From Tautonia sociabilis (GTDB taxonomy: Bacteria > Planctomycetota > Planctomycetia > Isosphaerales > Isosphaeraceae): a stretch of DNA of 64,000 nucleotides. Numbering within the stretch: the stretch's first letter is position 1; every line of letters begins with the position of its first letter. This document shows positions 1 to 64,000 of the stretch, in pieces. The notes below the pieces were generated by a model. It searched no databases, was not told the origin of the DNA, and saw only the letters and a list, made by a program, of their open reading frames with translations. A program made the translations under genes and the position numbers. The stretch spans positions 1 to 64,000 of the forward strand of contig NZ_RYZH01000027.1 in assembly GCF_003977685.1 (NCBI RefSeq), read 5' to 3'.

Positions 1-117
1 CGCTGCCCCTACCAGGTCCTGGGCCTGGTGCTGCCGACCGCCGACTTCTGGGAGCTGCTGCAGGCCGACCCCGCCGCATTGACGCAACAACTGTCAACCC
101 AACAGGATGGCGGATGA
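1..117 (+). CDS. C-terminal end of an unidentified protein (partial)
   Basis: An open frame runs in from the left edge and stops with TGA at 115-117, giving 38 residues that begin RCPYQVLGLVLPTADFW. The piece is too short for a family call and shows no motif. Its stop lies 14 bases before the outer end of the inverted repeat, so the element boundary sits directly behind this gene. It could belong to the flanking replicon rather than to the 29-kb segment. Confidence 0.45.
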   Translation, partial: RCPYQVLGLVLPTADFWELLQADPAALTQQLSTQQDGG

Positions 118-130
118 GACAGTGCCCCGC

Positions 131-387
131 ATGTCACCGGATGTCGCGACGCAAGTCCTAGCGGCCGGAGAAATTCCGCGAATTGACCACGAATCCTCGC
201 AGGCGCCGCAGCTACCGGCGGTTAGACTGGGATCCGTGCGAGGCCCGCGCGGCCCCGCTTCGAGATCTTTCTTTTCCCCCCCAACCCCTCACCGGGGCGT
301 TTTCCAAACGAAGCAATAGGTGAGGCGTTTCCCCGACCCGCCGGGCGGTTCGCAAACCGAGCAATAGGCGGGGCCGTCGCGAGGCGG
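131..387. repeat. Left arm of a long inverted repeat bounding a 29-kb segment
   Basis: The core at about 235-387 matches the reverse complement of 29,096-29,246. From about 306 to 387 the match is essentially perfect. It contains two diverged direct copies of a GCAAACGAAGCAATAGG-like unit about 48 bp apart, separated by a GC palindrome. Outward to about 131 the similarity weakens but remains in order: two TGTC units 10 bp apart, a GAGAAATTCC block and a GTGCGAGGC block all have counterparts beyond the right arm. The region lies between the partial gene and the 516 gene and holds no convincing coding sequence. Confidence 0.85.
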
Positions 388-515
388 CGTTATCAACATG
401 CCTTGCGGCCGACCTCAGAGGAGGCGTGCCGTGCGGCCGGCTGTGCCGAGGTCCGATCGCATCCCGAACAGAAAGGAGGGCCGGGCGCCAAGTACAGCAT
501 CATGCAGGAGTGACT

Positions 516-797
516 ATGTCACGCTACAAGTTCAAGGGGAGAGATCCCCGCCACACCATCGTCATCGGCTGGGACAACCCGCTGGAGACCTTCTTCGCCC
601 AGGTCTGGGACGGAGAGCCGGCGGACGACGACGGAGTGGAACTCTGGGTCGGTTGCGAGATCGGCGAGATCGAGGACGTCGAAGAGCTCGTCGAGATCGT
701 CGCGCCGTATGCCGAGATCCCAGCCGAGGTCGTCGCCAAGCTGGTCGAAGACCAGCGGAGCTGGATATCGGCCAGACTCAAGTTGATCCGGCGATGA
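516..797 (+). CDS. Small acidic hypothetical protein
   Basis: A 93-residue protein starting MSRYKFKGRDPRHTIVIGWD, preceded by CAGGAG five bases before the ATG at 516. An upstream ATG at 426 would add residues that look non-coding and has no ribosome site. The protein is acidic, with no signal peptide or membrane segment. The run WDNPLETFFAQVWDG followed by an acidic helix suggests a compact globular domain. I do not recognise a family. It is the first gene inside the left repeat arm and converges on the CDF gene across a terminator-like hairpin. Confidence 0.7.
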   Translation: MSRYKFKGRDPRHTIVIGWDNPLETFFAQVWDGEPADDDGVELWVGCEIGEIEDVEELVEIVAPYAEIPAEVVAKLVEDQRSWISARLKLIRR

Positions 798-812
798 CGC
801 GATAGGCGTACC

Positions 813-844
813 GGGGGAGGGCGGACAACGTTCCGCCTTCCCCC
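813..844. terminator. Bidirectional terminator-like hairpin
   Basis: A stem of about 12 bp (GGGGGAGGGCGGA against TCCGCCTTCCCCC) with a six-base loop sits in the 100-bp gap between the convergent ends at 797 and 898. A pyrimidine-rich tail follows on the plus strand. Position and shape suggest it ends both transcripts. Confidence 0.6.
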
Positions 845-897
845 TCTTCGCTTTCCCGCGGCATCGCTTCCGCTGCAGCATCCACAGAGGCGCATCA

Positions 898-1794
898 TCA
901 GCGGGGCGCCGGCTCGAACGGTTCCATGTGGATCGACGCCCCGGTCACGGCGGGGACCGCGCGTCGGATGGCGGACTTGACCTTCCCGCTGATCACGTGC
1001 GCCTCGTGCAGGGAGATCGCGGGGTCGGCCTGGACGTGCAGGTCGACGAAGTACTCCATGCCGAACTTCCGCACGCGCAGCTTCTCGGTCGCGAGCACGC
1101 CCTCGACCTCCCGCGACGCCTGCTCGATCCGGTCCAGGATCGGCCCGTCCGGCATCCGGTCGAGCAGGTCCTGAGCCGCCGGGCGGAGCAGGCGCAGGCC
1201 GTTGGCGGCGATGATGGCCGAGGCGACCAGCGCCGCCCAGTCGTCGGCGGACTCCCAGCCCGGACCGCCCCAGATCGCGAGCGCAATGCCGACGAACGCC
1301 GCGGCCGAGGTGAGCGCGTCGCTGCGGTGATGCCAGGCATCCGCCTTGACCGCCGTGCTCCCCGTCTCGTCGCCCACCGCGAAGACCCGGCGGAACAAGA
1401 CCTCCTTCACCAGCACGACCCCCGCGACGACGGCCAGGGTGAACGGGGCGGGGACTTGGTGCGGCGTGAGGATCTCTCGGACGGCGACGACGGCGATGCT
1501 CAGCGCCGCGCCGAGTAGCATCAGCGCGACGACCGCCGCGGCGAGCGGCTCGGCCTTGCCGTGCCCGTAGGGGTACGCCTCGTCGGCCGGCCGGGCGGCC
1601 CGACGCAGGCCGCCCCAGACGATGAGCGAGGAGAAGATGTCGGTCGACGATTCGACCGCGTCGGCGACGAGCGCGTACGAGTTGCCGACGATCCCCGCGA
1701 GCAGCTTCGCGACGACCAGGCCGGCGTTCACCAGAAGGCCTACCTGCGCCGCGCGGATTCCACTGACGATGCTGCCATTCATGCTTCGAACCAT
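898..1794 (-). CDS. Cation diffusion facilitator (CDF) family metal transporter
   Basis: CDF proteins export divalent metals such as Zn2+, Co2+, Cd2+ or Fe2+ from the cytoplasm by metal/proton antiport. This 298-residue protein has the family layout: a TM2 site in DAVESSTD, a TM5 site in WHHRSDAL (HxxxD), six membrane segments, and a cytoplasmic C-terminal domain with the VDLHVQADP strand. ATG 1794 is chosen because GAGGAAA lies just upstream. A GTG at 1833 that overlaps the stop of the preceding gene (GTGA) is the alternative and would add 13 residues. As the last gene of a leftward efflux operon it would move metal to the periplasm for the RND pump. The exact metal cannot be read from the sequence. 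Confidence 0.9.
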   Translation of the reverse strand: MVRSMNGSIVSGIRAAQVGLLVNAGLVVAKLLAGIVGNSYALVADAVESSTDIFSSLIVWGGLRRAARPADEAYPYGHGKAEPLAAAVVALMLLGAALSIAVVAVREILTPHQVPAPFTLAVVAGVVLVKEVLFRRVFAVGDETGSTAVKADAWHHRSDALTSAAAFVGIALAIWGGPGWESADDWAALVASAIIAANGLRLLRPAAQDLLDRMPDGPILDRIEQASREVEGVLATEKLRVRKFGMEYFVDLHVQADPAISLHEAHVISGKVKSAIRRAVPAVTGASIHMEPFEPAPR

Positions 1795-1829
1795 ATTTTC
1801 CTCATCCGAGCTGTCGACGCTCGAGAGCC

Positions 1830-3209
1830 TCACCCCTGAGCAGGCCGTCCGGTGACCCTTTCGAACTCGATGGAGGCCAGCGCCGCCTCCTCCAGCGCCC
1901 TGGCAAACTCGACCCGCGCCCCGAGGAGGCTCCGCTGCGCCTCGAGCATGGAAGCGATCGGCAGTTCGCCCGCCCGGTACGCCTGGCGGACGAGCTCGAG
2001 GTTTTGCTCCCGCTCGGGCAGGATCTCCGCCTCATACAGCCGGCAGACGGCGAGCGTCGAGGCGAGCCGCTCATGCGCCGCGCGGGTCGCCTGCGTCGCC
2101 TCGACGAGGAGGGCGGAGAGGAGCTCCTCCGCCTGCCGGTGGGCGAGCGCCGCCTTCGCGATCTGGGCCCGATTCTGGTCGAACAGCGGGATCTCCAGCG
2201 CGAGGCTCGGCCCCAGGATCGCGCCCGACGAACCGCCTCCCTCTCCGGTTCGCTCCTCCGGCCGCTCGTAGGCGGCACCCAGGCCAAGGAGCGAAAGGAA
2301 CCCGAGCCGCTCGTAGCGGAGCGTGGCCTGCGCCGCCTCCACCGCCCGCCTCGCCGCGGCGATGTCGAGGCGGCCGTGCGGGATCCGCGCCAGCACCTCC
2401 TCCAGGGCTGGAGGAGTCGCGTCGGGCCGCGAAAGCGACTCGGAGAGCACCAGTTCCGCCGGGGGCGTGATCAGGCCGAGGCGGCCCGCCAGTTCCGCGC
2501 GTCGCTCGAAGGCGGCGAGCGACGCCGAGCGGAGCGCCACCTCGGCCGAGGAGAGCTCGGCGCGGGCAAAACCGACGTCGATGCCGCTCCCCTCGCCGCC
2601 CTTCCTGCGGGCAAGGGCCAGTTCGAGGAAGCGGGCGGCGATCTCGCGGTTCTCGCTGGCGATCGTCGCCAGCCGGTCCCCCGCGGCGGCCCGCACGTAG
2701 GCAGCCTTCGCCCCGTACGCCAGGCCGCTCACCTCGCGCGCGACCGCGACGATTGCCCGCCTGAGAGAGGCCTCCGACGCGCGCCTGCGGGATGGCAGCC
2801 GCCACAGCTCCGCGACATTCTGCAGGAGGCTCGCCTCGAGGTTCGCGCTCCCGCCGCCCGAGGGGAAGCGGAGCGCCATGGCGAGCGAGGGATTCTCCGG
2901 GAAGCTCGCCTGGGCGAACTCCGCGCGAGAGATGCCCGCGTCCAGCAGCACCGCGCGGAGCCGCGGGCTGTGCCGCAAGGCGATCGCGACCGATTCGTCC
3001 GCCGTGAGCCCACCTTCGAGGATCTTGCTCACCTGGCCCTCGGCGTCGCGTTCGTCGCCGGGCAGGCCAAGCTCGGGATGGCCGGTCGCCCGGGCGACCA
3101 GCCTCCCCACCTCCTGGTAGTCGGGCCTGGGGTCCAGCGACGCACACCCTTGCAGGGTGGCGACCAAGACGATCATCGAGCCGAGGAGCGTTTTGCTGAT
3201 CCGTTTCAT
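1830..3209 (-). CDS. TolC/CzcC-family outer-membrane efflux lipoprotein
   Basis: A 459-residue outer-membrane factor with an N-terminal lipoprotein signal (hydrophobic stretch ending LVATLQGCAS). Two similar halves of long amphipathic helices follow, the pattern of a TolC-type trimeric channel. Characteristic stretches include SLAMALRFP, the duplicated helix-turn regions around RAEFAQASFPENP, and LFDQNRAQIAKA. The gene lies five bases after the RND gene and its stop overlaps the alternative GTG start of the CDF gene, so the operon appears tightly coupled. Expected role: the exit duct for the RND pump encoded immediately upstream. Confidence 0.88.
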   Translation of the reverse strand: MKRISKTLLGSMIVLVATLQGCASLDPRPDYQEVGRLVARATGHPELGLPGDERDAEGQVSKILEGGLTADESVAIALRHSPRLRAVLLDAGISRAEFAQASFPENPSLAMALRFPSGGGSANLEASLLQNVAELWRLPSRRRASEASLRRAIVAVAREVSGLAYGAKAAYVRAAAGDRLATIASENREIAARFLELALARRKGGEGSGIDVGFARAELSSAEVALRSASLAAFERRAELAGRLGLITPPAELVLSESLSRPDATPPALEEVLARIPHGRLDIAAARRAVEAAQATLRYERLGFLSLLGLGAAYERPEERTGEGGGSSGAILGPSLALEIPLFDQNRAQIAKAALAHRQAEELLSALLVEATQATRAAHERLASTLAVCRLYEAEILPEREQNLELVRQAYRAGELPIASMLEAQRSLLGARVEFARALEEAALASIEFERVTGRPAQG

Positions 3210-3214
3210 GTCCC

Positions 3215-6200
3215 TCAGGTGTGTGCTGCTACCGGTTCGTGCCAGGCAAGCTCCCCGCGACTCGCGGCGGGCTCGCGCGCCGCCGGTCGGCCGAAGCGGA
3301 GGTAGAGTGCCGGGAGCACGATCATGTTGAGCGCCGTCGAGGAGAGGAGGCCGAAGAGGATGACGATCGCCATCGGCGTCTGGATCTCGCTGCCGGGCTT
3401 CCCGCCGCCGAGCGCCAACGGCACGAGCGCCAGCCCGGCGCAGAGCGCGGTCATGAGGATCGGGGCGAGCCGCTCCATCGCCCCCCGGTAGACCGCCTCG
3501 CCGAGGTCCGTCACCCCGTCGAAGAGCTGCAGGTGGCGGATGTGGGAGACGAGCATGATGCCGTTCCGCGTGGCGATGCCGAAGAGCGTGATGAAGCCGA
3601 CGAGCGAGGCAATCGAGACCACGCCGCCCGAGAGGTAGAGCCCGAGGACGCCGCCGATGAGCGCAAACGGCAGGTTCGCCATCACCAGCAGCGCATCGCG
3701 GGCCGAGCCGAACGACAGGTTCAGCAGGAAGGCGATGCCCAGGACGACCACGGCGCCCAGGACGGCCAGCAGCCGCGTCGTCTCCGCGGCGCTCTCGAAC
3801 TGGCCGCCGTACTCGATGTAGTAGCCCTCGTACTGCCCGCGGCCGAATGGCACCGCGGCCGCGACCCTCGCGCGGATGTCCTCGACGACGCCGCCGAGAT
3901 CGCGGCCGGAGACGTTGGCCATCACCACGATCTTCCGCTGCACGTTCTCCCGGCTGATCTGGTTCGGCCCCGTGCTCCGCTCGATCCGCGCCAGCGCCTT
4001 GAGCGGCACCTTCGCCCCGCCCGGCGTGTCCACCGGGAGGTTCTGGATGGCCTCGGGGGTGATCTCCCTCGGGTCGCCGACCCGGACCACGAGGTCGAAC
4101 GCGTTCTGCCCCTCGAGGACCTGCGAGACCGCCTCGCCCCGGAACGCCGTCTCGACCGTCGACGCCACCTCCGCGACCGTCAGCCCGTGCCGGGCGATCG
4201 CCTCCCGATCGAAGCGGACCTTCAGGACCGGGATGTCCACCTGCTGCTCGACCGAGAGGTCGACCACCCCGGGGACGGCCGAGGCCTGCTCCCGCACCGC
4301 CTCGGCAAGCGTCCGGAGCTTGTACAGGTCGTCCCCGAAGATCTTCAGCGCGATGTTCGCCCTGGTGCCCGAGAGCATGTGGTCGATCCGGTGCGAGATG
4401 GGCTGCCCGATCGTGATGTTCATCCCCGGGACGAGCGAGAAGTCCTCGCGGAGCGCCGCGAGGAACGCCCCCTTGTCCCGCCCTTCGGCCAGCCGGAAGG
4501 AGACGTCGAGCTCGGCCGCCTCGACCCCCTGGGCGTGCTCGTCGAGCTCCGCCCGGCCGGTCCGCCTCGCCACCCCCGTCACCTCGGGGCGGGAGAGGAG
4601 CACCCGCTCGACCACCCGCCCCAGCTCGTCCGACTGCGCAAGCGAGGTCCCGGGGAGCGTCACGGCGCTGATCGTGAGCGATCCCTCGTTGAACTCCGGC
4701 AGGAACGATTGCCCGACGCGCGGCAGGTAGAGCAGCGCCCCGAGCAGGAGCAGCGCCGCCGGGGCGTAGACGAGGCCCGGGTGCCTGAGCGCCCGGGCGA
4801 GGACCGGCGAGTACAGCCGCTTGCAGGCGGAGACGATGCGGGGTTCGTGCTCGACCAGGACCGCCCGGCTCTCCGGCAGGAGGAGGGAGCAGAGGGCCGG
4901 GGTGAGCGTCAGCGCCACGACCAGCGACGCGAAGAGCGAGACGATGTAGGCCAGGCCGAGCGGCTGCAGGAGCCGACCCTCGACGCCGCCCAGGAAGAAC
5001 AGCGGCAGGAACACGAGCAGGATGATGAAGGTCGCGAACACCACCGAGGCGCGCACCTCCAGGCTCGCCTGATACACGACCACCAGCGGGTGGCGCCGCC
5101 GATCCTCCGGCAGGCGGGCGTTCTCGCGCAGCCTGCGGAAGACGTTCTCGACGTCGATGATTGCATCGTCGACGAGCTCGCCGATGGCGATCGCCATCCC
5201 GCCGAGGGTCATCGTGTTGATCGTCGCGCCGAGGGCCTTCAGGACCAGCACGGCGGAGACGAGCGACAGCGGGATCGCCAGCAGCGTGATGAAGCTCGCC
5301 CGCAGGTTCGCCAAGAACAGCATCACGATGACGACCACGAGGATGCCGCCGTCCCGGAGCGCATGCTCGACGTTCCGGATCGCCGTCTCGATGAACTCCG
5401 CCTGGCGGAAGATGTCCCGGTTGATCGCCATCCCCTCGGGGAGCGATCGCTCAATCTCGTCGAGCGTGCGATCGAGGGCCCGCGTGAGCTCGAGCGTATT
5501 GGCCCCCGGCTGCTTCTGGATCCCAAGGATCACCGCCGGCTCGCCCTGGGCCGAGCCCTCGCCCCGCTTGATCGCCTCCCCGATCTGCACCACGCCCAGC
5601 TGCCCGACCAGGATGGGCACGCCGTCGCGGACGGCGACGACCGTCTGGGCGATGTCCGCCGGCGTGCGCACTCGGCCGAGGCCCTGGATGAGGAGCTCCT
5701 GCCCGCCCTGGACCAGGAACCCGGCCGAGGCGTTCTGGTTGGTCCCGGCAAGCTGCCTGGCCACCTCGGCGACCGAGAGCCGGTAGGCCTGGAGCCGCGC
5801 GGGGGAGAGCACCACCTGGTACTGCTTCTCGCCGCCGCCGATGGGGGTCACCTGGGAGACGCCGGGCACGGACAGGAGCCGCCGACGGACCACGGTGCTC
5901 GCGACGGTGCGGAGCTCGATGCCGCTGTGCCGGTCCGAGGTGAGCGCGAGGAAGAGGATCTCCCCCATGATGGACGAGATCGGCGCGAGGATCGGCTTCT
6001 CGACCTCCGGCGGCAGCCCGCCGGCCACCAGGCTCAGCTTCTCCGTCACGACCTGCCGCGCGGTGTAGATGTCCGTGCCCCAGTCGAACTCGACCCAGAC
6101 TACGGAGATGCCGACGGCCGTCGAGGAGCGGACGCGGCGCACGTTCGCCGCGCCGTTGAGCGCCGCCTCGATCGGGAAGGTGACGAGGGTCTCGACCTCG

Positions 6201-6376
6201 ACCGGGGCCATGCCGTGGGCCTCGGTGATGACCGTCACGGTCGGCGCGGTGAGATCCGGGAAGACGTCCACCGGCATCCTTGAGGCGACGTAGCCCCCGG
6301 CCGCGAGCAGCAGCACCGAGAGCACGATGACCAGGGCCCGGTTGGTGAGCGAAAGGCGGATGATGGCGTTCAGCAT
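3215..6376 (-). CDS. Heavy-metal efflux RND permease (CzcA/CusA family), cluster 1
   Basis: A 1053-residue inner-membrane pump of normal HME-RND length. It has two repeats of six membrane segments with large periplasmic porter loops. Landmarks are the N-terminal PVDVFPDLTAPTV run, and the TM4 proton-relay segment GELVDDAIIDVEN near residue 400, which differs from the DFG-type signature of the other three pumps in this window. A terminal repeat near GFITLFGIATRNGIML is also present. It pumps metal ions or periplasmic complexes across the outer membrane together with the adaptor (14 bp upstream) and the outer-membrane factor (5 bp downstream). The divergent TM4 motif suggests a different substrate or energetics from the other sets, but the metal cannot be assigned. 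Confidence 0.92.
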   Translation of the reverse strand: MLNAIIRLSLTNRALVIVLSVLLLAAGGYVASRMPVDVFPDLTAPTVTVITEAHGMAPVEVETLVTFPIEAALNGAANVRRVRSSTAVGISVVWVEFDWGTDIYTARQVVTEKLSLVAGGLPPEVEKPILAPISSIMGEILFLALTSDRHSGIELRTVASTVVRRRLLSVPGVSQVTPIGGGEKQYQVVLSPARLQAYRLSVAEVARQLAGTNQNASAGFLVQGGQELLIQGLGRVRTPADIAQTVVAVRDGVPILVGQLGVVQIGEAIKRGEGSAQGEPAVILGIQKQPGANTLELTRALDRTLDEIERSLPEGMAINRDIFRQAEFIETAIRNVEHALRDGGILVVVIVMLFLANLRASFITLLAIPLSLVSAVLVLKALGATINTMTLGGMAIAIGELVDDAIIDVENVFRRLRENARLPEDRRRHPLVVVYQASLEVRASVVFATFIILLVFLPLFFLGGVEGRLLQPLGLAYIVSLFASLVVALTLTPALCSLLLPESRAVLVEHEPRIVSACKRLYSPVLARALRHPGLVYAPAALLLLGALLYLPRVGQSFLPEFNEGSLTISAVTLPGTSLAQSDELGRVVERVLLSRPEVTGVARRTGRAELDEHAQGVEAAELDVSFRLAEGRDKGAFLAALREDFSLVPGMNITIGQPISHRIDHMLSGTRANIALKIFGDDLYKLRTLAEAVREQASAVPGVVDLSVEQQVDIPVLKVRFDREAIARHGLTVAEVASTVETAFRGEAVSQVLEGQNAFDLVVRVGDPREITPEAIQNLPVDTPGGAKVPLKALARIERSTGPNQISRENVQRKIVVMANVSGRDLGGVVEDIRARVAAAVPFGRGQYEGYYIEYGGQFESAAETTRLLAVLGAVVVLGIAFLLNLSFGSARDALLVMANLPFALIGGVLGLYLSGGVVSIASLVGFITLFGIATRNGIMLVSHIRHLQLFDGVTDLGEAVYRGAMERLAPILMTALCAGLALVPLALGGGKPGSEIQTPMAIVILFGLLSSTALNMIVLPALYLRFGRPAAREPAASRGELAWHEPVAAHT

Positions 6377-6390
6377 CGGGGCTCCCTCCG

Positions 6391-8112
6391 TCAGTGTGCG
6401 TGGCCGTGGGCGGGGATGACGGAGGAGACCGACGCGAGCCGGATCGCGTAGGCGCCCCTCGTGACGACGCGCTCCCCCGGTTCGATCCCGCGCCGCACCT
6501 CGACGAAGCCCGAGTCGCGGATGCCGAGCTCCAGGTCGCGCCTCTGGAAATGCTCCCCGTCGAGGAGCACGTAGGCGGTCGGGCGCCCGTCCTCGTCGAC
6601 GATCGCCGTTTCCGGCACGGCAACCGCCTCCTCCCGGCGCGAGGTCTGGATCGCCACCTCGGCGAACATGCCGACGCGGAGCACCCCCTCGCGGTTCTCC
6701 AATTCGTAGCGGACCGGGAGCGTGCGCGTCGCGACGTCGACGACCGAACCCACGTCGATCAACCGGCCACGACCATCTCCGAGGATGTCATAGAGTCGGT
6801 CCGGGTAGGCGGCGAGCGTCAGGCTCGCGCCTGGCGCCTGCTCGACCCGCTCCAGGTCGAACTCGGAGACCTTCGCCTCGACCCAGACGCGGCCGAGGTC
6901 GATGAGCGTGAAGAGCGTGTGCTCCGGGTCGACATACTCGCCCTGCGTCGCCGCCGCGGACGTCACCGTGCCGGCGATGGGCGCGCGGAGCGGGAGGAGG
7001 GAGGAGGGGAGCGGCTCGGCGGGGGCGGCCGCCCCCGCGCTCGCGCCCGGATCTCCGCCCCGAGAGGTCGTGCCCGCCAGCGGGGTCAGCCGGCTCTCCT
7101 CGTAGATCCGCTTCGCCTCGAGCCGGCCCTGGTACTCGGCCTCCGCCGTGCGGAGCGCACGCTCGGTCTCGTCGAACTGGCGCCGGGAGATTGCGTCGGA
7201 GGCGACGAGCGTCTTCTGCCGTTCGTACACGGCCCGCGTGTGGTCAAGCTCGATCTTCGCCTTCCGGATCTCGATTTCCGCCTCGCGGAGCTTCTCCCCC
7301 AGGTCCGACTGCAGCACCTGGACGATGGCGACCACCTGCCCGGGCTCGACTCGCTGGCCGACCCGCGGGAACGCCCCGCCCGGCGGCGGGAGCAGCCGGC
7401 CGGCGAGCGGCGGGGTGACGACCGCCTTCGCCCCGGCGGCGGGGGTGATCTCCCCGGGTACGATCAGCCGCTCGACCAGCAGCCGCTTCCCCGCGGGCTC
7501 CGTGATGAGTCCGATCTTCCACGCCTGCTCCTTGAGGAAGGTGATGGCGCCTTCGGGCTCCTCCTCCGCGTTTTCGGAGGCGGCCTTCAGCGCCGCGGCC
7601 GGGCTCGGGTAGACGGCGACCGGGACGCGGATCGTGCCGCTCGCCTGGGGGCCCTCCAGCACCAGGCTCAGCTCGCTGGTCCCCGCCTCCGGGAAGGCGA
7701 TGGTCGGCCCGTAGATGCCGGGGGTTTTGGGCCCCTCCTGGACGACCGTGACCGACTTCCCGCCGGGGCCCTTCGCCGTGGCGGTCAGCGTCCCGGCCCG
7801 GATCGGCATCCCGTCGGCGAGGACCGTGAGGTGGACGTTGAACTTCGCCCCCTGGCCCACGACGAGGTAGGGGTGCTCCATGAAGAGCTCCAGGCCGCCG
7901 GAGGCGAGGGTGACCGACTCGGTCGGCGCCTCCGCCTCCGCAAGTTGCGACCCTTCGTCGTGTCCCGCGGAGTCGTGGGGGTGGGCATGCTCGGCGGATT
8001 CGTGCGCGTGGTCGTGCTCGTGGCCGCAGCCGAGCGTGAGCATGAATGCGCCCAGGGCGGCGATGAGGGAGCCTCCTCGCCGGCCGAGCGGGATGAGTCG
8101 TCGGGATGTCAT
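6391..8112 (-). CDS. RND periplasmic adaptor (CzcB/CusB-like) with His-rich N-terminus
   Basis: A 573-residue membrane-fusion protein, longer than the usual 350-450. A lipobox (FMLTLGC) is followed by a His/Asp/Glu-rich stretch (HEHDHAHESAEHAHPHD) that should bind metals. Next comes an extra beta-rich region of about 100 residues (LASGGLELFMEHPYLVVGQG onward), then the HlyD-type barrel-lipoyl-hairpin core with a coiled coil around EKLREAEIEIRKAKIELDH. ATG 8112 is chosen because it starts the lipoprotein signal; the 26 extra codons to 8190 look non-coding. It links pump and outer-membrane factor and may hand metal to the pump. It sits 14 bp upstream of the RND gene. Confidence 0.88.
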   Translation of the reverse strand: MTSRRLIPLGRRGGSLIAALGAFMLTLGCGHEHDHAHESAEHAHPHDSAGHDEGSQLAEAEAPTESVTLASGGLELFMEHPYLVVGQGAKFNVHLTVLADGMPIRAGTLTATAKGPGGKSVTVVQEGPKTPGIYGPTIAFPEAGTSELSLVLEGPQASGTIRVPVAVYPSPAAALKAASENAEEEPEGAITFLKEQAWKIGLITEPAGKRLLVERLIVPGEITPAAGAKAVVTPPLAGRLLPPPGGAFPRVGQRVEPGQVVAIVQVLQSDLGEKLREAEIEIRKAKIELDHTRAVYERQKTLVASDAISRRQFDETERALRTAEAEYQGRLEAKRIYEESRLTPLAGTTSRGGDPGASAGAAAPAEPLPSSLLPLRAPIAGTVTSAAATQGEYVDPEHTLFTLIDLGRVWVEAKVSEFDLERVEQAPGASLTLAAYPDRLYDILGDGRGRLIDVGSVVDVATRTLPVRYELENREGVLRVGMFAEVAIQTSRREEAVAVPETAIVDEDGRPTAYVLLDGEHFQRRDLELGIRDSGFVEVRRGIEPGERVVTRGAYAIRLASVSSVIPAHGHAH

Positions 8113-8222
8113 GTCGTTCTCTTGCCTGAATTCTGCCGATGTGGGGGACCGCCAGCGACGCAGCGCCACCCCTGGGGCGGTGCCGGCCACTTAACGCCGA
8201 GGAGACGCGGCGCAGACGGACA

Positions 8223-8768
8223 TCAGCAGCGGAGAACGACGCCCCGGGAGCGCGGAGTGAGCGCCATTGCGGAGCGGACGGAGTCCGGGCTCGTGCGCGA
8301 GGAGAAGGCGAGGATCCGGGCGTCGCCCAGCGGTGAGACGAGGGCCGGGACCGGGTCGTACCAGACCGGCCGGGCCTCCGGCCGGTCGACGAGGGAGAAG
8401 TCCCGGGCCGAGACCGACGCGACGTGCGGCTCGGTGAAGGGGAAGGAGCCGCCGGGGGAGACCTGGGATCCGGCCGAGGGGATGGTCACCAGGAGGCCGA
8501 AGAAGACGCCGTGGAAGTGATGGAACGAGCCGGAGAGGGTGGGCTCCGCCTCGTGGTCATGCTCCGCGTGTTCGTGGGCGCGCCGGTGGTCGTCGGAGAG
8601 GAGTGCCGGGTGCCAGTGGTCGGCGTCGAGGCCGCCGTGGCTGTGCCCGAAGCTCGGCGCCGAGCAGAGGCTTGCGGCCAGCGTGACGAGCGCCAGCAGG
8701 AACCGCAGCGGGCTGGTGAATCGGGCTCGGCGCATCGTTGTCTGGAATCTCGGCTGGATGACCCTCAT
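8223..8768 (-). CDS. Secreted His-rich protein at the head of the efflux operon
   Basis: A 181-residue protein with an N-terminal signal peptide (RFLLALVTLAASLCSAPSFG). A His-rich mature start follows (HSHGGLDADHWHP, then HEHAEHDHEAEP) and then the motif HHFHGVFFGLL. The composition suggests periplasmic metal binding or sensing. I do not recognise a named family. It lies about 110 bp upstream of the adaptor and is probably the first gene of the operon. ATG 8768 is the longest start. ATG 8735 is an alternative that suits the proposed promoter better, because the longer start would leave a leader of only a few bases. Confidence 0.72.
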   Translation of the reverse strand: MRVIQPRFQTTMRRARFTSPLRFLLALVTLAASLCSAPSFGHSHGGLDADHWHPALLSDDHRRAHEHAEHDHEAEPTLSGSFHHFHGVFFGLLVTIPSAGSQVSPGGSFPFTEPHVASVSARDFSLVDRPEARPVWYDPVPALVSPLGDARILAFSSRTSPDSVRSAMALTPRSRGVVLRC

Positions 8769-8775
8769 TCAACCC

Positions 8776-8807
8776 CTAAGCCTAATGGCCATCGCTCTTA
8801 GCGTCAA
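8776..8807 (-). promoter_or_regulatory. Candidate promoter with dyad in the spacer
   Basis: On the minus strand TTGACG (8807-8802) and TAGGCT (8784-8779) are separated by 17 bp. A CTAAG...CTTAG dyad (8776-8801) fills the spacer, as in promoters whose regulator binds between -35 and -10. The -10 match is poor (three of six), so this is only a candidate. It would drive the efflux operon that ends at 898. Confidence 0.4.
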
Positions 8808-8931
8808 GTGTATGCGTCGAACCCCGCTCCCCGGTGCTTGAGTCGCTCGCCTGGCGACTGTTCTCTGAGCAAGCCTGGGGGCGGCGGAGCAAGGCATGAT
8901 GCCCCTGCCGCACCGCCGCATGGCAGGGGAT

Positions 8932-9219
8932 TCAGAGCTGCTCCTCGACGTCGCGCCGGCCGTGGAGCACGCGAACGATCTCGATCCCCCCGGCTGCCTC
9001 CCGGTAGAACACCACGAAGGACTCGATCGGGAAGCTTCGCAGGCCGGGTCCAAGTACGGGACGCTCCCGGCCCATCTCGGGATGCTCGGCCAGCGTCTGC
9101 AATGTGTCGTTCAGTTTGTCGAGCAGCCGGTCGGCCGCTTCCAGGTTATCTTCGGCGATGTACGCCCAGATCTCGATCAGGTCCCGCTCCGCCGCCGCGG
9201 AGCGAACAATTCTTCCCAT
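8932..9219 (-). CDS. parE: ParE/RelE-family toxin
   Basis: A 95-residue protein of the ParE/RelE fold. It starts with a basic strand and the helix AERDLIEIWAYIAEDN, followed by a second helix (AADRLLDKLNDTLQTLAEHPEMGR), then strands ending FVVFYREAAGGIEIVRVLHGRRD. The pattern AERDLxEIWxYI, HPxMGRxRP and VxxVLHxRRD is typical of ParE, a family known to poison DNA gyrase. The gene follows its antitoxin by six bases. The pair would stabilise the element that carries it. Confidence 0.9.
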   Translation of the reverse strand: MGRIVRSAAAERDLIEIWAYIAEDNLEAADRLLDKLNDTLQTLAEHPEMGRERPVLGPGLRSFPIESFVVFYREAAGGIEIVRVLHGRRDVEEQL

Positions 9220-9225
9220 CAGTCC

Positions 9226-9489
9226 TCATCGGCGTCGACCCGCGAGATGCTGCCTGCCCCTGGCCTTGATCGACTCGATGTCGAGCAGGTCGGATTCCCC
9301 TCGCTCCAGTTGCTCGAGGCCGAGGTTGATGTCGCCCTGGAGCTGCTTCAGCCGCAACTCGTGCAGCCGATCGCGCTCCTCGAGGAGCCTGAGCGCCTCG
9401 CGTACGACCTCGCTCGCGGTCAGGTACCTGCCCGACGCAACTTTCTCGCGGACGAACTCTTCAAGTTCGTTCGTTAGTGAAATGTTCAT
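9226..9489 (-). CDS. parD: ParD-family antitoxin
   Basis: An 87-residue ribbon-helix-helix protein. The N-terminal strand NISLTNELEEFVREKV is followed by GRYLTASEVVREALRLLEERD, the ParD/CopG DNA-binding signature, and a charged C-terminal tail that would wrap the ParE toxin. It precedes the toxin gene, the usual order for autoregulated ParDE. A perfect palindrome covers its start codon. The ATG at 9489 is the only start that keeps the first strand intact. Confidence 0.9.
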   Translation of the reverse strand: MNISLTNELEEFVREKVASGRYLTASEVVREALRLLEERDRLHELRLKQLQGDINLGLEQLERGESDLLDIESIKARGRQHLAGRRR

Positions 9490-9493
9490 TTCA
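9478..9493. promoter_or_regulatory. Palindrome over the parD start codon (candidate autoregulatory operator)
   Basis: TGAAATGTTCATTTCA is a perfect seven-base-arm inverted repeat with a two-base centre, and the parD ATG lies inside its right arm. A wider AGTGAA...TTCACT repeat (9476-9500) surrounds it. ParD proteins bind palindromes to repress their own operon. A site on the start codon could also affect translation. Binding is inferred. Confidence 0.5.
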
Positions 9494-9812
9494 ATTCACT
9501 GGGGCCTCCGCCTGCCCGGGCCGGGTCCCCGGCGGCGATCGACGCGCCGCAGGACCACTCCGAACAGTCGGGAAGTGCTCTTGATCGAGCCTCCATCAGC
9601 CCGGAGCGCGCCCTCAGGGGTTGCGTCGGCGGACTGGTGGGATGCCACACCATGATAATGAGGACATCGTGAAGGAGTTAGCAATTTTTGTCAAATCTTG
9701 TTATCCGGGCAAGCAGCTCTGCGCGTGGCCCTGGCCTGGGCGAGTTGGATCGACGGATGCTCGGGATTGCCCGTAAAATCACCCGGTCAAGTCGCGGACG
9801 GTCGGGACCCGG

Positions 9813-9841
9813 TTGAGGCCGCTTCGGCGGGCAACTATAGT
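9813..9841 (+). promoter_or_regulatory. Sigma70-like promoter for the 9878 gene pair
   Basis: TTGAGG (9813-9818) and TATAGT (9836-9841) are 17 bp apart, leaving a leader of about 30 bases before ATG 9878. The rest of the 9490-9877 gap shows no gene. Confidence 0.55.
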
Positions 9842-9877
9842 GGACACGCGAAGAATGAACCAAATTCGGATCCGACC

Positions 9878-10324
9878 ATGAAGCGAGTAATGCGCTTGAT
9901 CCTCCCGGCCTGTACGTCCCTGCTCCTGACATCCTCCGCCCTTGCCGAGGGACCGACCATGCAGCAGGTCTGCGACGGCGTCCCGCAACTGATCGAGCAG
10001 ACCCAGGTCGTGATGAAGCAGGAGCGAGGATGGCGGGAGGTCTACGTCAACAAGATGTGGGGGCGTCTGACATACGATGCAAAGAAGGGCATCGTCACGA
10101 TGATCGCGAAGTGCATGCAAGAGCTCGAGGCCGTGACCGTCTACGACGGCTACAGCGGCAAGGAGGTCGCATCCTACGGGCCGTGGCAGGGGCTTCAAAG
10201 TGCACTGAACGGCGTTCTGGGCTCCGCTCTCTGCGGCGAAGATACTGCTCTACGAACAGTGGTTCTCTGGTTGAACAGCGAGTGGTACGACCCGAGGTCG
10301 CGGGACTGCAAATCGGGATTATGA
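9878..10324 (+). CDS. Secreted hypothetical protein
   Basis: A 148-residue protein with a clear signal peptide (MKRVMRLILPACTSLLLTSSALAEG). The mature part carries several cysteines (CDGVPQL, AKCMQEL, SALCGED, SRDCKSG) that could pair in the periplasm. ATG 9878 is selected because it begins the signal sequence and follows a plausible promoter; codons back to 9698 look non-coding. Its stop overlaps the next start (ATGA at 10,321), so the two proteins are translationally coupled and may act together. No family recognised. Confidence 0.7.
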   Translation: MKRVMRLILPACTSLLLTSSALAEGPTMQQVCDGVPQLIEQTQVVMKQERGWREVYVNKMWGRLTYDAKKGIVTMIAKCMQELEAVTVYDGYSGKEVASYGPWQGLQSALNGVLGSALCGEDTALRTVVLWLNSEWYDPRSRDCKSGL

Positions 10325-10884
10325 AGTTGAGAAGGCTTTCAATTGAGGCGGTCCTGGTCATTCTCCTCGCCTGGACCAGCCAGGCTGGAGCGCAGGAATC
10401 GGGCAAGAAGGTCGAGGTGCGTGGGCTCTCCTTCGGCGCCGATGAAGCGACAATCCGCAGGGCCGAGAAGTCCAAGTTCGTCCGCGAGCGGCGAATCGGT
10501 GCGGTCAAGATCCTCCATTACTCGGACTCGCTCCTCGGGGAACCGGTGGCCGTCGGCTATCGGCTCCTGAACGGTGCCCTCTACGAGATTCGCTACATCT
10601 TCGAGAGGCCGGGCGGCTGTTCGCATTCTTTGTCCCTCTACGAGAAGCTTCATGCCGAGCTGGCGGTTAAGTACGGCGAACCGAAGGCCAAGTCCTTCGA
10701 CGACGAACGCAAGTGTATAAGGATTACCGAGTGGAACTACAGCGGGGACGGCCGACCGACCACGATATACGTCGGCCTTGACGGCACCAAACATCGAAGC
10801 TCTCTCGCCGTATTTTACTTCGACCAAGAGCAGGCTGCCCGCGTCGACGCCGCCCAGGACGCCGTGGACGAGGGTAAGCTCTGA
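10321..10884 (+). CDS. Secreted hypothetical protein, coupled to the preceding gene
   Basis: A 187-residue protein whose signal peptide (RRLSIEAVLVILLAWTSQAGAQ) ends in a signal peptidase I site. The mature part begins VEVRGLSFGADEATIRRAEK and later has LLNGALYEIRYIFERPGGC and a YEKLHAELAVKYGEP stretch. This is the layout of small periplasmic proteins that compare sequence-conserved repeats around a beta sheet, but I cannot name a family. It overlaps the upstream gene by four bases. Confidence 0.7.
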   Translation: MKLRRLSIEAVLVILLAWTSQAGAQESGKKVEVRGLSFGADEATIRRAEKSKFVRERRIGAVKILHYSDSLLGEPVAVGYRLLNGALYEIRYIFERPGGCSHSLSLYEKLHAELAVKYGEPKAKSFDDERKCIRITEWNYSGDGRPTTIYVGLDGTKHRSSLAVFYFDQEQAARVDAAQDAVDEGKL

Positions 10885-10961
10885 AGCCCGGGAGCACGAC
10901 ATCGGGACAGACGCGACTCGCCCAACCATCTCTCCTCTTCTACCCGACCAAAAATAAACGG

Positions 10962-11055
10962 GCGTTGCCCTCCGGGCCCGGGCTGCTCCGGGCTGCGCTT
11001 GCGCTCCGGTCCCGCCTGCGGCGTGACTGCTGCGCACCCTGCACATCCCTAACGC
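10962..11055. repeat. Direct repeat copy A (94 bp)
   Basis: Runs from GCGTTGCCCTCCGGGCC to CATCCCTAACGC and recurs at 14,549-14,641 with only a few differences. Both copies open a hairpin-rich stretch that ends in a long stem-loop just upstream of a gene (11,560 and 14,942). The copy lies in the 10,885-11,559 gap, which holds no convincing gene. Confidence 0.85.
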
Positions 11056-11127
11056 GCAAATAGCGCCGTCGCTGCGCTCCGCCGGCTTGTCCCGGCTCCG
11101 ATCCTCTGCGCCGGCGGGGCTACCCCC

Positions 11128-11243
11128 CAATCCCGCTCCGCGGGAGTTGCCCGCCCCGTTGCCCCCGGTCGATTCCTGCTCCGCAGGACATCGACCTGCC
11201 ACGCCCCGCGCGGGCCTCGCTGATTCCCGCTCGCGCGGGAGAT
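11128..11243. repeat. Cluster of short hairpins with TCC/GGA inner pairs
   Basis: Three adjacent hairpins share one plan. At 11,128-11,149: CAA-TCCCGC-TCC-GCGGGA-G-TTG. At 11,167-11,196: GGTCGAT-TCCTGC-TCC-GCAGGA-C-ATCGACC. A weaker one lies near 11,222-11,243 (TCCCGC-TCGC-GCGGGA). In each, TCC pairs with GGA and one base (G or C) is unpaired before the closing outer arm. Outer arms differ in sequence but keep pairing. Their function is unknown. Confidence 0.6.
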
Positions 11244-11424
11244 GCTCTCGGCCCGCTCCCCGCCGCTGTCGACGGGCCCGGCCCGGGGCCCGCCGCCCGA
11301 CCCCCTCGACGCAGGCCGCGCGGCCGTCAAGGTCCGCTCCGCTCTCCACCTGGACGGCCGCCCGGCCTGCCCGCCCCATCCCCGCCGTCGGTCGCCCGGG
11401 CCCGCGCCGTCCCCGAGGTTTCTG

Positions 11425-11490
11425 GTTGTTGCCACCGGGGCGGAGCTGGACCCCGGGGGGTTCCATCAGCTCCGCCCCGGCGGCAACAAC
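11425..11490. other. Long stem-loop upstream of the DUF932 gene
   Basis: Two arms of about 25 bases, GTTGTTGCCACCGGGGCGG... and its complement ending ...CGGCAACAAC, pair with a single A-C mismatch around a loop of about 17 bases. It ends 70 bases before the chosen start at 11,560. A similar stem with the same mismatch type stands before the gene at 14,942. It could be an mRNA leader structure or a DNA site. Confidence 0.65.
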
Positions 11491-11559
11491 ATGCCGCCCG
11501 GCGGCCTATGACGAACCGGCGCCCCCGCGGACATGGGGCGCCCAACGAAGGCAACGACC

Positions 11560-12633
11560 ATGAAAGAAGGAAGAGACCTGAACGCACTGCTGGCGGAAGT
11601 CCTGCGGCAATCGGAGACCAAGCACGATTACCTCGCGCCGTCCCGCTGCCTGGCCGTCACGACGTCCGAGGCGGGGACGTCGCTTGAGCTTGCAACGACC
11701 CGAGACCTCGCCCCGCTGCCGCTCAAGGACACCGCCCACGGGCAGCTTGCCGAGCGGTTGGGCATCCCCAAGGTGTACTACGACCGGATGCGGGAGGAGG
11801 CGCCGACGCTGTTTGACGCAAACGTGAACCACTGGCTTGCCTCGAGCGAGGACCGGCGGTTGGTCCGCACCCTCGACGGCCGCGCCCGGGCCATCCTCTC
11901 GGACCGCTACCGGGTGCTCGACAACCTCGACCTGGCCAGCGTCGCCGTGCCGGTGCTCCAGGACCACGGCTTCGAACTCGTGAGCGCCGAGCTGACCGAG
12001 AAGAAGCTCTATCTCAAGGCGACCACGCCCAAGATTCAGGCCGAGGTGAGGCGAGGGGACGTGGTGCAGGCCGGGGTGGTCATCAGCAATTCCGAGGTCG
12101 GGCACGGCACGCTCAAAATCGAGCCGCTCCTGTTCTTCCTCGTCTGCACCAACGGCCTGGTGATGCCCGAGGCGGCGATGCGCCGCCAGCACGTCGGCCG
12201 CCACATCGGCGACCTGGAGGGCGGGGAGCGGTACTACCTCGACGAGACGCGGCAGGCCGATGACCTGGCCTTCTGGCTGAAGGTGCGCGACACGCTGGTC
12301 GGCACGCTCCGGGAGCCGGCCTTCCTCCGCCACCTGGAGACGCTGAAGGGCGCCACCGAGCAGCCGATTCAAGCCGACCCGTTCGAGGTGGTCGAGGTGA
12401 CCGCGCGGCGCTTCCGCCTCGCCGAGGCGGAGAAGAACGGCGTGTTGAGGCACCTGCTCGCCGGCCACAACGGCCGGGTCGAGCTGAACAAGTACGGCCT
12501 GATGCAGGCGGTGACACGGGCGAGCAAGGACGTCGACGACTACGACCGCGCCACGGAACTGGAGCAGCTCGGCGGGCAGATCATCGAATTGCCGCCGAGC
12601 CAGTGGAAGCTGATTGCCGAGGCGAGGGCCTAG
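11560..12633 (+). CDS. DUF932 (phage/plasmid-like) protein
   Basis: A 357-residue protein of the DUF932 type, a family common on plasmids and phages with no settled function. Recognisable blocks are LAERLGIPKVYYDRM near the N-terminus, ILSDRYRVLDNLDLA, the central GVVISNSEVGHGTLKIEP followed by CTNGLVMPEA, and a C-terminal helical part. ATG 11,560 is preferred to ATG 11,533 because GAAGG stands eight bases before it. A small protein gene follows (12,711), the same pairing seen at 29,742-31,169. A hairpin-rich leader precedes it. DUF932 proteins have been suggested to act in DNA transfer or protection, but nothing here proves a role. Confidence 0.85.
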   Translation: MKEGRDLNALLAEVLRQSETKHDYLAPSRCLAVTTSEAGTSLELATTRDLAPLPLKDTAHGQLAERLGIPKVYYDRMREEAPTLFDANVNHWLASSEDRRLVRTLDGRARAILSDRYRVLDNLDLASVAVPVLQDHGFELVSAELTEKKLYLKATTPKIQAEVRRGDVVQAGVVISNSEVGHGTLKIEPLLFFLVCTNGLVMPEAAMRRQHVGRHIGDLEGGERYYLDETRQADDLAFWLKVRDTLVGTLREPAFLRHLETLKGATEQPIQADPFEVVEVTARRFRLAEAEKNGVLRHLLAGHNGRVELNKYGLMQAVTRASKDVDDYDRATELEQLGGQIIELPPSQWKLIAEARA

Positions 12634-12710
12634 CCGACGAACGCCGACGACGCCGGCCGGCCACGCGCCGGCCGGCACTCCCGAATGAATCACCCAGTAG
12701 AGGAATGACC

Positions 12711-13022
12711 ATGACCCTGAGACTTGCAGGCGACAACGAAGAAGAGTTCAACGCGATTCGGCCCGACCGGCCGGCCAAGGTGTGCGGCCGCGGCGACATC
12801 CGCGCCCGAATCTGGGCCGACCCGACCCCGTGGGGCGACGTCGAATGGCGGGTGTCCTTCGCCCGCTTCAGCCCCGACCGCCCCGCCGTCATCTACACGC
12901 ACGCCTTCGAGCGCGACGAGCTCGCCGACCTCATCCAGGCGACCTTCGACGCCCGGCGGTGGATTGCCCGGGCCGAGCGGCGCATCCGGCGCTATCGGCG
13001 CGGGCCGCTTTCATGGTTCTGA
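12711..13022 (+). CDS. Small partner protein of the DUF932 gene
   Basis: A 103-residue protein with the blocks DIRARIWADPTPWGDVEWRV, a central aromatic strand (FARFSPDRPA) and ERDELADLIQATFDARRWI. The same order (IRAxIWA, then RDDLxxL, then WI) occurs in the 30,855 product, which also follows a DUF932 gene. This points to a duplicated two-gene module. Start 12,711 has AGAGG about seven bases upstream; ATG 12,705 is possible. No catalytic residues or membrane segments are visible. A small beta-alpha fold is likely. Confidence 0.72.
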   Translation: MTLRLAGDNEEEFNAIRPDRPAKVCGRGDIRARIWADPTPWGDVEWRVSFARFSPDRPAVIYTHAFERDELADLIQATFDARRWIARAERRIRRYRRGPLSWF

Positions 13023-13121
13023 ACTGATGATACAGGGGGCCGGGCGGCGGGCCCGGCCCCACCCCCGGACGGCGAGGCGGCGGGCGATGGAGATTGTCCC
13101 GTACGCTCGTCGTTTTTTCGC

Positions 13122-13284
13122 GCGGGCCGGGGTTCCCGATCGCGTGCGCGATCAGGAGACCCCGGCCCGCTCCCCGCCGCACCGCACGCCGTGCGGTGCT
13201 CCCCCTTGGCATTCCCCGGTACGTGCGTACCAGGGAGATGCCTCCCGCGGGATTCCCGACCGCTGCGCGGTCAGGACATCCCGC
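13122..13284. repeat. Array of nested hairpins with covarying stems
   Basis: Four hairpins stand in a row: 13,122-13,170 (12-bp perfect outer stem plus an inner stem), 13,179-13,199 (nine-bp stem, three-base loop), 13,208-13,242 and 13,247-13,284. Three share one plan: outer arm, TCC, inner arm, loop, inner arm, bulged A, GGA, bulged G or C, outer arm. The stem sequences differ completely. Paired changes on both sides suggest the structure is what is conserved. Further partial stems follow to about 13,400. The 13,023-13,543 gap contains no convincing gene. Confidence 0.7.
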
Positions 13285-13543
13285 CCCCGCCGGGCTGGCG
13301 CATCGCCCTGCGGGCGATTCGGCATGTCGGCGGCTTCCCTGCGGTCGGCCGCTGGCGAGACAGGGCATCTCCGGCAATTCCGCCGATCGCTTGGCCAGTG
13401 GCCGGGCAAAAGTATATACATCCTAATTTGGAAACAGCAGAGCGTCAGAGGGCCATTCCAGGCAGGTTCTCGCTTGCCTAGTACAGAACAAAGTAAATGA
13501 GCATTTTAGAATTAAAATAATTCAAAGTAGCGCACAGTAAATT

Positions 13544-14317
13544 TTGATTTCGGATATCTTCCACATAACGCTTACGGCATTCCTAATCGTCGCCACCTTG
13601 GCCTTGCTTCCGGCCGCCTATTCGGTTGCCTCCGTCATTCTGATTGTAACATCAAGTTTGGCCATGAAAACGGCGCATTTCCTGGTCGTCGCTATCATGA
13701 GCATATTCGAGGAAGTTTGCATTTCCGTTTTAGAGTTCATCTGCGGCGTATGCATTGTTCTCCTGGAGATTGTTTCCGCAGTGTGGCGGCTGATCACCAA
13801 TCCGCGGCGACTCGCAACGGTAGTGCTCGCGGTAGTGCTCGCGGTGGTGTTCCTTGTGGTGAGCCCCTTCGCTCTTCTGCTCGCAGTCGTCTCTGCTCGA
13901 GATGCGTTCTATCTCTCGAAGGCCTCCGCCGCTACCATCGGAACGTTCGGGGTTGCGGCATACTGCAATGCACTCATATGTTACTACGCGCTGAAAAACG
14001 CGATCGAGGTGAACCGCGCGAAATTCCTAGCAACTGCTTTCCTGTGGTCCTTCGTCCTGGCAACAGCTCCTCTCACCGCTGCCGGAATTTTTATTTTCGG
14101 AGGTACGCCCTTTGATCGCAAGGATATGACGCAATTGTCGTTGACGCTCCTTAGCTTCGTTGCTTCCGGACTGGGATGGCATGCCATCGCGTTCCAACGT
14201 CATCGGCCCTCAATCCAGGCCTTCCTCGAAATGATTGGTACCGCACGGATCTTTCGATCCAAGCTCGCGGAAGAATCCGAAGATCGCATTAAAGAAATCG
14301 TACCTGCGACAGATTGA
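13544..14317 (+). CDS. Multi-pass membrane protein of lower GC
   Basis: A 257-residue protein rich in hydrophobic segments: about five or six membrane helices including FLIVATLALLPAAYSVAS, VVLAVVLAVVFLVVSPFALL and FVLATAPLTAAGIFIFGG, then a charged tail. Codon use and base composition are clearly less GC-rich than the neighbours, suggesting separate acquisition. The longest reading starts at TTG 13,544 without a strong ribosome site; ATG 13,664 is an alternative, so the start is uncertain. No family recognised. It follows the hairpin array and precedes direct repeat copy B, and may be a passenger gene. Confidence 0.6.
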   Translation: MISDIFHITLTAFLIVATLALLPAAYSVASVILIVTSSLAMKTAHFLVVAIMSIFEEVCISVLEFICGVCIVLLEIVSAVWRLITNPRRLATVVLAVVLAVVFLVVSPFALLLAVVSARDAFYLSKASAATIGTFGVAAYCNALICYYALKNAIEVNRAKFLATAFLWSFVLATAPLTAAGIFIFGGTPFDRKDMTQLSLTLLSFVASGLGWHAIAFQRHRPSIQAFLEMIGTARIFRSKLAEESEDRIKEIVPATD

Positions 14318-14548
14318 TGGCGAGCGCCCAGTGCAAATCGCGCAGTATTCGCAGGGCCGGTCCTCTTACGGATTGAGAGTCGGCAGTCAGTCAGATGTGT
14401 CTACGGCCGAGAAACGGGGCCACCACGATCACGCGTGCCGATCATCCGCAAGGCCGCGACGGCCGGCGCATCGGCATCTGCCAGTGGACTGGGAGCGTGG
14501 GACAGGGTCGAAACGTCTTACGTCAAGAATCACTTTGAGACCATTCAG
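14318..14548. other. Intergenic stretch, nothing recognised
   Basis: Mixed-composition sequence between the membrane protein and repeat copy B. No convincing gene, promoter or strong hairpin was seen. Confidence 0.5.
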
Positions 14549-14641
14549 GCGTTGCCCTCCGGGCCGGGGTGCTCCGGGCTCCGCTTCCGCTCCGGTCCCG
14601 CCTGCGGCGTGACTGCTGCGCACCCTGCACATCCCTAACGC
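14549..14641. repeat. Direct repeat copy B (93 bp)
   Basis: Second copy of the 10,962-11,055 repeat, same orientation, differing by a few substitutions and one deletion in the GGGCC run. It opens the leader of the 14,942 gene; the following 200 bases are again hairpin-rich and non-coding. Confidence 0.85.
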
Positions 14642-14838
14642 ATGGCCGCCCCGCGGCCACCCTGCGGGCCTCGCTGCGCTGCGTCCCGCCCGCCTCCGAG
14701 GACGGCCCGGGCGCCGGCAACTCTGGTCGCTGTGCTGCAGCCGTCGCGCCGGGACCTCTCCGCTGCGCTTCGAGAACCCGTCACGCCGCCTGCGGTCGCT
14801 CCGCTCCCGCCGTCCCGGTGCCCGCGCCGGGCTGCTTC

Positions 14839-14895
14839 GTTTTCCCACTGGGTGGGCCTCCAGGCAGGGGCGAGAGGCCCACCCAGCGGGAAAAC
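14839..14895. other. Long stem-loop upstream of the zinc-ribbon gene
   Basis: GTTTTCCCACTGGGTGGGCC pairs with its complement at 14,874-14,895 over about 22 bp with one A-C mismatch, around a 13-base loop. It lies about 45 bases before ATG 14,942, placed like the stem before the DUF932 gene though the stem sequence is unrelated. Confidence 0.65.
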
Positions 14896-14941
14896 AACGC
14901 GGGGGAGGGTCGAGGTGCGAACGAGACGGGAGCGACGCGCG

Positions 14942-15205
14942 ATGAACGAGATGAACGGGACCAGGACCATCTGCCTCTGCTGCGGGAAGGAGTGGGCCAT
15001 CGCGGAGGTGGCCGAAGATGACGGCAAGCGATTCATCCGCCGGGGATGCCTCATCGGCGCCTGCCCCGCCTGCGGCGGGACCAGGCCGGAACGGCTGGCG
15101 GAGGACGAGCGGCGGAGGCTGGACACCTTCAGCGGGCTTGCCGCCGCCTGCGGCGAGGACCTCGAGGCCTTCGGCTGGTTCCTCGAGGTCTTCAAGGTCA
15201 TCTAG
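14942..15205 (+). CDS. Small zinc-ribbon-like protein
   Basis: An 87-residue protein with two CxxC pairs, CLCCGKEW near residue 11 and ACPACGG near residue 44, spaced as in a zinc ribbon. A helical tail rich in acidic and aromatic residues follows (EDLEAFGWFLEVF). ATG 14,942 has GGGAG about nine bases upstream; a second ATG lies three codons in. Such ribbons bind nucleic acid or protein partners. It opens the four-gene block to 17,290. No specific family is assigned. Confidence 0.72.
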   Translation: MNEMNGTRTICLCCGKEWAIAEVAEDDGKRFIRRGCLIGACPACGGTRPERLAEDERRRLDTFSGLAAACGEDLEAFGWFLEVFKVI

Positions 15206-15283
15206 CGCCTCACGCCGCGCCTCATGCGAGACAACCCGCCGGGCGGCGAGCAAGGCCGCCCGGCCATCATCGGACGGGAGACC

Positions 15284-15841
15284 ATGGCGGGGGAAACGGA
15301 GAAATACGACGGATTCAGCAACTACGAGACGTGGGCCGCCTGCGTGCTGCTGACCTACCTCGAGGAGTCGCTCACCTACTGGCTCGCGGAGGCCGAGGCG
15401 GTGCGCCGCGAGGTGCGAAGGGCCGGCGGGGACGGGCCCGAGGCGGAGTCCTGCCGGCGCCTGCTCGCCGAGCGGCTGCGGCGGATGGACCGGGCGGGGG
15501 GCCGGGGCGAAGCCCTCGGCGTGCGGTGGGAGGAGATTGCCCAGGAACTGCTCGTCGAGCCGCCGCCGGTGCGTCGCGAGCGCTTCCCGCTCGGCCGGCA
15601 GGTCATCACTCGCGAGGCGTTCGCCGTCCTGTCGCCGCTCGACGTCTGCGTCGCCATCGTGCTCCACAGCCGCGGGACCTGGGGCGAGCTTGATGAGGAC
15701 GATTGTGAGGGGAACGAGCGGTCGCTGCGCGAGGGCGGGCGCCTGTTCTCGGCCTACGACGCCAAGGACGGCACCCGCTTCTACGTCGTGACCGAGCATG
15801 ACCGCTCGGTCACCACCGTGCAACTGGCCGAGGAGTACTGA
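15284..15841 (+). CDS. Plasmid accessory protein, first of two tandem paralogues
   Basis: A 185-residue protein. The N-terminal half starts with a YDGFSNYETWAACVLLTYL helix. The C-terminal half has LSPLDVCVAIVLHSRGTWGEL, then NERSLREGGRLFSAYDAKDG and a closing strand pair (TRFYVVTEHDRSVTTVQL). The second half resembles the short plasmid-related domain found on proteobacterial mobile elements (WGE..., RLxSxY, ITExDRSxTTxLL pattern). That comparison is from memory of the family. ATG 15,284 follows GGGAG. The next gene is a diverged copy. Confidence 0.72.
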   Translation: MAGETEKYDGFSNYETWAACVLLTYLEESLTYWLAEAEAVRREVRRAGGDGPEAESCRRLLAERLRRMDRAGGRGEALGVRWEEIAQELLVEPPPVRRERFPLGRQVITREAFAVLSPLDVCVAIVLHSRGTWGELDEDDCEGNERSLREGGRLFSAYDAKDGTRFYVVTEHDRSVTTVQLAEEY

Positions 15842-15893
15842 GCTTACGAACCTGCCGGGCCCCTGGCCCGGCCTTCACCATCCGGGGAGGACC

Positions 15894-16472
15894 ATGGGAC
15901 AGCAGAGATGTCACCACGAGCAACATCCGGCGACGGGAGACGAAGCGAAGGGCGGCGACGGGCTCGGAGACTATGAGCGGTGGGCGGCGGTCGTGCTGAT
16001 GGGCTACTACGACTCGCTCCGCGACCTGCTCGCCGAGGCATGCCGGTTACAGGCGGAGGGCGACGGCTTCCAGAAGAGCTGGGGGGCGGCGCTCGCGAGA
16101 CGGCTCGGGGCCGGACACCTGGCGGTGCCCTGCGGCGGCGCGTTGGTGGACTGGGACGAGGTCATGCGGGCGCTGAAGGCGGCCGGGCTGCCGAGGCGCC
16201 GTGCCCTGCTGCCGCTTGGCCGCCACGACGTGACACAGGCCGCCCTCGAGGACCTCACGCCGCTCGACGTCTGCGTCGCCGCCCTGCGCCACGGCCGCGG
16301 CGTGTGGGGCGAACTCGACGAGGACTTCCGTGAGGCAAACGAGCGGGGGCTGAGGGAGGGCGAACGGCTCGTCTCCGCCCACCGTGCCCGGGACGGCACG
16401 CAGTTCTTTGTCGTCACGGACCCCGACCGCGCGGTCACGAGCGTGATCGTGCCCGCAGAACTCGGCGACTGA
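15894..16472 (+). CDS. Plasmid accessory protein, second tandem paralogue
   Basis: A 192-residue protein parallel to the preceding gene: LGDYERWAAVVLMGYYDSL matches its N-terminal helix, and LTPLDVCVAALRHGRGVWGE, NERGLREGERLVSAHRARDG and FFVVTDPDRAVTSV match its C-terminal domain. A Cys/His-containing N-terminal stretch (MGQQRCHHEQH) is unique to this copy. ATG 15,894 follows GGGAGGACC. The middle regions differ strongly, so duplication is old. Both copies sit between a zinc-ribbon gene and a methyltransferase-like gene on one strand. Confidence 0.72.
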   Translation: MGQQRCHHEQHPATGDEAKGGDGLGDYERWAAVVLMGYYDSLRDLLAEACRLQAEGDGFQKSWGAALARRLGAGHLAVPCGGALVDWDEVMRALKAAGLPRRRALLPLGRHDVTQAALEDLTPLDVCVAALRHGRGVWGELDEDFREANERGLREGERLVSAHRARDGTQFFVVTDPDRAVTSVIVPAELGD

Positions 16473-16522
16473 AGGACCACCGCCGGGCGGAAAACCCGGC
16501 ACGCAACCATCGAATGAGGACC

Positions 16523-17290
16523 ATGCAGACCGAAGACACCCGACGACGAAGAGACGAACCACCCCCGGGGCCGACGCCCAAGGCGCCGCCCCTCAGCGAC
16601 GGCACGCCGCTGCCCGAGGCGCCCCGGACGGGGAGCCCGGTCCCGTGGCTGACCAGCATCCACGCCCGCCCCGGCCGCGGGCCCTACGGCGACCGGCGCT
16701 ATCGCGGCAACTGCTCGGGGCTCCTCATCGAGGACCTCATCCGCTTCTATAACCCCCGCCGCGTGCTCGACCCGATGGAGGGCGGCGGCACCTGCGGCGA
16801 CGTCTGCCGGGCGCTCGGCATCCCCTACGAGGGGCGCGACCTGAAGCGGGGCTTCGACGCGACCGACCCCGAGCACTACGCGCGGCTCGGCCGCTTCGAC
16901 CTCGTCTGGCTCCACCCGCCCTACTGGAAGATGGTCGCCTACAACCCCGGGGACGCCCGCTGCCTGTCGGGTGCCCCGACCGTCGCGGCCTTCGTCGGGC
17001 GCCTCAGGCAGGTCTTGCGGAACTGTCGCGACGTGCTCGCCGCCGGCGGGGTGCTGGCGCTCCTCATCGGGGACGGCCGGCACGAGGGGCGTTACCTCGG
17101 CCTGCCGTTCCGGGCGCTGGACGCCGCCGCGGCCGAGGGGCTCTGGCTCGCCGCGCCCGAGATTATCCGCTTCGGGCACGGCAGCACCTCCGCCCGCCGG
17201 GCCTACTCCGGGAGCTTCATCCCGCGGCTGCACGACGTCTGCCTCATCCTGCGGCGCGACCCCGCCGCGCCGCAGCTCTGGAGGGGCTGA
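16523..17290 (+). CDS. DNA methyltransferase-like protein with HPPY motif
   Basis: A 255-residue protein with two methyltransferase marks in order. DPMEGGGTCGD (about residue 85) is an AdoMet-binding motif I of the DPxxGxGT type. LHPPYWKMVAY (about residue 127) stands where amino-methyltransferases have (D/N/S)PPY. A His replaces the usual first residue, so activity is uncertain; HPPY variants occur in plasmid-borne relatives. A Rossmann-like remainder (VLAAGGVLALLIGDGRHEG) follows. ATG 16,523 has GAGGA upstream; ATG 16,514 lacks one. It could protect transferred DNA or be a degenerate enzyme. Confidence 0.75.
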   Translation: MQTEDTRRRRDEPPPGPTPKAPPLSDGTPLPEAPRTGSPVPWLTSIHARPGRGPYGDRRYRGNCSGLLIEDLIRFYNPRRVLDPMEGGGTCGDVCRALGIPYEGRDLKRGFDATDPEHYARLGRFDLVWLHPPYWKMVAYNPGDARCLSGAPTVAAFVGRLRQVLRNCRDVLAAGGVLALLIGDGRHEGRYLGLPFRALDAAAAEGLWLAAPEIIRFGHGSTSARRAYSGSFIPRLHDVCLILRRDPAAPQLWRG

Positions 17291-17329
17291 GCGGAATCGG
17301 CCAACTTGCGGCCAGGCCCTCAGCCGGAG

Positions 17330-17371
17330 CCTCAGCAAGGGTGTTCCCCCCACCTTTGCGGCTCGCTGAGG
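17330..17371. terminator. Hairpin after the accessory block
   Basis: CCTCAGC and GCTGAGG close a structure that also contains AAGGGTG against CACCTT. It lies 40 bases after the stop at 17,290 and may end the accessory operon. No T-run follows, so rho-independent termination is uncertain. Confidence 0.4.
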
Positions 17372-17489
17372 GCCAATTCGACGCAACCCGTTTCCGAGCA
17401 ACGCTGTCGCCTTTTCGGCGCCGCGCGCCCCGCCTCTTTCCGTGCGCGACGTCGCCTCGGGGGCACACTTCGGGCCGCGTCGCAGGGCC

Positions 17490-17519
17490 GCTGTCACCGG
17501 CTGTCGTCGGCTGTCGCAC
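17490..17519. repeat. Three 10-bp phased GCTGTC repeats
   Basis: GCTGTC begins at 17,490, 17,500 and 17,510, exactly 10 bp apart, so each copy faces the same side of the helix. This is the form of an iteron or cooperative operator. It lies about 110 bp upstream of the conjugation-like operon. Related TGTC or CGACAG units 10 bp apart occur beside both inverted-repeat arms (131-150 and 29,331-29,350). The rest of the 17,291-17,620 gap holds nothing else clear. Confidence 0.55.
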
Positions 17520-17620
17520 GCATCAGCATTTTCTGTTGGATTGGCCTTGAAGGGCCCGAAACGGCCCCGTACCTTCGATCTGGCACCGGACCCGATGAGG
17601 CTTCAGTCGGAGGTACCGCG

Positions 17621-18001
17621 ATGGGGCTGCCGTTCATGGACTGGCTGGAGAAGCGGACGCGGGACGCGATCCTGCGGGGCGCGGCCGAGGCGGGCAAGGT
17701 CCTCACGGAGGGGGCGGAGGTGGTGGTCGAGCGGACCGAGGTGGTCGTCACGCTCGAGCGGGTGACGGAGTACGACTCATCGCCGGGCGCGGATCGCCCC
17801 GGGCTCGTGGAGGCATCCGACCCGCCGGGCGCGAAGCCGGCGCTGCCGCCTTCGGGCCAGGGACCGGGCACCGGCAAGCGTGAGGCAGGGCCGAAGGCGG
17901 GGCCGCCGGCGCGGGGCCGGCAGCCGGAGCGGGGACGTGCCCCCGCGACGACCTCCAAGACCGAGGCGATGTTCGATGCCAGCCCGGGCTCGAAGCCGTG
18001 A
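17621..18001 (+). CDS. Small hypothetical protein at head of transfer-like operon
   Basis: A 126-residue protein. Its first 50 residues form a helix (MDWLEKRTRDAILRGAAEAG) and a strand pair (EVVVERTEVVVTLERVTEY). The rest is Pro/Gly/Arg-rich and probably disordered. GGAGG stands eight bases before ATG 17,621. The end overlaps the next gene by about 26 bases. Position suggests an accessory factor for the winged-helix proteins and ATPase downstream; no family recognised. Confidence 0.6.
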   Translation: MGLPFMDWLEKRTRDAILRGAAEAGKVLTEGAEVVVERTEVVVTLERVTEYDSSPGADRPGLVEASDPPGAKPALPPSGQGPGTGKREAGPKAGPPARGRQPERGRAPATTSKTEAMFDASPGSKP

Positions 18002-18623
18002 GCCGGTGCTGACCGGCCGCGACGAGGCGCTGCTGGAGTGCCTCACCGGCCGGTTCCGGCTGATCACCCCCGCGCTGCTGGCGCGGCTCTGGGGCTGCTC
18101 CGAGGCCTGCGTCCGCCGCAGGCTCCGGGCCCTCGACGCGGCGGGCCTGGTCCTCACCGCCCGGGTGCAGGCCCGCCCGCTGCTCGACCTCAGCGGGCCG
18201 CTGGTCCGCTGGGAGCCCGGCGGGCCGGAGCCGGACTTCGGCCGGGTGAGCTACCGGCTCAAGGCGCGCTGGCGCGAGCCGCCCGTCACGACCACCGTGT
18301 ACCTTGCCGGCCGCCGGGCCGTGCACCTCTTCGGCGGCTCCGGCGGACGCCTCGACTACCCGCTCCAGGCCACCCACGACCTCCACGTCGCCGCCATCTA
18401 CGCCCGGCTCGCCGAGGCGGACCCCGGCCAACTCGCCCGCTGGCGCGGCGAGGAGACGCTCCGCCGGGGCCGCAAGCGCGGCAAGATCCCCGACGCCGTC
18501 CTGGTCGACGGGCGTGGGCGGCCCACTCGGGCGATCGAGTTCGGCGGCAGCTACGGGCCGGCTCGGGTGCGGGTCTTCCACCGGGTCTGCGCCAACGCGC
18601 GACTGGCCTACGAACTTTGGTGA
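17976..18623 (+). CDS. Replication-relaxation-like winged-helix protein (first)
   Basis: A 215-residue protein with an N-terminal winged helix (LTGRFRLITPALLARLWG, then VRRRLRALDAAGLV). The C-terminal part contains KIPDAVLVDGRGRPTRAIEF followed by a Tyr/Arg-rich helix. A winged helix plus a (P)DAxxxxxxG...IE segment is the layout of the replication-relaxation family seen on actinobacterial and planctomycete plasmids; its biochemical role is not settled. The Asp and Glu in IPDAVLV and AIEFGG could mark a degenerate nuclease fold. ATG 17,976 overlaps the preceding gene. Confidence 0.6.
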   Translation: MPARARSREPVLTGRDEALLECLTGRFRLITPALLARLWGCSEACVRRRLRALDAAGLVLTARVQARPLLDLSGPLVRWEPGGPEPDFGRVSYRLKARWREPPVTTTVYLAGRRAVHLFGGSGGRLDYPLQATHDLHVAAIYARLAEADPGQLARWRGEETLRRGRKRGKIPDAVLVDGRGRPTRAIEFGGSYGPARVRVFHRVCANARLAYELW

Positions 18624-18643
18624 GGGGAGAGAGGAGAGGGGCG

Positions 18644-19387
18644 ATGTCGAAGGCCGCCGCACGCACCATCAAGCTCACCGATCGCGACCGGGCGATCCTC
18701 GATCACGTCCATCGCTACCGGCTGACCACGATCGAGGTGCTCCGCCGCCTGTTCTGGGAGCCGGGCTGCACGCCCAACGCCGTATCGCAGGTCCTCGGGC
18801 GGCTCGCCGCCTTCCTCCACGAGGCGCCGCTGATCGGCCCGCAGAAGATCTACCTGCTCACGGCCGCGGCGGCGCGGGAGTACGGCGAGGATGAGGACTT
18901 CGCCCGGCCGCCCGGCCCGACGAGCCTGGCCCACCACCTGGCGATGCTCGAGTACTGCTGCCTGGCCGACGAGCGGCGCGAGCACATCACCGCCCGGGAG
19001 ATCCGCGAGGGCTTCCCCGGCTTCGACGGGCGGGGGATCGCCCGGAACCGCTACTTCCACACCGAGGGCGAACGCCCGTGGCTCGGCTGGCTGGAGGTCG
19101 ACTGCGGCAGCAACGCCGAGGCCCGGGTGAGGAAGTGCCACAAGCAGTTCGCCAAGCGTTATAATGCCGAGGGCCTGAAGTTCCGCGAGCTGGCCGACGC
19201 CGGCCGGTTCGGGATCGTCCTGATCACCACCTCCGACGGCAAGCGTCGGGCGCTGGAGCGGGCGCTCCGCAAGCTCGACCCGTTCCCCCTGGAGGTGCGG
19301 ACCTCGGAGACGCTCCGACTGCTCCTGGGCCGCGGCGACGCGGCGGCCCGAGCTTCACCCGACGACGGGAGCGACGACGCCGGATGA
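18644..19387 (+). CDS. Replication-relaxation-like winged-helix protein (second)
   Basis: A 247-residue protein. It starts with a winged helix (KLTDRDRAILDHVHRYRLTT, then EVLRRLFWEPGC) and continues with a His-rich helical middle (SLAHHLAMLEYCCLADERRE). A C-terminal domain has LGWLEVDCGSN and RFGIVLITTSDGKRRALERA. The arrangement parallels the preceding protein, suggesting a pair of relatives. It overlaps the ATPase gene by four bases (ATGA at 19,384). GGAGAGGGG precedes the ATG. Likely DNA-binding in transfer or replication control. Confidence 0.62.
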   Translation: MSKAAARTIKLTDRDRAILDHVHRYRLTTIEVLRRLFWEPGCTPNAVSQVLGRLAAFLHEAPLIGPQKIYLLTAAAAREYGEDEDFARPPGPTSLAHHLAMLEYCCLADERREHITAREIREGFPGFDGRGIARNRYFHTEGERPWLGWLEVDCGSNAEARVRKCHKQFAKRYNAEGLKFRELADAGRFGIVLITTSDGKRRALERALRKLDPFPLEVRTSETLRLLLGRGDAAARASPDDGSDDAG

Positions 19388-22320
19388 GGGATTTCTACCG
19401 CGACCGCGATTCGCTCCGCGTGGAGCTGCTGCCCGAGGGCTGGGACCGCGAGGGGATGGCGTTCTCCTACCGGGCGCCCGGGACCCGCGCCGGCGAGACC
19501 CGAAACCCGTTCACACCCTACATCATCGCCTCGCTCGCGCTGGCGGCCTTCGCCGGGGCGCTCGCGACGCGACTCTTCTGCTACGTCGTGCCGCTGGGGA
19601 CGATGGCCTTCTCCTGGCAAGTGATCGCGCTCTTCGTGGCGATCTCCCTGGTCGATGGCATGCCCAGCTACTTCGGCGACGATCCGCCCGAGGTCTGGAT
19701 CACCCGGTTCCTTCGGGCGCCCCTGGTCTGGGCGACGATCGTGCTCCTGGCCCAGCCCCCGTGGGTGCTGCTCGTCGTGGTGCTCCTCGTCACGCTGCTG
19801 CTGGCCGACGCGCTGGCCGGGAACTACCTGGCCTGGCTCCTGGCCGACGCCCGGCTCGACTCCGACACCCGGGAGCTCATCCGGCGGCGGTGGAAGGGCC
19901 GCTTCGCGCGCGAGTCCTGGCTCACGGCGGTGCTGGGGCTCTTCGGCCACAACCGGCGGCCGCGGGTCCTCGACCATTACCTGGTCGGGCTCTTGCTCCT
20001 GGCGGCGGCGTTCGGGGTGGGGCTCCTGGCGTTGGCCTGCATGCCGGCCTACACGACGGGGATGGTCGTCGTCCTCGCCCTGCTGGCCTACCTCCCGCTC
20101 CAGGCGCTCGCCCTGCCGCACCTGCTCGGGCTCAAGCGCGTGCCGGCGCGGCTCCAGGCGGGGGTGGTGGCCCGCGCCCTGTCCAACTGGCTGAGCTACA
20201 ACCCCCGCGACCGCTGGACGCCGGGGCTGCACCTGAGCCCCTACGGGGCGGCATGGCTGCGGCTGAGCCTCTTCGCCGCCGCCCTGCTGGTGGCCGGGGC
20301 GTCGCTCAACGTCGCCGCCTGCTTCTTCCCCGTGCTCATGCTCGGCCCGGAGGGGACCTCGCCCTGGCTCCGGGTGGGGGCGGAGCGGCGGGCGGCGTGG
20401 GGCGGCGGGCCGTCGCCGGACCCCGAGGTGCGGCTCTCGCCCCGCCAGCGGCTCTACTACGAGCAGCTCGAGGGCGAGGAGCGGCGCTCGGCGTACCTGC
20501 TGCGGGCGGCGCGCGCGCAGGCCGCCGCGCGCCGGGCGCCTGTCGGCCGGCGCGACGCCGGCGCCCTCACGACGCCCGAGTCCTGGATCCCGCCCAACTA
20601 CGCCGGCGCCTGGAGGGGCCGGCCGCTGTTCCTCTGGACCTTCATCCTGGCCCTGGTGCTGGGCATGGCCGTACCGCCGCTCCTGCTGTTTGCCGCCTGC
20701 TGGTCGGCCTTCGGGCACGAGCTGGCGCTCCTGGAGCTGCGGCTCACCCACCCCGACTTCCGGCAGCACCGGCGCGAGGAGGACGGCGCCCCGGAGGAGT
20801 CGCCCGCGTGGTACGACCCCGAGTGGCAGGGCTACATCGACGCGCTGCACAACTCGCCCAACCCCCTGGAGCGCGAGCACCTGTTCCTCGGCTTCGCCCA
20901 GGACTTCGACACCGACGACGAGTCCCCGGTGCTGATGCACCGGGACATGCTCCGCGAGCACGTGCACGTGACCGGGGACAGCGGCTCGGGCAAGAGCAGC
21001 CGCGGCATCGCCGCGATGGCCGCCCAGCTCTGCCGCTTCGCCCGCGAGCGGGGGGACTGCTCCCTGCTCGTCATCGACCTGAAGGGCGACGACGCGCTCT
21101 TCCACGGCATCCGTCACGAGGCGCGCGGGCTGCCCTTCAAGTGGTACCGCGAGCAGATCGGCTGCACGACCTTCGGCTTCAACCCGCTCATGCAGTCCCA
21201 CATGGAGTATTACAACCCGGAGCAGAAGGGCCGCGCCGTCATGGACGCCTTCGGCCTGCGCTACCAGGACGGCGGGGCGGACCGCTACTTCGCCGACATC
21301 CAGGAGGAGGTCCTCTCCCGGCTGTTCCGGCACCACCCCGAGGTCCGCTCGCTCGCCGATCTGCACCGCCTGCTCCAGGATCGCGGGATCCGCGAACGCC
21401 TCTTCCCGAACACGCCGCAGACCCACTGGGACAACTCCTACCACGTGCGCTCCCAGCTCGGCGCCTTCGCCAACTCGGCGCCGCTGAACGACACGAGCGG
21501 CGACCCGGACCGGTGCATCGACCTGCCCTCCCTGTTCGCCCGGCCGCAGGTGGTCTACTTCTACGTGCCGGCGCTCATGGGCGGCGGGGCCAACCAGCAG
21601 GCGGCGAAGTTCGCGCTGTACGCGCTGCTGACCTCGGCGCTGTTCATCCCGAAGTCGAACCGGCACCAGGTCTACTGCATCATCGACGAGTTCCAGGAGA
21701 TCATCGGCGCCAACCTCGGCGTGATCCTCAAGCAGGCCCGCAGCTTCGACGTCGGCATGGTGCTCGCGAACCAGCTGCCCTCGGACCTCAATCGCGGCGG
21801 CGTGCGGCTGCACGACGTGCTCACGGCGACGACCGCGCTGCGCTGGTCCTTCCGCGCCAGCGACCTGGCCCAGCAACGCGAGCTGCAAGAAGCCTCCGGG
21901 GAGTACATCGAGTACCTCAGGACGGTGAATACCCAGGTGACCGTGACGCACTCGTCCGGGAGGAAGGGCGGCAGCGAGAGCGTCACCAGGTCGGTCGGCA
22001 CGAGCCGCGCGGAGGTCTTCCGCCCGGCGTTCAGCCGGAACCGGATCCTCTGGGCGAATTTCGTCGACGACCTGTCCATCGCCCACTTCGCGCGGGGCAA
22101 CGGCTACACGCAGTTCTTCCGCCCGTTCCCACTGCGCACGATGTTCCACATCAGCCGGGAGCTCTACGAGAAGCGCTCCCGCGAGCCGTGGCCGCTCCTG
22201 CCCTGGCCGCCGGGGCGGCGAGACGGCGCGGCCCCCGGCCCCGTGCCCGGGCCGGCCGATCGGCCGCTGCCCCCGCCCGACGGCGGGCAGCCGGGCGGTG
22301 CGACCGGCGAACGACCCTGA
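19384..22320 (+). CDS. VirD4/TraG/TraD-like coupling ATPase with N-terminal membrane domain
   Basis: A 978-residue protein. The N-terminal half has about eight membrane segments, for example around residues 45-90, 115-150 and 200-240, more than a typical coupling protein. The C-terminal half is a conjugation-type ATPase: Walker A VTGDSGSGKSSRG near residue 530, Walker B VYCIIDEFQEIIG near 762, and a later GMVLANQLPSDLNRG segment. These ATPases feed DNA or protein to a type IV secretion channel as membrane hexamers. No relaxase or channel gene is seen nearby, so this may be part of an incomplete or unusual transfer system. Confidence 0.85.
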   Translation: MRDFYRDRDSLRVELLPEGWDREGMAFSYRAPGTRAGETRNPFTPYIIASLALAAFAGALATRLFCYVVPLGTMAFSWQVIALFVAISLVDGMPSYFGDDPPEVWITRFLRAPLVWATIVLLAQPPWVLLVVVLLVTLLLADALAGNYLAWLLADARLDSDTRELIRRRWKGRFARESWLTAVLGLFGHNRRPRVLDHYLVGLLLLAAAFGVGLLALACMPAYTTGMVVVLALLAYLPLQALALPHLLGLKRVPARLQAGVVARALSNWLSYNPRDRWTPGLHLSPYGAAWLRLSLFAAALLVAGASLNVAACFFPVLMLGPEGTSPWLRVGAERRAAWGGGPSPDPEVRLSPRQRLYYEQLEGEERRSAYLLRAARAQAAARRAPVGRRDAGALTTPESWIPPNYAGAWRGRPLFLWTFILALVLGMAVPPLLLFAACWSAFGHELALLELRLTHPDFRQHRREEDGAPEESPAWYDPEWQGYIDALHNSPNPLEREHLFLGFAQDFDTDDESPVLMHRDMLREHVHVTGDSGSGKSSRGIAAMAAQLCRFARERGDCSLLVIDLKGDDALFHGIRHEARGLPFKWYREQIGCTTFGFNPLMQSHMEYYNPEQKGRAVMDAFGLRYQDGGADRYFADIQEEVLSRLFRHHPEVRSLADLHRLLQDRGIRERLFPNTPQTHWDNSYHVRSQLGAFANSAPLNDTSGDPDRCIDLPSLFARPQVVYFYVPALMGGGANQQAAKFALYALLTSALFIPKSNRHQVYCIIDEFQEIIGANLGVILKQARSFDVGMVLANQLPSDLNRGGVRLHDVLTATTALRWSFRASDLAQQRELQEASGEYIEYLRTVNTQVTVTHSSGRKGGSESVTRSVGTSRAEVFRPAFSRNRILWANFVDDLSIAHFARGNGYTQFFRPFPLRTMFHISRELYEKRSREPWPLLPWPPGRRDGAAPGPVPGPADRPLPPPDGGQPGGATGERP

Positions 22321-22351
22321 TCACCCGCGACACCTTCGGAGGCGACGAGCG

Positions 22352-23803
22352 ATGGCGGACTTCCTCAGCTGGCTGGTGGGCATCGCCGGGCTGTTCCTGC
22401 TGGTCTGGGCGATCGTCGGGAGCGTCGCCGCCGGGATGGAGCGGGCGCGCGCCCGGCTCGAGGGGCCCGAGCGGGCCGACGAGCCGGTCGACCGGGGGCC
22501 GGCCTCGGCGCTGCGAAAGAGCGTCCTGCCGCTCATCGGCCTGATCCTCTTCGGCGGGTGCGTAATCTATCAGTTCTTCGGCAGGCCCGGCGAGGAGGGC
22601 GCGGGGGCTGACCCGCCCGCGGTCGCCGGAGGCGGCGAGCAGGGCGTGCCGGGCGAGCCCGAGGAGCTCGACCGCTTCCTCGAGCAGTCGGAACTCGAGA
22701 CGGTGGCGAGCATCAAGCGGGCCGAGCTCGCCTCGGCCAAGGCGAAGCAGCAGCAGGTCGCGACGCTGGGCGCCCGGGTGCGGGAGGCGCTCGCCGAGTG
22801 GGACCAGGAGTTCGACCGCTGGGAGGCCGAGGTGATCGGCCTGCTCGGCGACGATTCGGGCAGGGCGCTCGCCGGGCAGCCATCCTACGTCCGGCGTTAC
22901 CGCGCGATCGCGGCGCAGGAGCGGCCCGGCCGCGAGGAGGCCGAGGGGCTCCGCTCCGCGTTGGAGACGCTCCTGGAGCCGGTGGAGGACGCGCTGGCCA
23001 GCCCCGCCGACGCGCTGATCCCCGACGAGGCGCTCGCCGGGCAGCTCGAGGGGCTCCTGAAGCAGGCCCGCGAGGGGAGGGATGCCTACCGCACCCCGCG
23101 GATCCAGGTCCAGACGCTGACCACCCACGCCAAGGCCGCCGGGGAGCCGGCGGCGAAGACGCTCCGCGAGGCGATCGCCGAGCAGGAGGCCGAGGAGGCG
23201 ATCGCGGCGACGACCCTGATCGAGGCCGAGGAGGAGAAGGCCCGGCGCGAGCGCGAGGCGGCGCTCGCCGCGGCGCGCCGGGAGCAGCTCGAGTCCGAGG
23301 GCCGGGCGGAGGTCGAGCGCATCAAGGCCGAGACCGAGGCGAAGCGGATGGTCGGCGAGCAGGAGGCGCGGCGGATCGCCGAGGAGGCCGAATCGGTGAG
23401 GAGGCGTCAGGAGCAGGAGATGGAGGCGCGGCTCGCCGAGGCGCGGCGGGAGCAGCTCCGCAAGGCCTTCGAGCAGCAATGGCCGGGCATGCAGCCCTAC
23501 CTGACCGCGTTCACGACGCCGGGCTACACCCAGCCGCGCCGGGACAAGTTCGTGCGGACGACCGACTACGGGCCGGTGTCCCTCGGCAAGCTCCGGGGCG
23601 CGGGGCTGCTCGAGCGGAGCGTCGAGTCGCTGCGGCGGCTGCACTTCGCCACCGCGGCCAACCAGATGAACGACCGGGAACGCGGCGGCTTCCCCACGAT
23701 GGAGAACACCTTCGCCGAGGCGCAGGCGGACCTGCAGCGGATCCAGGAGTTCCTGGTCACCTACGGCGAGATCATGGTCGAGGAAGGGCTGCTCACGCCG
23801 TAA
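22352..23803 (+). CDS. Membrane-anchored coiled-coil protein
   Basis: A 483-residue protein with two N-terminal membrane helices (LSWLVGIAGLFLLVWAIVGS and SVLPLIGLILFGGCVIYQFF). A long Glu/Arg/Ala-rich coiled coil covers about residues 90-400, densest around EEKARREREAALAAARREQ. A globular C-terminus contains GYTQPRRDKFVRTTDYGPV. GGAGG is ten bases before the ATG. It ends the ATPase operon and could be a scaffold or channel partner of the ATPase. No family recognised. Confidence 0.7.
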   Translation: MADFLSWLVGIAGLFLLVWAIVGSVAAGMERARARLEGPERADEPVDRGPASALRKSVLPLIGLILFGGCVIYQFFGRPGEEGAGADPPAVAGGGEQGVPGEPEELDRFLEQSELETVASIKRAELASAKAKQQQVATLGARVREALAEWDQEFDRWEAEVIGLLGDDSGRALAGQPSYVRRYRAIAAQERPGREEAEGLRSALETLLEPVEDALASPADALIPDEALAGQLEGLLKQAREGRDAYRTPRIQVQTLTTHAKAAGEPAAKTLREAIAEQEAEEAIAATTLIEAEEEKARREREAALAAARREQLESEGRAEVERIKAETEAKRMVGEQEARRIAEEAESVRRRQEQEMEARLAEARREQLRKAFEQQWPGMQPYLTAFTTPGYTQPRRDKFVRTTDYGPVSLGKLRGAGLLERSVESLRRLHFATAANQMNDRERGGFPTMENTFAEAQADLQRIQEFLVTYGEIMVEEGLLTP

Positions 23804-24091
23804 GAGCCGCCTTGCCAACGTGCTGCCGCCCGACGTGAGGATCGGGAATGCGGCTCTCTATTGGCTCCCGAGCCCGGTGTTCAAGGACCGAGGCATTGAG
23901 ACCGACCGCCGGGTCTTCAACACCCTCGCAGACGATGAGAAGCGCGGAGCAGCAACTCGTCGCGTCGCTCATCCGTTTGCTGCAAGACCGAGGGTTCATC
24001 AGCTAGAACGATAGCTGTAACCCACCGCAATCGGGCGCAGGCACGAAGGCCCTCGCCAAGGAGTGGACCAATTGAACGAGACCGCGTTAAA
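23804..24091. other. Gap between transfer-like and restriction-like operons
   Basis: Convergent gap. A short frame at 23,820-24,014 (plus) lacks a ribosome site and recognisable motifs and may be a gene remnant. No clear terminator. Confidence 0.4.
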
Positions 24092-24757
24092 TCAATTAAG
24101 CGATACGAACAAATGGAGAAGGGTTATTTCGTGTTGAATGCCTACCTGGGTGTGCTTCGTGCTAAACAGGTTGGGGATGCGCCCGAACCTATCTTCCTGC
24201 CGCCACATCCAACTGGAGGAAATGGCCGTGACTGCGCGATCGAAGTCTTTGAGCCGCTTCTCTATCTGGCTCGCGACAACCCCGCATTCGCCCGCACAAA
24301 CGTAGCCGACCATCGCGCCGTACGGATGGCCGAGGCTGTATTTCCCGATCACGAATCGATTCACACCGTCCGTTACGTAATAGCGGGACAGGTCTGAATC
24401 CGCATCTGCGAGCCTCTTGCACTCGATGGCGAAGTACTCGGTCTGCTCAAAGCTGTAGATCACGTAAACATCGATCAGTCCGATGCTACGGCTCTTATCT
24501 GGCAAGTCGCTCTGTGGCTCGCGCTCGAACCGCAAACGCGGCATGGGATTACGGCGCCTCTTCTCAGCGTCCATCTGCCAACGAAGCTCATCACTGATGT
24601 CGTCTTCGCTACTCCGCGCACTCACCTTGCCACCGGCGACCACTCGCGGCCAAGCCTTGATGGTGATGTCCAGGATGGTCGTGATAACGTCCTCGAGGAC
24701 GAGCTCGCCAGCGGATCCGAAAGAGCCGACGCTCGGGGGCTTAATCAGCTCATTCAC
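24092..24757 (-). CDS. PD-(D/E)XK nuclease-like protein of a restriction-modification operon
   Basis: A 221-residue protein with a plausible nuclease core: an acidic strand IGLIDVYVIYSF (Asp near residue 95) followed by EYFAIECKRLADA (ECK near residue 111), the D...ExK order of PD-(D/E)XK enzymes. An upstream conserved Glu in ELVLEDVIT could complete the site. It overlaps the large methylase gene by eight bases, so it is translationally coupled and probably the cutting partner or accessory of that enzyme. The assignment rests on motif pattern only. Confidence 0.6.
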   Translation of the reverse strand: MNELIKPPSVGSFGSAGELVLEDVITTILDITIKAWPRVVAGGKVSARSSEDDISDELRWQMDAEKRRRNPMPRLRFEREPQSDLPDKSRSIGLIDVYVIYSFEQTEYFAIECKRLADADSDLSRYYVTDGVNRFVIGKYSLGHPYGAMVGYVCAGECGVVASQIEKRLKDFDRAVTAISSSWMWRQEDRFGRIPNLFSTKHTQVGIQHEITLLHLFVSLN

Positions 24758-27700
24758 GGGCCGAACCCATCAGATCCTTTAGAACGGAATCGGCATCGGC
24801 CATGGCCGCCGAACGGCTCCAAAATCGTCTCTGAGCCGGTTTAACGATGTAGAACGTATCGTCCGCGTAGAGTCGGAGATGCCGTCGCGTGTAGAGACTC
24901 GCGGCCATCTCTTCGTCCAAGGACTCGGCGATCCTGTCGAGCAGCGGGGAGAGCGTCTGCTTCTCAACCACGCGTAGGGACGGCTTTGCATTCTGCTCGC
25001 GCACGAACTGGAATTTCGCAATCCTTAGAGGACCATCGACGTCGTAGACTTCGGCGGAGACCGCCTGCCTCCGATTCGTAACCAGCAGCGGTTGAATGAC
25101 GTCGATGAGCGATTCGGCGTACCGCACACATTCTGGGGTGTCCGGCGCCACCAACGCCTTGGACTTGCCGTGGTTTCTCTGATGGTCGATGGTAAGCCCC
25201 ACCATGTCCTCGACAAGCACCCGCTCCCAGCCTTCTAGCTGGTAGAGAGTGAAAACAGCGTCATCCAGTTCGGCCATGCCGGTCGCGGTTGGCTGAATCT
25301 TGCCGCTCTTCCTCAATGCCGACTCAACCCTCAGTACACGCGTGACCGCCACCGCGTCGGCCGTAGCCATGTCGGGCACCGGGATGCGCAGGAAGTCGTT
25401 CGGCAGGACCTCGTACTTCTCGATGCCCCACTTCGTCGCCGTCAGGAACACGAAGTAGGCGGCGAAAGACGAGTTCAAGACCGCGTTCAGGTAACTGGCT
25501 AGCTTCGGGTCCGTCCGGCCCATGGGGATCCCGCAATACGATAGCGAGTAGACCACGTCATCGTTGCAGACGGCCGCAACCAGCCGATTTCCACGAAGGC
25601 CGCACGCCGTGAGTAATAACGGCCCGCGGTAGATGTGAGGATCGCGAGGCCATTGGAGTCGTCGTTCTCGGAATTCTGGCAGCGGCGAGGCATCAAGATG
25701 AAACGGTATGAGCTTAGTTTTCGCAAGACACGGTAAGCCATGAAGCTCCACCGGCACCGGACGTGATTTGTCCCCGGGGATGTAGCCTTGGAACATCTCG
25801 AGGCCGAACCCTCGCAGGTAGTTAACCAAGCTCGGGTGGGTTTCCGCGACACGCTCCACCAGTGCCATGTCACGGGCCGTGCCCCAAGCTGCGACCTTCA
25901 GCGTGTACTGATTCGCCGCCGCCAATCGGACTGAGATTCGATGAATGTTCTCCGGGCCGACGCGCAATACCCCATGCTCCCGATATGTCAGATCCCGTTC
26001 GACCGTCACGTACAGGAAGGAGTCCTCTTGCTTCGCCGGAGAATTCTCGAACACGACGGCGACCGCCGGTTGTTCAGCGGAAGGGAAGAGTTTTTCCCGG
26101 TGAAGTGCCGACAGATTGAAGAAGATTCGAGGTGCGAAGGCTTGGAACAGCTCACGTTTGGCCTGAATGGACTGCGGATGATGGCTGAAGAAACGCTTCC
26201 CTTCGAGGATAAAGCCGAATCGAGCATTTGGCCGGGAGAAGTCTGCGGCCCGGTAGATGAAGGCTTGGTCCGGAGGATTTCGGAAAGGCAAGGTGACTTT
26301 GGGAACCCTCGTCTCGCAATACTCCACGTGCGCGGGGGCCGCGCCGGGACGACCGGACCGCGGGCCTTTGTGGCGAGTCCACGGAGGATTGCCGACGATG
26401 ACAGAAAAATCCTTGTCCCTGAACGGTGGGGCCTGCTCGAACGCGCCCCCGGATTTAAAGGCATCGCCGACGAAGAGGTTCTGCCCCTTCAACTCGCGCT
26501 CGAAGCGGAGCGGGCGGGACGAGTTCGGGTCTGGATCCAACTCGAAGGCGGTGAGGCAGAGGCTGAAGGCAGCGATCTCAACGGCCGTCTCCTCAATGTC
26601 AACGCCAAAGACTTGTCCGTAGAGCGTCTCGCGAACTAGCTCACGTGTGTGCTCCTCGCCGCTTGCGATACGCCGGGCCACGAGGCGACGCAGAGCCTCC
26701 ACCAAGAACACCCCGGACCCGCACGAGAGATCGAGGATCTTCGCATCGGGACCGAGGCTATCACCCTTGAAGAGGCCGTCGTCGAACACTTGCGAGAGGA
26801 CCAGATCAACTAGGTTGACCGGCGTGTAATGCGTGCCCGCCCGCGTAGCACGCTCTGGGTCGGCCGCGTGGATAAATTGCTCGTAGATCGAGCTGATCAG
26901 CTCGATCGGGATGACATCGAAGTCGTAACGCCAGAAATTGAGGCTCTGCTGGAAGGTGGTTAGGTCGGTCCGGGCCAGGATGCAGCGCGGGATCTCCAAC
27001 TGCGCCTCGGTAAGCAGGCCTTCGCTGCCCAGGGATTCCTCCCTCTTGGGGGGCGGTGGGAACAAGTCGCCATTGAAGGTCTCTCGCATCCGGGCGAAGA
27101 AGGTCTGCGTCGCTTCGGCGTCGCCGAGTACCTCCTCGAAGCAGGTCACCCCCAGGCCATGAAAGAGGTCTGGTGGCAGAATCTTCTTCGATTCGAGGTA
27201 GGCGATGAAGATCGTTCGGAGTAGGAGCCGATGCGCGGAGAGCCCTTGCATGTCTCGCTGCTTGAGCTTTGTCGCAGCGACCGTTAGGTCGGCAACCAGT
27301 TGTTCATCGATCCGAGTCGACCGATCGATCCGTCTGCCGAGCGGCCCGGACCAAAACTCGCCCGACGAGAGGGCATCGCGGGTGAGGCGGAGTTCTCGTA
27401 ATCGCTCCAGGTTGCCGGCGACATCGCTGAAGAGTTCGACTTCGGGGTCGTCGACCCCCGCTCCCCCATCCCGCGGCGTGGCGAATGCATTGAATATCCT
27501 TATGCGAGAAGGCGTGCTTATCCATAGCATGCGAGCCAGGCCGTGGTTCCAGGCGGCCCGGTGCCAATTCTGAAGTTGTTCCGTGGTCGGCTCCGCCCCT
27601 ACCGACTTGAAGTAGATGCAGGGCGACCCGTCGAGTTCGAAGATTTCGGTTACGCCGAGCTTGTCGCCTCCGAGGACGGCCTCATACTTGAAGGAACGAT

Positions 27701-27839
27701 CAATTTGATTCGCGGGAACGCCAGCACGCCGGGCGTTCTTCAATTCCCCCGCGCGCAGCATCCCCTTGCTTGGTTCCCCGTTCCTGTAGAACCCAAGCTC
27801 TTCTAACTGGCTCTCGAACTGCTCATTATGCTCTGTCAT
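24750..27839 (-). CDS. Large N6-adenine DNA methylase (type IIG/Eco57I-like)
   Basis: A 1029-residue protein. It carries AdoMet motif I ILDLSCGSGVFLVEA near residue 365, a VFGVDIEETAVEIAAFSL motif II region, and the catalytic NPPW in VIVGNPPWTRHKG near residue 480. The C-terminal third has LPNDFLRIPVPDM, like TaqI-type target-recognition domains. The N-terminal 130 residues (around GSPCIYFKSVGAEPT and AWNHGLARMLWIST) resemble the front part of type IIG enzymes, but no clear cleavage site is visible there. It sits between an XRE regulator and a PD-(D/E)XK-like gene, consistent with a restriction-modification or defence locus. Confidence 0.82.
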   Translation of the reverse strand: MTEHNEQFESQLEELGFYRNGEPSKGMLRAGELKNARRAGVPANQIDRSFKYEAVLGGDKLGVTEIFELDGSPCIYFKSVGAEPTTEQLQNWHRAAWNHGLARMLWISTPSRIRIFNAFATPRDGGAGVDDPEVELFSDVAGNLERLRELRLTRDALSSGEFWSGPLGRRIDRSTRIDEQLVADLTVAATKLKQRDMQGLSAHRLLLRTIFIAYLESKKILPPDLFHGLGVTCFEEVLGDAEATQTFFARMRETFNGDLFPPPPKREESLGSEGLLTEAQLEIPRCILARTDLTTFQQSLNFWRYDFDVIPIELISSIYEQFIHAADPERATRAGTHYTPVNLVDLVLSQVFDDGLFKGDSLGPDAKILDLSCGSGVFLVEALRRLVARRIASGEEHTRELVRETLYGQVFGVDIEETAVEIAAFSLCLTAFELDPDPNSSRPLRFERELKGQNLFVGDAFKSGGAFEQAPPFRDKDFSVIVGNPPWTRHKGPRSGRPGAAPAHVEYCETRVPKVTLPFRNPPDQAFIYRAADFSRPNARFGFILEGKRFFSHHPQSIQAKRELFQAFAPRIFFNLSALHREKLFPSAEQPAVAVVFENSPAKQEDSFLYVTVERDLTYREHGVLRVGPENIHRISVRLAAANQYTLKVAAWGTARDMALVERVAETHPSLVNYLRGFGLEMFQGYIPGDKSRPVPVELHGLPCLAKTKLIPFHLDASPLPEFRERRLQWPRDPHIYRGPLLLTACGLRGNRLVAAVCNDDVVYSLSYCGIPMGRTDPKLASYLNAVLNSSFAAYFVFLTATKWGIEKYEVLPNDFLRIPVPDMATADAVAVTRVLRVESALRKSGKIQPTATGMAELDDAVFTLYQLEGWERVLVEDMVGLTIDHQRNHGKSKALVAPDTPECVRYAESLIDVIQPLLVTNRRQAVSAEVYDVDGPLRIAKFQFVREQNAKPSLRVVEKQTLSPLLDRIAESLDEEMAASLYTRRHLRLYADDTFYIVKPAQRRFWSRSAAMADADSVLKDLMGSARE

Positions 27840-27903
27840 GCTCTGCCAACTGGACGGTCAAGGGACGCGTGAGACAGAACGAAGTATCGCCCCGCTCGCG
27901 CAT

Positions 27904-28305
27904 CTACGTTTCTCGGCTCCCGGGGGCGATGCTCTTCGCTCCATCGCCCGCGTCCCGACGAGTTTGGACGCCTCCGCTCCGACTATCGAGGAGGTCGGTC
28001 AAGGCATCCCACTCGGCCGATGAGGTGATCCCACGAGATCGGACGTAGAACCTCCGCCCCGAGGGCGATGCGACCATGTGCTCAAGTTCCGGTGGAACCT
28101 TGCCGGCGAGCATCAGGAGCTCGAGGGGATCTGCGCCCAGGACAGTCGCAAGTGCGCGAACCGTCTCCGCCGCCGGAACGAAGCCGGGTTTGTTGTTCTC
28201 GATCTTCGAGAGGTAGGTCTGGTTCACGCCTGCCGCGTGAGCCACCTCGCGTAGGGTCATGCCACGCTCGCGTCGCAACTGCCGCATCCGAGTGCCAAGC
28301 TCCAT
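27904..28305 (-). CDS. XRE-family regulator of the restriction-modification operon
   Basis: A 133-residue protein with a helix-turn-helix in residues 5-60 (MRQLRRERGMTLREVAHAAG, then NQTYLSKIENNKPG) and a C-terminal tail of about 60 residues. ATG 28,305 has AGGAGGT eight bases upstream; longer frames lack one. It is first in an operon with the methylase, 64 bp ahead of it, the place of a controller (C) protein that times methylase and nuclease expression. Candidate binding sites lie in its promoter. Confidence 0.82.
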   Translation of the reverse strand: MELGTRMRQLRRERGMTLREVAHAAGVNQTYLSKIENNKPGFVPAAETVRALATVLGADPLELLMLAGKVPPELEHMVASPSGRRFYVRSRGITSSAEWDALTDLLDSRSGGVQTRRDAGDGAKSIAPGSRET

Positions 28306-28310
28306 GACAG

Positions 28311-28364
28311 TACACCTCCTGCTCGCATTAACAGTACGTGGTAGTTGAGGTGACTTCAACTCAA
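28311..28364 (-). promoter_or_regulatory. Promoter and candidate operators of the XRE gene
   Basis: On the minus strand TTGAAG (28,359-28,354) and TACTGT (28,336-28,331) are 17 bp apart. A GTTGA...TCAAC inverted repeat (28,344-28,360) covers the -35. An ACAGTAC unit overlaps the -10 and recurs near the ribosome site, as expected for autoregulation by the encoded protein. Upstream to 28,525 only a small CTCGGC-TTT-GCCGAG stem is visible. Confidence 0.5.
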
Positions 28365-28525
28365 AAATCGAACGGTGGTCGGAAATCGTTCTGAGGCCGG
28401 TCGAGGAGCGATTGACGCATCTCCTTTTGCAGGTCATCCGTCATAACCTACAAAAGACACGGTGAGTTGCGCCCAGAACTCGGCTTTGCCGAGCGACGCC
28501 CGTCCGTGCTAACCTCGGAAATGCG

Positions 28526-28556
28526 ACAGGCTCCCTGCCGATGGCAAGGAGCCTGT
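28526..28556. terminator. Strong hairpin behind the 28,675 gene
   Basis: ACAGGCTCCCTGCC pairs with GGCAAGGAGCCTGT over about 13 bp with one mismatch and a three-base loop. It lies downstream of the minus-strand gene ending at 28,675 and upstream of the XRE promoter, suitable to insulate the two. The minus-strand tail is only weakly T-rich. Confidence 0.5.
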
Positions 28557-28674
28557 TGTGGGAATCGAATGAATCGGCCATGGGCGTCCGTGCTCCAGGC
28601 GATTCGGGCGAGCGTCTCATCCGTGAAATCCCCTCGCCCTACGGTTCGTCAATCAAAGAGCTGATTGGTCGAGA

Positions 28675-29022
28675 TTAGAGTCCCGTCAAAGAAACTAATC
28701 TCTTCCAGAGTGGGGGGCGGGAGCGCTTGCGCTCCGCCTTCCACCATTTTTCCAGCTGTCGCAAGGCCCGCCGGGCGTCGCGGAGATCGTTGAAGTAGAC
28801 GTCGGGGACCGCGTCCGGCTCTCCGTTGATCTCCGCCAGCCTCGACACCGTGAAGCACTGGTAGTTCACCCCGCCCTCCGAGACCCGATCCCAGGCCTGC
28901 ACGACCGCGTGGCCGCGCTGGAACTGCTTGATCGGCGCCTTCGGCCGGACCGGGAGCGACTTCACCACGTGCTCCACGTACTGCCTCGACTTCATCCTTC
29001 GTACATCCTCTTTGGTCCTCAT
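28675..29022 (-). CDS. Small hypothetical protein, possible third relative of the DUF932 partner
   Basis: A 115-residue basic protein starting MRTKEDVRRMKSRQYVEH, with AGGAGG just before the ATG. The middle, VQAWDRVSEGGVNYQCFTVS, then DLRDARRALRQLEKW, follows the order seen in the 12,711 and 30,855 products (aromatic strand, GxxY, TVxRL, DLxxAxxxL, W). The similarity is weak and needs alignment. It is the last gene inside the right inverted-repeat arm. No function known. Confidence 0.65.
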   Translation of the reverse strand: MRTKEDVRRMKSRQYVEHVVKSLPVRPKAPIKQFQRGHAVVQAWDRVSEGGVNYQCFTVSRLAEINGEPDAVPDVYFNDLRDARRALRQLEKWWKAERKRSRPPLWKRLVSLTGL

Positions 29023-29095
29023 AGACCTCCTGCTTGGTTTCGCCGCGTCGCATGGCCTGCTCCCAGGTCCAGCACGCGGAGGTTCATCATCGGCC

Positions 29096-29355
29096 GCCTC
29101 GCGACGGCCCCGCCTATTGCTCGGTTTGCGAACCGCCCGGCGGGTCGGGGAAACGCCTCACCTATTGCTTCGTTTGCGAACGCCCCGGTGAGGGGGTGGG
29201 GGGAAAAGAGAGATCTCGGGGCGAGTGCCGCGCGGGGCCTCGCATACGACCGATTCTAGGCGGCCGAGCCGGCGGTGTGTACCGGGATTTCCGGGATTTC
29301 TCGGGCGAATCACCCGGTCCTGCGCATGCCGGCGACAGGCGGCGACAGGATGCGA
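29096..29355. repeat. Right arm of the long inverted repeat
   Basis: The core 29,096-29,246 is the inverted counterpart of 235-387. The weaker outer part to about 29,355 keeps the CGACAG repeats 10 bp apart (29,331 and 29,341) and the GAGAAATCCC block on the minus strand. Beyond it, up to the next gene at 29,742, no gene is visible apart from the stem-loop at 29,654. Confidence 0.85.
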
Positions 29356-29653
29356 CGCCGCACGGATTCCGATCTGCATTTCCTCGTCGAAACGATCGGC
29401 CGGTCGACCTCCCGCGGCATCTCGACGCCCCCGGATCGCCACCATCGGGTCGTCGAACGAGCCCCATGCCCCCGTCGTACCCGAACGGCGCGGCGATAGA
29501 CCCAGAGGCACTCCGATCTCTGAGATTCGATCCGGGATAGACGAGACCAATCCACCCCCCGACCGGGCGACGAGGCCGGGTCGAGGGGCCGTGGTGCCAA
29601 TTTGAGAAGGTTTGCGTCGGGCGACGACTCGTCGCGACGCGGTGTGACGGAAG

Positions 29654-29712
29654 GCGACAGGCCGAGCGTAGGGCCGCCCGCGTGGGCGGTCGAACGCTCG
29701 GTCCCTGTCCGC
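29654..29712. other. Long stem-loop upstream of the second DUF932 gene
   Basis: GACAGGCCGAGCGT pairs with ACGCTCGGTCCCTGTC (two extra bases) and encloses a second stem GCCGCCC/GGGCGGT. It ends 30 bases before ATG 29,742. The first DUF932 gene also follows a long stem-loop of unrelated sequence. Confidence 0.6.
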
Positions 29713-29741
29713 AACCCGTCACCCCGTCCGGAGCATCGCCC

Positions 29742-30809
29742 ATGACCAGGCAGAACCTCACCCGCGCCCACGAGCAGCTCTTCCGCCGCGACCCCGACGA
29801 GTGTGCGACCGACCTCCAGGCCCTCTGGGACCACTGCCGCAGGCAGAAGGAGGAGGGCCGCGACCGTTGGCAGCTGCCGCAGACGATCCGGCCTTTTGCC
29901 CGAGACGGGCAGATTCTGCTGGAGCTCGGCGACGACGGCGCGAGCCTCCTCAACGACTGGTCGTTCTCACAGCTCTGCCGGATCGCCGGCGTGAGCAAGG
30001 ACACGATCAACCGGCTCAGCCCCGAGACCGCCGCCACGGCGCTCGCGGAGACCCTGCCGCGCGGCAACCGGCCGACGCAGGTGCTCACCGAGGGCGACTC
30101 CGTCCGCTCGGTCCACGGCACGCACTACACGCGGCTCTGGAACGCCGACCTGCTGGCCGTCGTCGCCGAATTCGCCGTCGACTTCCAGCCCCCGCCACGG
30201 GCCTACTCCGGCGGCACGGGGCTGTACGCGGGCGAGCAGGACATGTTCGCCTTCCAGATCGACCCGGCCGGCTGGGCCGAGGTCGAGGGCGAGGCGTTCG
30301 CCCCGGGCTTCTTCGTCTGGAACAGCGAGGTCGGCCGGCGGGCGCTGGGCGTCTCGACGTTCTGGTTCCAGCATTGCTGCCGCAACCACATCGTCTGGGA
30401 CGCCGTCGAGGTCACCGAGTTCACCGCCAAGCACACCTCGCGTATCGGCGACGCGCTCGGCGAGGTCCGCCGCATCATCGAGGCCCTGGTCCGGCGGCGC
30501 GACGAGCGCCGAGACGGCTTCGTCCGCGTCGTGGCCAAGGCGATGAAAGAGCGGCTGGGCGAGGACGCCGACGAGGTGCTCGATCGCCTGCAGACATTCG
30601 GCGTGCCGCGCGGCCTGGGCTCGAAGGCGGTGGAGCTGGCCCACGGGCAGGGCTTCACCATCTTCTCCGTTGTCGACGCGCTGACGCGCCTGGCGCAGGA
30701 GATCCCCTACGCGGGCGAGCGCACCGAGGCCGACCAGAGGGCCGCGCGGCTCCTCGATCTCGTATCGGCGAGGGGGGAGGCGACGCAGACCGCGGCGCTG
30801 GCCGTCTGA
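29742..30809 (+). CDS. DUF932-like protein (second, diverged)
   Basis: A 355-residue relative of the 11,560 product. RSVHGTHYTRLWNADLLAVV corresponds to its YRVLDNLDL block, and FFVWNSEVGRRALGVSTFWF to its ISNSEVGHGTLKIEP block, followed by CCRNHIVWD against CTNGLVM. N-terminal regions are unrelated in detail (FSQLCRIAGVSKDTINRL here). The gene is followed 45 bp later by a small partner gene, as in the first module. It lies outside the right repeat arm, so the two modules are not simply a product of that repeat. Confidence 0.8.
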   Translation: MTRQNLTRAHEQLFRRDPDECATDLQALWDHCRRQKEEGRDRWQLPQTIRPFARDGQILLELGDDGASLLNDWSFSQLCRIAGVSKDTINRLSPETAATALAETLPRGNRPTQVLTEGDSVRSVHGTHYTRLWNADLLAVVAEFAVDFQPPPRAYSGGTGLYAGEQDMFAFQIDPAGWAEVEGEAFAPGFFVWNSEVGRRALGVSTFWFQHCCRNHIVWDAVEVTEFTAKHTSRIGDALGEVRRIIEALVRRRDERRDGFVRVVAKAMKERLGEDADEVLDRLQTFGVPRGLGSKAVELAHGQGFTIFSVVDALTRLAQEIPYAGERTEADQRAARLLDLVSARGEATQTAALAV

Positions 30810-30854
30810 CCGGGAATTCTGACGATCCCCCCGATCCCGGCTGGAGGACTTCCG

Positions 30855-31169
30855 ATGAGTCATTCGAAGGCGAAGGCGCGGCCGCGCGCGGAGCACAACG
30901 GGCAGGATCCGCCGGAGGAGGCGCCGGACCGGAATCGGCCGGTGCACGTGGTGCGGCTGCGGAACATCCGGGCCGCGATCTGGGCCAACGAGACCGAGGC
31001 GGGGCTGCGCTACAACGCGACCGTCACCCGGCTCTACAAGGACGGCGAGCAGTACTGGCGGACCTCCGACAGCTTCGGCCGCGACGACCTGCTGCTCCTG
31101 GCCAAGGTCGTCGACCTGGCCCACACCTGGATCAGCGAGCAGATGCAGGCAGCCGACGTGCCGTTCTGA
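30855..31169 (+). CDS. Small partner protein of the second DUF932-like gene
   Basis: A 104-residue protein. After a charged, probably flexible N-terminus it has VVRLRNIRAAIWANETEAGL, RYNATVTRLYKDG, then FGRDDLLLLAKVVDLAHTWI. The IRAxIWA and RDDLxxL...WI blocks match the 12,711 product. GGAGG precedes the ATG. A small beta-alpha domain is likely; function unknown. Confidence 0.75.
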   Translation: MSHSKAKARPRAEHNGQDPPEEAPDRNRPVHVVRLRNIRAAIWANETEAGLRYNATVTRLYKDGEQYWRTSDSFGRDDLLLLAKVVDLAHTWISEQMQAADVPF

Positions 31170-31305
31170 CGCGACGGGCTGAATGGCCGACACGGAGGTC
31201 GGCCACGCCCCGCGAGAGGTTCCCCGAGAGGAGGCACCACCGCCCGACACCAGCCAACCCGGCGAGCCGGCTCGAGGCGGCCAACTCGCTCTAATTGGAG
31301 GGCGC

Positions 31306-31641
31306 ATGGACGAGGGGAAATGGACCGTGAAGAGCTACGCGGGCGCGAAGGGCGAGCGGATGTGGGCCGTCGTGCACCGCGAGCGGCCGATGTTCCTGGC
31401 GATCGTCGCGGATCGCTCCGTCGACGCGCTCTGCGAGGTCCCGCCCGCGGCCGTGTACTGGGCGAAGCCCGAGGTGCCGGACGATGCGGCCTCGTACCGC
31501 AGGCGGGCGATCGAAGTGCTCAGGCAGCGACGCGATGCGTCTCCGCCCCATCGCCCGGCCCGCCCAAACCGACGCGTGAAGGGGAGAGGGAAGTCCAGCC
31601 GCGCAACCGGGACGCAGCCGCGCCATGCCAGGTCGAAGTGA
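31306..31641 (+). CDS. Small basic hypothetical protein
   Basis: A 111-residue protein starting MDEGKWTVKSYAGAKGERMW, with GGAGGG seven bases before ATG 31,306; an earlier ATG at 31,183 adds a Pro-rich stretch without a good ribosome site. The first 70 residues look folded; the C-terminus is Arg/Lys/Pro-rich and may contact nucleic acid. It overlaps the next gene by 17 bases. No family recognised. Confidence 0.55.
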   Translation: MDEGKWTVKSYAGAKGERMWAVVHRERPMFLAIVADRSVDALCEVPPAAVYWAKPEVPDDAASYRRRAIEVLRQRRDASPPHRPARPNRRVKGRGKSSRATGTQPRHARSK

Positions 31642-32545
31642 CTCATGCCGGCCCCGCCCGGCGGTGCTGAGCTTCCGGTTCGTCGGCACGGCGATGGTTG
31701 GCTCGCTGGCGATGGCGCTCGTGTCGATCTTCGCCCCGCCGCCGGCCCAGATCGCCGCCCTCGGGGCGTGCGTTAGCATGCTGGCCGGTCTGTTCGTCGC
31801 CTACCTCGAGCAGGAGGCCGAGCGGGAGCGGGAGCGGGCCCGACTGCTGGAGCAGCTCCGCATCCCGATGGCTCTGGCCCCCGAGCATGACCTGTTCGAC
31901 CTCTATCGCTCCTTCTCCGATTCGCTCGCAGATCTGTCCCTGCAGGGCGACCCGGCGCTCCGCCGCTTTGCCGTGCTGAAGCTCACCTCGCTCGCGGCGG
32001 AGGTCCATTCGCTCGCGCGCGGCACGATCGTCTTCCACGGCACCGAGACCTGGCGCACGGTCTACGAGGAGTTGCTCGAAGGCCCGGGGCTCGGCTCGTA
32101 TCTCTCGGTCTCTTGGGTCAAGACACGCGACTACTGGCAGGACCGCCCCGGCTGGCGGAGCATGCACCTGAACTTCGCCCTCGCCGAGCGGGGCCTGCAC
32201 ATCGAGCGGATCCTGATCCTCCGCGACCACCTCTGGCCGATCGGCGAGCCGCTGCCGAGCGAGGCGATCCGCCCCTGGATCGACGCGCAGCACGGCCGCG
32301 GCATCCGGGTGTCGCTGCTGCGGGAGTCGGAGATCGCCTCCGAGCCCGACCTCCTGGTCGACTACGGCATCTACGGCGACCGGGCCACCGGGACGCACGA
32401 GCTCGACGAAATGGCCCGCACCCAACGATTCGTCGTCGAGTTCGGGCCGCAGGCGCTCAAGCTTGCGCGCGACCGGTGGTCGCGCACGGCGCTGTACGCG
32501 ACCTCCTACGCCGAGATCCTGGACTCCGTGGGGGAAGCCGCCTAA
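31625..32545 (+). CDS. Two-helix membrane protein with cytosolic sensor-like domain
   Basis: A 306-residue protein with two closely spaced membrane helices (FVGTAMVGSLAMALVSIFA and IAALGACVSMLAGLFVAYL), a short coiled coil (EQEAERERERARLLEQL), and a cytosolic domain of about 220 residues. That domain has strand-helix repeats such as GLHIERILILRDHLWPIGE and GRGIRVSLLRESEI, reminiscent of phospholipase-D-like folds but without an HKD motif. It is followed 60 bp later by an aminotransferase-like gene on the same strand. Function not recognised; a membrane sensor or effector is possible. Confidence 0.65.
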   Translation: MPGRSDSCRPRPAVLSFRFVGTAMVGSLAMALVSIFAPPPAQIAALGACVSMLAGLFVAYLEQEAERERERARLLEQLRIPMALAPEHDLFDLYRSFSDSLADLSLQGDPALRRFAVLKLTSLAAEVHSLARGTIVFHGTETWRTVYEELLEGPGLGSYLSVSWVKTRDYWQDRPGWRSMHLNFALAERGLHIERILILRDHLWPIGEPLPSEAIRPWIDAQHGRGIRVSLLRESEIASEPDLLVDYGIYGDRATGTHELDEMARTQRFVVEFGPQALKLARDRWSRTALYATSYAEILDSVGEAA

Positions 32546-32605
32546 GATCGGATCAACGAAAGTGGATCGAATCTTCGCCGACCTCACGCACCGGGGAGCA
32601 CGCCG

Positions 32606-33922
32606 GTGTACACCACGCTCTATCTGGACACTGCACGCTTCGGGAGGATGCGCTTTCGCGCCCGGCGGGCGGCGGCGGATCACGCCCGGCTCTGCTCCGA
32701 CGAGGGCGGCTCGCGTCGCGTCGAGGAGCTGCTGGTCGGCGGCCACGAACCCTGGCCCCGGGCGTTCCAACTCCGCTATCCCGGCCTCGCCGACTGGGGA
32801 GGGCTCGCATCGTTACGAAGCGACCTCCGGACCATGCTCGGTGCGCCGACCGAGGCGAACGTCCTCCTGGCCGCCCGCTCGGCGACGCTGATGCGGATCG
32901 GCGCACGCGCACTCGCGCGACGTTGCAGGAGGATCCTCCACACCGACCTCGAATGGGACAGTTACGTCGGCCTGCTCCACGAGGAGGCGGGGCAAGCGGG
33001 CCGCGAGGTGATCTCGCTGCCGGTCCGGCATCTCCTGGACGGGGGGACGATCGGCGCCGATGACATCGTGCGCCTCATCGCCGATGCGTGCCGGGCGCGA
33101 AGCTGCGAGGGGTTGTTCCTCACCGACATCAGCCACGACGGGATGCGGATCCCGGTCGCATCCATCGTCCGCGAGCTGGAGCGGGGTGGTGCCGAGCCGC
33201 TCCTCGTGGTCGACGGCTCGCAGGCCCTCGGGCAGGCACCCGTTCAGCTCGACGGCTGCGACCTGTATCTCGCCGGGGCCCAGAAGTGGCTCAGGGCGGG
33301 GCATCCGATCGGCATCGCCCTGGTCCCGCGGGAGAAGAGCCGGGCGCTCGTCGCCGGCGAGATCGCGAGGCTGGTGGACTCGAGGTCCGTCTCCGACCCG
33401 CTGCTCGACCTCGTCGATCAGATCGACAGCACGGCCTCTCACCCATACGGCGAGACGGCCGACCTGGGGGCGCTCTTCTGCCTCGCGGCGGCCGTCCGTG
33501 CGGAATGCGCCGAGCGGCGGAGCACGGACCAGCGATTCGCGCTCCGCAAGGCGAACGCGGCAAGGGTCCGCGAAATCGCCCGGCGGGTCGGCTGGGAGCC
33601 CTTCGTACCGTCATCGGCGCTCCTCACCGGGATCGTGCTGCTCCGTGCGGCCGATCCGGGAGTCCGTTCCTGGCCGGCCGAGCGGCTCCGCTCCGAGCTG
33701 CATCGCCGCGGACTCGCCGCGACGGCGTATGACGGTGGCGTGGTCCGCCTGTCGATGCCCGGCGAGCTCTGGGAGGACGAGGACCTCGAAGTGATGCGAT
33801 CGGTGCTCGCTGGCGTCGCCCGAGGAATGCCGGCCTCGGTGGCACGTCGCGCCGGTCACGCCGGACGACGGTCGACTCTCGAACCCGGAGGCCGCCTCGA
33901 GTGCGCACGCCGCGTTCAGTAG
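32606..33922 (+). CDS. Class V aminotransferase / cysteine desulfurase-like protein
   Basis: A 438-residue PLP-enzyme-like protein. The cofactor site is visible as LLVVDGSQALGQAPVQL (Asp for the pyridine nitrogen) and YLAGAQKWLRAGHPIG (Schiff-base Lys in the AQKW position), as in fold-type I class V enzymes. The N-terminus opens with TLYLDTARFG in place of the usual YLDNAAT. A GTG start at 32,606 follows GGGGAG. Pairing with a membrane protein of unknown function is unusual for this family. Its end overlaps the convergent gene by seven bases. Substrate unknown. Confidence 0.75.
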   Translation: MYTTLYLDTARFGRMRFRARRAAADHARLCSDEGGSRRVEELLVGGHEPWPRAFQLRYPGLADWGGLASLRSDLRTMLGAPTEANVLLAARSATLMRIGARALARRCRRILHTDLEWDSYVGLLHEEAGQAGREVISLPVRHLLDGGTIGADDIVRLIADACRARSCEGLFLTDISHDGMRIPVASIVRELERGGAEPLLVVDGSQALGQAPVQLDGCDLYLAGAQKWLRAGHPIGIALVPREKSRALVAGEIARLVDSRSVSDPLLDLVDQIDSTASHPYGETADLGALFCLAAAVRAECAERRSTDQRFALRKANAARVREIARRVGWEPFVPSSALLTGIVLLRAADPGVRSWPAERLRSELHRRGLAATAYDGGVVRLSMPGELWEDEDLEVMRSVLAGVARGMPASVARRAGHAGRRSTLEPGGRLECARRVQ

Positions 33923-34743
33923 GGCGCCTCGATCGGCTCGAACGCCATCGCGCCGAAGTCGTAGAGCTCGGCCTCCCCGACCATACCACCTCCCGCCAGG
34001 GTGGCGGCCATCAGCTTGCCGCCGGCCGCCCAGACCAGACGCTCCCCATCGAGATCCGCCCACTCCCAGTCCGGGCAGCGGATGCACCGGCCCGTCTCGA
34101 GATGAACCAGCTCGTGCTCATCCCAGTAGCATCCCTTGCCCTGCTGCGCCCCCAGCTCGGCATGGGCGATCTTCCGCAGGACCCAGCCGCTCCCCGCCGG
34201 CTTCTCGAAGATGTCTCGGTCCTTCCACTTCGCGACGTTCTCCCGCTGCACGAGCTTCCAGCCGTCGCGCAGGAGCCGTGGGTAATAGACCCCGAGGCAT
34301 TCCCCGCCGAAGTGCTGATCCGGTCGGTACTTCGCGTCGCGCCGGACTTCGACCGCGTCGCGGAGCACGGAATGACCGAACCCGTCGTTCAGCCAGTAGG
34401 TGTCCATTCCGGTGAATAGGCCGCCGCCGTGCCAGCAGTCGCCCTTGGGGAACAGCGCGACGGCCTTCAGGTACGGTGCCCGAGAGATCGCGGTCCAGGA
34501 GCCCTTGGCCTCGGAGTCCCAGCGGCCGTTCATCGCGAAGTAGATCAGGTGGGAGCCGTCGGGCGACAGGTCGCTACGCCGCTCGTAGATCCGGCCCTTG
34601 AGCCACTGTCCGAGGCGGAACTCATCCCGACGTCGGTCCCAGAGGATCGTGCACACGCGCTTCGACGGGCCGCGGCGGATGACGACCCCCACCGGTGCCC
34701 GGCGCGCCAGGAGCACGTGGACCCTCGGCCCGATCTCGGCCAT
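33916..34743 (-). CDS. Conserved hypothetical protein
   Basis: A 275-residue protein with repeated aromatic strands: VCTILWDRRRDEFRLGQWLK, DGSHLIYFAMNGRW, GWKLVQRENVAKWKDRDIF and WADLDGERLVWAAGGKLMAA. This suggests a beta-propeller-like or repeated-sheet fold. I recall similar proteins as conserved but uncharacterised. There is no signal peptide. It is seven bases downstream of the GNAT toxin gene and may be read from the same transcript. Confidence 0.7.
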   Translation of the reverse strand: MAEIGPRVHVLLARRAPVGVVIRRGPSKRVCTILWDRRRDEFRLGQWLKGRIYERRSDLSPDGSHLIYFAMNGRWDSEAKGSWTAISRAPYLKAVALFPKGDCWHGGGLFTGMDTYWLNDGFGHSVLRDAVEVRRDAKYRPDQHFGGECLGVYYPRLLRDGWKLVQRENVAKWKDRDIFEKPAGSGWVLRKIAHAELGAQQGKGCYWDEHELVHLETGRCIRCPDWEWADLDGERLVWAAGGKLMAATLAGGGMVGEAELYDFGAMAFEPIEAPY

Positions 34744-34749
34744 CGCAAT

Positions 34750-35265
34750 TCACCCCCCGCGAGGGCCGAAGGCCTGCTCGATGGTCGCCATCGGAAGATA
34801 GAGGTGACGCGGGTCGTCCTCCAACGGGACGAACCCGTACTTCGCGTAGAAGGCCGCGGCATCCTCGTCGATCGCATCCACCGCGACCGCGTGGATCGCG
34901 ATCTGCTCGGCGAGCGTCAGGCAGCGTGCGAGGGCGTCCGTCAGGAGCGCCGCGCCCAGGCCGCGGCCCTGCATCGAGCGATCGACGGCAAGCCTCGCCA
35001 GCAGGGCGACGGGGACGGGATGGCGCGGGAGCTTCCGTGAGGCCTCCGCCGGCAAGTTCTCGAACGTGACGGAGCCCGAGGCGAGGGTGTAGTACCCGAC
35101 GACTCGCTTGGTAACCGGGATCACCGCCACGTAGGTGCGTCCCAGGTTCCGCTTCTCGTACTGCGAGACCAGCTTGCGCAGGAAGTCGTCCAGCGGCGGC
35201 CGGCCGCAGTCTAACGCGGAGCGGTCGTGCGAGCGGTCGAGCCGCTCGATCGCCCAGTCAGCCAT
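34750..35265 (-). CDS. GNAT-family acetyltransferase toxin (TacT-like)
   Basis: A 171-residue GNAT protein. It has the acetyl-CoA motif LARLAVDRSMQGRGLGAALL, the upstream GYYTLASGSV strand, an N-terminal FDCG-like LDCGRPPLDDFL, and the C-terminal AAAFYAKYGFVPL. These features match TacT/AtaT-type toxins, which acetylate aminoacyl-tRNA and stop translation. It follows its antitoxin with an eight-base overlap, the standard arrangement. Assignment to the toxin group is by motif and context. Confidence 0.88.
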   Translation of the reverse strand: MADWAIERLDRSHDRSALDCGRPPLDDFLRKLVSQYEKRNLGRTYVAVIPVTKRVVGYYTLASGSVTFENLPAEASRKLPRHPVPVALLARLAVDRSMQGRGLGAALLTDALARCLTLAEQIAIHAVAVDAIDEDAAAFYAKYGFVPLEDDPRHLYLPMATIEQAFGPRGG

Positions 35266-35536
35266 GATGCTTCAGGTGCGTCGCGGCCGCCCGCCTGAGG
35301 GCCTCGTTCGGGGCCGGCGGGTTGTCGAGCAGCGTGAGGAAGCGGTCGCGGTCCCGGTCGGAGAGCGGCGCGGCCGACTCCTCGGCGAAGCGCAGCTCGT
35401 CCTCGGGGACGACGACGGCCTTGCGGATCCGCAGCTCCGTCTCGCTGACCTGCTCGACGATGACCGTCGCGTTGGCGAACGAGCGGGGGAGCGTCACCCG
35501 GCCCTTGGCGTCGGTGTTCCTGGTCTCGGTTTCCAT
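35258..35536 (-). CDS. AbrB-type antitoxin with TacA-like C-terminus
   Basis: A 92-residue protein. The first half, TDAKGRVTLPRSFANATVIV, then ELRIRKAVVVP, is a swapped-hairpin AbrB/MazE-type DNA-binding domain. The second half, LSDRDRDRFLTLLDNPPAPN, is the segment with which TacA antitoxins bind GNAT toxins. TacA normally carries a ribbon-helix-helix front end, so this is a domain exchange. ATG 35,536 follows GAGGAAGG. It precedes the toxin and probably represses the operon through the dyad at its promoter. Confidence 0.82.
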   Translation of the reverse strand: METETRNTDAKGRVTLPRSFANATVIVEQVSETELRIRKAVVVPEDELRFAEESAAPLSDRDRDRFLTLLDNPPAPNEALRRAAATHLKHHG

Positions 35537-35555
35537 GGTCCTTCCTCGACGTGAT

Positions 35556-35594
35556 GACAACTCGATTGTCTCACGCAGGCGGGAAAGTGGTCAA
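35556..35594 (-). promoter_or_regulatory. Promoter and operator of the GNAT toxin-antitoxin operon
   Basis: On the minus strand TTGACC (35,594-35,589) and GACAAT (35,570-35,565) are 18 bp apart. The dyad GACAA-CTCGA-TTGTC (35,556-35,570) overlaps the -10, where binding by the antitoxin would block transcription. A leader of about 20 bases leads to ATG 35,536. Confidence 0.55.
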
Positions 35595-35656
35595 GCGGGA
35601 CCGTCCCACCACGCCGAAAGCCGCTAAGATGGCGAATTCGCCCGGAAAACCCGACT

Positions 35657-35678
35657 CCCGATAAGAGCAGTTATCGGG
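35657..35678. other. Perfect hairpin in a long intergenic stretch
   Basis: CCCGATAA-GAGCAG-TTATCGGG has an eight-bp stem. It lies in the 35,595-36,224 stretch upstream of the toxin operon and the 36,225 gene. No T-run follows. The rest of the stretch has short frames without ribosome sites, and I see no gene in it. Confidence 0.45.
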
Positions 35679-36224
35679 CCTCTTGGGCTCGAATCGGCTG
35701 ATTTGGCTTTATAAGTCCCACTTCCGCCACGGCGCGAATAATCTCCGTAGTATTCACCCGCACACGAGCGAGGATCGAGTCCATGGGAGCCCTTTGCTGC
35801 AATCCCGCGCCGTCCAACGCCGCCACGGCGGCCGAGCCGAATGGAGACAACGCCTTCCGCCCGGAGAGCCCGCGGAGCCACAGCCCCACTCATCCGCATC
35901 GTCACGACCCTAACGAGCTCAGCGAGGCCCACCGGCGATGCCTCGCCCACGTCGATCGCCTGAGCTGGGCGCAGGTCGCAGGGTGTCCCGCGGGCGTCGC
36001 CGGGCTCCGCCTACCCCCGAGGCCTCTCGAATAGGAACAGCGTTCCTCGATCCACGTCGGGCGTCCGGCGGGATGACCGGGGGCGAGCCGCATCGGCGAA
36101 CTGACAACCGCTTGCCCGCGAACTGCCACCTGGGTTGGGCACAACAGATTAGAATCGCCAAACTCGGGTCATTGCGAATCAGCATCGTCATGCCCCCAAC
36201 CCTGTAGAGAAATAGACCGTGCGG

Positions 36225-36551
36225 ATGAATAATCCCTATCGCGCGCCGCTTTCATCGGCCGTGCATGTTGCGCCAGCGAGCGGCACCCAGCTCGGTGGGG
36301 GATCGAGCGAGGGCCAGCATGCGAGTGGAGGGCTGATGGGCTATCTCGGGCTGGTCGGCACGACGACGAGTCGTAAGCTGCTCGTCTGGACATGGCTGCT
36401 CTTCATCGCCGTGTTTGCCTTCACGAACTGGCTGTTCAACGATCATGGCTCGTCCACTCGCCCTGAGGACGGCCAGACGATCGGAGGCCTGTCCACCACG
36501 GGCGGATTGCTCCGCGATTACGCCCGGGGCGCGGAACCGGAACGAGACTGA
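36225..36551 (+). CDS. Small single-pass membrane protein
   Basis: A 108-residue protein starting MNNPYRAPLSSA, an N-terminal form often seen in planctomycete membrane proteins. One membrane helix near residues 52-72 (LLVWTWLLFIAVFAFTNWLF) is followed by a polar tail. GTG 36,219 in the same frame is an alternative start. It converges on the second RND gene. Function unknown. Confidence 0.55.
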   Translation: MNNPYRAPLSSAVHVAPASGTQLGGGSSEGQHASGGLMGYLGLVGTTTSRKLLVWTWLLFIAVFAFTNWLFNDHGSSTRPEDGQTIGGLSTTGGLLRDYARGAEPERD

Positions 36552-36636
36552 GGCGAATCGAAAGGCTGCCGCTGATGCCTCGGCTGCCATTCAGTCCGCA
36601 CCGGCTCGTGCCGGCCTACGCGCGGATACCGGCCGA

Positions 36637-39600
36637 TCAGTCGGTTGCGACTTCCTCCCTGTGGAACATGCGGTAGAGCGCCGGCAGGACGACGAGCGTC
36701 AGCAGCGTCGAGGAGAAGATGCCGCCGATGACCACGGTCGCCAGCGGCTTCTGGACCTCCGCCCCCGTGCCCGTGGAGAGGGCCATCGGGACGAAACCCA
36801 GGGCGGCGACGAGCGCCGTCATCAGTACCGGCCGCAGCCGGGTCACCGCGCCCGAGACGATGGCGCGCTCGAGAGGCATTCCTTCCCGCCGCAGCTGGTT
36901 GATGAACGTCACCATCACCAGGCCGTTCAGGACCGCCACGCCCGAGAGCGCGATGAAGCCGACCGCCGCGGAGATCGAGAAGGGCATGCCGCGGAGCCAG
37001 AGCGAGAGCACCCCCCCCGTCAGGGCGAGCGGCACGCCCGAGAAGACCAGCAACGCGTGCTTCACCGAGTTGAACGTGCTGAAGAGCAGCAGGAAGATCA
37101 GGAAGAAGCAGAGCGGGACGACGAGGCTCAATCGCTTCCTCGCCTGGATCAGGTTCTCGAACTGCCCGCCCCAGTCCAGCCAGGTGCCGGCCGGCATCCT
37201 CACCTCCTGGTCGATGCGCCGCTGCGCCTCTGCGACATAGGAGCCGATGTCGCGGCCCCGGACGTTGGCCTGGACCACCACCCGACGCTTGCCGTTCTCC
37301 CGGCTGATCTGGTTGGGCCCCTCGCTCATCTCGATCGCCGCGAGGGACCCGAGCGGCACATAGCTCGCCCCCGCCCGCACCGGCCGGCCCGCCGCGTTAT
37401 CTCCCGCCGGAGCCGGAACCTCCTCCCCGTGGGACGGGAGCGGGATCGGCAGATTCCTCAGGGCGTCGATGTCCCGCCGGATCTCATCGGGCAGGCGGAC
37501 CACCAGGTCGAAGCGGCGGTCGCCCTCGAACACCTGGCCCGCCTCCTTGCCGCCGATCGCCGCCGCCACCACGTCCTGCACGTCCGCGACGTTCAGCCCG
37601 ACACGCGCGATGGCCGCGCGGTCCACCCGCACGGTCATCACCGGCAGCCCCTCGGTCTGCTCCACCTTCACCGAGGTGCCGCCCTCCACCTCGCCCAGGA
37701 CCCGGGCGATCGCCTCCGCGGTCGGGACCATCTGGCCGAATTCGTCGCCGTAGACCTTCACCGCCACGTCGCTCCGCACCCCGGCGATCAGCTCGTTGAA
37801 CCGCATCTGGATGGGCTGCGTGAACTCGTAATTGTTGCCGGGGGCCGCCGAGAGGGCCTCCTCGATCCGCCCGATCAGCTCCGCCTTCGGCTCATCCGGC
37901 TCGGGCCACTCCTCCCGGGGCTTGAAGATGATGAAGGTGTCCGAGACGTTCGGCGGCATCGGGTCGGCCGCCATCTCCGCCGTCCCGGTCTTCGAGAAGA
38001 CGAACGCCACCTCGGGGAAGTCGGAGACGATCTCCTCGACGTGGAACTGCATCGCCGTCGACTCGGTGATCCCGGTGCTGGGGATGCGCATCGCATGCAT
38101 CGCGATGTCCTTCTCGTCGAGCGTCGGGATGAACTCCTGGCCCAGGACGAAGAACAGCAGGAGCGACGCGAGGAACCACCCGGCGCCGCCTGCCACCACG
38201 GCGCCGCGGTGCCGCATCGCCCAGCGCAGCAGCGGCGCATATCGCTCCTTGGCCCGGTGCACGAACCAGTTCTCCTCCTCCTTCACTCGCCCGGTGATGC
38301 CGATCGCCACCATCGCCGGGACGAAGGTCAGCGAGAGGACGAAGGCCGAGATCAGCGCGAAGATGACGGTCGCCGCCATCGGCTGGAACATCTTGCCCTC
38401 CACCCCGGTCAGCGCCAGCAGCGGGATGTAGACCGCGATGATGATCGCCTCGCCGAAGGCGGTGGCGCTCCGCACCTGCACGCTCGCCTGGAAGACCACC
38501 TCGAGCCGCTCCCGGAGCGTGAGCGTGCGGCCGAGGCGGTGCTGCTCCTCGGCCAGGCGCCGCAGGCAGTTCTCGACGATGATCACGGCGCCGTCGACGA
38601 TCAGGCCGAAGTCGATCGCGCCGAGGCTCATCAGGTTGCCGCTGATCTTCGTCCGCACCATGAACGTCGCGGTGAGCAGCATGGACAGCGGGATGGCCAG
38701 CGCCGTGATGAACGCCGCCCGGAAGTTCCCCAGCATCGCAAAGAGGATCACGATGACCAGGATGGCCCCTTCGGCCAGGTTGTTCCGCACGGTGCGAATC
38801 GTCGCGTCGACGAGCTTCATCCGGTTGAGCACCGTCTTGGCCCGGATGTCCGGCGGGAGGCTCTTGTTGACCTCAGCGAGCTTGGCGTCGACCGCCGCGG
38901 CCACGGTCCGGCTGTTGGCGCCGATGAGCATCAGCGCCGTGCCGACCACGACCTCCTCGCCGTTCTCGCTCGCCGAGCCGGTGCGGAGCTCCTTGCCGAT
39001 GCCCACGCTCGCCACGTCCCGCACATAGACCGGCACTCCGCCCCGCTCCGCGACGACGATGCTCTCGATCTGCTCGGGCTGCTCGATGCGGCCGGGGACG
39101 CGCACGAGGTACGCCTCGCCCTTGTGCTCGATGTAGCCGGCGCCGATGCTCTCGTTGTTCCGCTCGAGCGCCTCGATCACATCACCGAAGGTCAAACCGT
39201 AACTCATGAGCTTCATCGGATCGGGCTGCACATGGTACTGCTTCTCGTAGCCGCCGATGGCGTCGACCTCCGCAACGTCCTTCACGCCCTTCACCTGCGG
39301 CCGGATGATCCAGTCCTGCACCGTCCGCAGGTACGAGGCCCGTTCGAGCTCGGTCCGAAGCCGCAGCCCTTCCGGCGTGAGGTAGCTCCCGTCGCCCTGC
39401 CAGCCCGGTTGGCCATCGACCGCCTCGGCACCCTCACCTCGCGGGTGCTCGTACTCGACCACCCACATGTAGACCTCGCCCAGGCCGGTGGAAATCGGCC
39501 CCATGCGAGGCTCGGCCCGCGGAGGGAGGTTCTCCCGGGCGAGCCCGAGACGCTCCGCGACCTGCTGCCGCGCAAAGTAGATGTCGACGTCGTCGTCGAA

Positions 39601-39888
39601 GACGGCGGTCACTTGCGAGAAGCCGTTGCGGGAGAGCGAGCGGGTGTAGTCGAGCCCCGGGATGCCGGCCAGGGCCGTCTCGATCGGGAAGGTCACCTGC
39701 GTCTCGATCTCGAACGGCGAGAGCGCCGGGTACTCGGTGTTGATCTGCACCTGGTTGTTGGTGATGTCCGGGACGGCGTCGATGGGCAGCTGCTGCAGCG
39801 AATAGGCGCCGACCGATGCCGCCAGCACGGTGATCAGCACGACCAGCCAGCGGTGGTCGATGGAGAACTTCAGGATACGATCAAGCAT
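36637..39888 (-). CDS. czcA: Heavy-metal efflux RND permease (CzcA family), cluster 2
   Basis: A 1083-residue HME-RND pump. It has N-terminal LPIDAVPDITNNQVQ, TM4 DFGLIVDGAVIIVEN near residue 425 (the DFG...DG...VEN form of Co/Zn/Cd and Ni/Co exporters), and IALSGVAVLNGLVMV in TM10. The porter loop carries an insertion before the last quarter (around GEEVPAPAGDNAAGRPVRAG) and another near EHPRGEGAEAVDGQPG. It is last in a leftward operon with adaptor, outer-membrane factor and a small secreted protein; the adaptor is 33 bp upstream. Divalent metal export is likely. Confidence 0.93.
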   Translation of the reverse strand: MLDRILKFSIDHRWLVVLITVLAASVGAYSLQQLPIDAVPDITNNQVQINTEYPALSPFEIETQVTFPIETALAGIPGLDYTRSLSRNGFSQVTAVFDDDVDIYFARQQVAERLGLARENLPPRAEPRMGPISTGLGEVYMWVVEYEHPRGEGAEAVDGQPGWQGDGSYLTPEGLRLRTELERASYLRTVQDWIIRPQVKGVKDVAEVDAIGGYEKQYHVQPDPMKLMSYGLTFGDVIEALERNNESIGAGYIEHKGEAYLVRVPGRIEQPEQIESIVVAERGGVPVYVRDVASVGIGKELRTGSASENGEEVVVGTALMLIGANSRTVAAAVDAKLAEVNKSLPPDIRAKTVLNRMKLVDATIRTVRNNLAEGAILVIVILFAMLGNFRAAFITALAIPLSMLLTATFMVRTKISGNLMSLGAIDFGLIVDGAVIIVENCLRRLAEEQHRLGRTLTLRERLEVVFQASVQVRSATAFGEAIIIAVYIPLLALTGVEGKMFQPMAATVIFALISAFVLSLTFVPAMVAIGITGRVKEEENWFVHRAKERYAPLLRWAMRHRGAVVAGGAGWFLASLLLFFVLGQEFIPTLDEKDIAMHAMRIPSTGITESTAMQFHVEEIVSDFPEVAFVFSKTGTAEMAADPMPPNVSDTFIIFKPREEWPEPDEPKAELIGRIEEALSAAPGNNYEFTQPIQMRFNELIAGVRSDVAVKVYGDEFGQMVPTAEAIARVLGEVEGGTSVKVEQTEGLPVMTVRVDRAAIARVGLNVADVQDVVAAAIGGKEAGQVFEGDRRFDLVVRLPDEIRRDIDALRNLPIPLPSHGEEVPAPAGDNAAGRPVRAGASYVPLGSLAAIEMSEGPNQISRENGKRRVVVQANVRGRDIGSYVAEAQRRIDQEVRMPAGTWLDWGGQFENLIQARKRLSLVVPLCFFLIFLLLFSTFNSVKHALLVFSGVPLALTGGVLSLWLRGMPFSISAAVGFIALSGVAVLNGLVMVTFINQLRREGMPLERAIVSGAVTRLRPVLMTALVAALGFVPMALSTGTGAEVQKPLATVVIGGIFSSTLLTLVVLPALYRMFHREEVATD

Positions 39889-39921
39889 GGGCCTCCTGTG
39901 ACTCGTGGGCGAGCTGCGTGC

Positions 39922-41280
39922 TCAGTGTTCGTGCGCTGCGCCGGCCTTGCCCAGCTCGGCCTTGAGGATGAAGGTCCCCGCGGCGACGTAGCGCTCCCCC
40001 TCCTCGAGCCCGGAGAGCACCGGCACCATCCCGCCGACGGCCGGGCCGACGCGGACCGGGCGCTTCGCGAAGGTGTTCGCCTCGCCCTCGACGGGCACGA
40101 ACACCGCGGGCGAGCCTTCGACCGTCTGCACGGCCTCGCTCGGGACCGCGAGCACCTCCTCGGCCGCGCCGGCCGGGGGGAAGATCGTGGCCTCCGCGAA
40201 CATCTCCGGCTTGAGCCGTCCGCGAAGGTCCTTCACCTCGATGCGCACCTCCGCGGTACGGGTCGCACGGTCGAGCGCCGGGTCGATGACGGTGACCACA
40301 CCCTCATACGGCTCCCCGGGGGCCGCCGGGACCTTGACTCGGGCCGACGAGCCGACGACGACGTCCTTGAGGCGTCCCTCCGGCACGTCGGCCAGGACCC
40401 AGAGCGTGCCCGTATCGGCGATAATCAGGAGTGACTCGTGCTCGGGCCCAACCAGCTCGCCGAGCATCGCATGCCGCTTCACGACCGTCCCGCCAAGCGG
40501 CGAGCGGATCGGATAGCGCGAGGTCGTCTCGCCGGACTTGAGCAGGCCGGCGATCTGCGCGCTGTCGAAACCAAGCAGGCGGAGCTTGCTCTCGGCCGCC
40601 TGTGCCTCGGTCTCCGCCACCCGCAGCTCCACCTCCCGCTTCTGCACCTCGCCCAGGGCGATCCCCTGCGACCGCTCCAGCAGCGTCTTTGAGCGCTCGT
40701 ACGCGCTGCGCGCGGCATCGACGGCGGCGCGCCTCGATCGGAAGTCGTTCTGCGCCTCCCCGAACTGGGGGCTCTCCACGATCAGCACCACGTCCCCCGG
40801 CTGCACCCGATCGCCGAGCTGCACCTTCAGCTCCACGACCCGACCGGGGACGGGAGAGCCGACGTGGGCGAGCCGATCCCGGTCGTATGACACCCGGGCC
40901 GGTGCCGTGACCGAGTCGTTCAGCGCCTGTTTCCTGGCGACCTCCATTCGGAGGCCGTAGCGCTCGATCGCGGCCGGCGCCAGCGTCGCCTCGTCGATAT
41001 GCTCGGCGCCCTCGCCGTGGCCGTGTTCGCCGTGTTCGTGCTCATCCTCGCCCTCCTCGCCATGCCCATGCTCGTCCTCCCCACTCCCGTGGCCGTGCTC
41101 GTCGTGACCACTCTCTTCGCCGTGCTCATGCCCATGCTCATGCTCGTCCCCGCCGCTACGACCCTCGCCGCGGCAGCCGGCGACGAAGCCGGCCAGCAGC
41201 AGGAGGAGCAGGAGGGTCAGGATGCGGCCGGGCAGATGGTCAGCGGCCCTGGTGGTCTGCGATTGATCACCGGTTCTCAT
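39922..41280 (-). CDS. czcB: RND periplasmic adaptor (CzcB-like) with very His-rich N-terminus
   Basis: A 452-residue lipoprotein (lipobox AGFVAGC). Residues 45-95 are an alternating His/Glu/Gly/Asp stretch (for example EHEHGHEHGEESGHDEHGHG), one of the strongest metal-binding compositions in the window. The usual core follows: PAPAVSY-type start, coiled coil around AAVDAARSAYERSKTLLERS, lipoyl and barrel parts ending VGPAVGGMVPVLSGL. It overlaps the outer-membrane factor gene by four bases (ATGA). It links the pump at 36,637 to the outer-membrane factor and can scavenge periplasmic metal. Confidence 0.9.
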   Translation of the reverse strand: MRTGDQSQTTRAADHLPGRILTLLLLLLLAGFVAGCRGEGRSGGDEHEHGHEHGEESGHDEHGHGSGEDEHGHGEEGEDEHEHGEHGHGEGAEHIDEATLAPAAIERYGLRMEVARKQALNDSVTAPARVSYDRDRLAHVGSPVPGRVVELKVQLGDRVQPGDVVLIVESPQFGEAQNDFRSRRAAVDAARSAYERSKTLLERSQGIALGEVQKREVELRVAETEAQAAESKLRLLGFDSAQIAGLLKSGETTSRYPIRSPLGGTVVKRHAMLGELVGPEHESLLIIADTGTLWVLADVPEGRLKDVVVGSSARVKVPAAPGEPYEGVVTVIDPALDRATRTAEVRIEVKDLRGRLKPEMFAEATIFPPAGAAEEVLAVPSEAVQTVEGSPAVFVPVEGEANTFAKRPVRVGPAVGGMVPVLSGLEEGERYVAAGTFILKAELGKAGAAHEH

Positions 41281-42704
41281 CGTTCCGATTCCTCTGATGC
41301 TTCCCCGTGTGCCTCCGGGGTCGTTCCTAGTCCGCCGGCTGCGACGCCCGGCTTCGTCTGCGCCGCAGCCTCCAGCTCCGCGGCCACCCCGGCCCCTCCC
41401 ACGGCACGCTCCAGGCGGATGAGCGCGACGGAGGCCTTCCGCTGGAGCTCGATGAGGCGCGTGTGCGCCTCGTGCAGATCCTGCTCGGCCAGGAGCAGCT
41501 CGGTGATGTCCGTCTCCCCGGTCTTGAACTGAAACTGGGCCTGTCCGAGTCGCCGCTCGGCCAGCGGCATGAGCTCCCTCTCGACCCGGGCCAGGTTCGC
41601 GAGGGTCGCGGCATACGCTTCGTGCGCGCGCCGGATCTCCTCGACGACCAGCCGCTTGATCCCCGTCAGCTCGTGGCTTGCCTCAAGCACCGCCGCGCGG
41701 GCCCGCGCCCGCCGGGCCTGGCCGAAGTCGAAGATCGGTAGAGGCAAGGCGATGCTCGGGCCGACCGACCACTCCTCCTCGCGCTCCGCATCGACCCCCA
41801 CCCCGGCGCCCTCAAGCGGCGCAAGCCACGCCAGGCGGCGCTCCGCGCCGAGCGCCGCAAGCTGCCACTCCTTCGCCTGGACCTCCGGTCGCCGCACAAG
41901 CGCCGCTTCCGCCCAACGCCGGTCCGGGACGGTGATCGGATTCGGCGGGTCCCAGGCGGGGAGGCGCCAATCCGCCGCGCCGCCCGGCTGGCCGATCAGC
42001 CGGGCGAGGGCCAGCCGTTCCTCTCGCCGCTCAAGCTGTCGCTCGGCGATCTCCGATTCGATCTCGAGGCGCTGGGCCTCGGCGGTCGTCAGGTCGAGCA
42101 GCGTCCCCTCGCCCAGCTCCAGCCTCGCCCTCGCCAGTTCGATGAGGCGGGCGTTGAGCCGCTTCCGCTCTTCCAGCTCGGAACAGAGCGAGTCGAGCGC
42201 CTGCGCCGCGACAAACCGCTCGCCGAGCGAGGACACCGCGTCGAGGACGGCCGAGACGGCCTCCGCGCCGGCCGCACGCAGCCGGTCGTCCGCGGCGGAG
42301 ACGAGCCCCGGCCTCCGCAGGACCGACAGGAGGTCCTCCGCGAGCCCCGCCTCGACGACCGCCCGCCCGCCGGAGTCCGGGATGCGGAATGCGACGCTCA
42401 AGATCGGGTTGGGCAGCAGCCGGGCCTGGTCCGCATCTGCCTGGGCGATGCGCACCCGCCCCAGCGCCGCCTGGATGCCGGGGTCGTTCTTCAGGGTCAG
42501 GCGCAGCGCCTCGGGAAAGCTCAGGAGTTCGGGCGTGGCGTCGTCCTCCTCCACCGGCATCGGCTGCTCACGAAAGACGATCGCGCCGGCCAGGCCGATC
42601 GCGGCGGCCGCCTCCTCCTCGGGCGGCGCAATCGTCTGCAGCCGACAGCCGCTGAGGAGGATCAAAGACACTCCGCAGAGGGCCGAAAAACGCGATATTT
42701 CCAT
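41277..42704 (-). CDS. czcC: TolC/CzcC-family outer-membrane efflux protein, cluster 2
   Basis: A 475-residue protein with a lipoprotein signal (SLILLSGCRLQ). The two-fold helical repeat of outer-membrane factors follows: LPNPILSVAFRIPDSGG in the first half and LPLPIFDFGQARRARARAAV in the second. ATG 42,704 starts the signal sequence; 19 extra codons to 42,761 are less likely. It couples to the adaptor gene by overlap and follows a small secreted protein gene. Forms the exit channel of cluster 2. Confidence 0.9.
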   Translation of the reverse strand: MEISRFSALCGVSLILLSGCRLQTIAPPEEEAAAAIGLAGAIVFREQPMPVEEDDATPELLSFPEALRLTLKNDPGIQAALGRVRIAQADADQARLLPNPILSVAFRIPDSGGRAVVEAGLAEDLLSVLRRPGLVSAADDRLRAAGAEAVSAVLDAVSSLGERFVAAQALDSLCSELEERKRLNARLIELARARLELGEGTLLDLTTAEAQRLEIESEIAERQLERREERLALARLIGQPGGAADWRLPAWDPPNPITVPDRRWAEAALVRRPEVQAKEWQLAALGAERRLAWLAPLEGAGVGVDAEREEEWSVGPSIALPLPIFDFGQARRARARAAVLEASHELTGIKRLVVEEIRRAHEAYAATLANLARVERELMPLAERRLGQAQFQFKTGETDITELLLAEQDLHEAHTRLIELQRKASVALIRLERAVGGAGVAAELEAAAQTKPGVAAGGLGTTPEAHGEASEESER

Positions 42705-42811
42705 AACTCGGGACAGGACAAAGTGTACGGTCGGTGTGAGCGAGGAGCCGCGAGGCCCCACGCGCGTCGATTCGTCCCGGGGGCAGCCGGGACCGAGGGT
42801 GGGCGGAACGA

Positions 42812-43237
42812 TCAGATCAGGAGGATCGTGGTGCGATGGGAGGTGAGCGTACGTGCGAGAGAGGCTCCGACATCAACGGTCGGGGCGCATTTGGGGAGAG
42901 CTACCGCGGTCGGGGCGATCGCGGCGATGACCCGCGCGAGAACCAGCGGCCCGACTTCCAGACCTGGCTCCTGGATCTTGAGTGCGGTGCGGCCGGGCAG
43001 GACGAGGTCGGTGCAATCTGCCGATGCTGCCCGATCCGCGATCCGCGCGGCCTGAACGCCCGACGTGTCCGAGGGCGTCGACTCGCCGTGGCACCGGTCG
43101 TCCCCGGCCGGCCCCGCGAAGGCGACATGGCCGTCGGCCCCGACGCACAGCAGCTCGGCATGGACCGCCCCGACGCCGACGACGGCGTACACGAAGAGGG
43201 CGAGGGCCGAGACGAAGGAACGGAGGCGACGCTGCAT
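42812..43237 (-). CDS. Small secreted Cys-containing protein, first gene of cluster 2
   Basis: A 141-residue protein with a signal peptide (VSALALFVYAVVGVGAVHAE) and four cysteines in the mature part (LLCVGADG, DRCHGES, ADCTDLVLP, LPKCAPTV). Similar small secreted proteins stand at the head of planctomycete RND operons; a periplasmic metal-binding or sensing role is plausible but unproven. A promoter-like sequence with an operator-like dyad lies 30-60 bp upstream. Confidence 0.68.
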   Translation of the reverse strand: MQRRLRSFVSALALFVYAVVGVGAVHAELLCVGADGHVAFAGPAGDDRCHGESTPSDTSGVQAARIADRAASADCTDLVLPGRTALKIQEPGLEVGPLVLARVIAAIAPTAVALPKCAPTVDVGASLARTLTSHRTTILLI

Positions 43238-43265
43238 AAACCCTGGTGGTGATGGGACTCCCGGC

Positions 43266-43296
43266 GCATGCTACCCCTGAGGGTGCCCATGCGCAA
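43266..43296 (-). promoter_or_regulatory. Promoter with CsoR/RcnR-like operator in the spacer (cluster 2)
   Basis: On the minus strand TTGCGC (43,296-43,291) and TAGCAT (43,273-43,268) are 17 bp apart. Between them lies TACCCCTGAGGGTG flanked by GCATG and CATGC, an almost symmetrical dyad. The C-run/G-run core resembles the csoR site at 63,926. A metal-responsive repressor could therefore block cluster 2 here. Confidence 0.5.
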
Positions 43297-43438
43297 TCTC
43301 CATTCCGGTCGGCCACTCCGCGCGGACGCTTGAGGACCAGGGGCATCTCCGCGGTATGACTGCAGAAATCTCGGCCGCCGGCCCGATCTTGGATGATGAG
43401 TCGGCGGAACGCCGGTGGTCAGAGAACCCCACGTTCCG

Positions 43439-43476
43439 AGCTTGATCGGGGTCGAAGAGACCGTATCATTCAAGCT
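43439..43476 (+). promoter_or_regulatory. Promoter with nested dyads (cluster 3)
   Basis: TTGATC (43,442-43,447) and TATCAT (43,464-43,469) are 16 bp apart. AGCTTGA and TCAAGCT form an outer inverted repeat around them, and GGTC-GAAGA-GACC an inner one. It lies 30 bp before the GTG at 43,506. The regulator is unknown. Confidence 0.55.
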
Positions 43477-43505
43477 AGGTCCATCCTCCCCTGTGGAGGC
43501 TCGTC

Positions 43506-43883
43506 GTGCGAAGCCTGGTCGCCGTGCTCCTGGTCGGCCTCATCGCTGCCTGCCCCCTCGTCTGCGAGGCGGCCGGGTCCGATCAGAGTCTGCACCAGTG
43601 CCAGCCGGACACGACCTGCGACGAGCCCGGGGCCCCCGACCCCGCGCCGTGTTCGGATGACGGCGGCAATTGCATCTGCAGCGGGGCCATCCAGGGGGTC
43701 GGCGTCCGCGTCTCCGACCACGATCCCACGCCCCTTCCCACCCCCACCCTCTTCGCCCTGCCCGCGCCCGGCCTCCGCCAACCGCTCTCTCCCTACCTCG
43801 CGCGGGACGGTGCGGCCGCAGGCCCAGGCCGCTTCGGCGACTCGGGCACCGTCCGGGCCCTCATCCAGGTCTATCGCTGCTGA
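43506..43883 (+). CDS. Small secreted Cys-rich protein, first gene of cluster 3
   Basis: A 125-residue protein starting at GTG 43,506 with GGAGG eight bases upstream. The signal peptide (LVAVLLVGLIAACPLVCEAA) is followed by a cysteine cluster (HQCQPDTTCDEP, then GGNCICSGAIQ) and a Pro-rich tail ending in Cys. The CICxGA segment and the length match the 51,481 product, so each rightward RND set has such a protein. A periplasmic metal ligand or redox role is possible. Confidence 0.68.
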   Translation: MRSLVAVLLVGLIAACPLVCEAAGSDQSLHQCQPDTTCDEPGAPDPAPCSDDGGNCICSGAIQGVGVRVSDHDPTPLPTPTLFALPAPGLRQPLSPYLARDGAAAGPGRFGDSGTVRALIQVYRC

Positions 43884-44054
43884 TCCCCCCGTCCCGCCGC
43901 CGGCGTGACCGCGCCCGGCCCGCGCGCGTCCTGCGCCCCCCGGCCCCGTCCGACGGGCCGTCAGCCAACTTCCGTGCCTGACACAAGACGACCCGGCCCT
44001 CGGGCGCCGCGCCCGCGCGCCCTTGGGCCAGCCCCTCCACACAAGGACCGACCG

Positions 44055-45695
44055 ATGAAACGGATCGTCCTCGGCGTGACGATTGCGCTCGTCGTCGTCG
44101 CGGCGACCGGCGCCGGCCTGGCCGTCGCGCGCCCCGACCTCGTGCCCGCCTGGGCCGGCATCGACCCCGCGCGGCTGCCGAGCTGGGCCCGCCTCGCGGC
44201 CGCGGCCCCCGGGCCCGTGGACTATGGCCTGTACTGCAAGGAGCATGGGGTGCCGGAGAAGTTTTGCACCCTCTGCCACGAGGAGCTGACCGGGACGCTG
44301 CTGCTCTGCACGGAGCACGGCGGCATCCCGGAGGACATCTGCACCCTCTGCCACCCGGAGGCGGAGGCGAAGTACGACCTCGCGATGTGCACCGAGCACG
44401 ACCTGCCGGAGCAGTTCTGCGGCGAGTGCGGCAACGGGCCGGGGGCCGCGGCGGCCCTCCCGGACGACGGCTGGTGTGCCGCGCACAACATGCCCGGGGC
44501 CTGGTGCATCGAGTGCAAGGCCGCCGGGGGCTGTGCGACGGGCGACCATGCCGATCACCCGGGCCATGAGGATCACGCGGGCCACGCGCATGGCCCTGCG
44601 GAGGCCGAGGTCTGCCGCGTGCCCCTGCCGATCGTCCGGCTCCGGACGCCGGGACCCGCCGCGCGGCTCGGCATCGAGACCGCCCCGGCCCGGCAGGAGC
44701 GGCTGGTGCCCCGCCTGCTGGCCAACGCCGAGACGGCCTTCGACGCCAACCGCTGCGCCGAAGTCTACCCGCGCGTGGGCGGCTTCCTCCGCGAGGCCCG
44801 GGCCGACCTCGGTCAGCCGGTCCGCCGGGGCGAGGTGCTGGCCGTCGTCGACTCGGCCGAGATCAGCGGCGCCAAGAGCCGCTTCCTCGCGGCGCGGTCG
44901 GCAGCCGAGCTGGCCAAAGTCGCCTACGACCGGACCGCCAAGCTCACCGAACGGGGGGCGCTGCCCGCCAAGAACGAGCTCGAGGCCCTGACCGCCCTGA
45001 ACCAGGCCCAGGCCGAGATGATGGACGCCGAGCAGGCGCTGCGCAACTTCGGCTTCGCCGACGCGGATCTCGCGCGGATCGCCGAGGCGAAGGACACCTC
45101 CAGCCTGCTCGACGTCGTCGCGCCGATCGACGGGGTCATCACGGCCCGGCACGCCGTCCGCGGCGAGGCGGTGCAGCCGACCACCCAGCTGTTCGACGTC
45201 ACCGACACCTCGCGCATGTGGCTCTGGGTCGACGTCTACGAGGCGGACATCGCCGCGGTGGCGCTCGGCCAGCCGGTGCGCTTCATCATCCCCGGGGTCG
45301 ACGGGGCCGAGTCCGAGGGCACGGTGACCTGGGTGGGGGTCCAGGTCGATCCCACGACCCGGACCACCCGCGTCCGGGCCGAGCTGGCCAACCCCGACGG
45401 CCGCCTCCGCGCCAACCTGTTCGGCCAGGCCGAGATCCAGCTCGGCGAGGAACGTCAGGCGGTGGTGGTCCCCAAGGCCGCGGTGCAGCGCAAGGACGAT
45501 GCCGACGTGGTCTTCCTGTTGCAGGACGACGGCGTCTATCGCCCGCAGCGGGTGGTTGCCCGGCCCGTCGACCGCCGCGACGTCGTCGAGGTCGCCTGGG
45601 GCCTGCAGGACGGCCAGCGGGTCGTCACCAAGGGCTCCTTCCTGCTCAAGACCGAGATCATGAAGGGCGCCATCGGCGCCGGGTGCTGCGAGTGA
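44055..45695 (+). CDS. RND periplasmic adaptor with four Cys/His metal-binding repeats
   Basis: A 546-residue adaptor. After an N-terminal membrane anchor (LGVTIALVVVAATGAGLAVA) comes an unusual 110-residue region. It holds four copies of C-x2-H-x2/3-P-x3-C-x2-C: YCKEHGVPEKFCTLC, LCTEHGGIPEDICTLC, MCTEHDLPEQFCGEC and WCAAHNMPGAWCIEC. A His-rich linker (GDHADHPGHEDHAGHAHG) follows, then a normal HlyD-type core (EVYPRVGGFLREARADLGQP onward). Each repeat could form one CCHC-type site for Zn2+ or another soft metal. AAGG precedes ATG 44,055. It is 25 bp upstream of its pump. A near-copy of the repeats forms a lipoprotein at 49,142. Confidence 0.88.
   Translation: MKRIVLGVTIALVVVAATGAGLAVARPDLVPAWAGIDPARLPSWARLAAAAPGPVDYGLYCKEHGVPEKFCTLCHEELTGTLLLCTEHGGIPEDICTLCHPEAEAKYDLAMCTEHDLPEQFCGECGNGPGAAAALPDDGWCAAHNMPGAWCIECKAAGGCATGDHADHPGHEDHAGHAHGPAEAEVCRVPLPIVRLRTPGPAARLGIETAPARQERLVPRLLANAETAFDANRCAEVYPRVGGFLREARADLGQPVRRGEVLAVVDSAEISGAKSRFLAARSAAELAKVAYDRTAKLTERGALPAKNELEALTALNQAQAEMMDAEQALRNFGFADADLARIAEAKDTSSLLDVVAPIDGVITARHAVRGEAVQPTTQLFDVTDTSRMWLWVDVYEADIAAVALGQPVRFIIPGVDGAESEGTVTWVGVQVDPTTRTTRVRAELANPDGRLRANLFGQAEIQLGEERQAVVVPKAAVQRKDDADVVFLLQDDGVYRPQRVVARPVDRRDVVEVAWGLQDGQRVVTKGSFLLKTEIMKGAIGAGCCE
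44232..44287. repeat. 56-bp identical block, inverted copy at 49,308-49,363
   Basis: This part of the adaptor's first Cys/His repeat is identical base for base to the opposite strand of the lipoprotein gene five kb away. Flanking sequence is similar but diverged. This indicates recent duplication or gene conversion of the module. Confidence 0.85.
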
Positions 45696-45720
45696 CCCCG
45701 TCGCCGATGGAGGAGCCTAC

Positions 45721-48900
<3,180 letters not shown>

Positions 48901-49075
48901 ACGGGAGGCCACGCGGGAGGACGCTCGAGGAGGATGTGTGCGAGATGACGCCGGGACGCGATGATCTCTCCGCGGCGCTACGCGGGCTCGCGCGGGACGC
49001 AGGGCGCCGCCGGTCGAGCGATGTTCAAACAAGGTGATCCCGATGCCCGACAGCCAGGTCCGATCTCGTAAAGGG

Positions 49076-49108
49076 CCGGGCCCGGCGTGGCCTCCATGCC
49101 GGGCCCGG
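49076..49108. terminator. Bidirectional terminator-like hairpin
   Basis: CCGGGCCCGGC pairs perfectly with GCCGGGCCCGG across an 11-base loop, between the convergent cluster 3 pump gene and the lipoprotein gene. No long T-run is present on either side. Confidence 0.6.
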
Positions 49109-49141
49109 CGAGGGCATCGGGGCCGATCGAGCGACCTGGCA

Positions 49142-49504
49142 TCAGGCCGCCGGGTCCGCCTCGCATTGATTGCAGAAGTGCTCCGGCAGGCCATGCCCCT
49201 CCGGGCACATCACGAGGTCGTACTTCGCCTCGACCTCCGGGTGGCAGAGCGTGCAGATGTCCTCCGGGATGTCCCCGTGCTCCTTGCACAGGAGGAGGCT
49301 CTCCTTGAGCTCCTCGTGGCAGAGGGTGCAAAACTTCTCCGGCACCCCATGCTCCTTGCAGTAGAGGCCGTAGTCCTCGCCAGCGACCGACGCCGTCTCG
49401 GCCGCGCCGGGCGGGGACGAAGGCTGGCCGCCGCAGCCAGTACCGAGGAATGCCGTCGCCGCGACCATCATCCCGATCGCCGCGGCGGAGAGGAACCGTC
49501 CCAT
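49142..49504 (-). CDS. Cys/His-repeat lipoprotein (free metal-binding module)
   Basis: A 120-residue protein with a lipoprotein signal (MMVAATAFLGTGCGG), then three repeats: YCKEHGVPEKFCTLC, LCKEHGDIPEDICTLC and MCPEGHGLPEHFCNQC. The first is identical to the adaptor's first repeat. In the third the His is shifted by one residue. AAGGAG precedes ATG 49,504. Anchored in an outer or inner leaflet, it could buffer metal or pass it to the cluster 3 adaptor. It is divergently arranged to the cluster 4 outer-membrane factor. Confidence 0.82.
   Translation of the reverse strand: MGRFLSAAAIGMMVAATAFLGTGCGGQPSSPPGAAETASVAGEDYGLYCKEHGVPEKFCTLCHEELKESLLLCKEHGDIPEDICTLCHPEVEAKYDLVMCPEGHGLPEHFCNQCEADPAA
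49308..49363. repeat. 56-bp identical block, inverted copy of 44,232-44,287
   Basis: Second copy of the identical block, inside the lipoprotein gene. Confidence 0.85.
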
Positions 49505-49814
49505 GTCTCGCTCCTTCGTTCGACCATGCCGTCATCGCGCGGTGCCGAGGGCATGCCGTCGACACCGGCAGGCCACGGCGGCCCGCCCCTGCGGCCTCGA
49601 CTATACGGCCCCGCGTGCGGCCCCTTCAACCGCAGGTCTCGCACCACCGCTACATCCGATCCCCGCCGGCCCGACCGAACGGGATCGAACGAACGCCGGA
49701 AACCCATCGATCCGAAGACCTGATCATGGCTTGGCAGGTCCCCGCGCACGGAGTGCGCGGTGCACGGACGGGACGGAGGATCCCGCCCCCGCCCCGAGGA
49801 AGGAGCCTCGAATC
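49505..49814. other. Divergent intergenic region
   Basis: About 310 bp between the lipoprotein (leftward) and outer-membrane factor (rightward) genes. It must hold promoters for one or both. The clearest structure is a perfect eight-bp stem CCGCGCAC-GGA-GTGCGCGG at 49,742-49,760. I cannot place -35/-10 elements with confidence. Confidence 0.45.
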
Positions 49815-51377
49815 ATGCCACGACCCGTCGTCTTGTGTTTCCTCGCGTCCACGATTGTCGCCGGCATCAGCGTTCCCTGGGCCCAGGCGCAGGTCCCAGA
49901 CCCTTCCGGTCCGGGGTCTGGCGAGTCGACCCTGGGCGCTTCGCCCGGCTCCGACGGGAGCACGCCCGGCCAGGGCCCCGGCGGCGAGGGCGTCATCGGC
50001 ACCGGCCCCGGGCCCGGCTTCCCGCGCGTGCCCCAGGGCATCACCCGGCCGGGCCAGCCGTTCGGGGCCCCGGCGGAGCTCGGGATCGGGCCGGTCCCGT
50101 CCCTGCCCGAGGCCGAGCTGCCGCTCTACGGCCGCCTGGAGGTCCCGACCGGCCCCGAGGGGGCGGGCCCCCCGGGCGGCCTGACCCTGGACCAGGCCAT
50201 CGCCCGGCTCTTGCACGCCAACACCGACCTGCGCGCCAAGGCCATGGAGATCCCCAAGGCCCAGGCCGACATCATCACCGCCGAGCTGTGGGCCAACCCG
50301 CTGCTGTTCTTCGACTCGCAACTGATCCCCTACGGCGGCCCCTTCGCGGAGGAGGCCGGGCCCACCCAGTACGACATCAACATCACCCATCCGATCGACC
50401 TCAACGGGAAGTGGAAGCGGCGACGCGAGGTCGCCGTCCTGGCCAAGAACGTCATCGAGGCGCAGTACCAGGACGCCGTGCGGCTCCAGGTCGACAACCT
50501 CTACACCGCCTGGGTCGACGTCCTGGCCGCGCGCGAGACGCTGCGCTACCTGCGCTTCAGCGCCCAGGCGCTCGAAGATCTCGTCGAGGCGACCCGGGCG
50601 CTCCTCGAGCAGGGGGCCGCCACCCCGGCCGACGTCAACCGCGTCGAGATCCTGCTCGACAGCACCAACGTCGCCCTGGTCGAGACCGAGGAGACGCTCC
50701 TCGACGCCAAGCGGACGCTGGCCACGGTGCTGTACCTGCCGCCGGATGCGGCGATGACCCTGGAGGTCAGCGGGGTGCTCCGCGCGCCGGACCCGCCCGT
50801 GCCGCCGGTCGAGGAGCTGATCCCCATGGCGCTGGCCGTCCGGCCCGACCTGGCCGCCTACCGGATCGGCATCCGCCGCGCCGACGCCAACGTGCGGCTG
50901 CAGCGGGCCAACCGCTTCGAGGACGTCTTCCTCTTCTACCAGCCCTACACCCACCAGGCGGGGAGAGCCGACTCAGGTACGAACACCTCCTGGGCCATCG
51001 GCGCGACGATCCCGCTGCCGATCTACAACCGTAACCAGGGGAACATCGAGCGCGCCCGCCACACCGCCGTCCAGACGAAGATCCAGCTGGCCGACCTGGA
51101 GCGCCGCGTGATCACCGAGGTCCAGCGCGCCGAGCGGGCCTACGCCGTCTCGCTGGCCTCCGTGCGGCGCCTCGAGGAGGACATCCTGCCCAAGGCCCGC
51201 GAGAACCTCGAGACCGGCCTCGAGCTCTACAAGGCCGGCGAGGAGAGCCAGATCACCTACCTCGAGGCCCAGCGGAACTTCAACGAGGTCTCGCGCCAGT
51301 ACCGCGACACGCTCGTGCGTCACCGGCGCGTCATGCTCCAGCTCAACACGGCCGTCGGCCGACGGCTGCTGCCGTGA
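49815..51377 (+). CDS. TolC-family outer-membrane efflux protein, cluster 4
   Basis: A 520-residue protein with a cleavable signal (LASTIVAGISVPWAQAQ) rather than a lipobox. A Gly/Pro-rich linker of about 90 residues comes before the channel domain, longer than usual. Helical repeats follow: GGLTLDQAIARLLHANTDL, then SWAIGATIPLPIYNRNQGNI and ERRVITEVQRAERAYAVSL. AAGGAG precedes ATG 49,815. It heads cluster 4 and may also complete cluster 3. Confidence 0.88.
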   Translation: MPRPVVLCFLASTIVAGISVPWAQAQVPDPSGPGSGESTLGASPGSDGSTPGQGPGGEGVIGTGPGPGFPRVPQGITRPGQPFGAPAELGIGPVPSLPEAELPLYGRLEVPTGPEGAGPPGGLTLDQAIARLLHANTDLRAKAMEIPKAQADIITAELWANPLLFFDSQLIPYGGPFAEEAGPTQYDINITHPIDLNGKWKRRREVAVLAKNVIEAQYQDAVRLQVDNLYTAWVDVLAARETLRYLRFSAQALEDLVEATRALLEQGAATPADVNRVEILLDSTNVALVETEETLLDAKRTLATVLYLPPDAAMTLEVSGVLRAPDPPVPPVEELIPMALAVRPDLAAYRIGIRRADANVRLQRANRFEDVFLFYQPYTHQAGRADSGTNTSWAIGATIPLPIYNRNQGNIERARHTAVQTKIQLADLERRVITEVQRAERAYAVSLASVRRLEEDILPKARENLETGLELYKAGEESQITYLEAQRNFNEVSRQYRDTLVRHRRVMLQLNTAVGRRLLP

Positions 51378-51480
51378 ACCGGCGCCGGCGTGCAGGCCGA
51401 GTCCGTCCCCCGGTTGTCGCCGGTGCTTGCGTCCGACTAGGATGGATTGGTTGACGAGTCGATCTTTCGACGGGCCTGCC

Positions 51481-51858
51481 ATGTTCCGCACAGCGATCAT
51501 CCTCGCCGTCGTCTGCCTGCTCGCGGCCGATCCGATCCTGTGTCGGACCGCCCACGGGGAGACTCCCTGCCCGGGACATGGCCGCGCCTTTGCCGCCGCC
51601 ACCTGCCCCGGTCATCCCGAGCCTCCCGACTCTGGCCAGGAGTCGGCCCACGGCTGCATCTGTCGGGGGGCCACCTCCGACCCCACGGCGAAGCAGCGGG
51701 TGCACGAAGCGTCTTCCGATGCCCCAGTCTTCCCCCCCGCGCCACTCCCGACGTCGCACCCCGCGCCCACCGGCCGCCCCTCCCCTCCTCACTTCGACCC
51801 GCGCGGCCCCGCGACTGGCCGCGCGATCTGCATCGCCAAGCAGACCCTCCTGATCTGA
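51481..51858 (+). CDS. Small secreted Cys-rich protein, cluster 4
   Basis: A 125-residue protein with a signal peptide (TAIILAVVCLLAADPILC), cysteines in ETPCPGHG, ATCPGHPEP and HGCICRGATSD, and a Pro-rich tail. The CICxGA block and length match the 43,506 product. It stands between outer-membrane factor and adaptor genes. ATG 51,481 is chosen over longer starts because it begins the signal sequence. Role unknown, perhaps periplasmic metal binding. Confidence 0.65.
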   Translation: MFRTAIILAVVCLLAADPILCRTAHGETPCPGHGRAFAAATCPGHPEPPDSGQESAHGCICRGATSDPTAKQRVHEASSDAPVFPPAPLPTSHPAPTGRPSPPHFDPRGPATGRAICIAKQTLLI

Positions 51859-51987
51859 GGCGTCCCCTCCGCCCCCCATCGCGCCGCGGGCCTTCGCCAC
51901 GCCGTGGGCCCGGCCCGCTCGACGCTGCGCGCGCACCGCGACCCTTCTCCGCATCGAATCTCCTTACCTGCAATCGGTGGCCCGACC

Positions 51988-53562
51988 ATGAATCCAGCTC
52001 CCGAGCCGGGGACCCGGCTCCCGAAACCACGCGCACGTCCAACGCTGATGATCGCGCTCGCCCTCCTGGCCGGGGGCGCCGCCGGGGCTGGGGCAATGTA
52101 TGCGGCCGGGGGGCTGCTGAGGACGCCCGGGCCGGGCCGACCCCCGGCCGACGGAACCGCGGACGTCGCACAGCACGACGAGCACGGGCACGCCGCGGTT
52201 GGAGTCGAACATGAGGAACACGGGCCCGGCGTCGTCAAGATGCCGCGAGAGAAGTGGGAGGGCGCCGGGATCGCTGTCGCCCCCGCCCGCCGCGACCGCC
52301 TCACCCTGACGAAGTGGGTCACCGGCAAGGTCACGCCCAACGAGGACCGGCTGGCCCACATCTACTCGCTGGTCGAGGGGATCGTCCACGAGGTGCGCGT
52401 CCGCTACGGCGACCGCGTCCGGGCCGGCGATGTCCTGGCGGTCGTCGACAGCGTGAAGGTGGGCGAGGCGAAGCTCGCGCTCGTGCAGGACCGGCTCGAC
52501 GTCCGGATCGCGGAGGTCAACCTCGACTGGAAGCAGACGATCGCCGAGAACACCCGGGCCCTGATCGAGGCGCTGGAACAGGGGATCGCCCCGCAGGAGA
52601 TCGCCGAGCGGTTCCAGGGCCGGCCGATGGGCGCCTACCGCGAGCAGCTCGTGTCCGCCTATGCGCGGCTGCACCAGGCCCGCGCCGAATACGAGCGGGA
52701 CCGCAACCTCTACGAGCAGCGGCGGGCCATCAGCGAGCAGCAGTTCCTCAGGACCAAGGCCGACTTCGAGGCCGCGCAGGCCACGTCCGGCGCCCTGATG
52801 GAGCAGTCCCGATTCACCATCGAACAGGAGCTGATCCAGGCCAGGCAGGCGCTCGAGGCGGCGCAGGTGGCCGAGGGGACGAGCCGCTCGGCGCTCTACA
52901 TCCTCGGGTACGGCGAGGACGAGGTCGCGGCGCTCGATCCGCTCGGCCAGGGCGAGGAGGTGGCCCACTACGCGATCGCCGCCCCGTTCGACGGCACGAT
53001 CATCGCCAAGGACGTCGTCCGCGACGAGCGGGTGGGGCCCGACACGAGGCTGTTCGACCTGACCGACCTGTCGACCGTCTGGACCCGGGCCGACATCTAC
53101 GAGCAGGATCTGCCGTACCTGGAGGGGCTGGGCGGCGGGGCGATCCGGTTCCGGGCCGGCGCCTATCCCGATCGGCTGTTCGAGGCGAAGGTCTTCTACG
53201 CCGGCGACGTGGTCGACCCGGAGACCCGCACCGTGCGCATGATGGCCGTGGCCGACAGTCACGACGGGACCCTGAAGCCCGGCATGTTCGTCGAGGTGGA
53301 GCTGCCGATCGGCACGGCCGACGACGTGGTGCAGGTGCCGAAGTCGGCCATCCAGGCCGACGAGGGCCGGACCTTCGTCTTCGTCCAGCACGGGGCGGAG
53401 GAGTTCGCGCGGCGGGACGTGGCCGTCGGGCGTGAGGGGGCGGACGTTGTCGAGATCATCGAGGGGCTGCAAGGCGGCGAGCCGATCGCGGTGCGGGGCA
53501 CCTTCGCGCTGAAGGCCGAGATGATGCGCGGCGAGCTGGCCGAAGGCGGGCACTCCCACTGA
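51988..53562 (+). CDS. RND periplasmic adaptor, cluster 4
   Basis: A 524-residue adaptor with one N-terminal membrane anchor (LMIALALLAGGAAGAGAMYA). A short His-rich segment (HDEHGHAAVGVEHEEHG) leads to the HlyD core (YSLVEGIVHEVRVRYGDRVR; coiled coil around HQARAEYERDRNLYEQRRAI), then barrel parts near FDGTIIAKDVVRDERVG. It lacks the Cys/His repeats of the cluster 3 adaptor. It precedes its pump by 53 bp. Confidence 0.9.
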   Translation: MNPAPEPGTRLPKPRARPTLMIALALLAGGAAGAGAMYAAGGLLRTPGPGRPPADGTADVAQHDEHGHAAVGVEHEEHGPGVVKMPREKWEGAGIAVAPARRDRLTLTKWVTGKVTPNEDRLAHIYSLVEGIVHEVRVRYGDRVRAGDVLAVVDSVKVGEAKLALVQDRLDVRIAEVNLDWKQTIAENTRALIEALEQGIAPQEIAERFQGRPMGAYREQLVSAYARLHQARAEYERDRNLYEQRRAISEQQFLRTKADFEAAQATSGALMEQSRFTIEQELIQARQALEAAQVAEGTSRSALYILGYGEDEVAALDPLGQGEEVAHYAIAAPFDGTIIAKDVVRDERVGPDTRLFDLTDLSTVWTRADIYEQDLPYLEGLGGGAIRFRAGAYPDRLFEAKVFYAGDVVDPETRTVRMMAVADSHDGTLKPGMFVEVELPIGTADDVVQVPKSAIQADEGRTFVFVQHGAEEFARRDVAVGREGADVVEIIEGLQGGEPIAVRGTFALKAEMMRGELAEGGHSH

Positions 53563-53615
53563 CGGCAGCCCGAGCGAGCTAAGCCCCTCCTCCCCCGCGA
53601 GAAAGGCCCCGATTC

Positions 53616-56600
53616 ATGCTCAACAAGATCATCGAGTTCTCGCTGAACAACCGCTTCCTGGTCCTGGTGTTCACCGCCATCCTGGTCGGCTCCGGGATCT
53701 ACTCGGCCCTGCGGCTGCCGATCGATGCGGTGCCCGACCTGACCAACATCCAGGTGCAGATCCTGACCAATGCCCCGGCCCTGGGGCCGTTGGAGGTCGA
53801 GCAGTACATCACCTTCCCGGTCGAGACGGCGATGAGCGGCCTGCCGCGCATCGAGCAGATCCGCTCGGTCTCCCGCATCGGCCTGTCGGCCGTCACCGTC
53901 GTCTTCGAGGAGGGGACGGACATCTACTGGGCGCGGGCGCTGATCCTGGAACGATTGGGCCAGGCCCGCGACGCGATCCCCGAGGGCTACGGCGAGCCCG
54001 AGATGGCCCCGATCTCCAGCGGGCTCGGCGAGATCTACCAGTTCGAGGTCAAGGGCGAGGGCTACTCGGCGATGGAGCTGCGCACCATCCTCGACTGGTA
54101 CGTCGCCTATCAGCTCAAGACCGTGCCGGGCCTCGTCGAGGTCAACACCTTCGGCGGCGAGCTGAAGACCTACGAGGTGCAGGTCGAACCGCAGCGGCTG
54201 CTCAACTACCGGGTCTCCATCAATCGCGTCTTCGAGGCCCTGCGCGAGAACAATGCCAACCAGGGCGGCGGCTACATCGTCCACGACGACGAGCAGCGGA
54301 TCGTCCGCGGACAGGGGCTGATCAAGTCGCTCGACGACGTGGGGGACATCGTCCTGGCCAGCCGGGAGGACGGCACGCCGATCCTCGTGCGCGACGTGGG
54401 CGAGGTCCGCTTCGCCCCGATGCTCCGCCAGGGCGCCGTGACCCGCGACGGCGAGGGCGAGGCGGTCATCGGCATCTGCATGATGCTCATGGGCGAGAAC
54501 TCGCGCGTGGTCGCCGACCGCGTCAAGGAGGCGATCCGGCGGATCGAGACGACACTGCCGCCGGGCGTAACGATCGACACGTTCTACGACCGGACCGACC
54601 TGGTGCGGCGGACCATCATGACGGTGCTGAAGAACCTCTCCGAGGGCGGGCTGCTGGTTATCGTCATCCTGTTCCTGCTCCTGGGGAACTTGCGGGCCGG
54701 GCTGGTGGTGGCCTGTGTCATCCCGCTGGCGATGTTCTTCGCCGTGGACAACATGCTCTACTGGGGCATCGCCGGCAGCCTGATGAGCCTCGGCGCCATC
54801 GACTTCGGCCTGGTCGTCGACAGCTCGGTGATCATGATCGAGAACTGCGTGCGGCGGTTGTCCGGGCATGGCTCGGCAGAGGACGTCGATCGACCGCTGC
54901 TCGACGTGGTGCGCGATGCGGCGATCGAGGTGCGCAAGCCGACGATGTTCGGCGAGCTGATCATCGCCATCGTCTACCTGCCGATCCTGGCGTTGCAGGG
55001 CATGGAGGGGAAGCTGTTCCGGCCGATGGCGTTGACGGTGATCTTCGCCCTGGCCGGGTCGATGGTCCTGTCGCTGACCCTGATGCCCGTGCTCGCGTCG
55101 CTGACCCTGCGCCGGCCGCACGATCCGGCGAGCCCGGTGGTCCGCTGGTGCCGCGCGCACCGCGTCCTCAGCTCGCTTGCGATCGTTGCCGCCTCGCTCG
55201 GCCTGCCGCTCGGGCTGATCTTCGCCAACCTCGGGCTGCCGCCGTCGGCCCTCGGGACCCCCGCCGAGGCGTACGCGCTGATCCGCGAGCACCTACCGGC
55301 CGAGGAGCTGGTCCTGCTGCTCGCGATGCCCGCCATCCTCCTGGCGCTGGCCCTGACCGCCGTCCTCCTGGGCGGGCCGGTCCGGGAGAAGGACGTGTTC
55401 CTGATTCGCTGGGCCCGCGCCGCCTACGAGCCGATCCTGCGACGGGTACTGCACCACCCCGTCCTGACCTTCGGCGCGGCCGCCGCGCTCTTCGCCGCCA
55501 GCCTGCTGATGGCGCGGGGCCTGGGGGCCATCTTCATGCCCCAGCTCGACGAGGGCGCCCTGGCCCTGCAGGCGTGGCGGCTGCCCAGCGTCTCGCTGGA
55601 GAAGTCGATCAAGGACACCACCCAGATCGAGAAGGTCCTCAGGGCGTTCCCCGAGGTCGAGACGGTGGTGTCCAAGACCGGGCGGGCGGAGATCGCCACC
55701 GACCCGATGGGCGTCGAGATCAGCGACATCATGGTGATGCTCCACCCGCCCGAGGAGTGGACCACGATCGACAGCCCCGAGAACCTGGCCCGGGTGATGC
55801 AGCGGGTGCTCGGGGATGGCGAGCCCGCCGAGCTAAGGCGGCGGGCCGAAGCCGTCTTCGCCGAGTTCGAGGAGCGCAACCTGTTCAACCCGAAGGACCG
55901 GCTCGTCACGGCGCTCGACGAGCTCCTGAACGCCGTCGTCCCGGGCAACGTCTTCAGCTACTCGCAGCCGATCGAGCTCCGCGTGCAGGAGCTCATCGCC
56001 GGGGTCCGCTCCGAGCTGGGCATCAGCCTCTACGGCGACGACCTGGACGTGCTCGAGCAGAAGGGGGAGGAGATCGTCCGCGTGCTCCGGCAGGTCCGCG
56101 GGGTCGCCGAGGCCAAGGCCCAGCCGATCGCCGGGCTGCCGGTGCTGCGCGTGGACGTGGACCGCGACGAGATCGCCCGCTACGGGATCAACGCCTCGGA
56201 CGTGCTCGACGCCGTGGGGACCATCGGCGGCATGGTGGTCGGCCAGGTCTTCGAGGGGCAGAGGCGCTTCGCGCTCCAGGTGCGGTTCCCCGAGTCCGTC
56301 CGCCAGGACCTGGAGTCGATCCGCCGGATCAAGGTCGCCGACCCGCTGGGCCGGCAGATCCCGCTCGAGCAGCTGGCCGACCTGGAGATCGAGCAGGGGC
56401 CGCTCCAGGTCTCCCGCGAGAACATCCGCCGCCGCCAGCTCATCGAATGCAACGTGCGCGGCCGCGACGTGGCGGGCTTCGTCGCCGAGGCCCAGCGGCG
56501 GATCGCGGCCGAGGTGGAGCTGCCGCCGGGGTACTCGCTGCACTGGGGCGGCCAGTTCGAGAACCTGATCTCGGCCTCCCGCCGGCTGGCGATCGTCGTG

Positions 56601-57104
56601 CCGCTGGCCCTGGGGCTGATCTTCCTCCTGCTCTACTCGACCTTCAACTCGGCGCGGCTGGCGCTCTTGATCTACCTGGCCGTGCCGATGGCCGCCATCG
56701 GCGGCATCGTCGCCCTCTGGCTGCGGGGGATGCCGTTCTCCATCTCGGCCGGCGTCGGCTTCATCGCCCTGTTCGGCGTGGCGGTCCTGAACGGCCTGGT
56801 TCTGGTCAGCCACGGCGAACACCTGCGCTCCGACGGCATGGAGCCCGGCGAGGCGGCATACCAGGCGGGGCTCGTGCGCCTGCGGCCCGTCCTGACGACG
56901 GCGCTCGTGGCGAGCCTCGGCTTCCTGCCGATGGCGACATCGACCAGCGCCGGGGCGGAGGTGCAGCGGCCCCTGGCCACGGTGGTCATCGGCGGGCTCA
57001 TATCCTCGACGCTCCTGACCCTCTTGGTCGTGCCGGCGATCTACCACTGGTTCGTCCCGCCCGGCCCGCCCGCCAACGATCCGAGCCCTGACCGGGCTCA
57101 TTGA
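53616..57104 (+). CDS. Heavy-metal efflux RND permease with extra membrane insert, cluster 4
   Basis: A 1162-residue pump, about 100 longer than its relatives. The core is typical (LPIDAVPDLTNIQVQ; TM4 DFGLVVDSSVIMIEN near residue 395; IALFGVAVLNGLVLV in TM10). Between TM6 and TM7, about residues 500-590, there is an insert with two predicted membrane helices (LSSLAIVAASLGLPLGLIFA and ELVLLLAMPAILLALALTAV). A second insert of about 30 residues lies in the porter loop (VFAEFEERNLFNPKDRLV). It is closest in TM4 motif to cluster 3. The inserts could bind a partner protein. Confidence 0.9.
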   Translation: MLNKIIEFSLNNRFLVLVFTAILVGSGIYSALRLPIDAVPDLTNIQVQILTNAPALGPLEVEQYITFPVETAMSGLPRIEQIRSVSRIGLSAVTVVFEEGTDIYWARALILERLGQARDAIPEGYGEPEMAPISSGLGEIYQFEVKGEGYSAMELRTILDWYVAYQLKTVPGLVEVNTFGGELKTYEVQVEPQRLLNYRVSINRVFEALRENNANQGGGYIVHDDEQRIVRGQGLIKSLDDVGDIVLASREDGTPILVRDVGEVRFAPMLRQGAVTRDGEGEAVIGICMMLMGENSRVVADRVKEAIRRIETTLPPGVTIDTFYDRTDLVRRTIMTVLKNLSEGGLLVIVILFLLLGNLRAGLVVACVIPLAMFFAVDNMLYWGIAGSLMSLGAIDFGLVVDSSVIMIENCVRRLSGHGSAEDVDRPLLDVVRDAAIEVRKPTMFGELIIAIVYLPILALQGMEGKLFRPMALTVIFALAGSMVLSLTLMPVLASLTLRRPHDPASPVVRWCRAHRVLSSLAIVAASLGLPLGLIFANLGLPPSALGTPAEAYALIREHLPAEELVLLLAMPAILLALALTAVLLGGPVREKDVFLIRWARAAYEPILRRVLHHPVLTFGAAAALFAASLLMARGLGAIFMPQLDEGALALQAWRLPSVSLEKSIKDTTQIEKVLRAFPEVETVVSKTGRAEIATDPMGVEISDIMVMLHPPEEWTTIDSPENLARVMQRVLGDGEPAELRRRAEAVFAEFEERNLFNPKDRLVTALDELLNAVVPGNVFSYSQPIELRVQELIAGVRSELGISLYGDDLDVLEQKGEEIVRVLRQVRGVAEAKAQPIAGLPVLRVDVDRDEIARYGINASDVLDAVGTIGGMVVGQVFEGQRRFALQVRFPESVRQDLESIRRIKVADPLGRQIPLEQLADLEIEQGPLQVSRENIRRRQLIECNVRGRDVAGFVAEAQRRIAAEVELPPGYSLHWGGQFENLISASRRLAIVVPLALGLIFLLLYSTFNSARLALLIYLAVPMAAIGGIVALWLRGMPFSISAGVGFIALFGVAVLNGLVLVSHGEHLRSDGMEPGEAAYQAGLVRLRPVLTTALVASLGFLPMATSTSAGAEVQRPLATVVIGGLISSTLLTLLVVPAIYHWFVPPGPPANDPSPDRAH

Positions 57105-57277
57105 ACGCCCGGGCCCGCAAGGCTAGAAGGGTCGTGCCTGGCGAGCTGTGTGGGCTGAACGAGCGAAGGATCGAGCGTACTCGTTCCCGGGGCGACAGAC
57201 CGTCGGCCCGTCGGCTTGACCCGGCCGTCCCCCCGGGGCACGCTTGCCGCGATGCGAGGGACCCATGGGACCGAATC

Positions 57278-59632
57278 GTGGATAAGACGACGAGAATCGA
57301 CCTGGAGCTCCTCCTGCCCGACGTGCCGGACGCGCGCGATGCGTGCGTGCGTCGGCTCGAGGCGAGCCTCTCGGGAGAACCGGGGATCCGCCGCGCCCAC
57401 GTCGCCGGCGAGGAGCAGGCGACCCCGTCGCTCTGCCTGCACTACGATCCCGCGGTGACCACGCTCGCCCAGGTCGAACGGCTCGCGAGGGCGGCGGGGG
57501 CGCGGATCACGGAACGGTTCGGCCACGCCGTGCTCCCGGCCCGCATCGTCGGGGCTGAGGATGCCGCACGCCGCTTCGAGGAGGAGCTGGCCCGTGCGCC
57601 GGGGGTCCTCGGCGCCTCCGTGAACCTCCCAGCCCAGCGCGCCCGCGTCGAATTCGACCGCGAGCGGACGTCGCTCGTGCGGATCGAGGAGCTGCTCCGG
57701 GAGCTGGGGGCCCGCACGCAGCCGCCGGCCGTGGAGGAGGAGGGCTGGTATGCCCGGAACAGGGAGCTGGCCTGGAGCCTGATCGCCGGCGCGCTCCTGC
57801 TTGCCGCCTGGATCGGCCAGCGCTGGGCGCAACTGCCGAGCGGCGCCGCGCTCGCCCTCTATGTTGCCTCCTACGCCTTCGGTGGGCTTGATCTGGCGCG
57901 CCACGCGGTCCGCTCGATCCGCAAGGGCCGGTTCCACCTCGACATCGATACCCTCATGCTCCTCGCCGCGCTTGGCGCCGCCGTGCTCGGGGAGTGGGCC
58001 GAGGGCGCCTTCCTGCTGTTCCTGTTCTCGCTCGCCCACGCGCTCGAGCATTACGCGCTGGATCGGGCCCGCGGCGCCATCCGGGCTCTGGCGGACCTCG
58101 CACCACCCGTCGCCCGCGTCCTGAAGGACGGGCGGGAGGAGGAGGTGGCGATCGAGCGGGTGGCGCGCGGAGACGTGGTCGTCGTGCGCCCCGCCGAGCG
58201 GATCCCCGTCGACGGCCTAATCCGCTCCGGCCGCTCGGCGGTCAACCAGGCGCCGATCACCGGCGAGTCTGTTCCGGTCGAGAAGGAGCCGGGGGCGGAG
58301 GTCTTCGCCGGGACGATCAACGGCGACGGCGCCCTGGAGATCACGACCACCGGAGCCGCCGGGGATCGGACCCTGGACCGCGTCATCCGGCTCGTGGAGG
58401 AGGCGCAGACGCAGAAGGCCCCGACCCAGCGGCTCACCGAGCGATTCGAGGCGATCTTCGTCCCCGCCGTGCTCGTCGCCGACGTCCTGCTTATCGTCGT
58501 CCCGCCGCTCCTCGGGTTCTGGGGCTGGGGCACGAGCTTCTACCGCGGCATGGCGCTGTTGGTCGCGGCCTCGCCCTGCGCGCTGGCGCTCGGGACGCCC
58601 TCGGCGGTGCTCGCGGCGATCGCCCAGGCGGCGCGCAACGGCGTGCTGATCAAGGGCGGCGCCCACCTCGAGCGCCTCGGGACGCTGCGGGCCATCGCCT
58701 TCGACAAGACCGGCACTCTGACCGTCGGCAAGCCGGAGGTGACCGAGTTGCAGCCGATGCCGGGCGTCGCCGAGGAGGAGCTGCTTCGCGTCGCCGCGGC
58801 CGTGGAACGGCGCAGCCAGCATCCCCTCGCCCAGGCGGTCGTGCGGCGTGCCGAGGCCGAGGCCCTCACGCTCCCCGAGGCGGGCGAGCTGGAAAGCCTC
58901 ACCGCGCGCGGTGTCCGCTCCGAGCTGGAGGGAGAACCGGTGGAGATCGGCAGCCTGCGGCTCTGGGAGCAAGACGGCGTGGCCGTCCCCGACGAGGTGC
59001 GCGGCGCGGTCCAGCGGCTCCAGGCAGGCGGGCGGAGCATCATGGCGGTGCGACACGGCGAGCGGTGGCTCGGCGTGCTGGGGCTCGCGGACCGGCCACG
59101 TGATGACGCGCGAGACGTGCTCGAGCGCCTGCGCCGCCTCGACCTCCGCCCGCTCGTGATGCTCACCGGCGACAACCGCGGCGTCGGCGAGGCCATCGGC
59201 GGGGAGGTCGGGGTCGACGAGGTCCGCTCGGAACTCCTCCCCGAGGACAAGGTCGCCTCGATCCAGGAGCTGCTCGATCGCCACGGCCAAGTCGCCATGG
59301 TCGGCGACGGCGTCAACGACGCCCCTGCCCTGGCCCACGCCACGGTCGGCATCGCGATGGGCGGCGCGGGGACGGCCGTCGCGCTGGAGACCGCCGACAT
59401 CGCCCTCATGGCCGACGACCTCGGCAAGCTGCCCTTCGCCATCGGCCTGAGCCGGCAGGCCGCGGGCGTTATCCGCCAGAACCTCGGCATCTCGCTCGCC
59501 GTGATCGCGCTGCTCATCCTCGCCACCACGACCGGCCTGCTCGGCATCGGCCCGGCCGTAATCGTCCACGAGGGGAGCACGCTCGTCGTGATCGCCAATG
59601 CACTCCGGCTGCTAGGCTTTCGAGCGCGGTGA
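57278..59632 (+). CDS. P1B-4-type metal-transporting ATPase
   Basis: A 784-residue P-type ATPase. Landmarks are phosphorylation motif FDKTGTLTVGKPE, TGES actuator in APITGESVPVEKE, AASPCALALGTPSAV in TM6 and [17 protein letters not shown] in TM8. SPC plus HEGxT is the P1B-4 signature, associated with Co2+, and in relatives Zn2+ or Fe2+. Two HMA-like domains at the N-terminus lack the CxxC metal site. GTG 57,278 is preferred; a TTG at 57,101 overlapping the previous stop would add 59 residues that look non-coding. It would export metal to the periplasm for the RND pumps. Confidence 0.85.
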   Translation: MDKTTRIDLELLLPDVPDARDACVRRLEASLSGEPGIRRAHVAGEEQATPSLCLHYDPAVTTLAQVERLARAAGARITERFGHAVLPARIVGAEDAARRFEEELARAPGVLGASVNLPAQRARVEFDRERTSLVRIEELLRELGARTQPPAVEEEGWYARNRELAWSLIAGALLLAAWIGQRWAQLPSGAALALYVASYAFGGLDLARHAVRSIRKGRFHLDIDTLMLLAALGAAVLGEWAEGAFLLFLFSLAHALEHYALDRARGAIRALADLAPPVARVLKDGREEEVAIERVARGDVVVVRPAERIPVDGLIRSGRSAVNQAPITGESVPVEKEPGAEVFAGTINGDGALEITTTGAAGDRTLDRVIRLVEEAQTQKAPTQRLTERFEAIFVPAVLVADVLLIVVPPLLGFWGWGTSFYRGMALLVAASPCALALGTPSAVLAAIAQAARNGVLIKGGAHLERLGTLRAIAFDKTGTLTVGKPEVTELQPMPGVAEEELLRVAAAVERRSQHPLAQAVVRRAEAEALTLPEAGELESLTARGVRSELEGEPVEIGSLRLWEQDGVAVPDEVRGAVQRLQAGGRSIMAVRHGERWLGVLGLADRPRDDARDVLERLRRLDLRPLVMLTGDNRGVGEAIGGEVGVDEVRSELLPEDKVASIQELLDRHGQVAMVGDGVNDAPALAHATVGIAMGGAGTAVALETADIALMADDLGKLPFAIGLSRQAAGVIRQNLGISLAVIALLILATTTGLLGIGPAVIVHEGSTLVVIANALRLLGFRAR

Positions 59633-59829
59633 ACGGCCGCGAGGAAGGAGAAGTACGCCGCCGGGTCATAAGCAGAGAGCGATGAAACTCCCGGGACGAT
59701 CTGAATCTCGATGCAGGACGGACTCCTGTAGGGGCGTTATCAGTCCCGCCTACGTCTTCGCTTCAGAAGTCCGGCACCCAGGCGATTGAGCCCTTGAGAT
59801 AAGCAGGGATCATAGAAGTAATGCCCCAC

Positions 59830-60684
59830 TTACTGCTGCCGTCGCAGCCGCATGACTTCTTTGGTGACTGGCCGAAATGTAAATGGCAGGACGCTTAGGG
59901 TCTCATATTGAGAGATGGCGGCGCTGATACTTCCCGGCGGACCGTCGTGTGCGACAAATAGCGTGCCGAACGTGTCCGGAAAGATGAATTCGTGAATCCC
60001 ATGATCGTTCCGAGACGACGGCTCCAGAGCTGCGCCACCGACTGGAAACTGGCCTGCGCCGGTACGAGCTATATACGTAATGCGACTGAAAATCGTATCA
60101 ACATCGTGACCGAGCAAGTTGGAGACCTCAAGGTATGCGAAATCAGTAGCAACCAGATTGTAATTGCCGACCAAGGTGGTCTCCTGGCACTCAAGTAGCG
60201 TTGTGGATGAATTTGGCACTGAAAACTCGAGCGGGAGGGCGACGCGTCTAGTCTCCGTAAGAAAGAAACAGAGGCGCGTACGCTCTGGTGCCGGATGGTT
60301 GTCCCCGACGGGAATCTGCGGCGCAAGCGTTCCCGTCGCATTATGGCCGAACAGTGAGGCTACTGGCGTTCCGGTTTCTACATCAATGATGCTTTCTTTG
60401 AAACGAGCAAAATCGGCAATGTCCGTGGTCCGGACCGAACAGCAATAGCTCCGAGCCGCCTCGGCAGTAACAACCAGGCGGTCGTCCGTGTGCAGTCCGG
60501 AAAACTGTTGCAGCGTACAGGACTCACGACTGTCAACTTGCACCCTCACATCCAGGGCAAAAGCATCCGCAGCTGTCAACGGCAGCCGGAGGCAAGCTGC
60601 TGCTACGGCAAGTATCAGGGTGAGGCGTTGACGCCTGCTGTGTGCTGCCACTGCCAGTCCCCTCAAATGCTGTCGAATCTGCAT
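59830..60684 (-). CDS. Secreted hypothetical protein of lower GC
   Basis: A 284-residue protein with a long signal peptide (core LTLILAVAAACLRLPLTAAD) and a mature part rich in beta strands, with cysteines in ESCTLQQF, SYCCSVRTT, RLCFFLTE and LLECQETT. Base composition is visibly less GC-rich than the metal genes around it. ATG 60,684 begins the signal; an upstream ATG at 60,774 is possible. No family recognised. It sits between two metal ATPase genes but shows no metal motif, so it may be an unrelated passenger. Confidence 0.62.
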   Translation of the reverse strand: MQIRQHLRGLAVAAHSRRQRLTLILAVAAACLRLPLTAADAFALDVRVQVDSRESCTLQQFSGLHTDDRLVVTAEAARSYCCSVRTTDIADFARFKESIIDVETGTPVASLFGHNATGTLAPQIPVGDNHPAPERTRLCFFLTETRRVALPLEFSVPNSSTTLLECQETTLVGNYNLVATDFAYLEVSNLLGHDVDTIFSRITYIARTGAGQFPVGGAALEPSSRNDHGIHEFIFPDTFGTLFVAHDGPPGSISAAISQYETLSVLPFTFRPVTKEVMRLRRQQ

Positions 60685-60984
60685 ATTGGAAAAAATATTT
60701 GTAATCACTAATTGTTCGCTTAAGACAGTTCGTTTTTCCGCCCCGATCCTTGGTTCGACCTTCCAGCGGCCCATAACAAACGGGCCAGGTGGATCAGTGG
60801 CGAGCGACCCGACATTCGCTGCGATCGACAGTTAACCCTATGGCGTAGAGCACCTTAGAGTCAACGAAGTCCATCGGCAACGGCACGAGGCATCTCAAGG
60901 CAGGAGAGAGCCCCGGCGCAGGGGCCGAGCGCTCTCCGCCTCCGGGTCCAGGCCGTAGCAGTGCTCACCGTCGTCGATTCGGCG

Positions 60985-63567
<2,583 letters not shown>

Positions 63568-63589
63568 CGAACGCTCCTGTCTGACTCGG

Positions 63590-63880
63590 CTACTTGAGGA
63601 AGCGGGCGAGCACCGTCCGGACCTCGGCGACGAGCTCCTCCCTGGTCATCTCCTTCGCCCGCTCGTGCTCCCCGCGCGCGCCCTTCCCGAGCACGCACGA
63701 TTCGAGGTGCTTCGAGAGGAGCTCGATGCCGAGCGCATCGAGCGCGGATCGGGCCGCGGCGATCTGGTTGAGGACATCTACGCAGTAGCGCCCATCCTCG
63801 ACCATCCGCTCGATCCCCGCCACCTGACCGGCGATGCGCCTGACGCGGGACCTGACCTTCTTCGCCGATTGCTCGTCCAT
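63590..63880 (-). CDS. csoR: CsoR-family copper-sensing repressor
   Basis: A 96-residue all-helical regulator of the CsoR/RcnR family. Cys33 (in [11 protein letters not shown]), His58 and Cys62 (in [12 protein letters not shown]) keep the spacing of the Cu(I)-binding C-H-C site of CsoR. Without copper it should bind the G/C-tract palindromes in its own promoter, and copper binding releases it. It leads the operon with copA. Confidence 0.93.
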
Positions 63881-63923
63881 CGCCGACTCCGCTCACGCCT
63901 GCCGAAGTTCGTCCGTGCACCAT

Positions 63924-63969
63924 GATATACCCCCTGGGGGTATAAGGTCAAGTACCCCTTGGGGGTATA
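63924..63969 (-). promoter_or_regulatory. csoR-copA promoter with two operators
   Basis: On the minus strand TTGACC (63,951-63,946) and TATATC (63,929-63,924) are 16 bp apart. A perfect palindrome TATACCCCCTGGGGGTATA (63,926-63,944) fills the spacer and overlaps the -10. A second, slightly imperfect copy (63,952-63,969) lies just upstream of the -35. This is the classic CsoR operator form, and two copies imply cooperative repression. Confidence 0.85.
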
Positions 63970-64000
63970 TTGCGGGCGCGGCCGGTCGGCGTGAGCGGAG

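Follow-up and report, generated by a model that had tools for sequence, protein, structure and literature searches.

A strand-specific hairpin array in a family of planctomycete integrative elements

Introduction

In a 64,000-nt stretch of the 6.8-Mb genome of Tautonia sociabilis (NZ_RYZH01000027.1, positions 1-64,000; here called the window), two intergenic clusters of hairpins lie one on each side of a DUF932 gene. An earlier note on this DNA counted at least six hairpins of one fixed plan at 11,128-11,243 and 13,122-13,284, with stems that differ yet stay paired, and took the compensated changes as a mark of selection on structure. The locus raises the questions of what such hairpins belong to, which DNA strand carries the shape, and whether the shape works as RNA or as single-stranded DNA (ssDNA).

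Results

Six hairpins of one plan

The six hairpins were seen where the earlier note had placed them. Read 5' to 3', each consists of an outer arm, TCC, an inner arm, a loop, the other inner arm, GGA, one unpaired G or C, and the other outer arm. We refer to this plan as class F1, and all six hairpins were assigned to the minus strand. The first cluster comprises a short version with a 3-bp outer arm (11128-11149), a hairpin with a 7-bp outer arm, a 6-bp inner helix, and a single bulged base (11167-11196), and one set within an outer GCGGGCC/GGCCCGC arm with internal loops, in which the core is kept and the outer arm is interrupted (11210-11256). The second comprises a hairpin with a perfect 12-bp outer arm (13122-13170), as the note had said, and two more at 13208-13242 and 13247-13284. 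These last two have counterparts in locus L065, a near-identical hairpin at 9181-9214 and another at 9218-9255, which form a consecutive pair in the same order with different stem letters. A T tail is absent from all six.

The flanks GCGCGGGCC...GGCCCGCTCCCCGCCGC of the 11210-11256 hairpin are common to 13120-13180. As a dispersed repeat, GGCCCGCTCCCCGCCGC was rejected: with one mismatch allowed, it had eight matches in its own genome, and other genomes gave about as many as the reversed control. Three other hairpins, none assigned to a strand, were noted here: between F1 hairpins, a perfect 9-bp hairpin that departs from the TCC/GGA plan (13179-13199), a 24-bp hairpin, 96% complementary, upstream of the DUF932 gene (11425-11490), and a long imperfect hairpin found by direct inspection and likely part of the array described below (11311-11370). 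The last represents a further hairpin type, whose inner part (AAGGTCCGCT..GCTCTCCACCT, also written AAGGTCCGCT..CTCTCCACCT) is kept in locus L067 near 8140, where the outer arms differ.

Pairing and loops are conserved

Alignment of the six hairpins (A1) revealed two-sided changes in 12 of 17 pairs and one-sided changes in none. None of 500 column shuffles reached this number of two-sided changes, and the signal was lost when the pairing partner was slid. The stems vary freely but remain paired; therefore, their shape is under selection, as the earlier note had argued. A strict descriptor with an outer arm of at least 5 bp matched three times in the window, compared with a mean of 0.05 and a maximum of 1 in 20 order-2 Markov sequences.

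Two covariance models were built, R1 from the window's aligned F1 hairpins and R2 from thirteen hairpins of a second class, F2. The window hairpins scored 24 to 55 bits under R1 (in order of position, 30.5, 34.6, 24.2, 55.3, 50.3, and 50.8 bits). Control DNA (20 stretches, each of 20 kb) gave no matches, the best scores being 17 bits for R1 and 18 bits for R2. The loci of the mobile elements described below contained 13 F1 and 14 F2 hairpins; shuffles gave 0.1 and 0.0, respectively, and 451 kb of control DNA yielded neither class. For a third class, F3, the counts were 29 in element loci, 2 in controls, and 2.9 in shuffles. Hairpins with a GTNCA loop numbered 53 in 430 kb of element loci and 3 in 400 kb of control DNA. 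Arrays and controls could not be told apart by the density of perfect hairpins per kilobase alone. What selection preserves is pairing and loops, not stem sequence.

Run against planctomycetes, R1 gave the outcome predicted by the note, namely, relatives in five other genomes, with covarying pairs. In T. sociabilis, strong matches were confined to three window hairpins, and weaker ones were found in a second element on contig C77; the next match, at 28 bits, lies inside coding sequence. Matches in the other genomes of the bacterial family (45 including this one) fell in coding sequence only. Intergenic matches occurred in five genomes of a class-level sample of 398 (G322, G282, G389, G362, and G122). 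The match in G290 looks like coding sequence, and the R1 matches in C46 (L007), L013, L014, and L061 and the R2 match in G510 (L174) lie in coding sequence or unrelated contexts and were set aside as chance. Absence elsewhere is weak evidence, because the large surveys scored few candidates per genome (16 to 18, versus about 150 in smaller ones). Many loci are from metagenome assemblies, and some share contigs (L064/L106, L065/L070, L066/L087, L092/L164, L088/L165, L107/L167, and L091/L169).

F1 hairpins are one section of a larger array

The full array spans 300 to 800 nt and consists of several hairpin classes, with parAB on one side and a gene for a kinase or the coupling protein on the other. 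F2 hairpins have an outer arm, an inner arm of 7 bp, a TNGG loop, and one bulged G 3' of the inner arm; F3 hairpins have a stem around TGNAC. Within an array, F1, F2, and F3 hairpins lie on one strand. Two loops, C-GTNCA-G and CCNA, are repeated along the array, and symmetric GNA/GNA internal loops are present as well. The outer arms vary freely (alignments A5, A7, and A11), and the loops and the order of hairpins are conserved across genera.

Of the 14 pairs aligned in the thirteen F2 hairpins, 13 showed two-sided change, with a covariation score of 0.79 versus 0.17 in shuffles; two of the thirteen, from L074 and L088, lack a perfect outer arm. An alignment of 22 array cores covers about 170 nt; it contains invariant loop bases and shows two-sided change at 30 of the 36 pairs. 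Since some cores are related copies (L163 twice, L169 twice, and L064 and L099), these are not 22 independent events. Alignment A7 holds one entry per contig, duplicated arrays excepted. Such duplications within an element were seen in L163 (5804 and 15456) and L169 (7550 and 12480), and in L067 the array is duplicated as a tandem 264-bp unit (8788-9316).

F1 hairpins adjoin the core in L064, L066, L067, L068, L088, L096, L099, L162, L172, and L173. Thus, hairpins of the window type form a single section of a longer array. The window itself holds F1 and related hairpins, with no F2/F3 core detected by R2. The "family of hairpins" of the earlier note is real as class F1 but amounts to only one class of a larger ordered array, which is strand specific and a standard noncoding part of a family of planctomycete integrated elements.

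The carriers are integrative elements

R2 matched 14 of the 398 genomes at E<=1e-3, including contig C77 of T. sociabilis, where the second element (L162) has ParA, a coupling protein, and a complete hairpin array. All 14 genomes carry the element. In 12 of them, the array shares a contig with the Rep/ParAB/coupling-protein module; G087 and G191 have the coupling protein on a different contig. Nine R2 genomes are among the 26 of 298 genomes with the coupling protein (hypergeometric, about 7e-11). All twelve stretches around new R2 matches contained element genes, compared with almost none in control stretches. A TraD/TrwB-like coupling protein and neighboring families occur on the same stretch as the hairpins in the window and in the loci of four of the five R1 genomes; in the fifth, G389, this protein lies on the hairpins' contig (as L087). 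A scan for this protein yielded 51 loci, mostly planctomycete.

The conserved gene order is Rep (-), ParA (+), ParB (+), the hairpin array, a PknB-like kinase, F7, a second PknB-like kinase, F9, F0, the coupling protein, F0, an F2 protein (a family distinct from the F2 hairpins), an MT-A70 methylase, and a serine or tyrosine recombinase. The recombinase adjoins a tRNA or tmRNA gene in several elements. A recombinase in this position together with a coupling protein, the marks of an integrative element, was found in relatives of the window's element, and the carrier family is one of integrative elements at tRNA or tmRNA genes. The earlier note had pointed to planctomycete plasmids and accessory blocks. 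The link with mobile DNA held, but the hosts are integrated elements rather than known plasmids, and the coupling protein had no match among the 72,556 plasmids of PLSDB.

In its predicted fold, a low-confidence model (mean pLDDT of 58), the Rep protein matches RctB domains 2-3 (E=1.8e-7) and, second, RepE; it thus looks RctB/RepE-like, of the theta rather than the rolling-circle type. No relaxase was detected among the element proteins searched, and neither a PDB sequence search nor the predicted F2-protein fold gave anything significant. A mating channel was likewise not found among the proteins searched, nor was an oriT identified in the element, most of whose genes have no Pfam match. Two conserved proteins were noted in passing. 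One (A9; L092:5153-6193 and relatives), flanked by two PknB-like kinase genes, has invariant cysteines (CPRA..., C..GCP) and by eye looks similar to a Cas4-type nuclease. The other (A10; L092:12177-12833 and relatives) is the F2 protein family, which has an E-x-T...K-like motif at the C-terminal end and might be a PD-(D/E)XK nuclease; the fold search was not significant.

In the window, the element genes follow the plus strand and an order close to that of L108. They comprise two overlapping paralogous genes of family F4 (15224-16472), an F0 gene (17880-18623; present in 25 of 25 element loci compared), an F2 protein gene (18608-19387), the TraD/TrwB-type coupling protein (19384-22320; homologue PF10412/PF12696, Walker A GDSGSGKSS), and an adjoining F6 gene (22298-23803). 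The coupling protein is present, and no recombinase, ParAB, or Rep homologue was seen in this element. The DUF932 gene between the F1 clusters (11572-12633, plus strand; PF06067, PHROG 1362) was considered as a partner of the hairpins and dropped, because homologues are rare in the bacterial family (2 of 45 genomes, including this one) and the viral scan found none. Downstream of it is a small open reading frame with weak similarity to one in L068 (12711-13022, plus strand). A 95-bp GC-rich direct repeat beside the first cluster (10961-11055) is 96% identical to a second copy at 14548-14641, and these are the only full-length copies in the genome.

Further features of the window include a heavy-metal efflux cluster (898-8190; cation efflux, OEP, RND pump, and CusB/HlyD-type fusion protein), a ParE/ParD toxin-antitoxin pair (8932-9489), and, beside the element genes, a block of lower GC content that holds an Eco57I-like methylase and an HTH regulator (24092-28437). 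Inverted repeats of 154 bp, 93% identical (237-388 and 29093-29244), bracket a 29-kb stretch that holds the efflux and mobile-element genes. Another inverted repeat, of 208 bp and 87% identity, lies at 44216-44420 and 49172-49379.

The minus strand is probably the active one

On the plus strand, the one read in the earlier note, stems with one mismatch contain C-A 11 times and G-T 3 times. The "bulged A" that the note saw in some hairpins is one side of such a C-A mismatch; on the minus strand, it becomes a G-T or G-U wobble, and the helix is continuous. Over the core and F1, the minus strand has 26 wobble pairs against 11 A-C mismatches (p=0.02), and F1 column 12-30 reads C-G in 9 sequences and U-G in 7. 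On this strand, the gain for the three strong hairpins of the window is 4 kcal/mol as RNA and about 2 as DNA. Of 18 arrays, 15 have the lower RNA folding energy on the minus strand. Because the C·A mismatch reads there as a G·U or G·T wobble, the minus strand is probably the active, informative one. A count by hand over 13 elements placed the structured strand opposite to parAB every time, a polarity that holds even though the coupling-protein module is inverted in L065.

RNA or single-stranded DNA

Minus-strand wobbles, the C-G/U-G column, and the lower folding energy all speak for a structured RNA. The frequency of G-U pairs divides the array. In core stems it was 1.3% (10 of 742, a figure that includes F2 members selected in part for Watson-Crick pairing), compared with 8.8% (19 of 215) in the acceptor and T stems of tRNAs from the same loci (p=5.5e-7). 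RNA is therefore disfavored for the core. In F1 stems, the rate was near normal at 6.7% (16 of 238). No sigma-70-like -35/-10 promoter was found in the arrays of the window, L067, and L068, though planctomycete promoters may differ. The structured strand of L068 carries one terminator-like hairpin that has a T run, as an RNA would have it. A search of Rfam 15 returned no family at the gathering threshold in the window, and in three element loci nothing but tRNA at E<=0.5; tmRNA and tRNA were the sole known families found. Given the rare core G-U pairs, the F1 rate, the missing promoter, and the single terminator, ssDNA is favored only slightly over RNA.

Discussion

The array's selected shape probably either helps the element's ssDNA become established or acts as RNA. 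Our preferred reading, to which we assign a probability of about 0.42, is that the array is a strand-specific ssDNA structure similar to a single-strand origin (sso/ssi). We infer ssDNA as the working form as follows. The element would pass through a single-stranded stage, by conjugative transfer or by strand displacement after excision, during which the minus strand would fold into the array. Host or element proteins would recognize the folded shape and its repeated loops and, once bound, would start complementary-strand synthesis or early transcription in the rightward direction. The array would then serve as a single-strand origin or a single-strand promoter, and copies near DUF932 or ArdC-like genes would aid early establishment. 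In support of this reading, the R2 matches are bound to elements, the pairs covary, the polarity is fixed, and core G-U pairs are few; the array is also noncoding, intergenic, and duplicated in L163, L169, and L067. The reading is weakened by the missing relaxase and oriT, the RctB/RepE-like Rep, the size of the arrays, which exceeds that of a typical sso, the near-normal G-U rate of F1, and the lack of a consensus promoter in three arrays.

The sso of ICEBs1 and pBAA1 depends on its stem-loops, is active in a single orientation, and still functions when its sequence is altered but the structure is retained (PMC4595007). The array resembles these sites (ICEBs1 sso1, pBAA1, and the ssi of phiX174) in being intergenic and orientation specific with several stem-loops, in the precedence of structure over sequence, and in being carried by an integrating element (PMC4595007, PMC5714925). 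Its noncoding stem-loops of conserved structure keep one polarity to the replication/transfer module, as in an sso. The resemblance is good. The array differs in being longer, with several repeated hairpin classes and GTNCA/CCNA loops, and in lying, in planctomycetes, beside an RctB/RepE-like rep-parAB module with no relaxase found; it is a candidate sso. Structures of this kind are hard to find because their sequences change. For other ICEs, the authors of the ICEBs1 study call for sequence and predicted-structure analyses plus functional tests (PMC4595007). The Frpo single-stranded promoters need promoter elements on the folded strand (PMC11541004). Like Frpo and the ssi of plasmid leading regions, the array would be a folded single strand of a mobile element, in some cases near DUF932 or ArdC-like genes; it differs in having many hairpins and in the absence of -35/-10-like sites from the three arrays scanned.

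Only a little less likely, the array is a structured minus-strand RNA, oriented divergently to the kinase gene and antisense to the last part of parB. With its many identical GUNCA loops, such an RNA could bind proteins or serve as a sponge; alternatively, it could regulate partition or transfer genes. Besides the strand evidence above, the conserved loops, symmetric GNA/GNA internal loops, and fixed hairpin order resemble those of noncoding RNA families, and the large structured RNAs GOLLD, ROOL, and HEARO are likewise multi-hairpin, with conserved loops, and carried by mobile elements or phages. Against an RNA stand the scarcity of core G-U pairs, the lack of promoter-like sites in the three arrays scanned, a hairpin copy number that varies, and the absence of any Rfam 15 match in the window and three element loci (tRNA apart), which sets the array apart from GOLLD, ROOL, and HEARO.

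We consider it unlikely that the array acts as double-stranded DNA, in the form of cruciforms or palindromes bound by Rep, ParB, or a transfer protein or as recombination sites of the attC or REP kind. Perfect palindromes, few G-T pairs in the core, the adjacent rep-parAB genes, and duplicated units would fit, but a cruciform exposes both strands, whereas the loops and the single bulge are strand specific and the wobbles strand biased. Integron attC sites, which have conserved RYYYAAC/GTTRRRY ends, share with the array imperfect hairpins with extrahelical bases that are recognized by shape as ssDNA, and REP sequences of RAYT systems share short imperfect hairpins between genes. Both were rejected because conserved ends and dispersal are lacking: the R-box ends are not conserved, the outer arms vary freely, and there is not one hairpin per cassette; nor is the array dispersed in the genome, being confined, at limited search depth, to this element family. 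That the arrays are intrinsic terminators, chance GC-rich palindromes, or functionless mutational by-products is most improbable, for although GC-rich DNA folds readily and a few hairpins have T runs, the F1 hairpins of the window have no T tail, the F1, F2, and GTNCA-loop counts far exceed those in controls, and loops and order are kept across genera; a chance origin is already refuted.

We found no earlier description of the array in the open-access literature. Tentatively, it may represent an undescribed kind of locus, a shape-coded array of pentaloop hairpins that would be read by an element-encoded protein and would serve as the transfer or establishment origin, or as a large regulatory RNA, of undescribed integrative elements. 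Whether RNA or DNA, the array is outside every Rfam family. Thanks to its many compensated changes, its fold, loops, and strand are open to direct testing. Little is known of gene transfer in this phylum, and here a structure model was by itself enough to bring an entire family of mobile elements to light.
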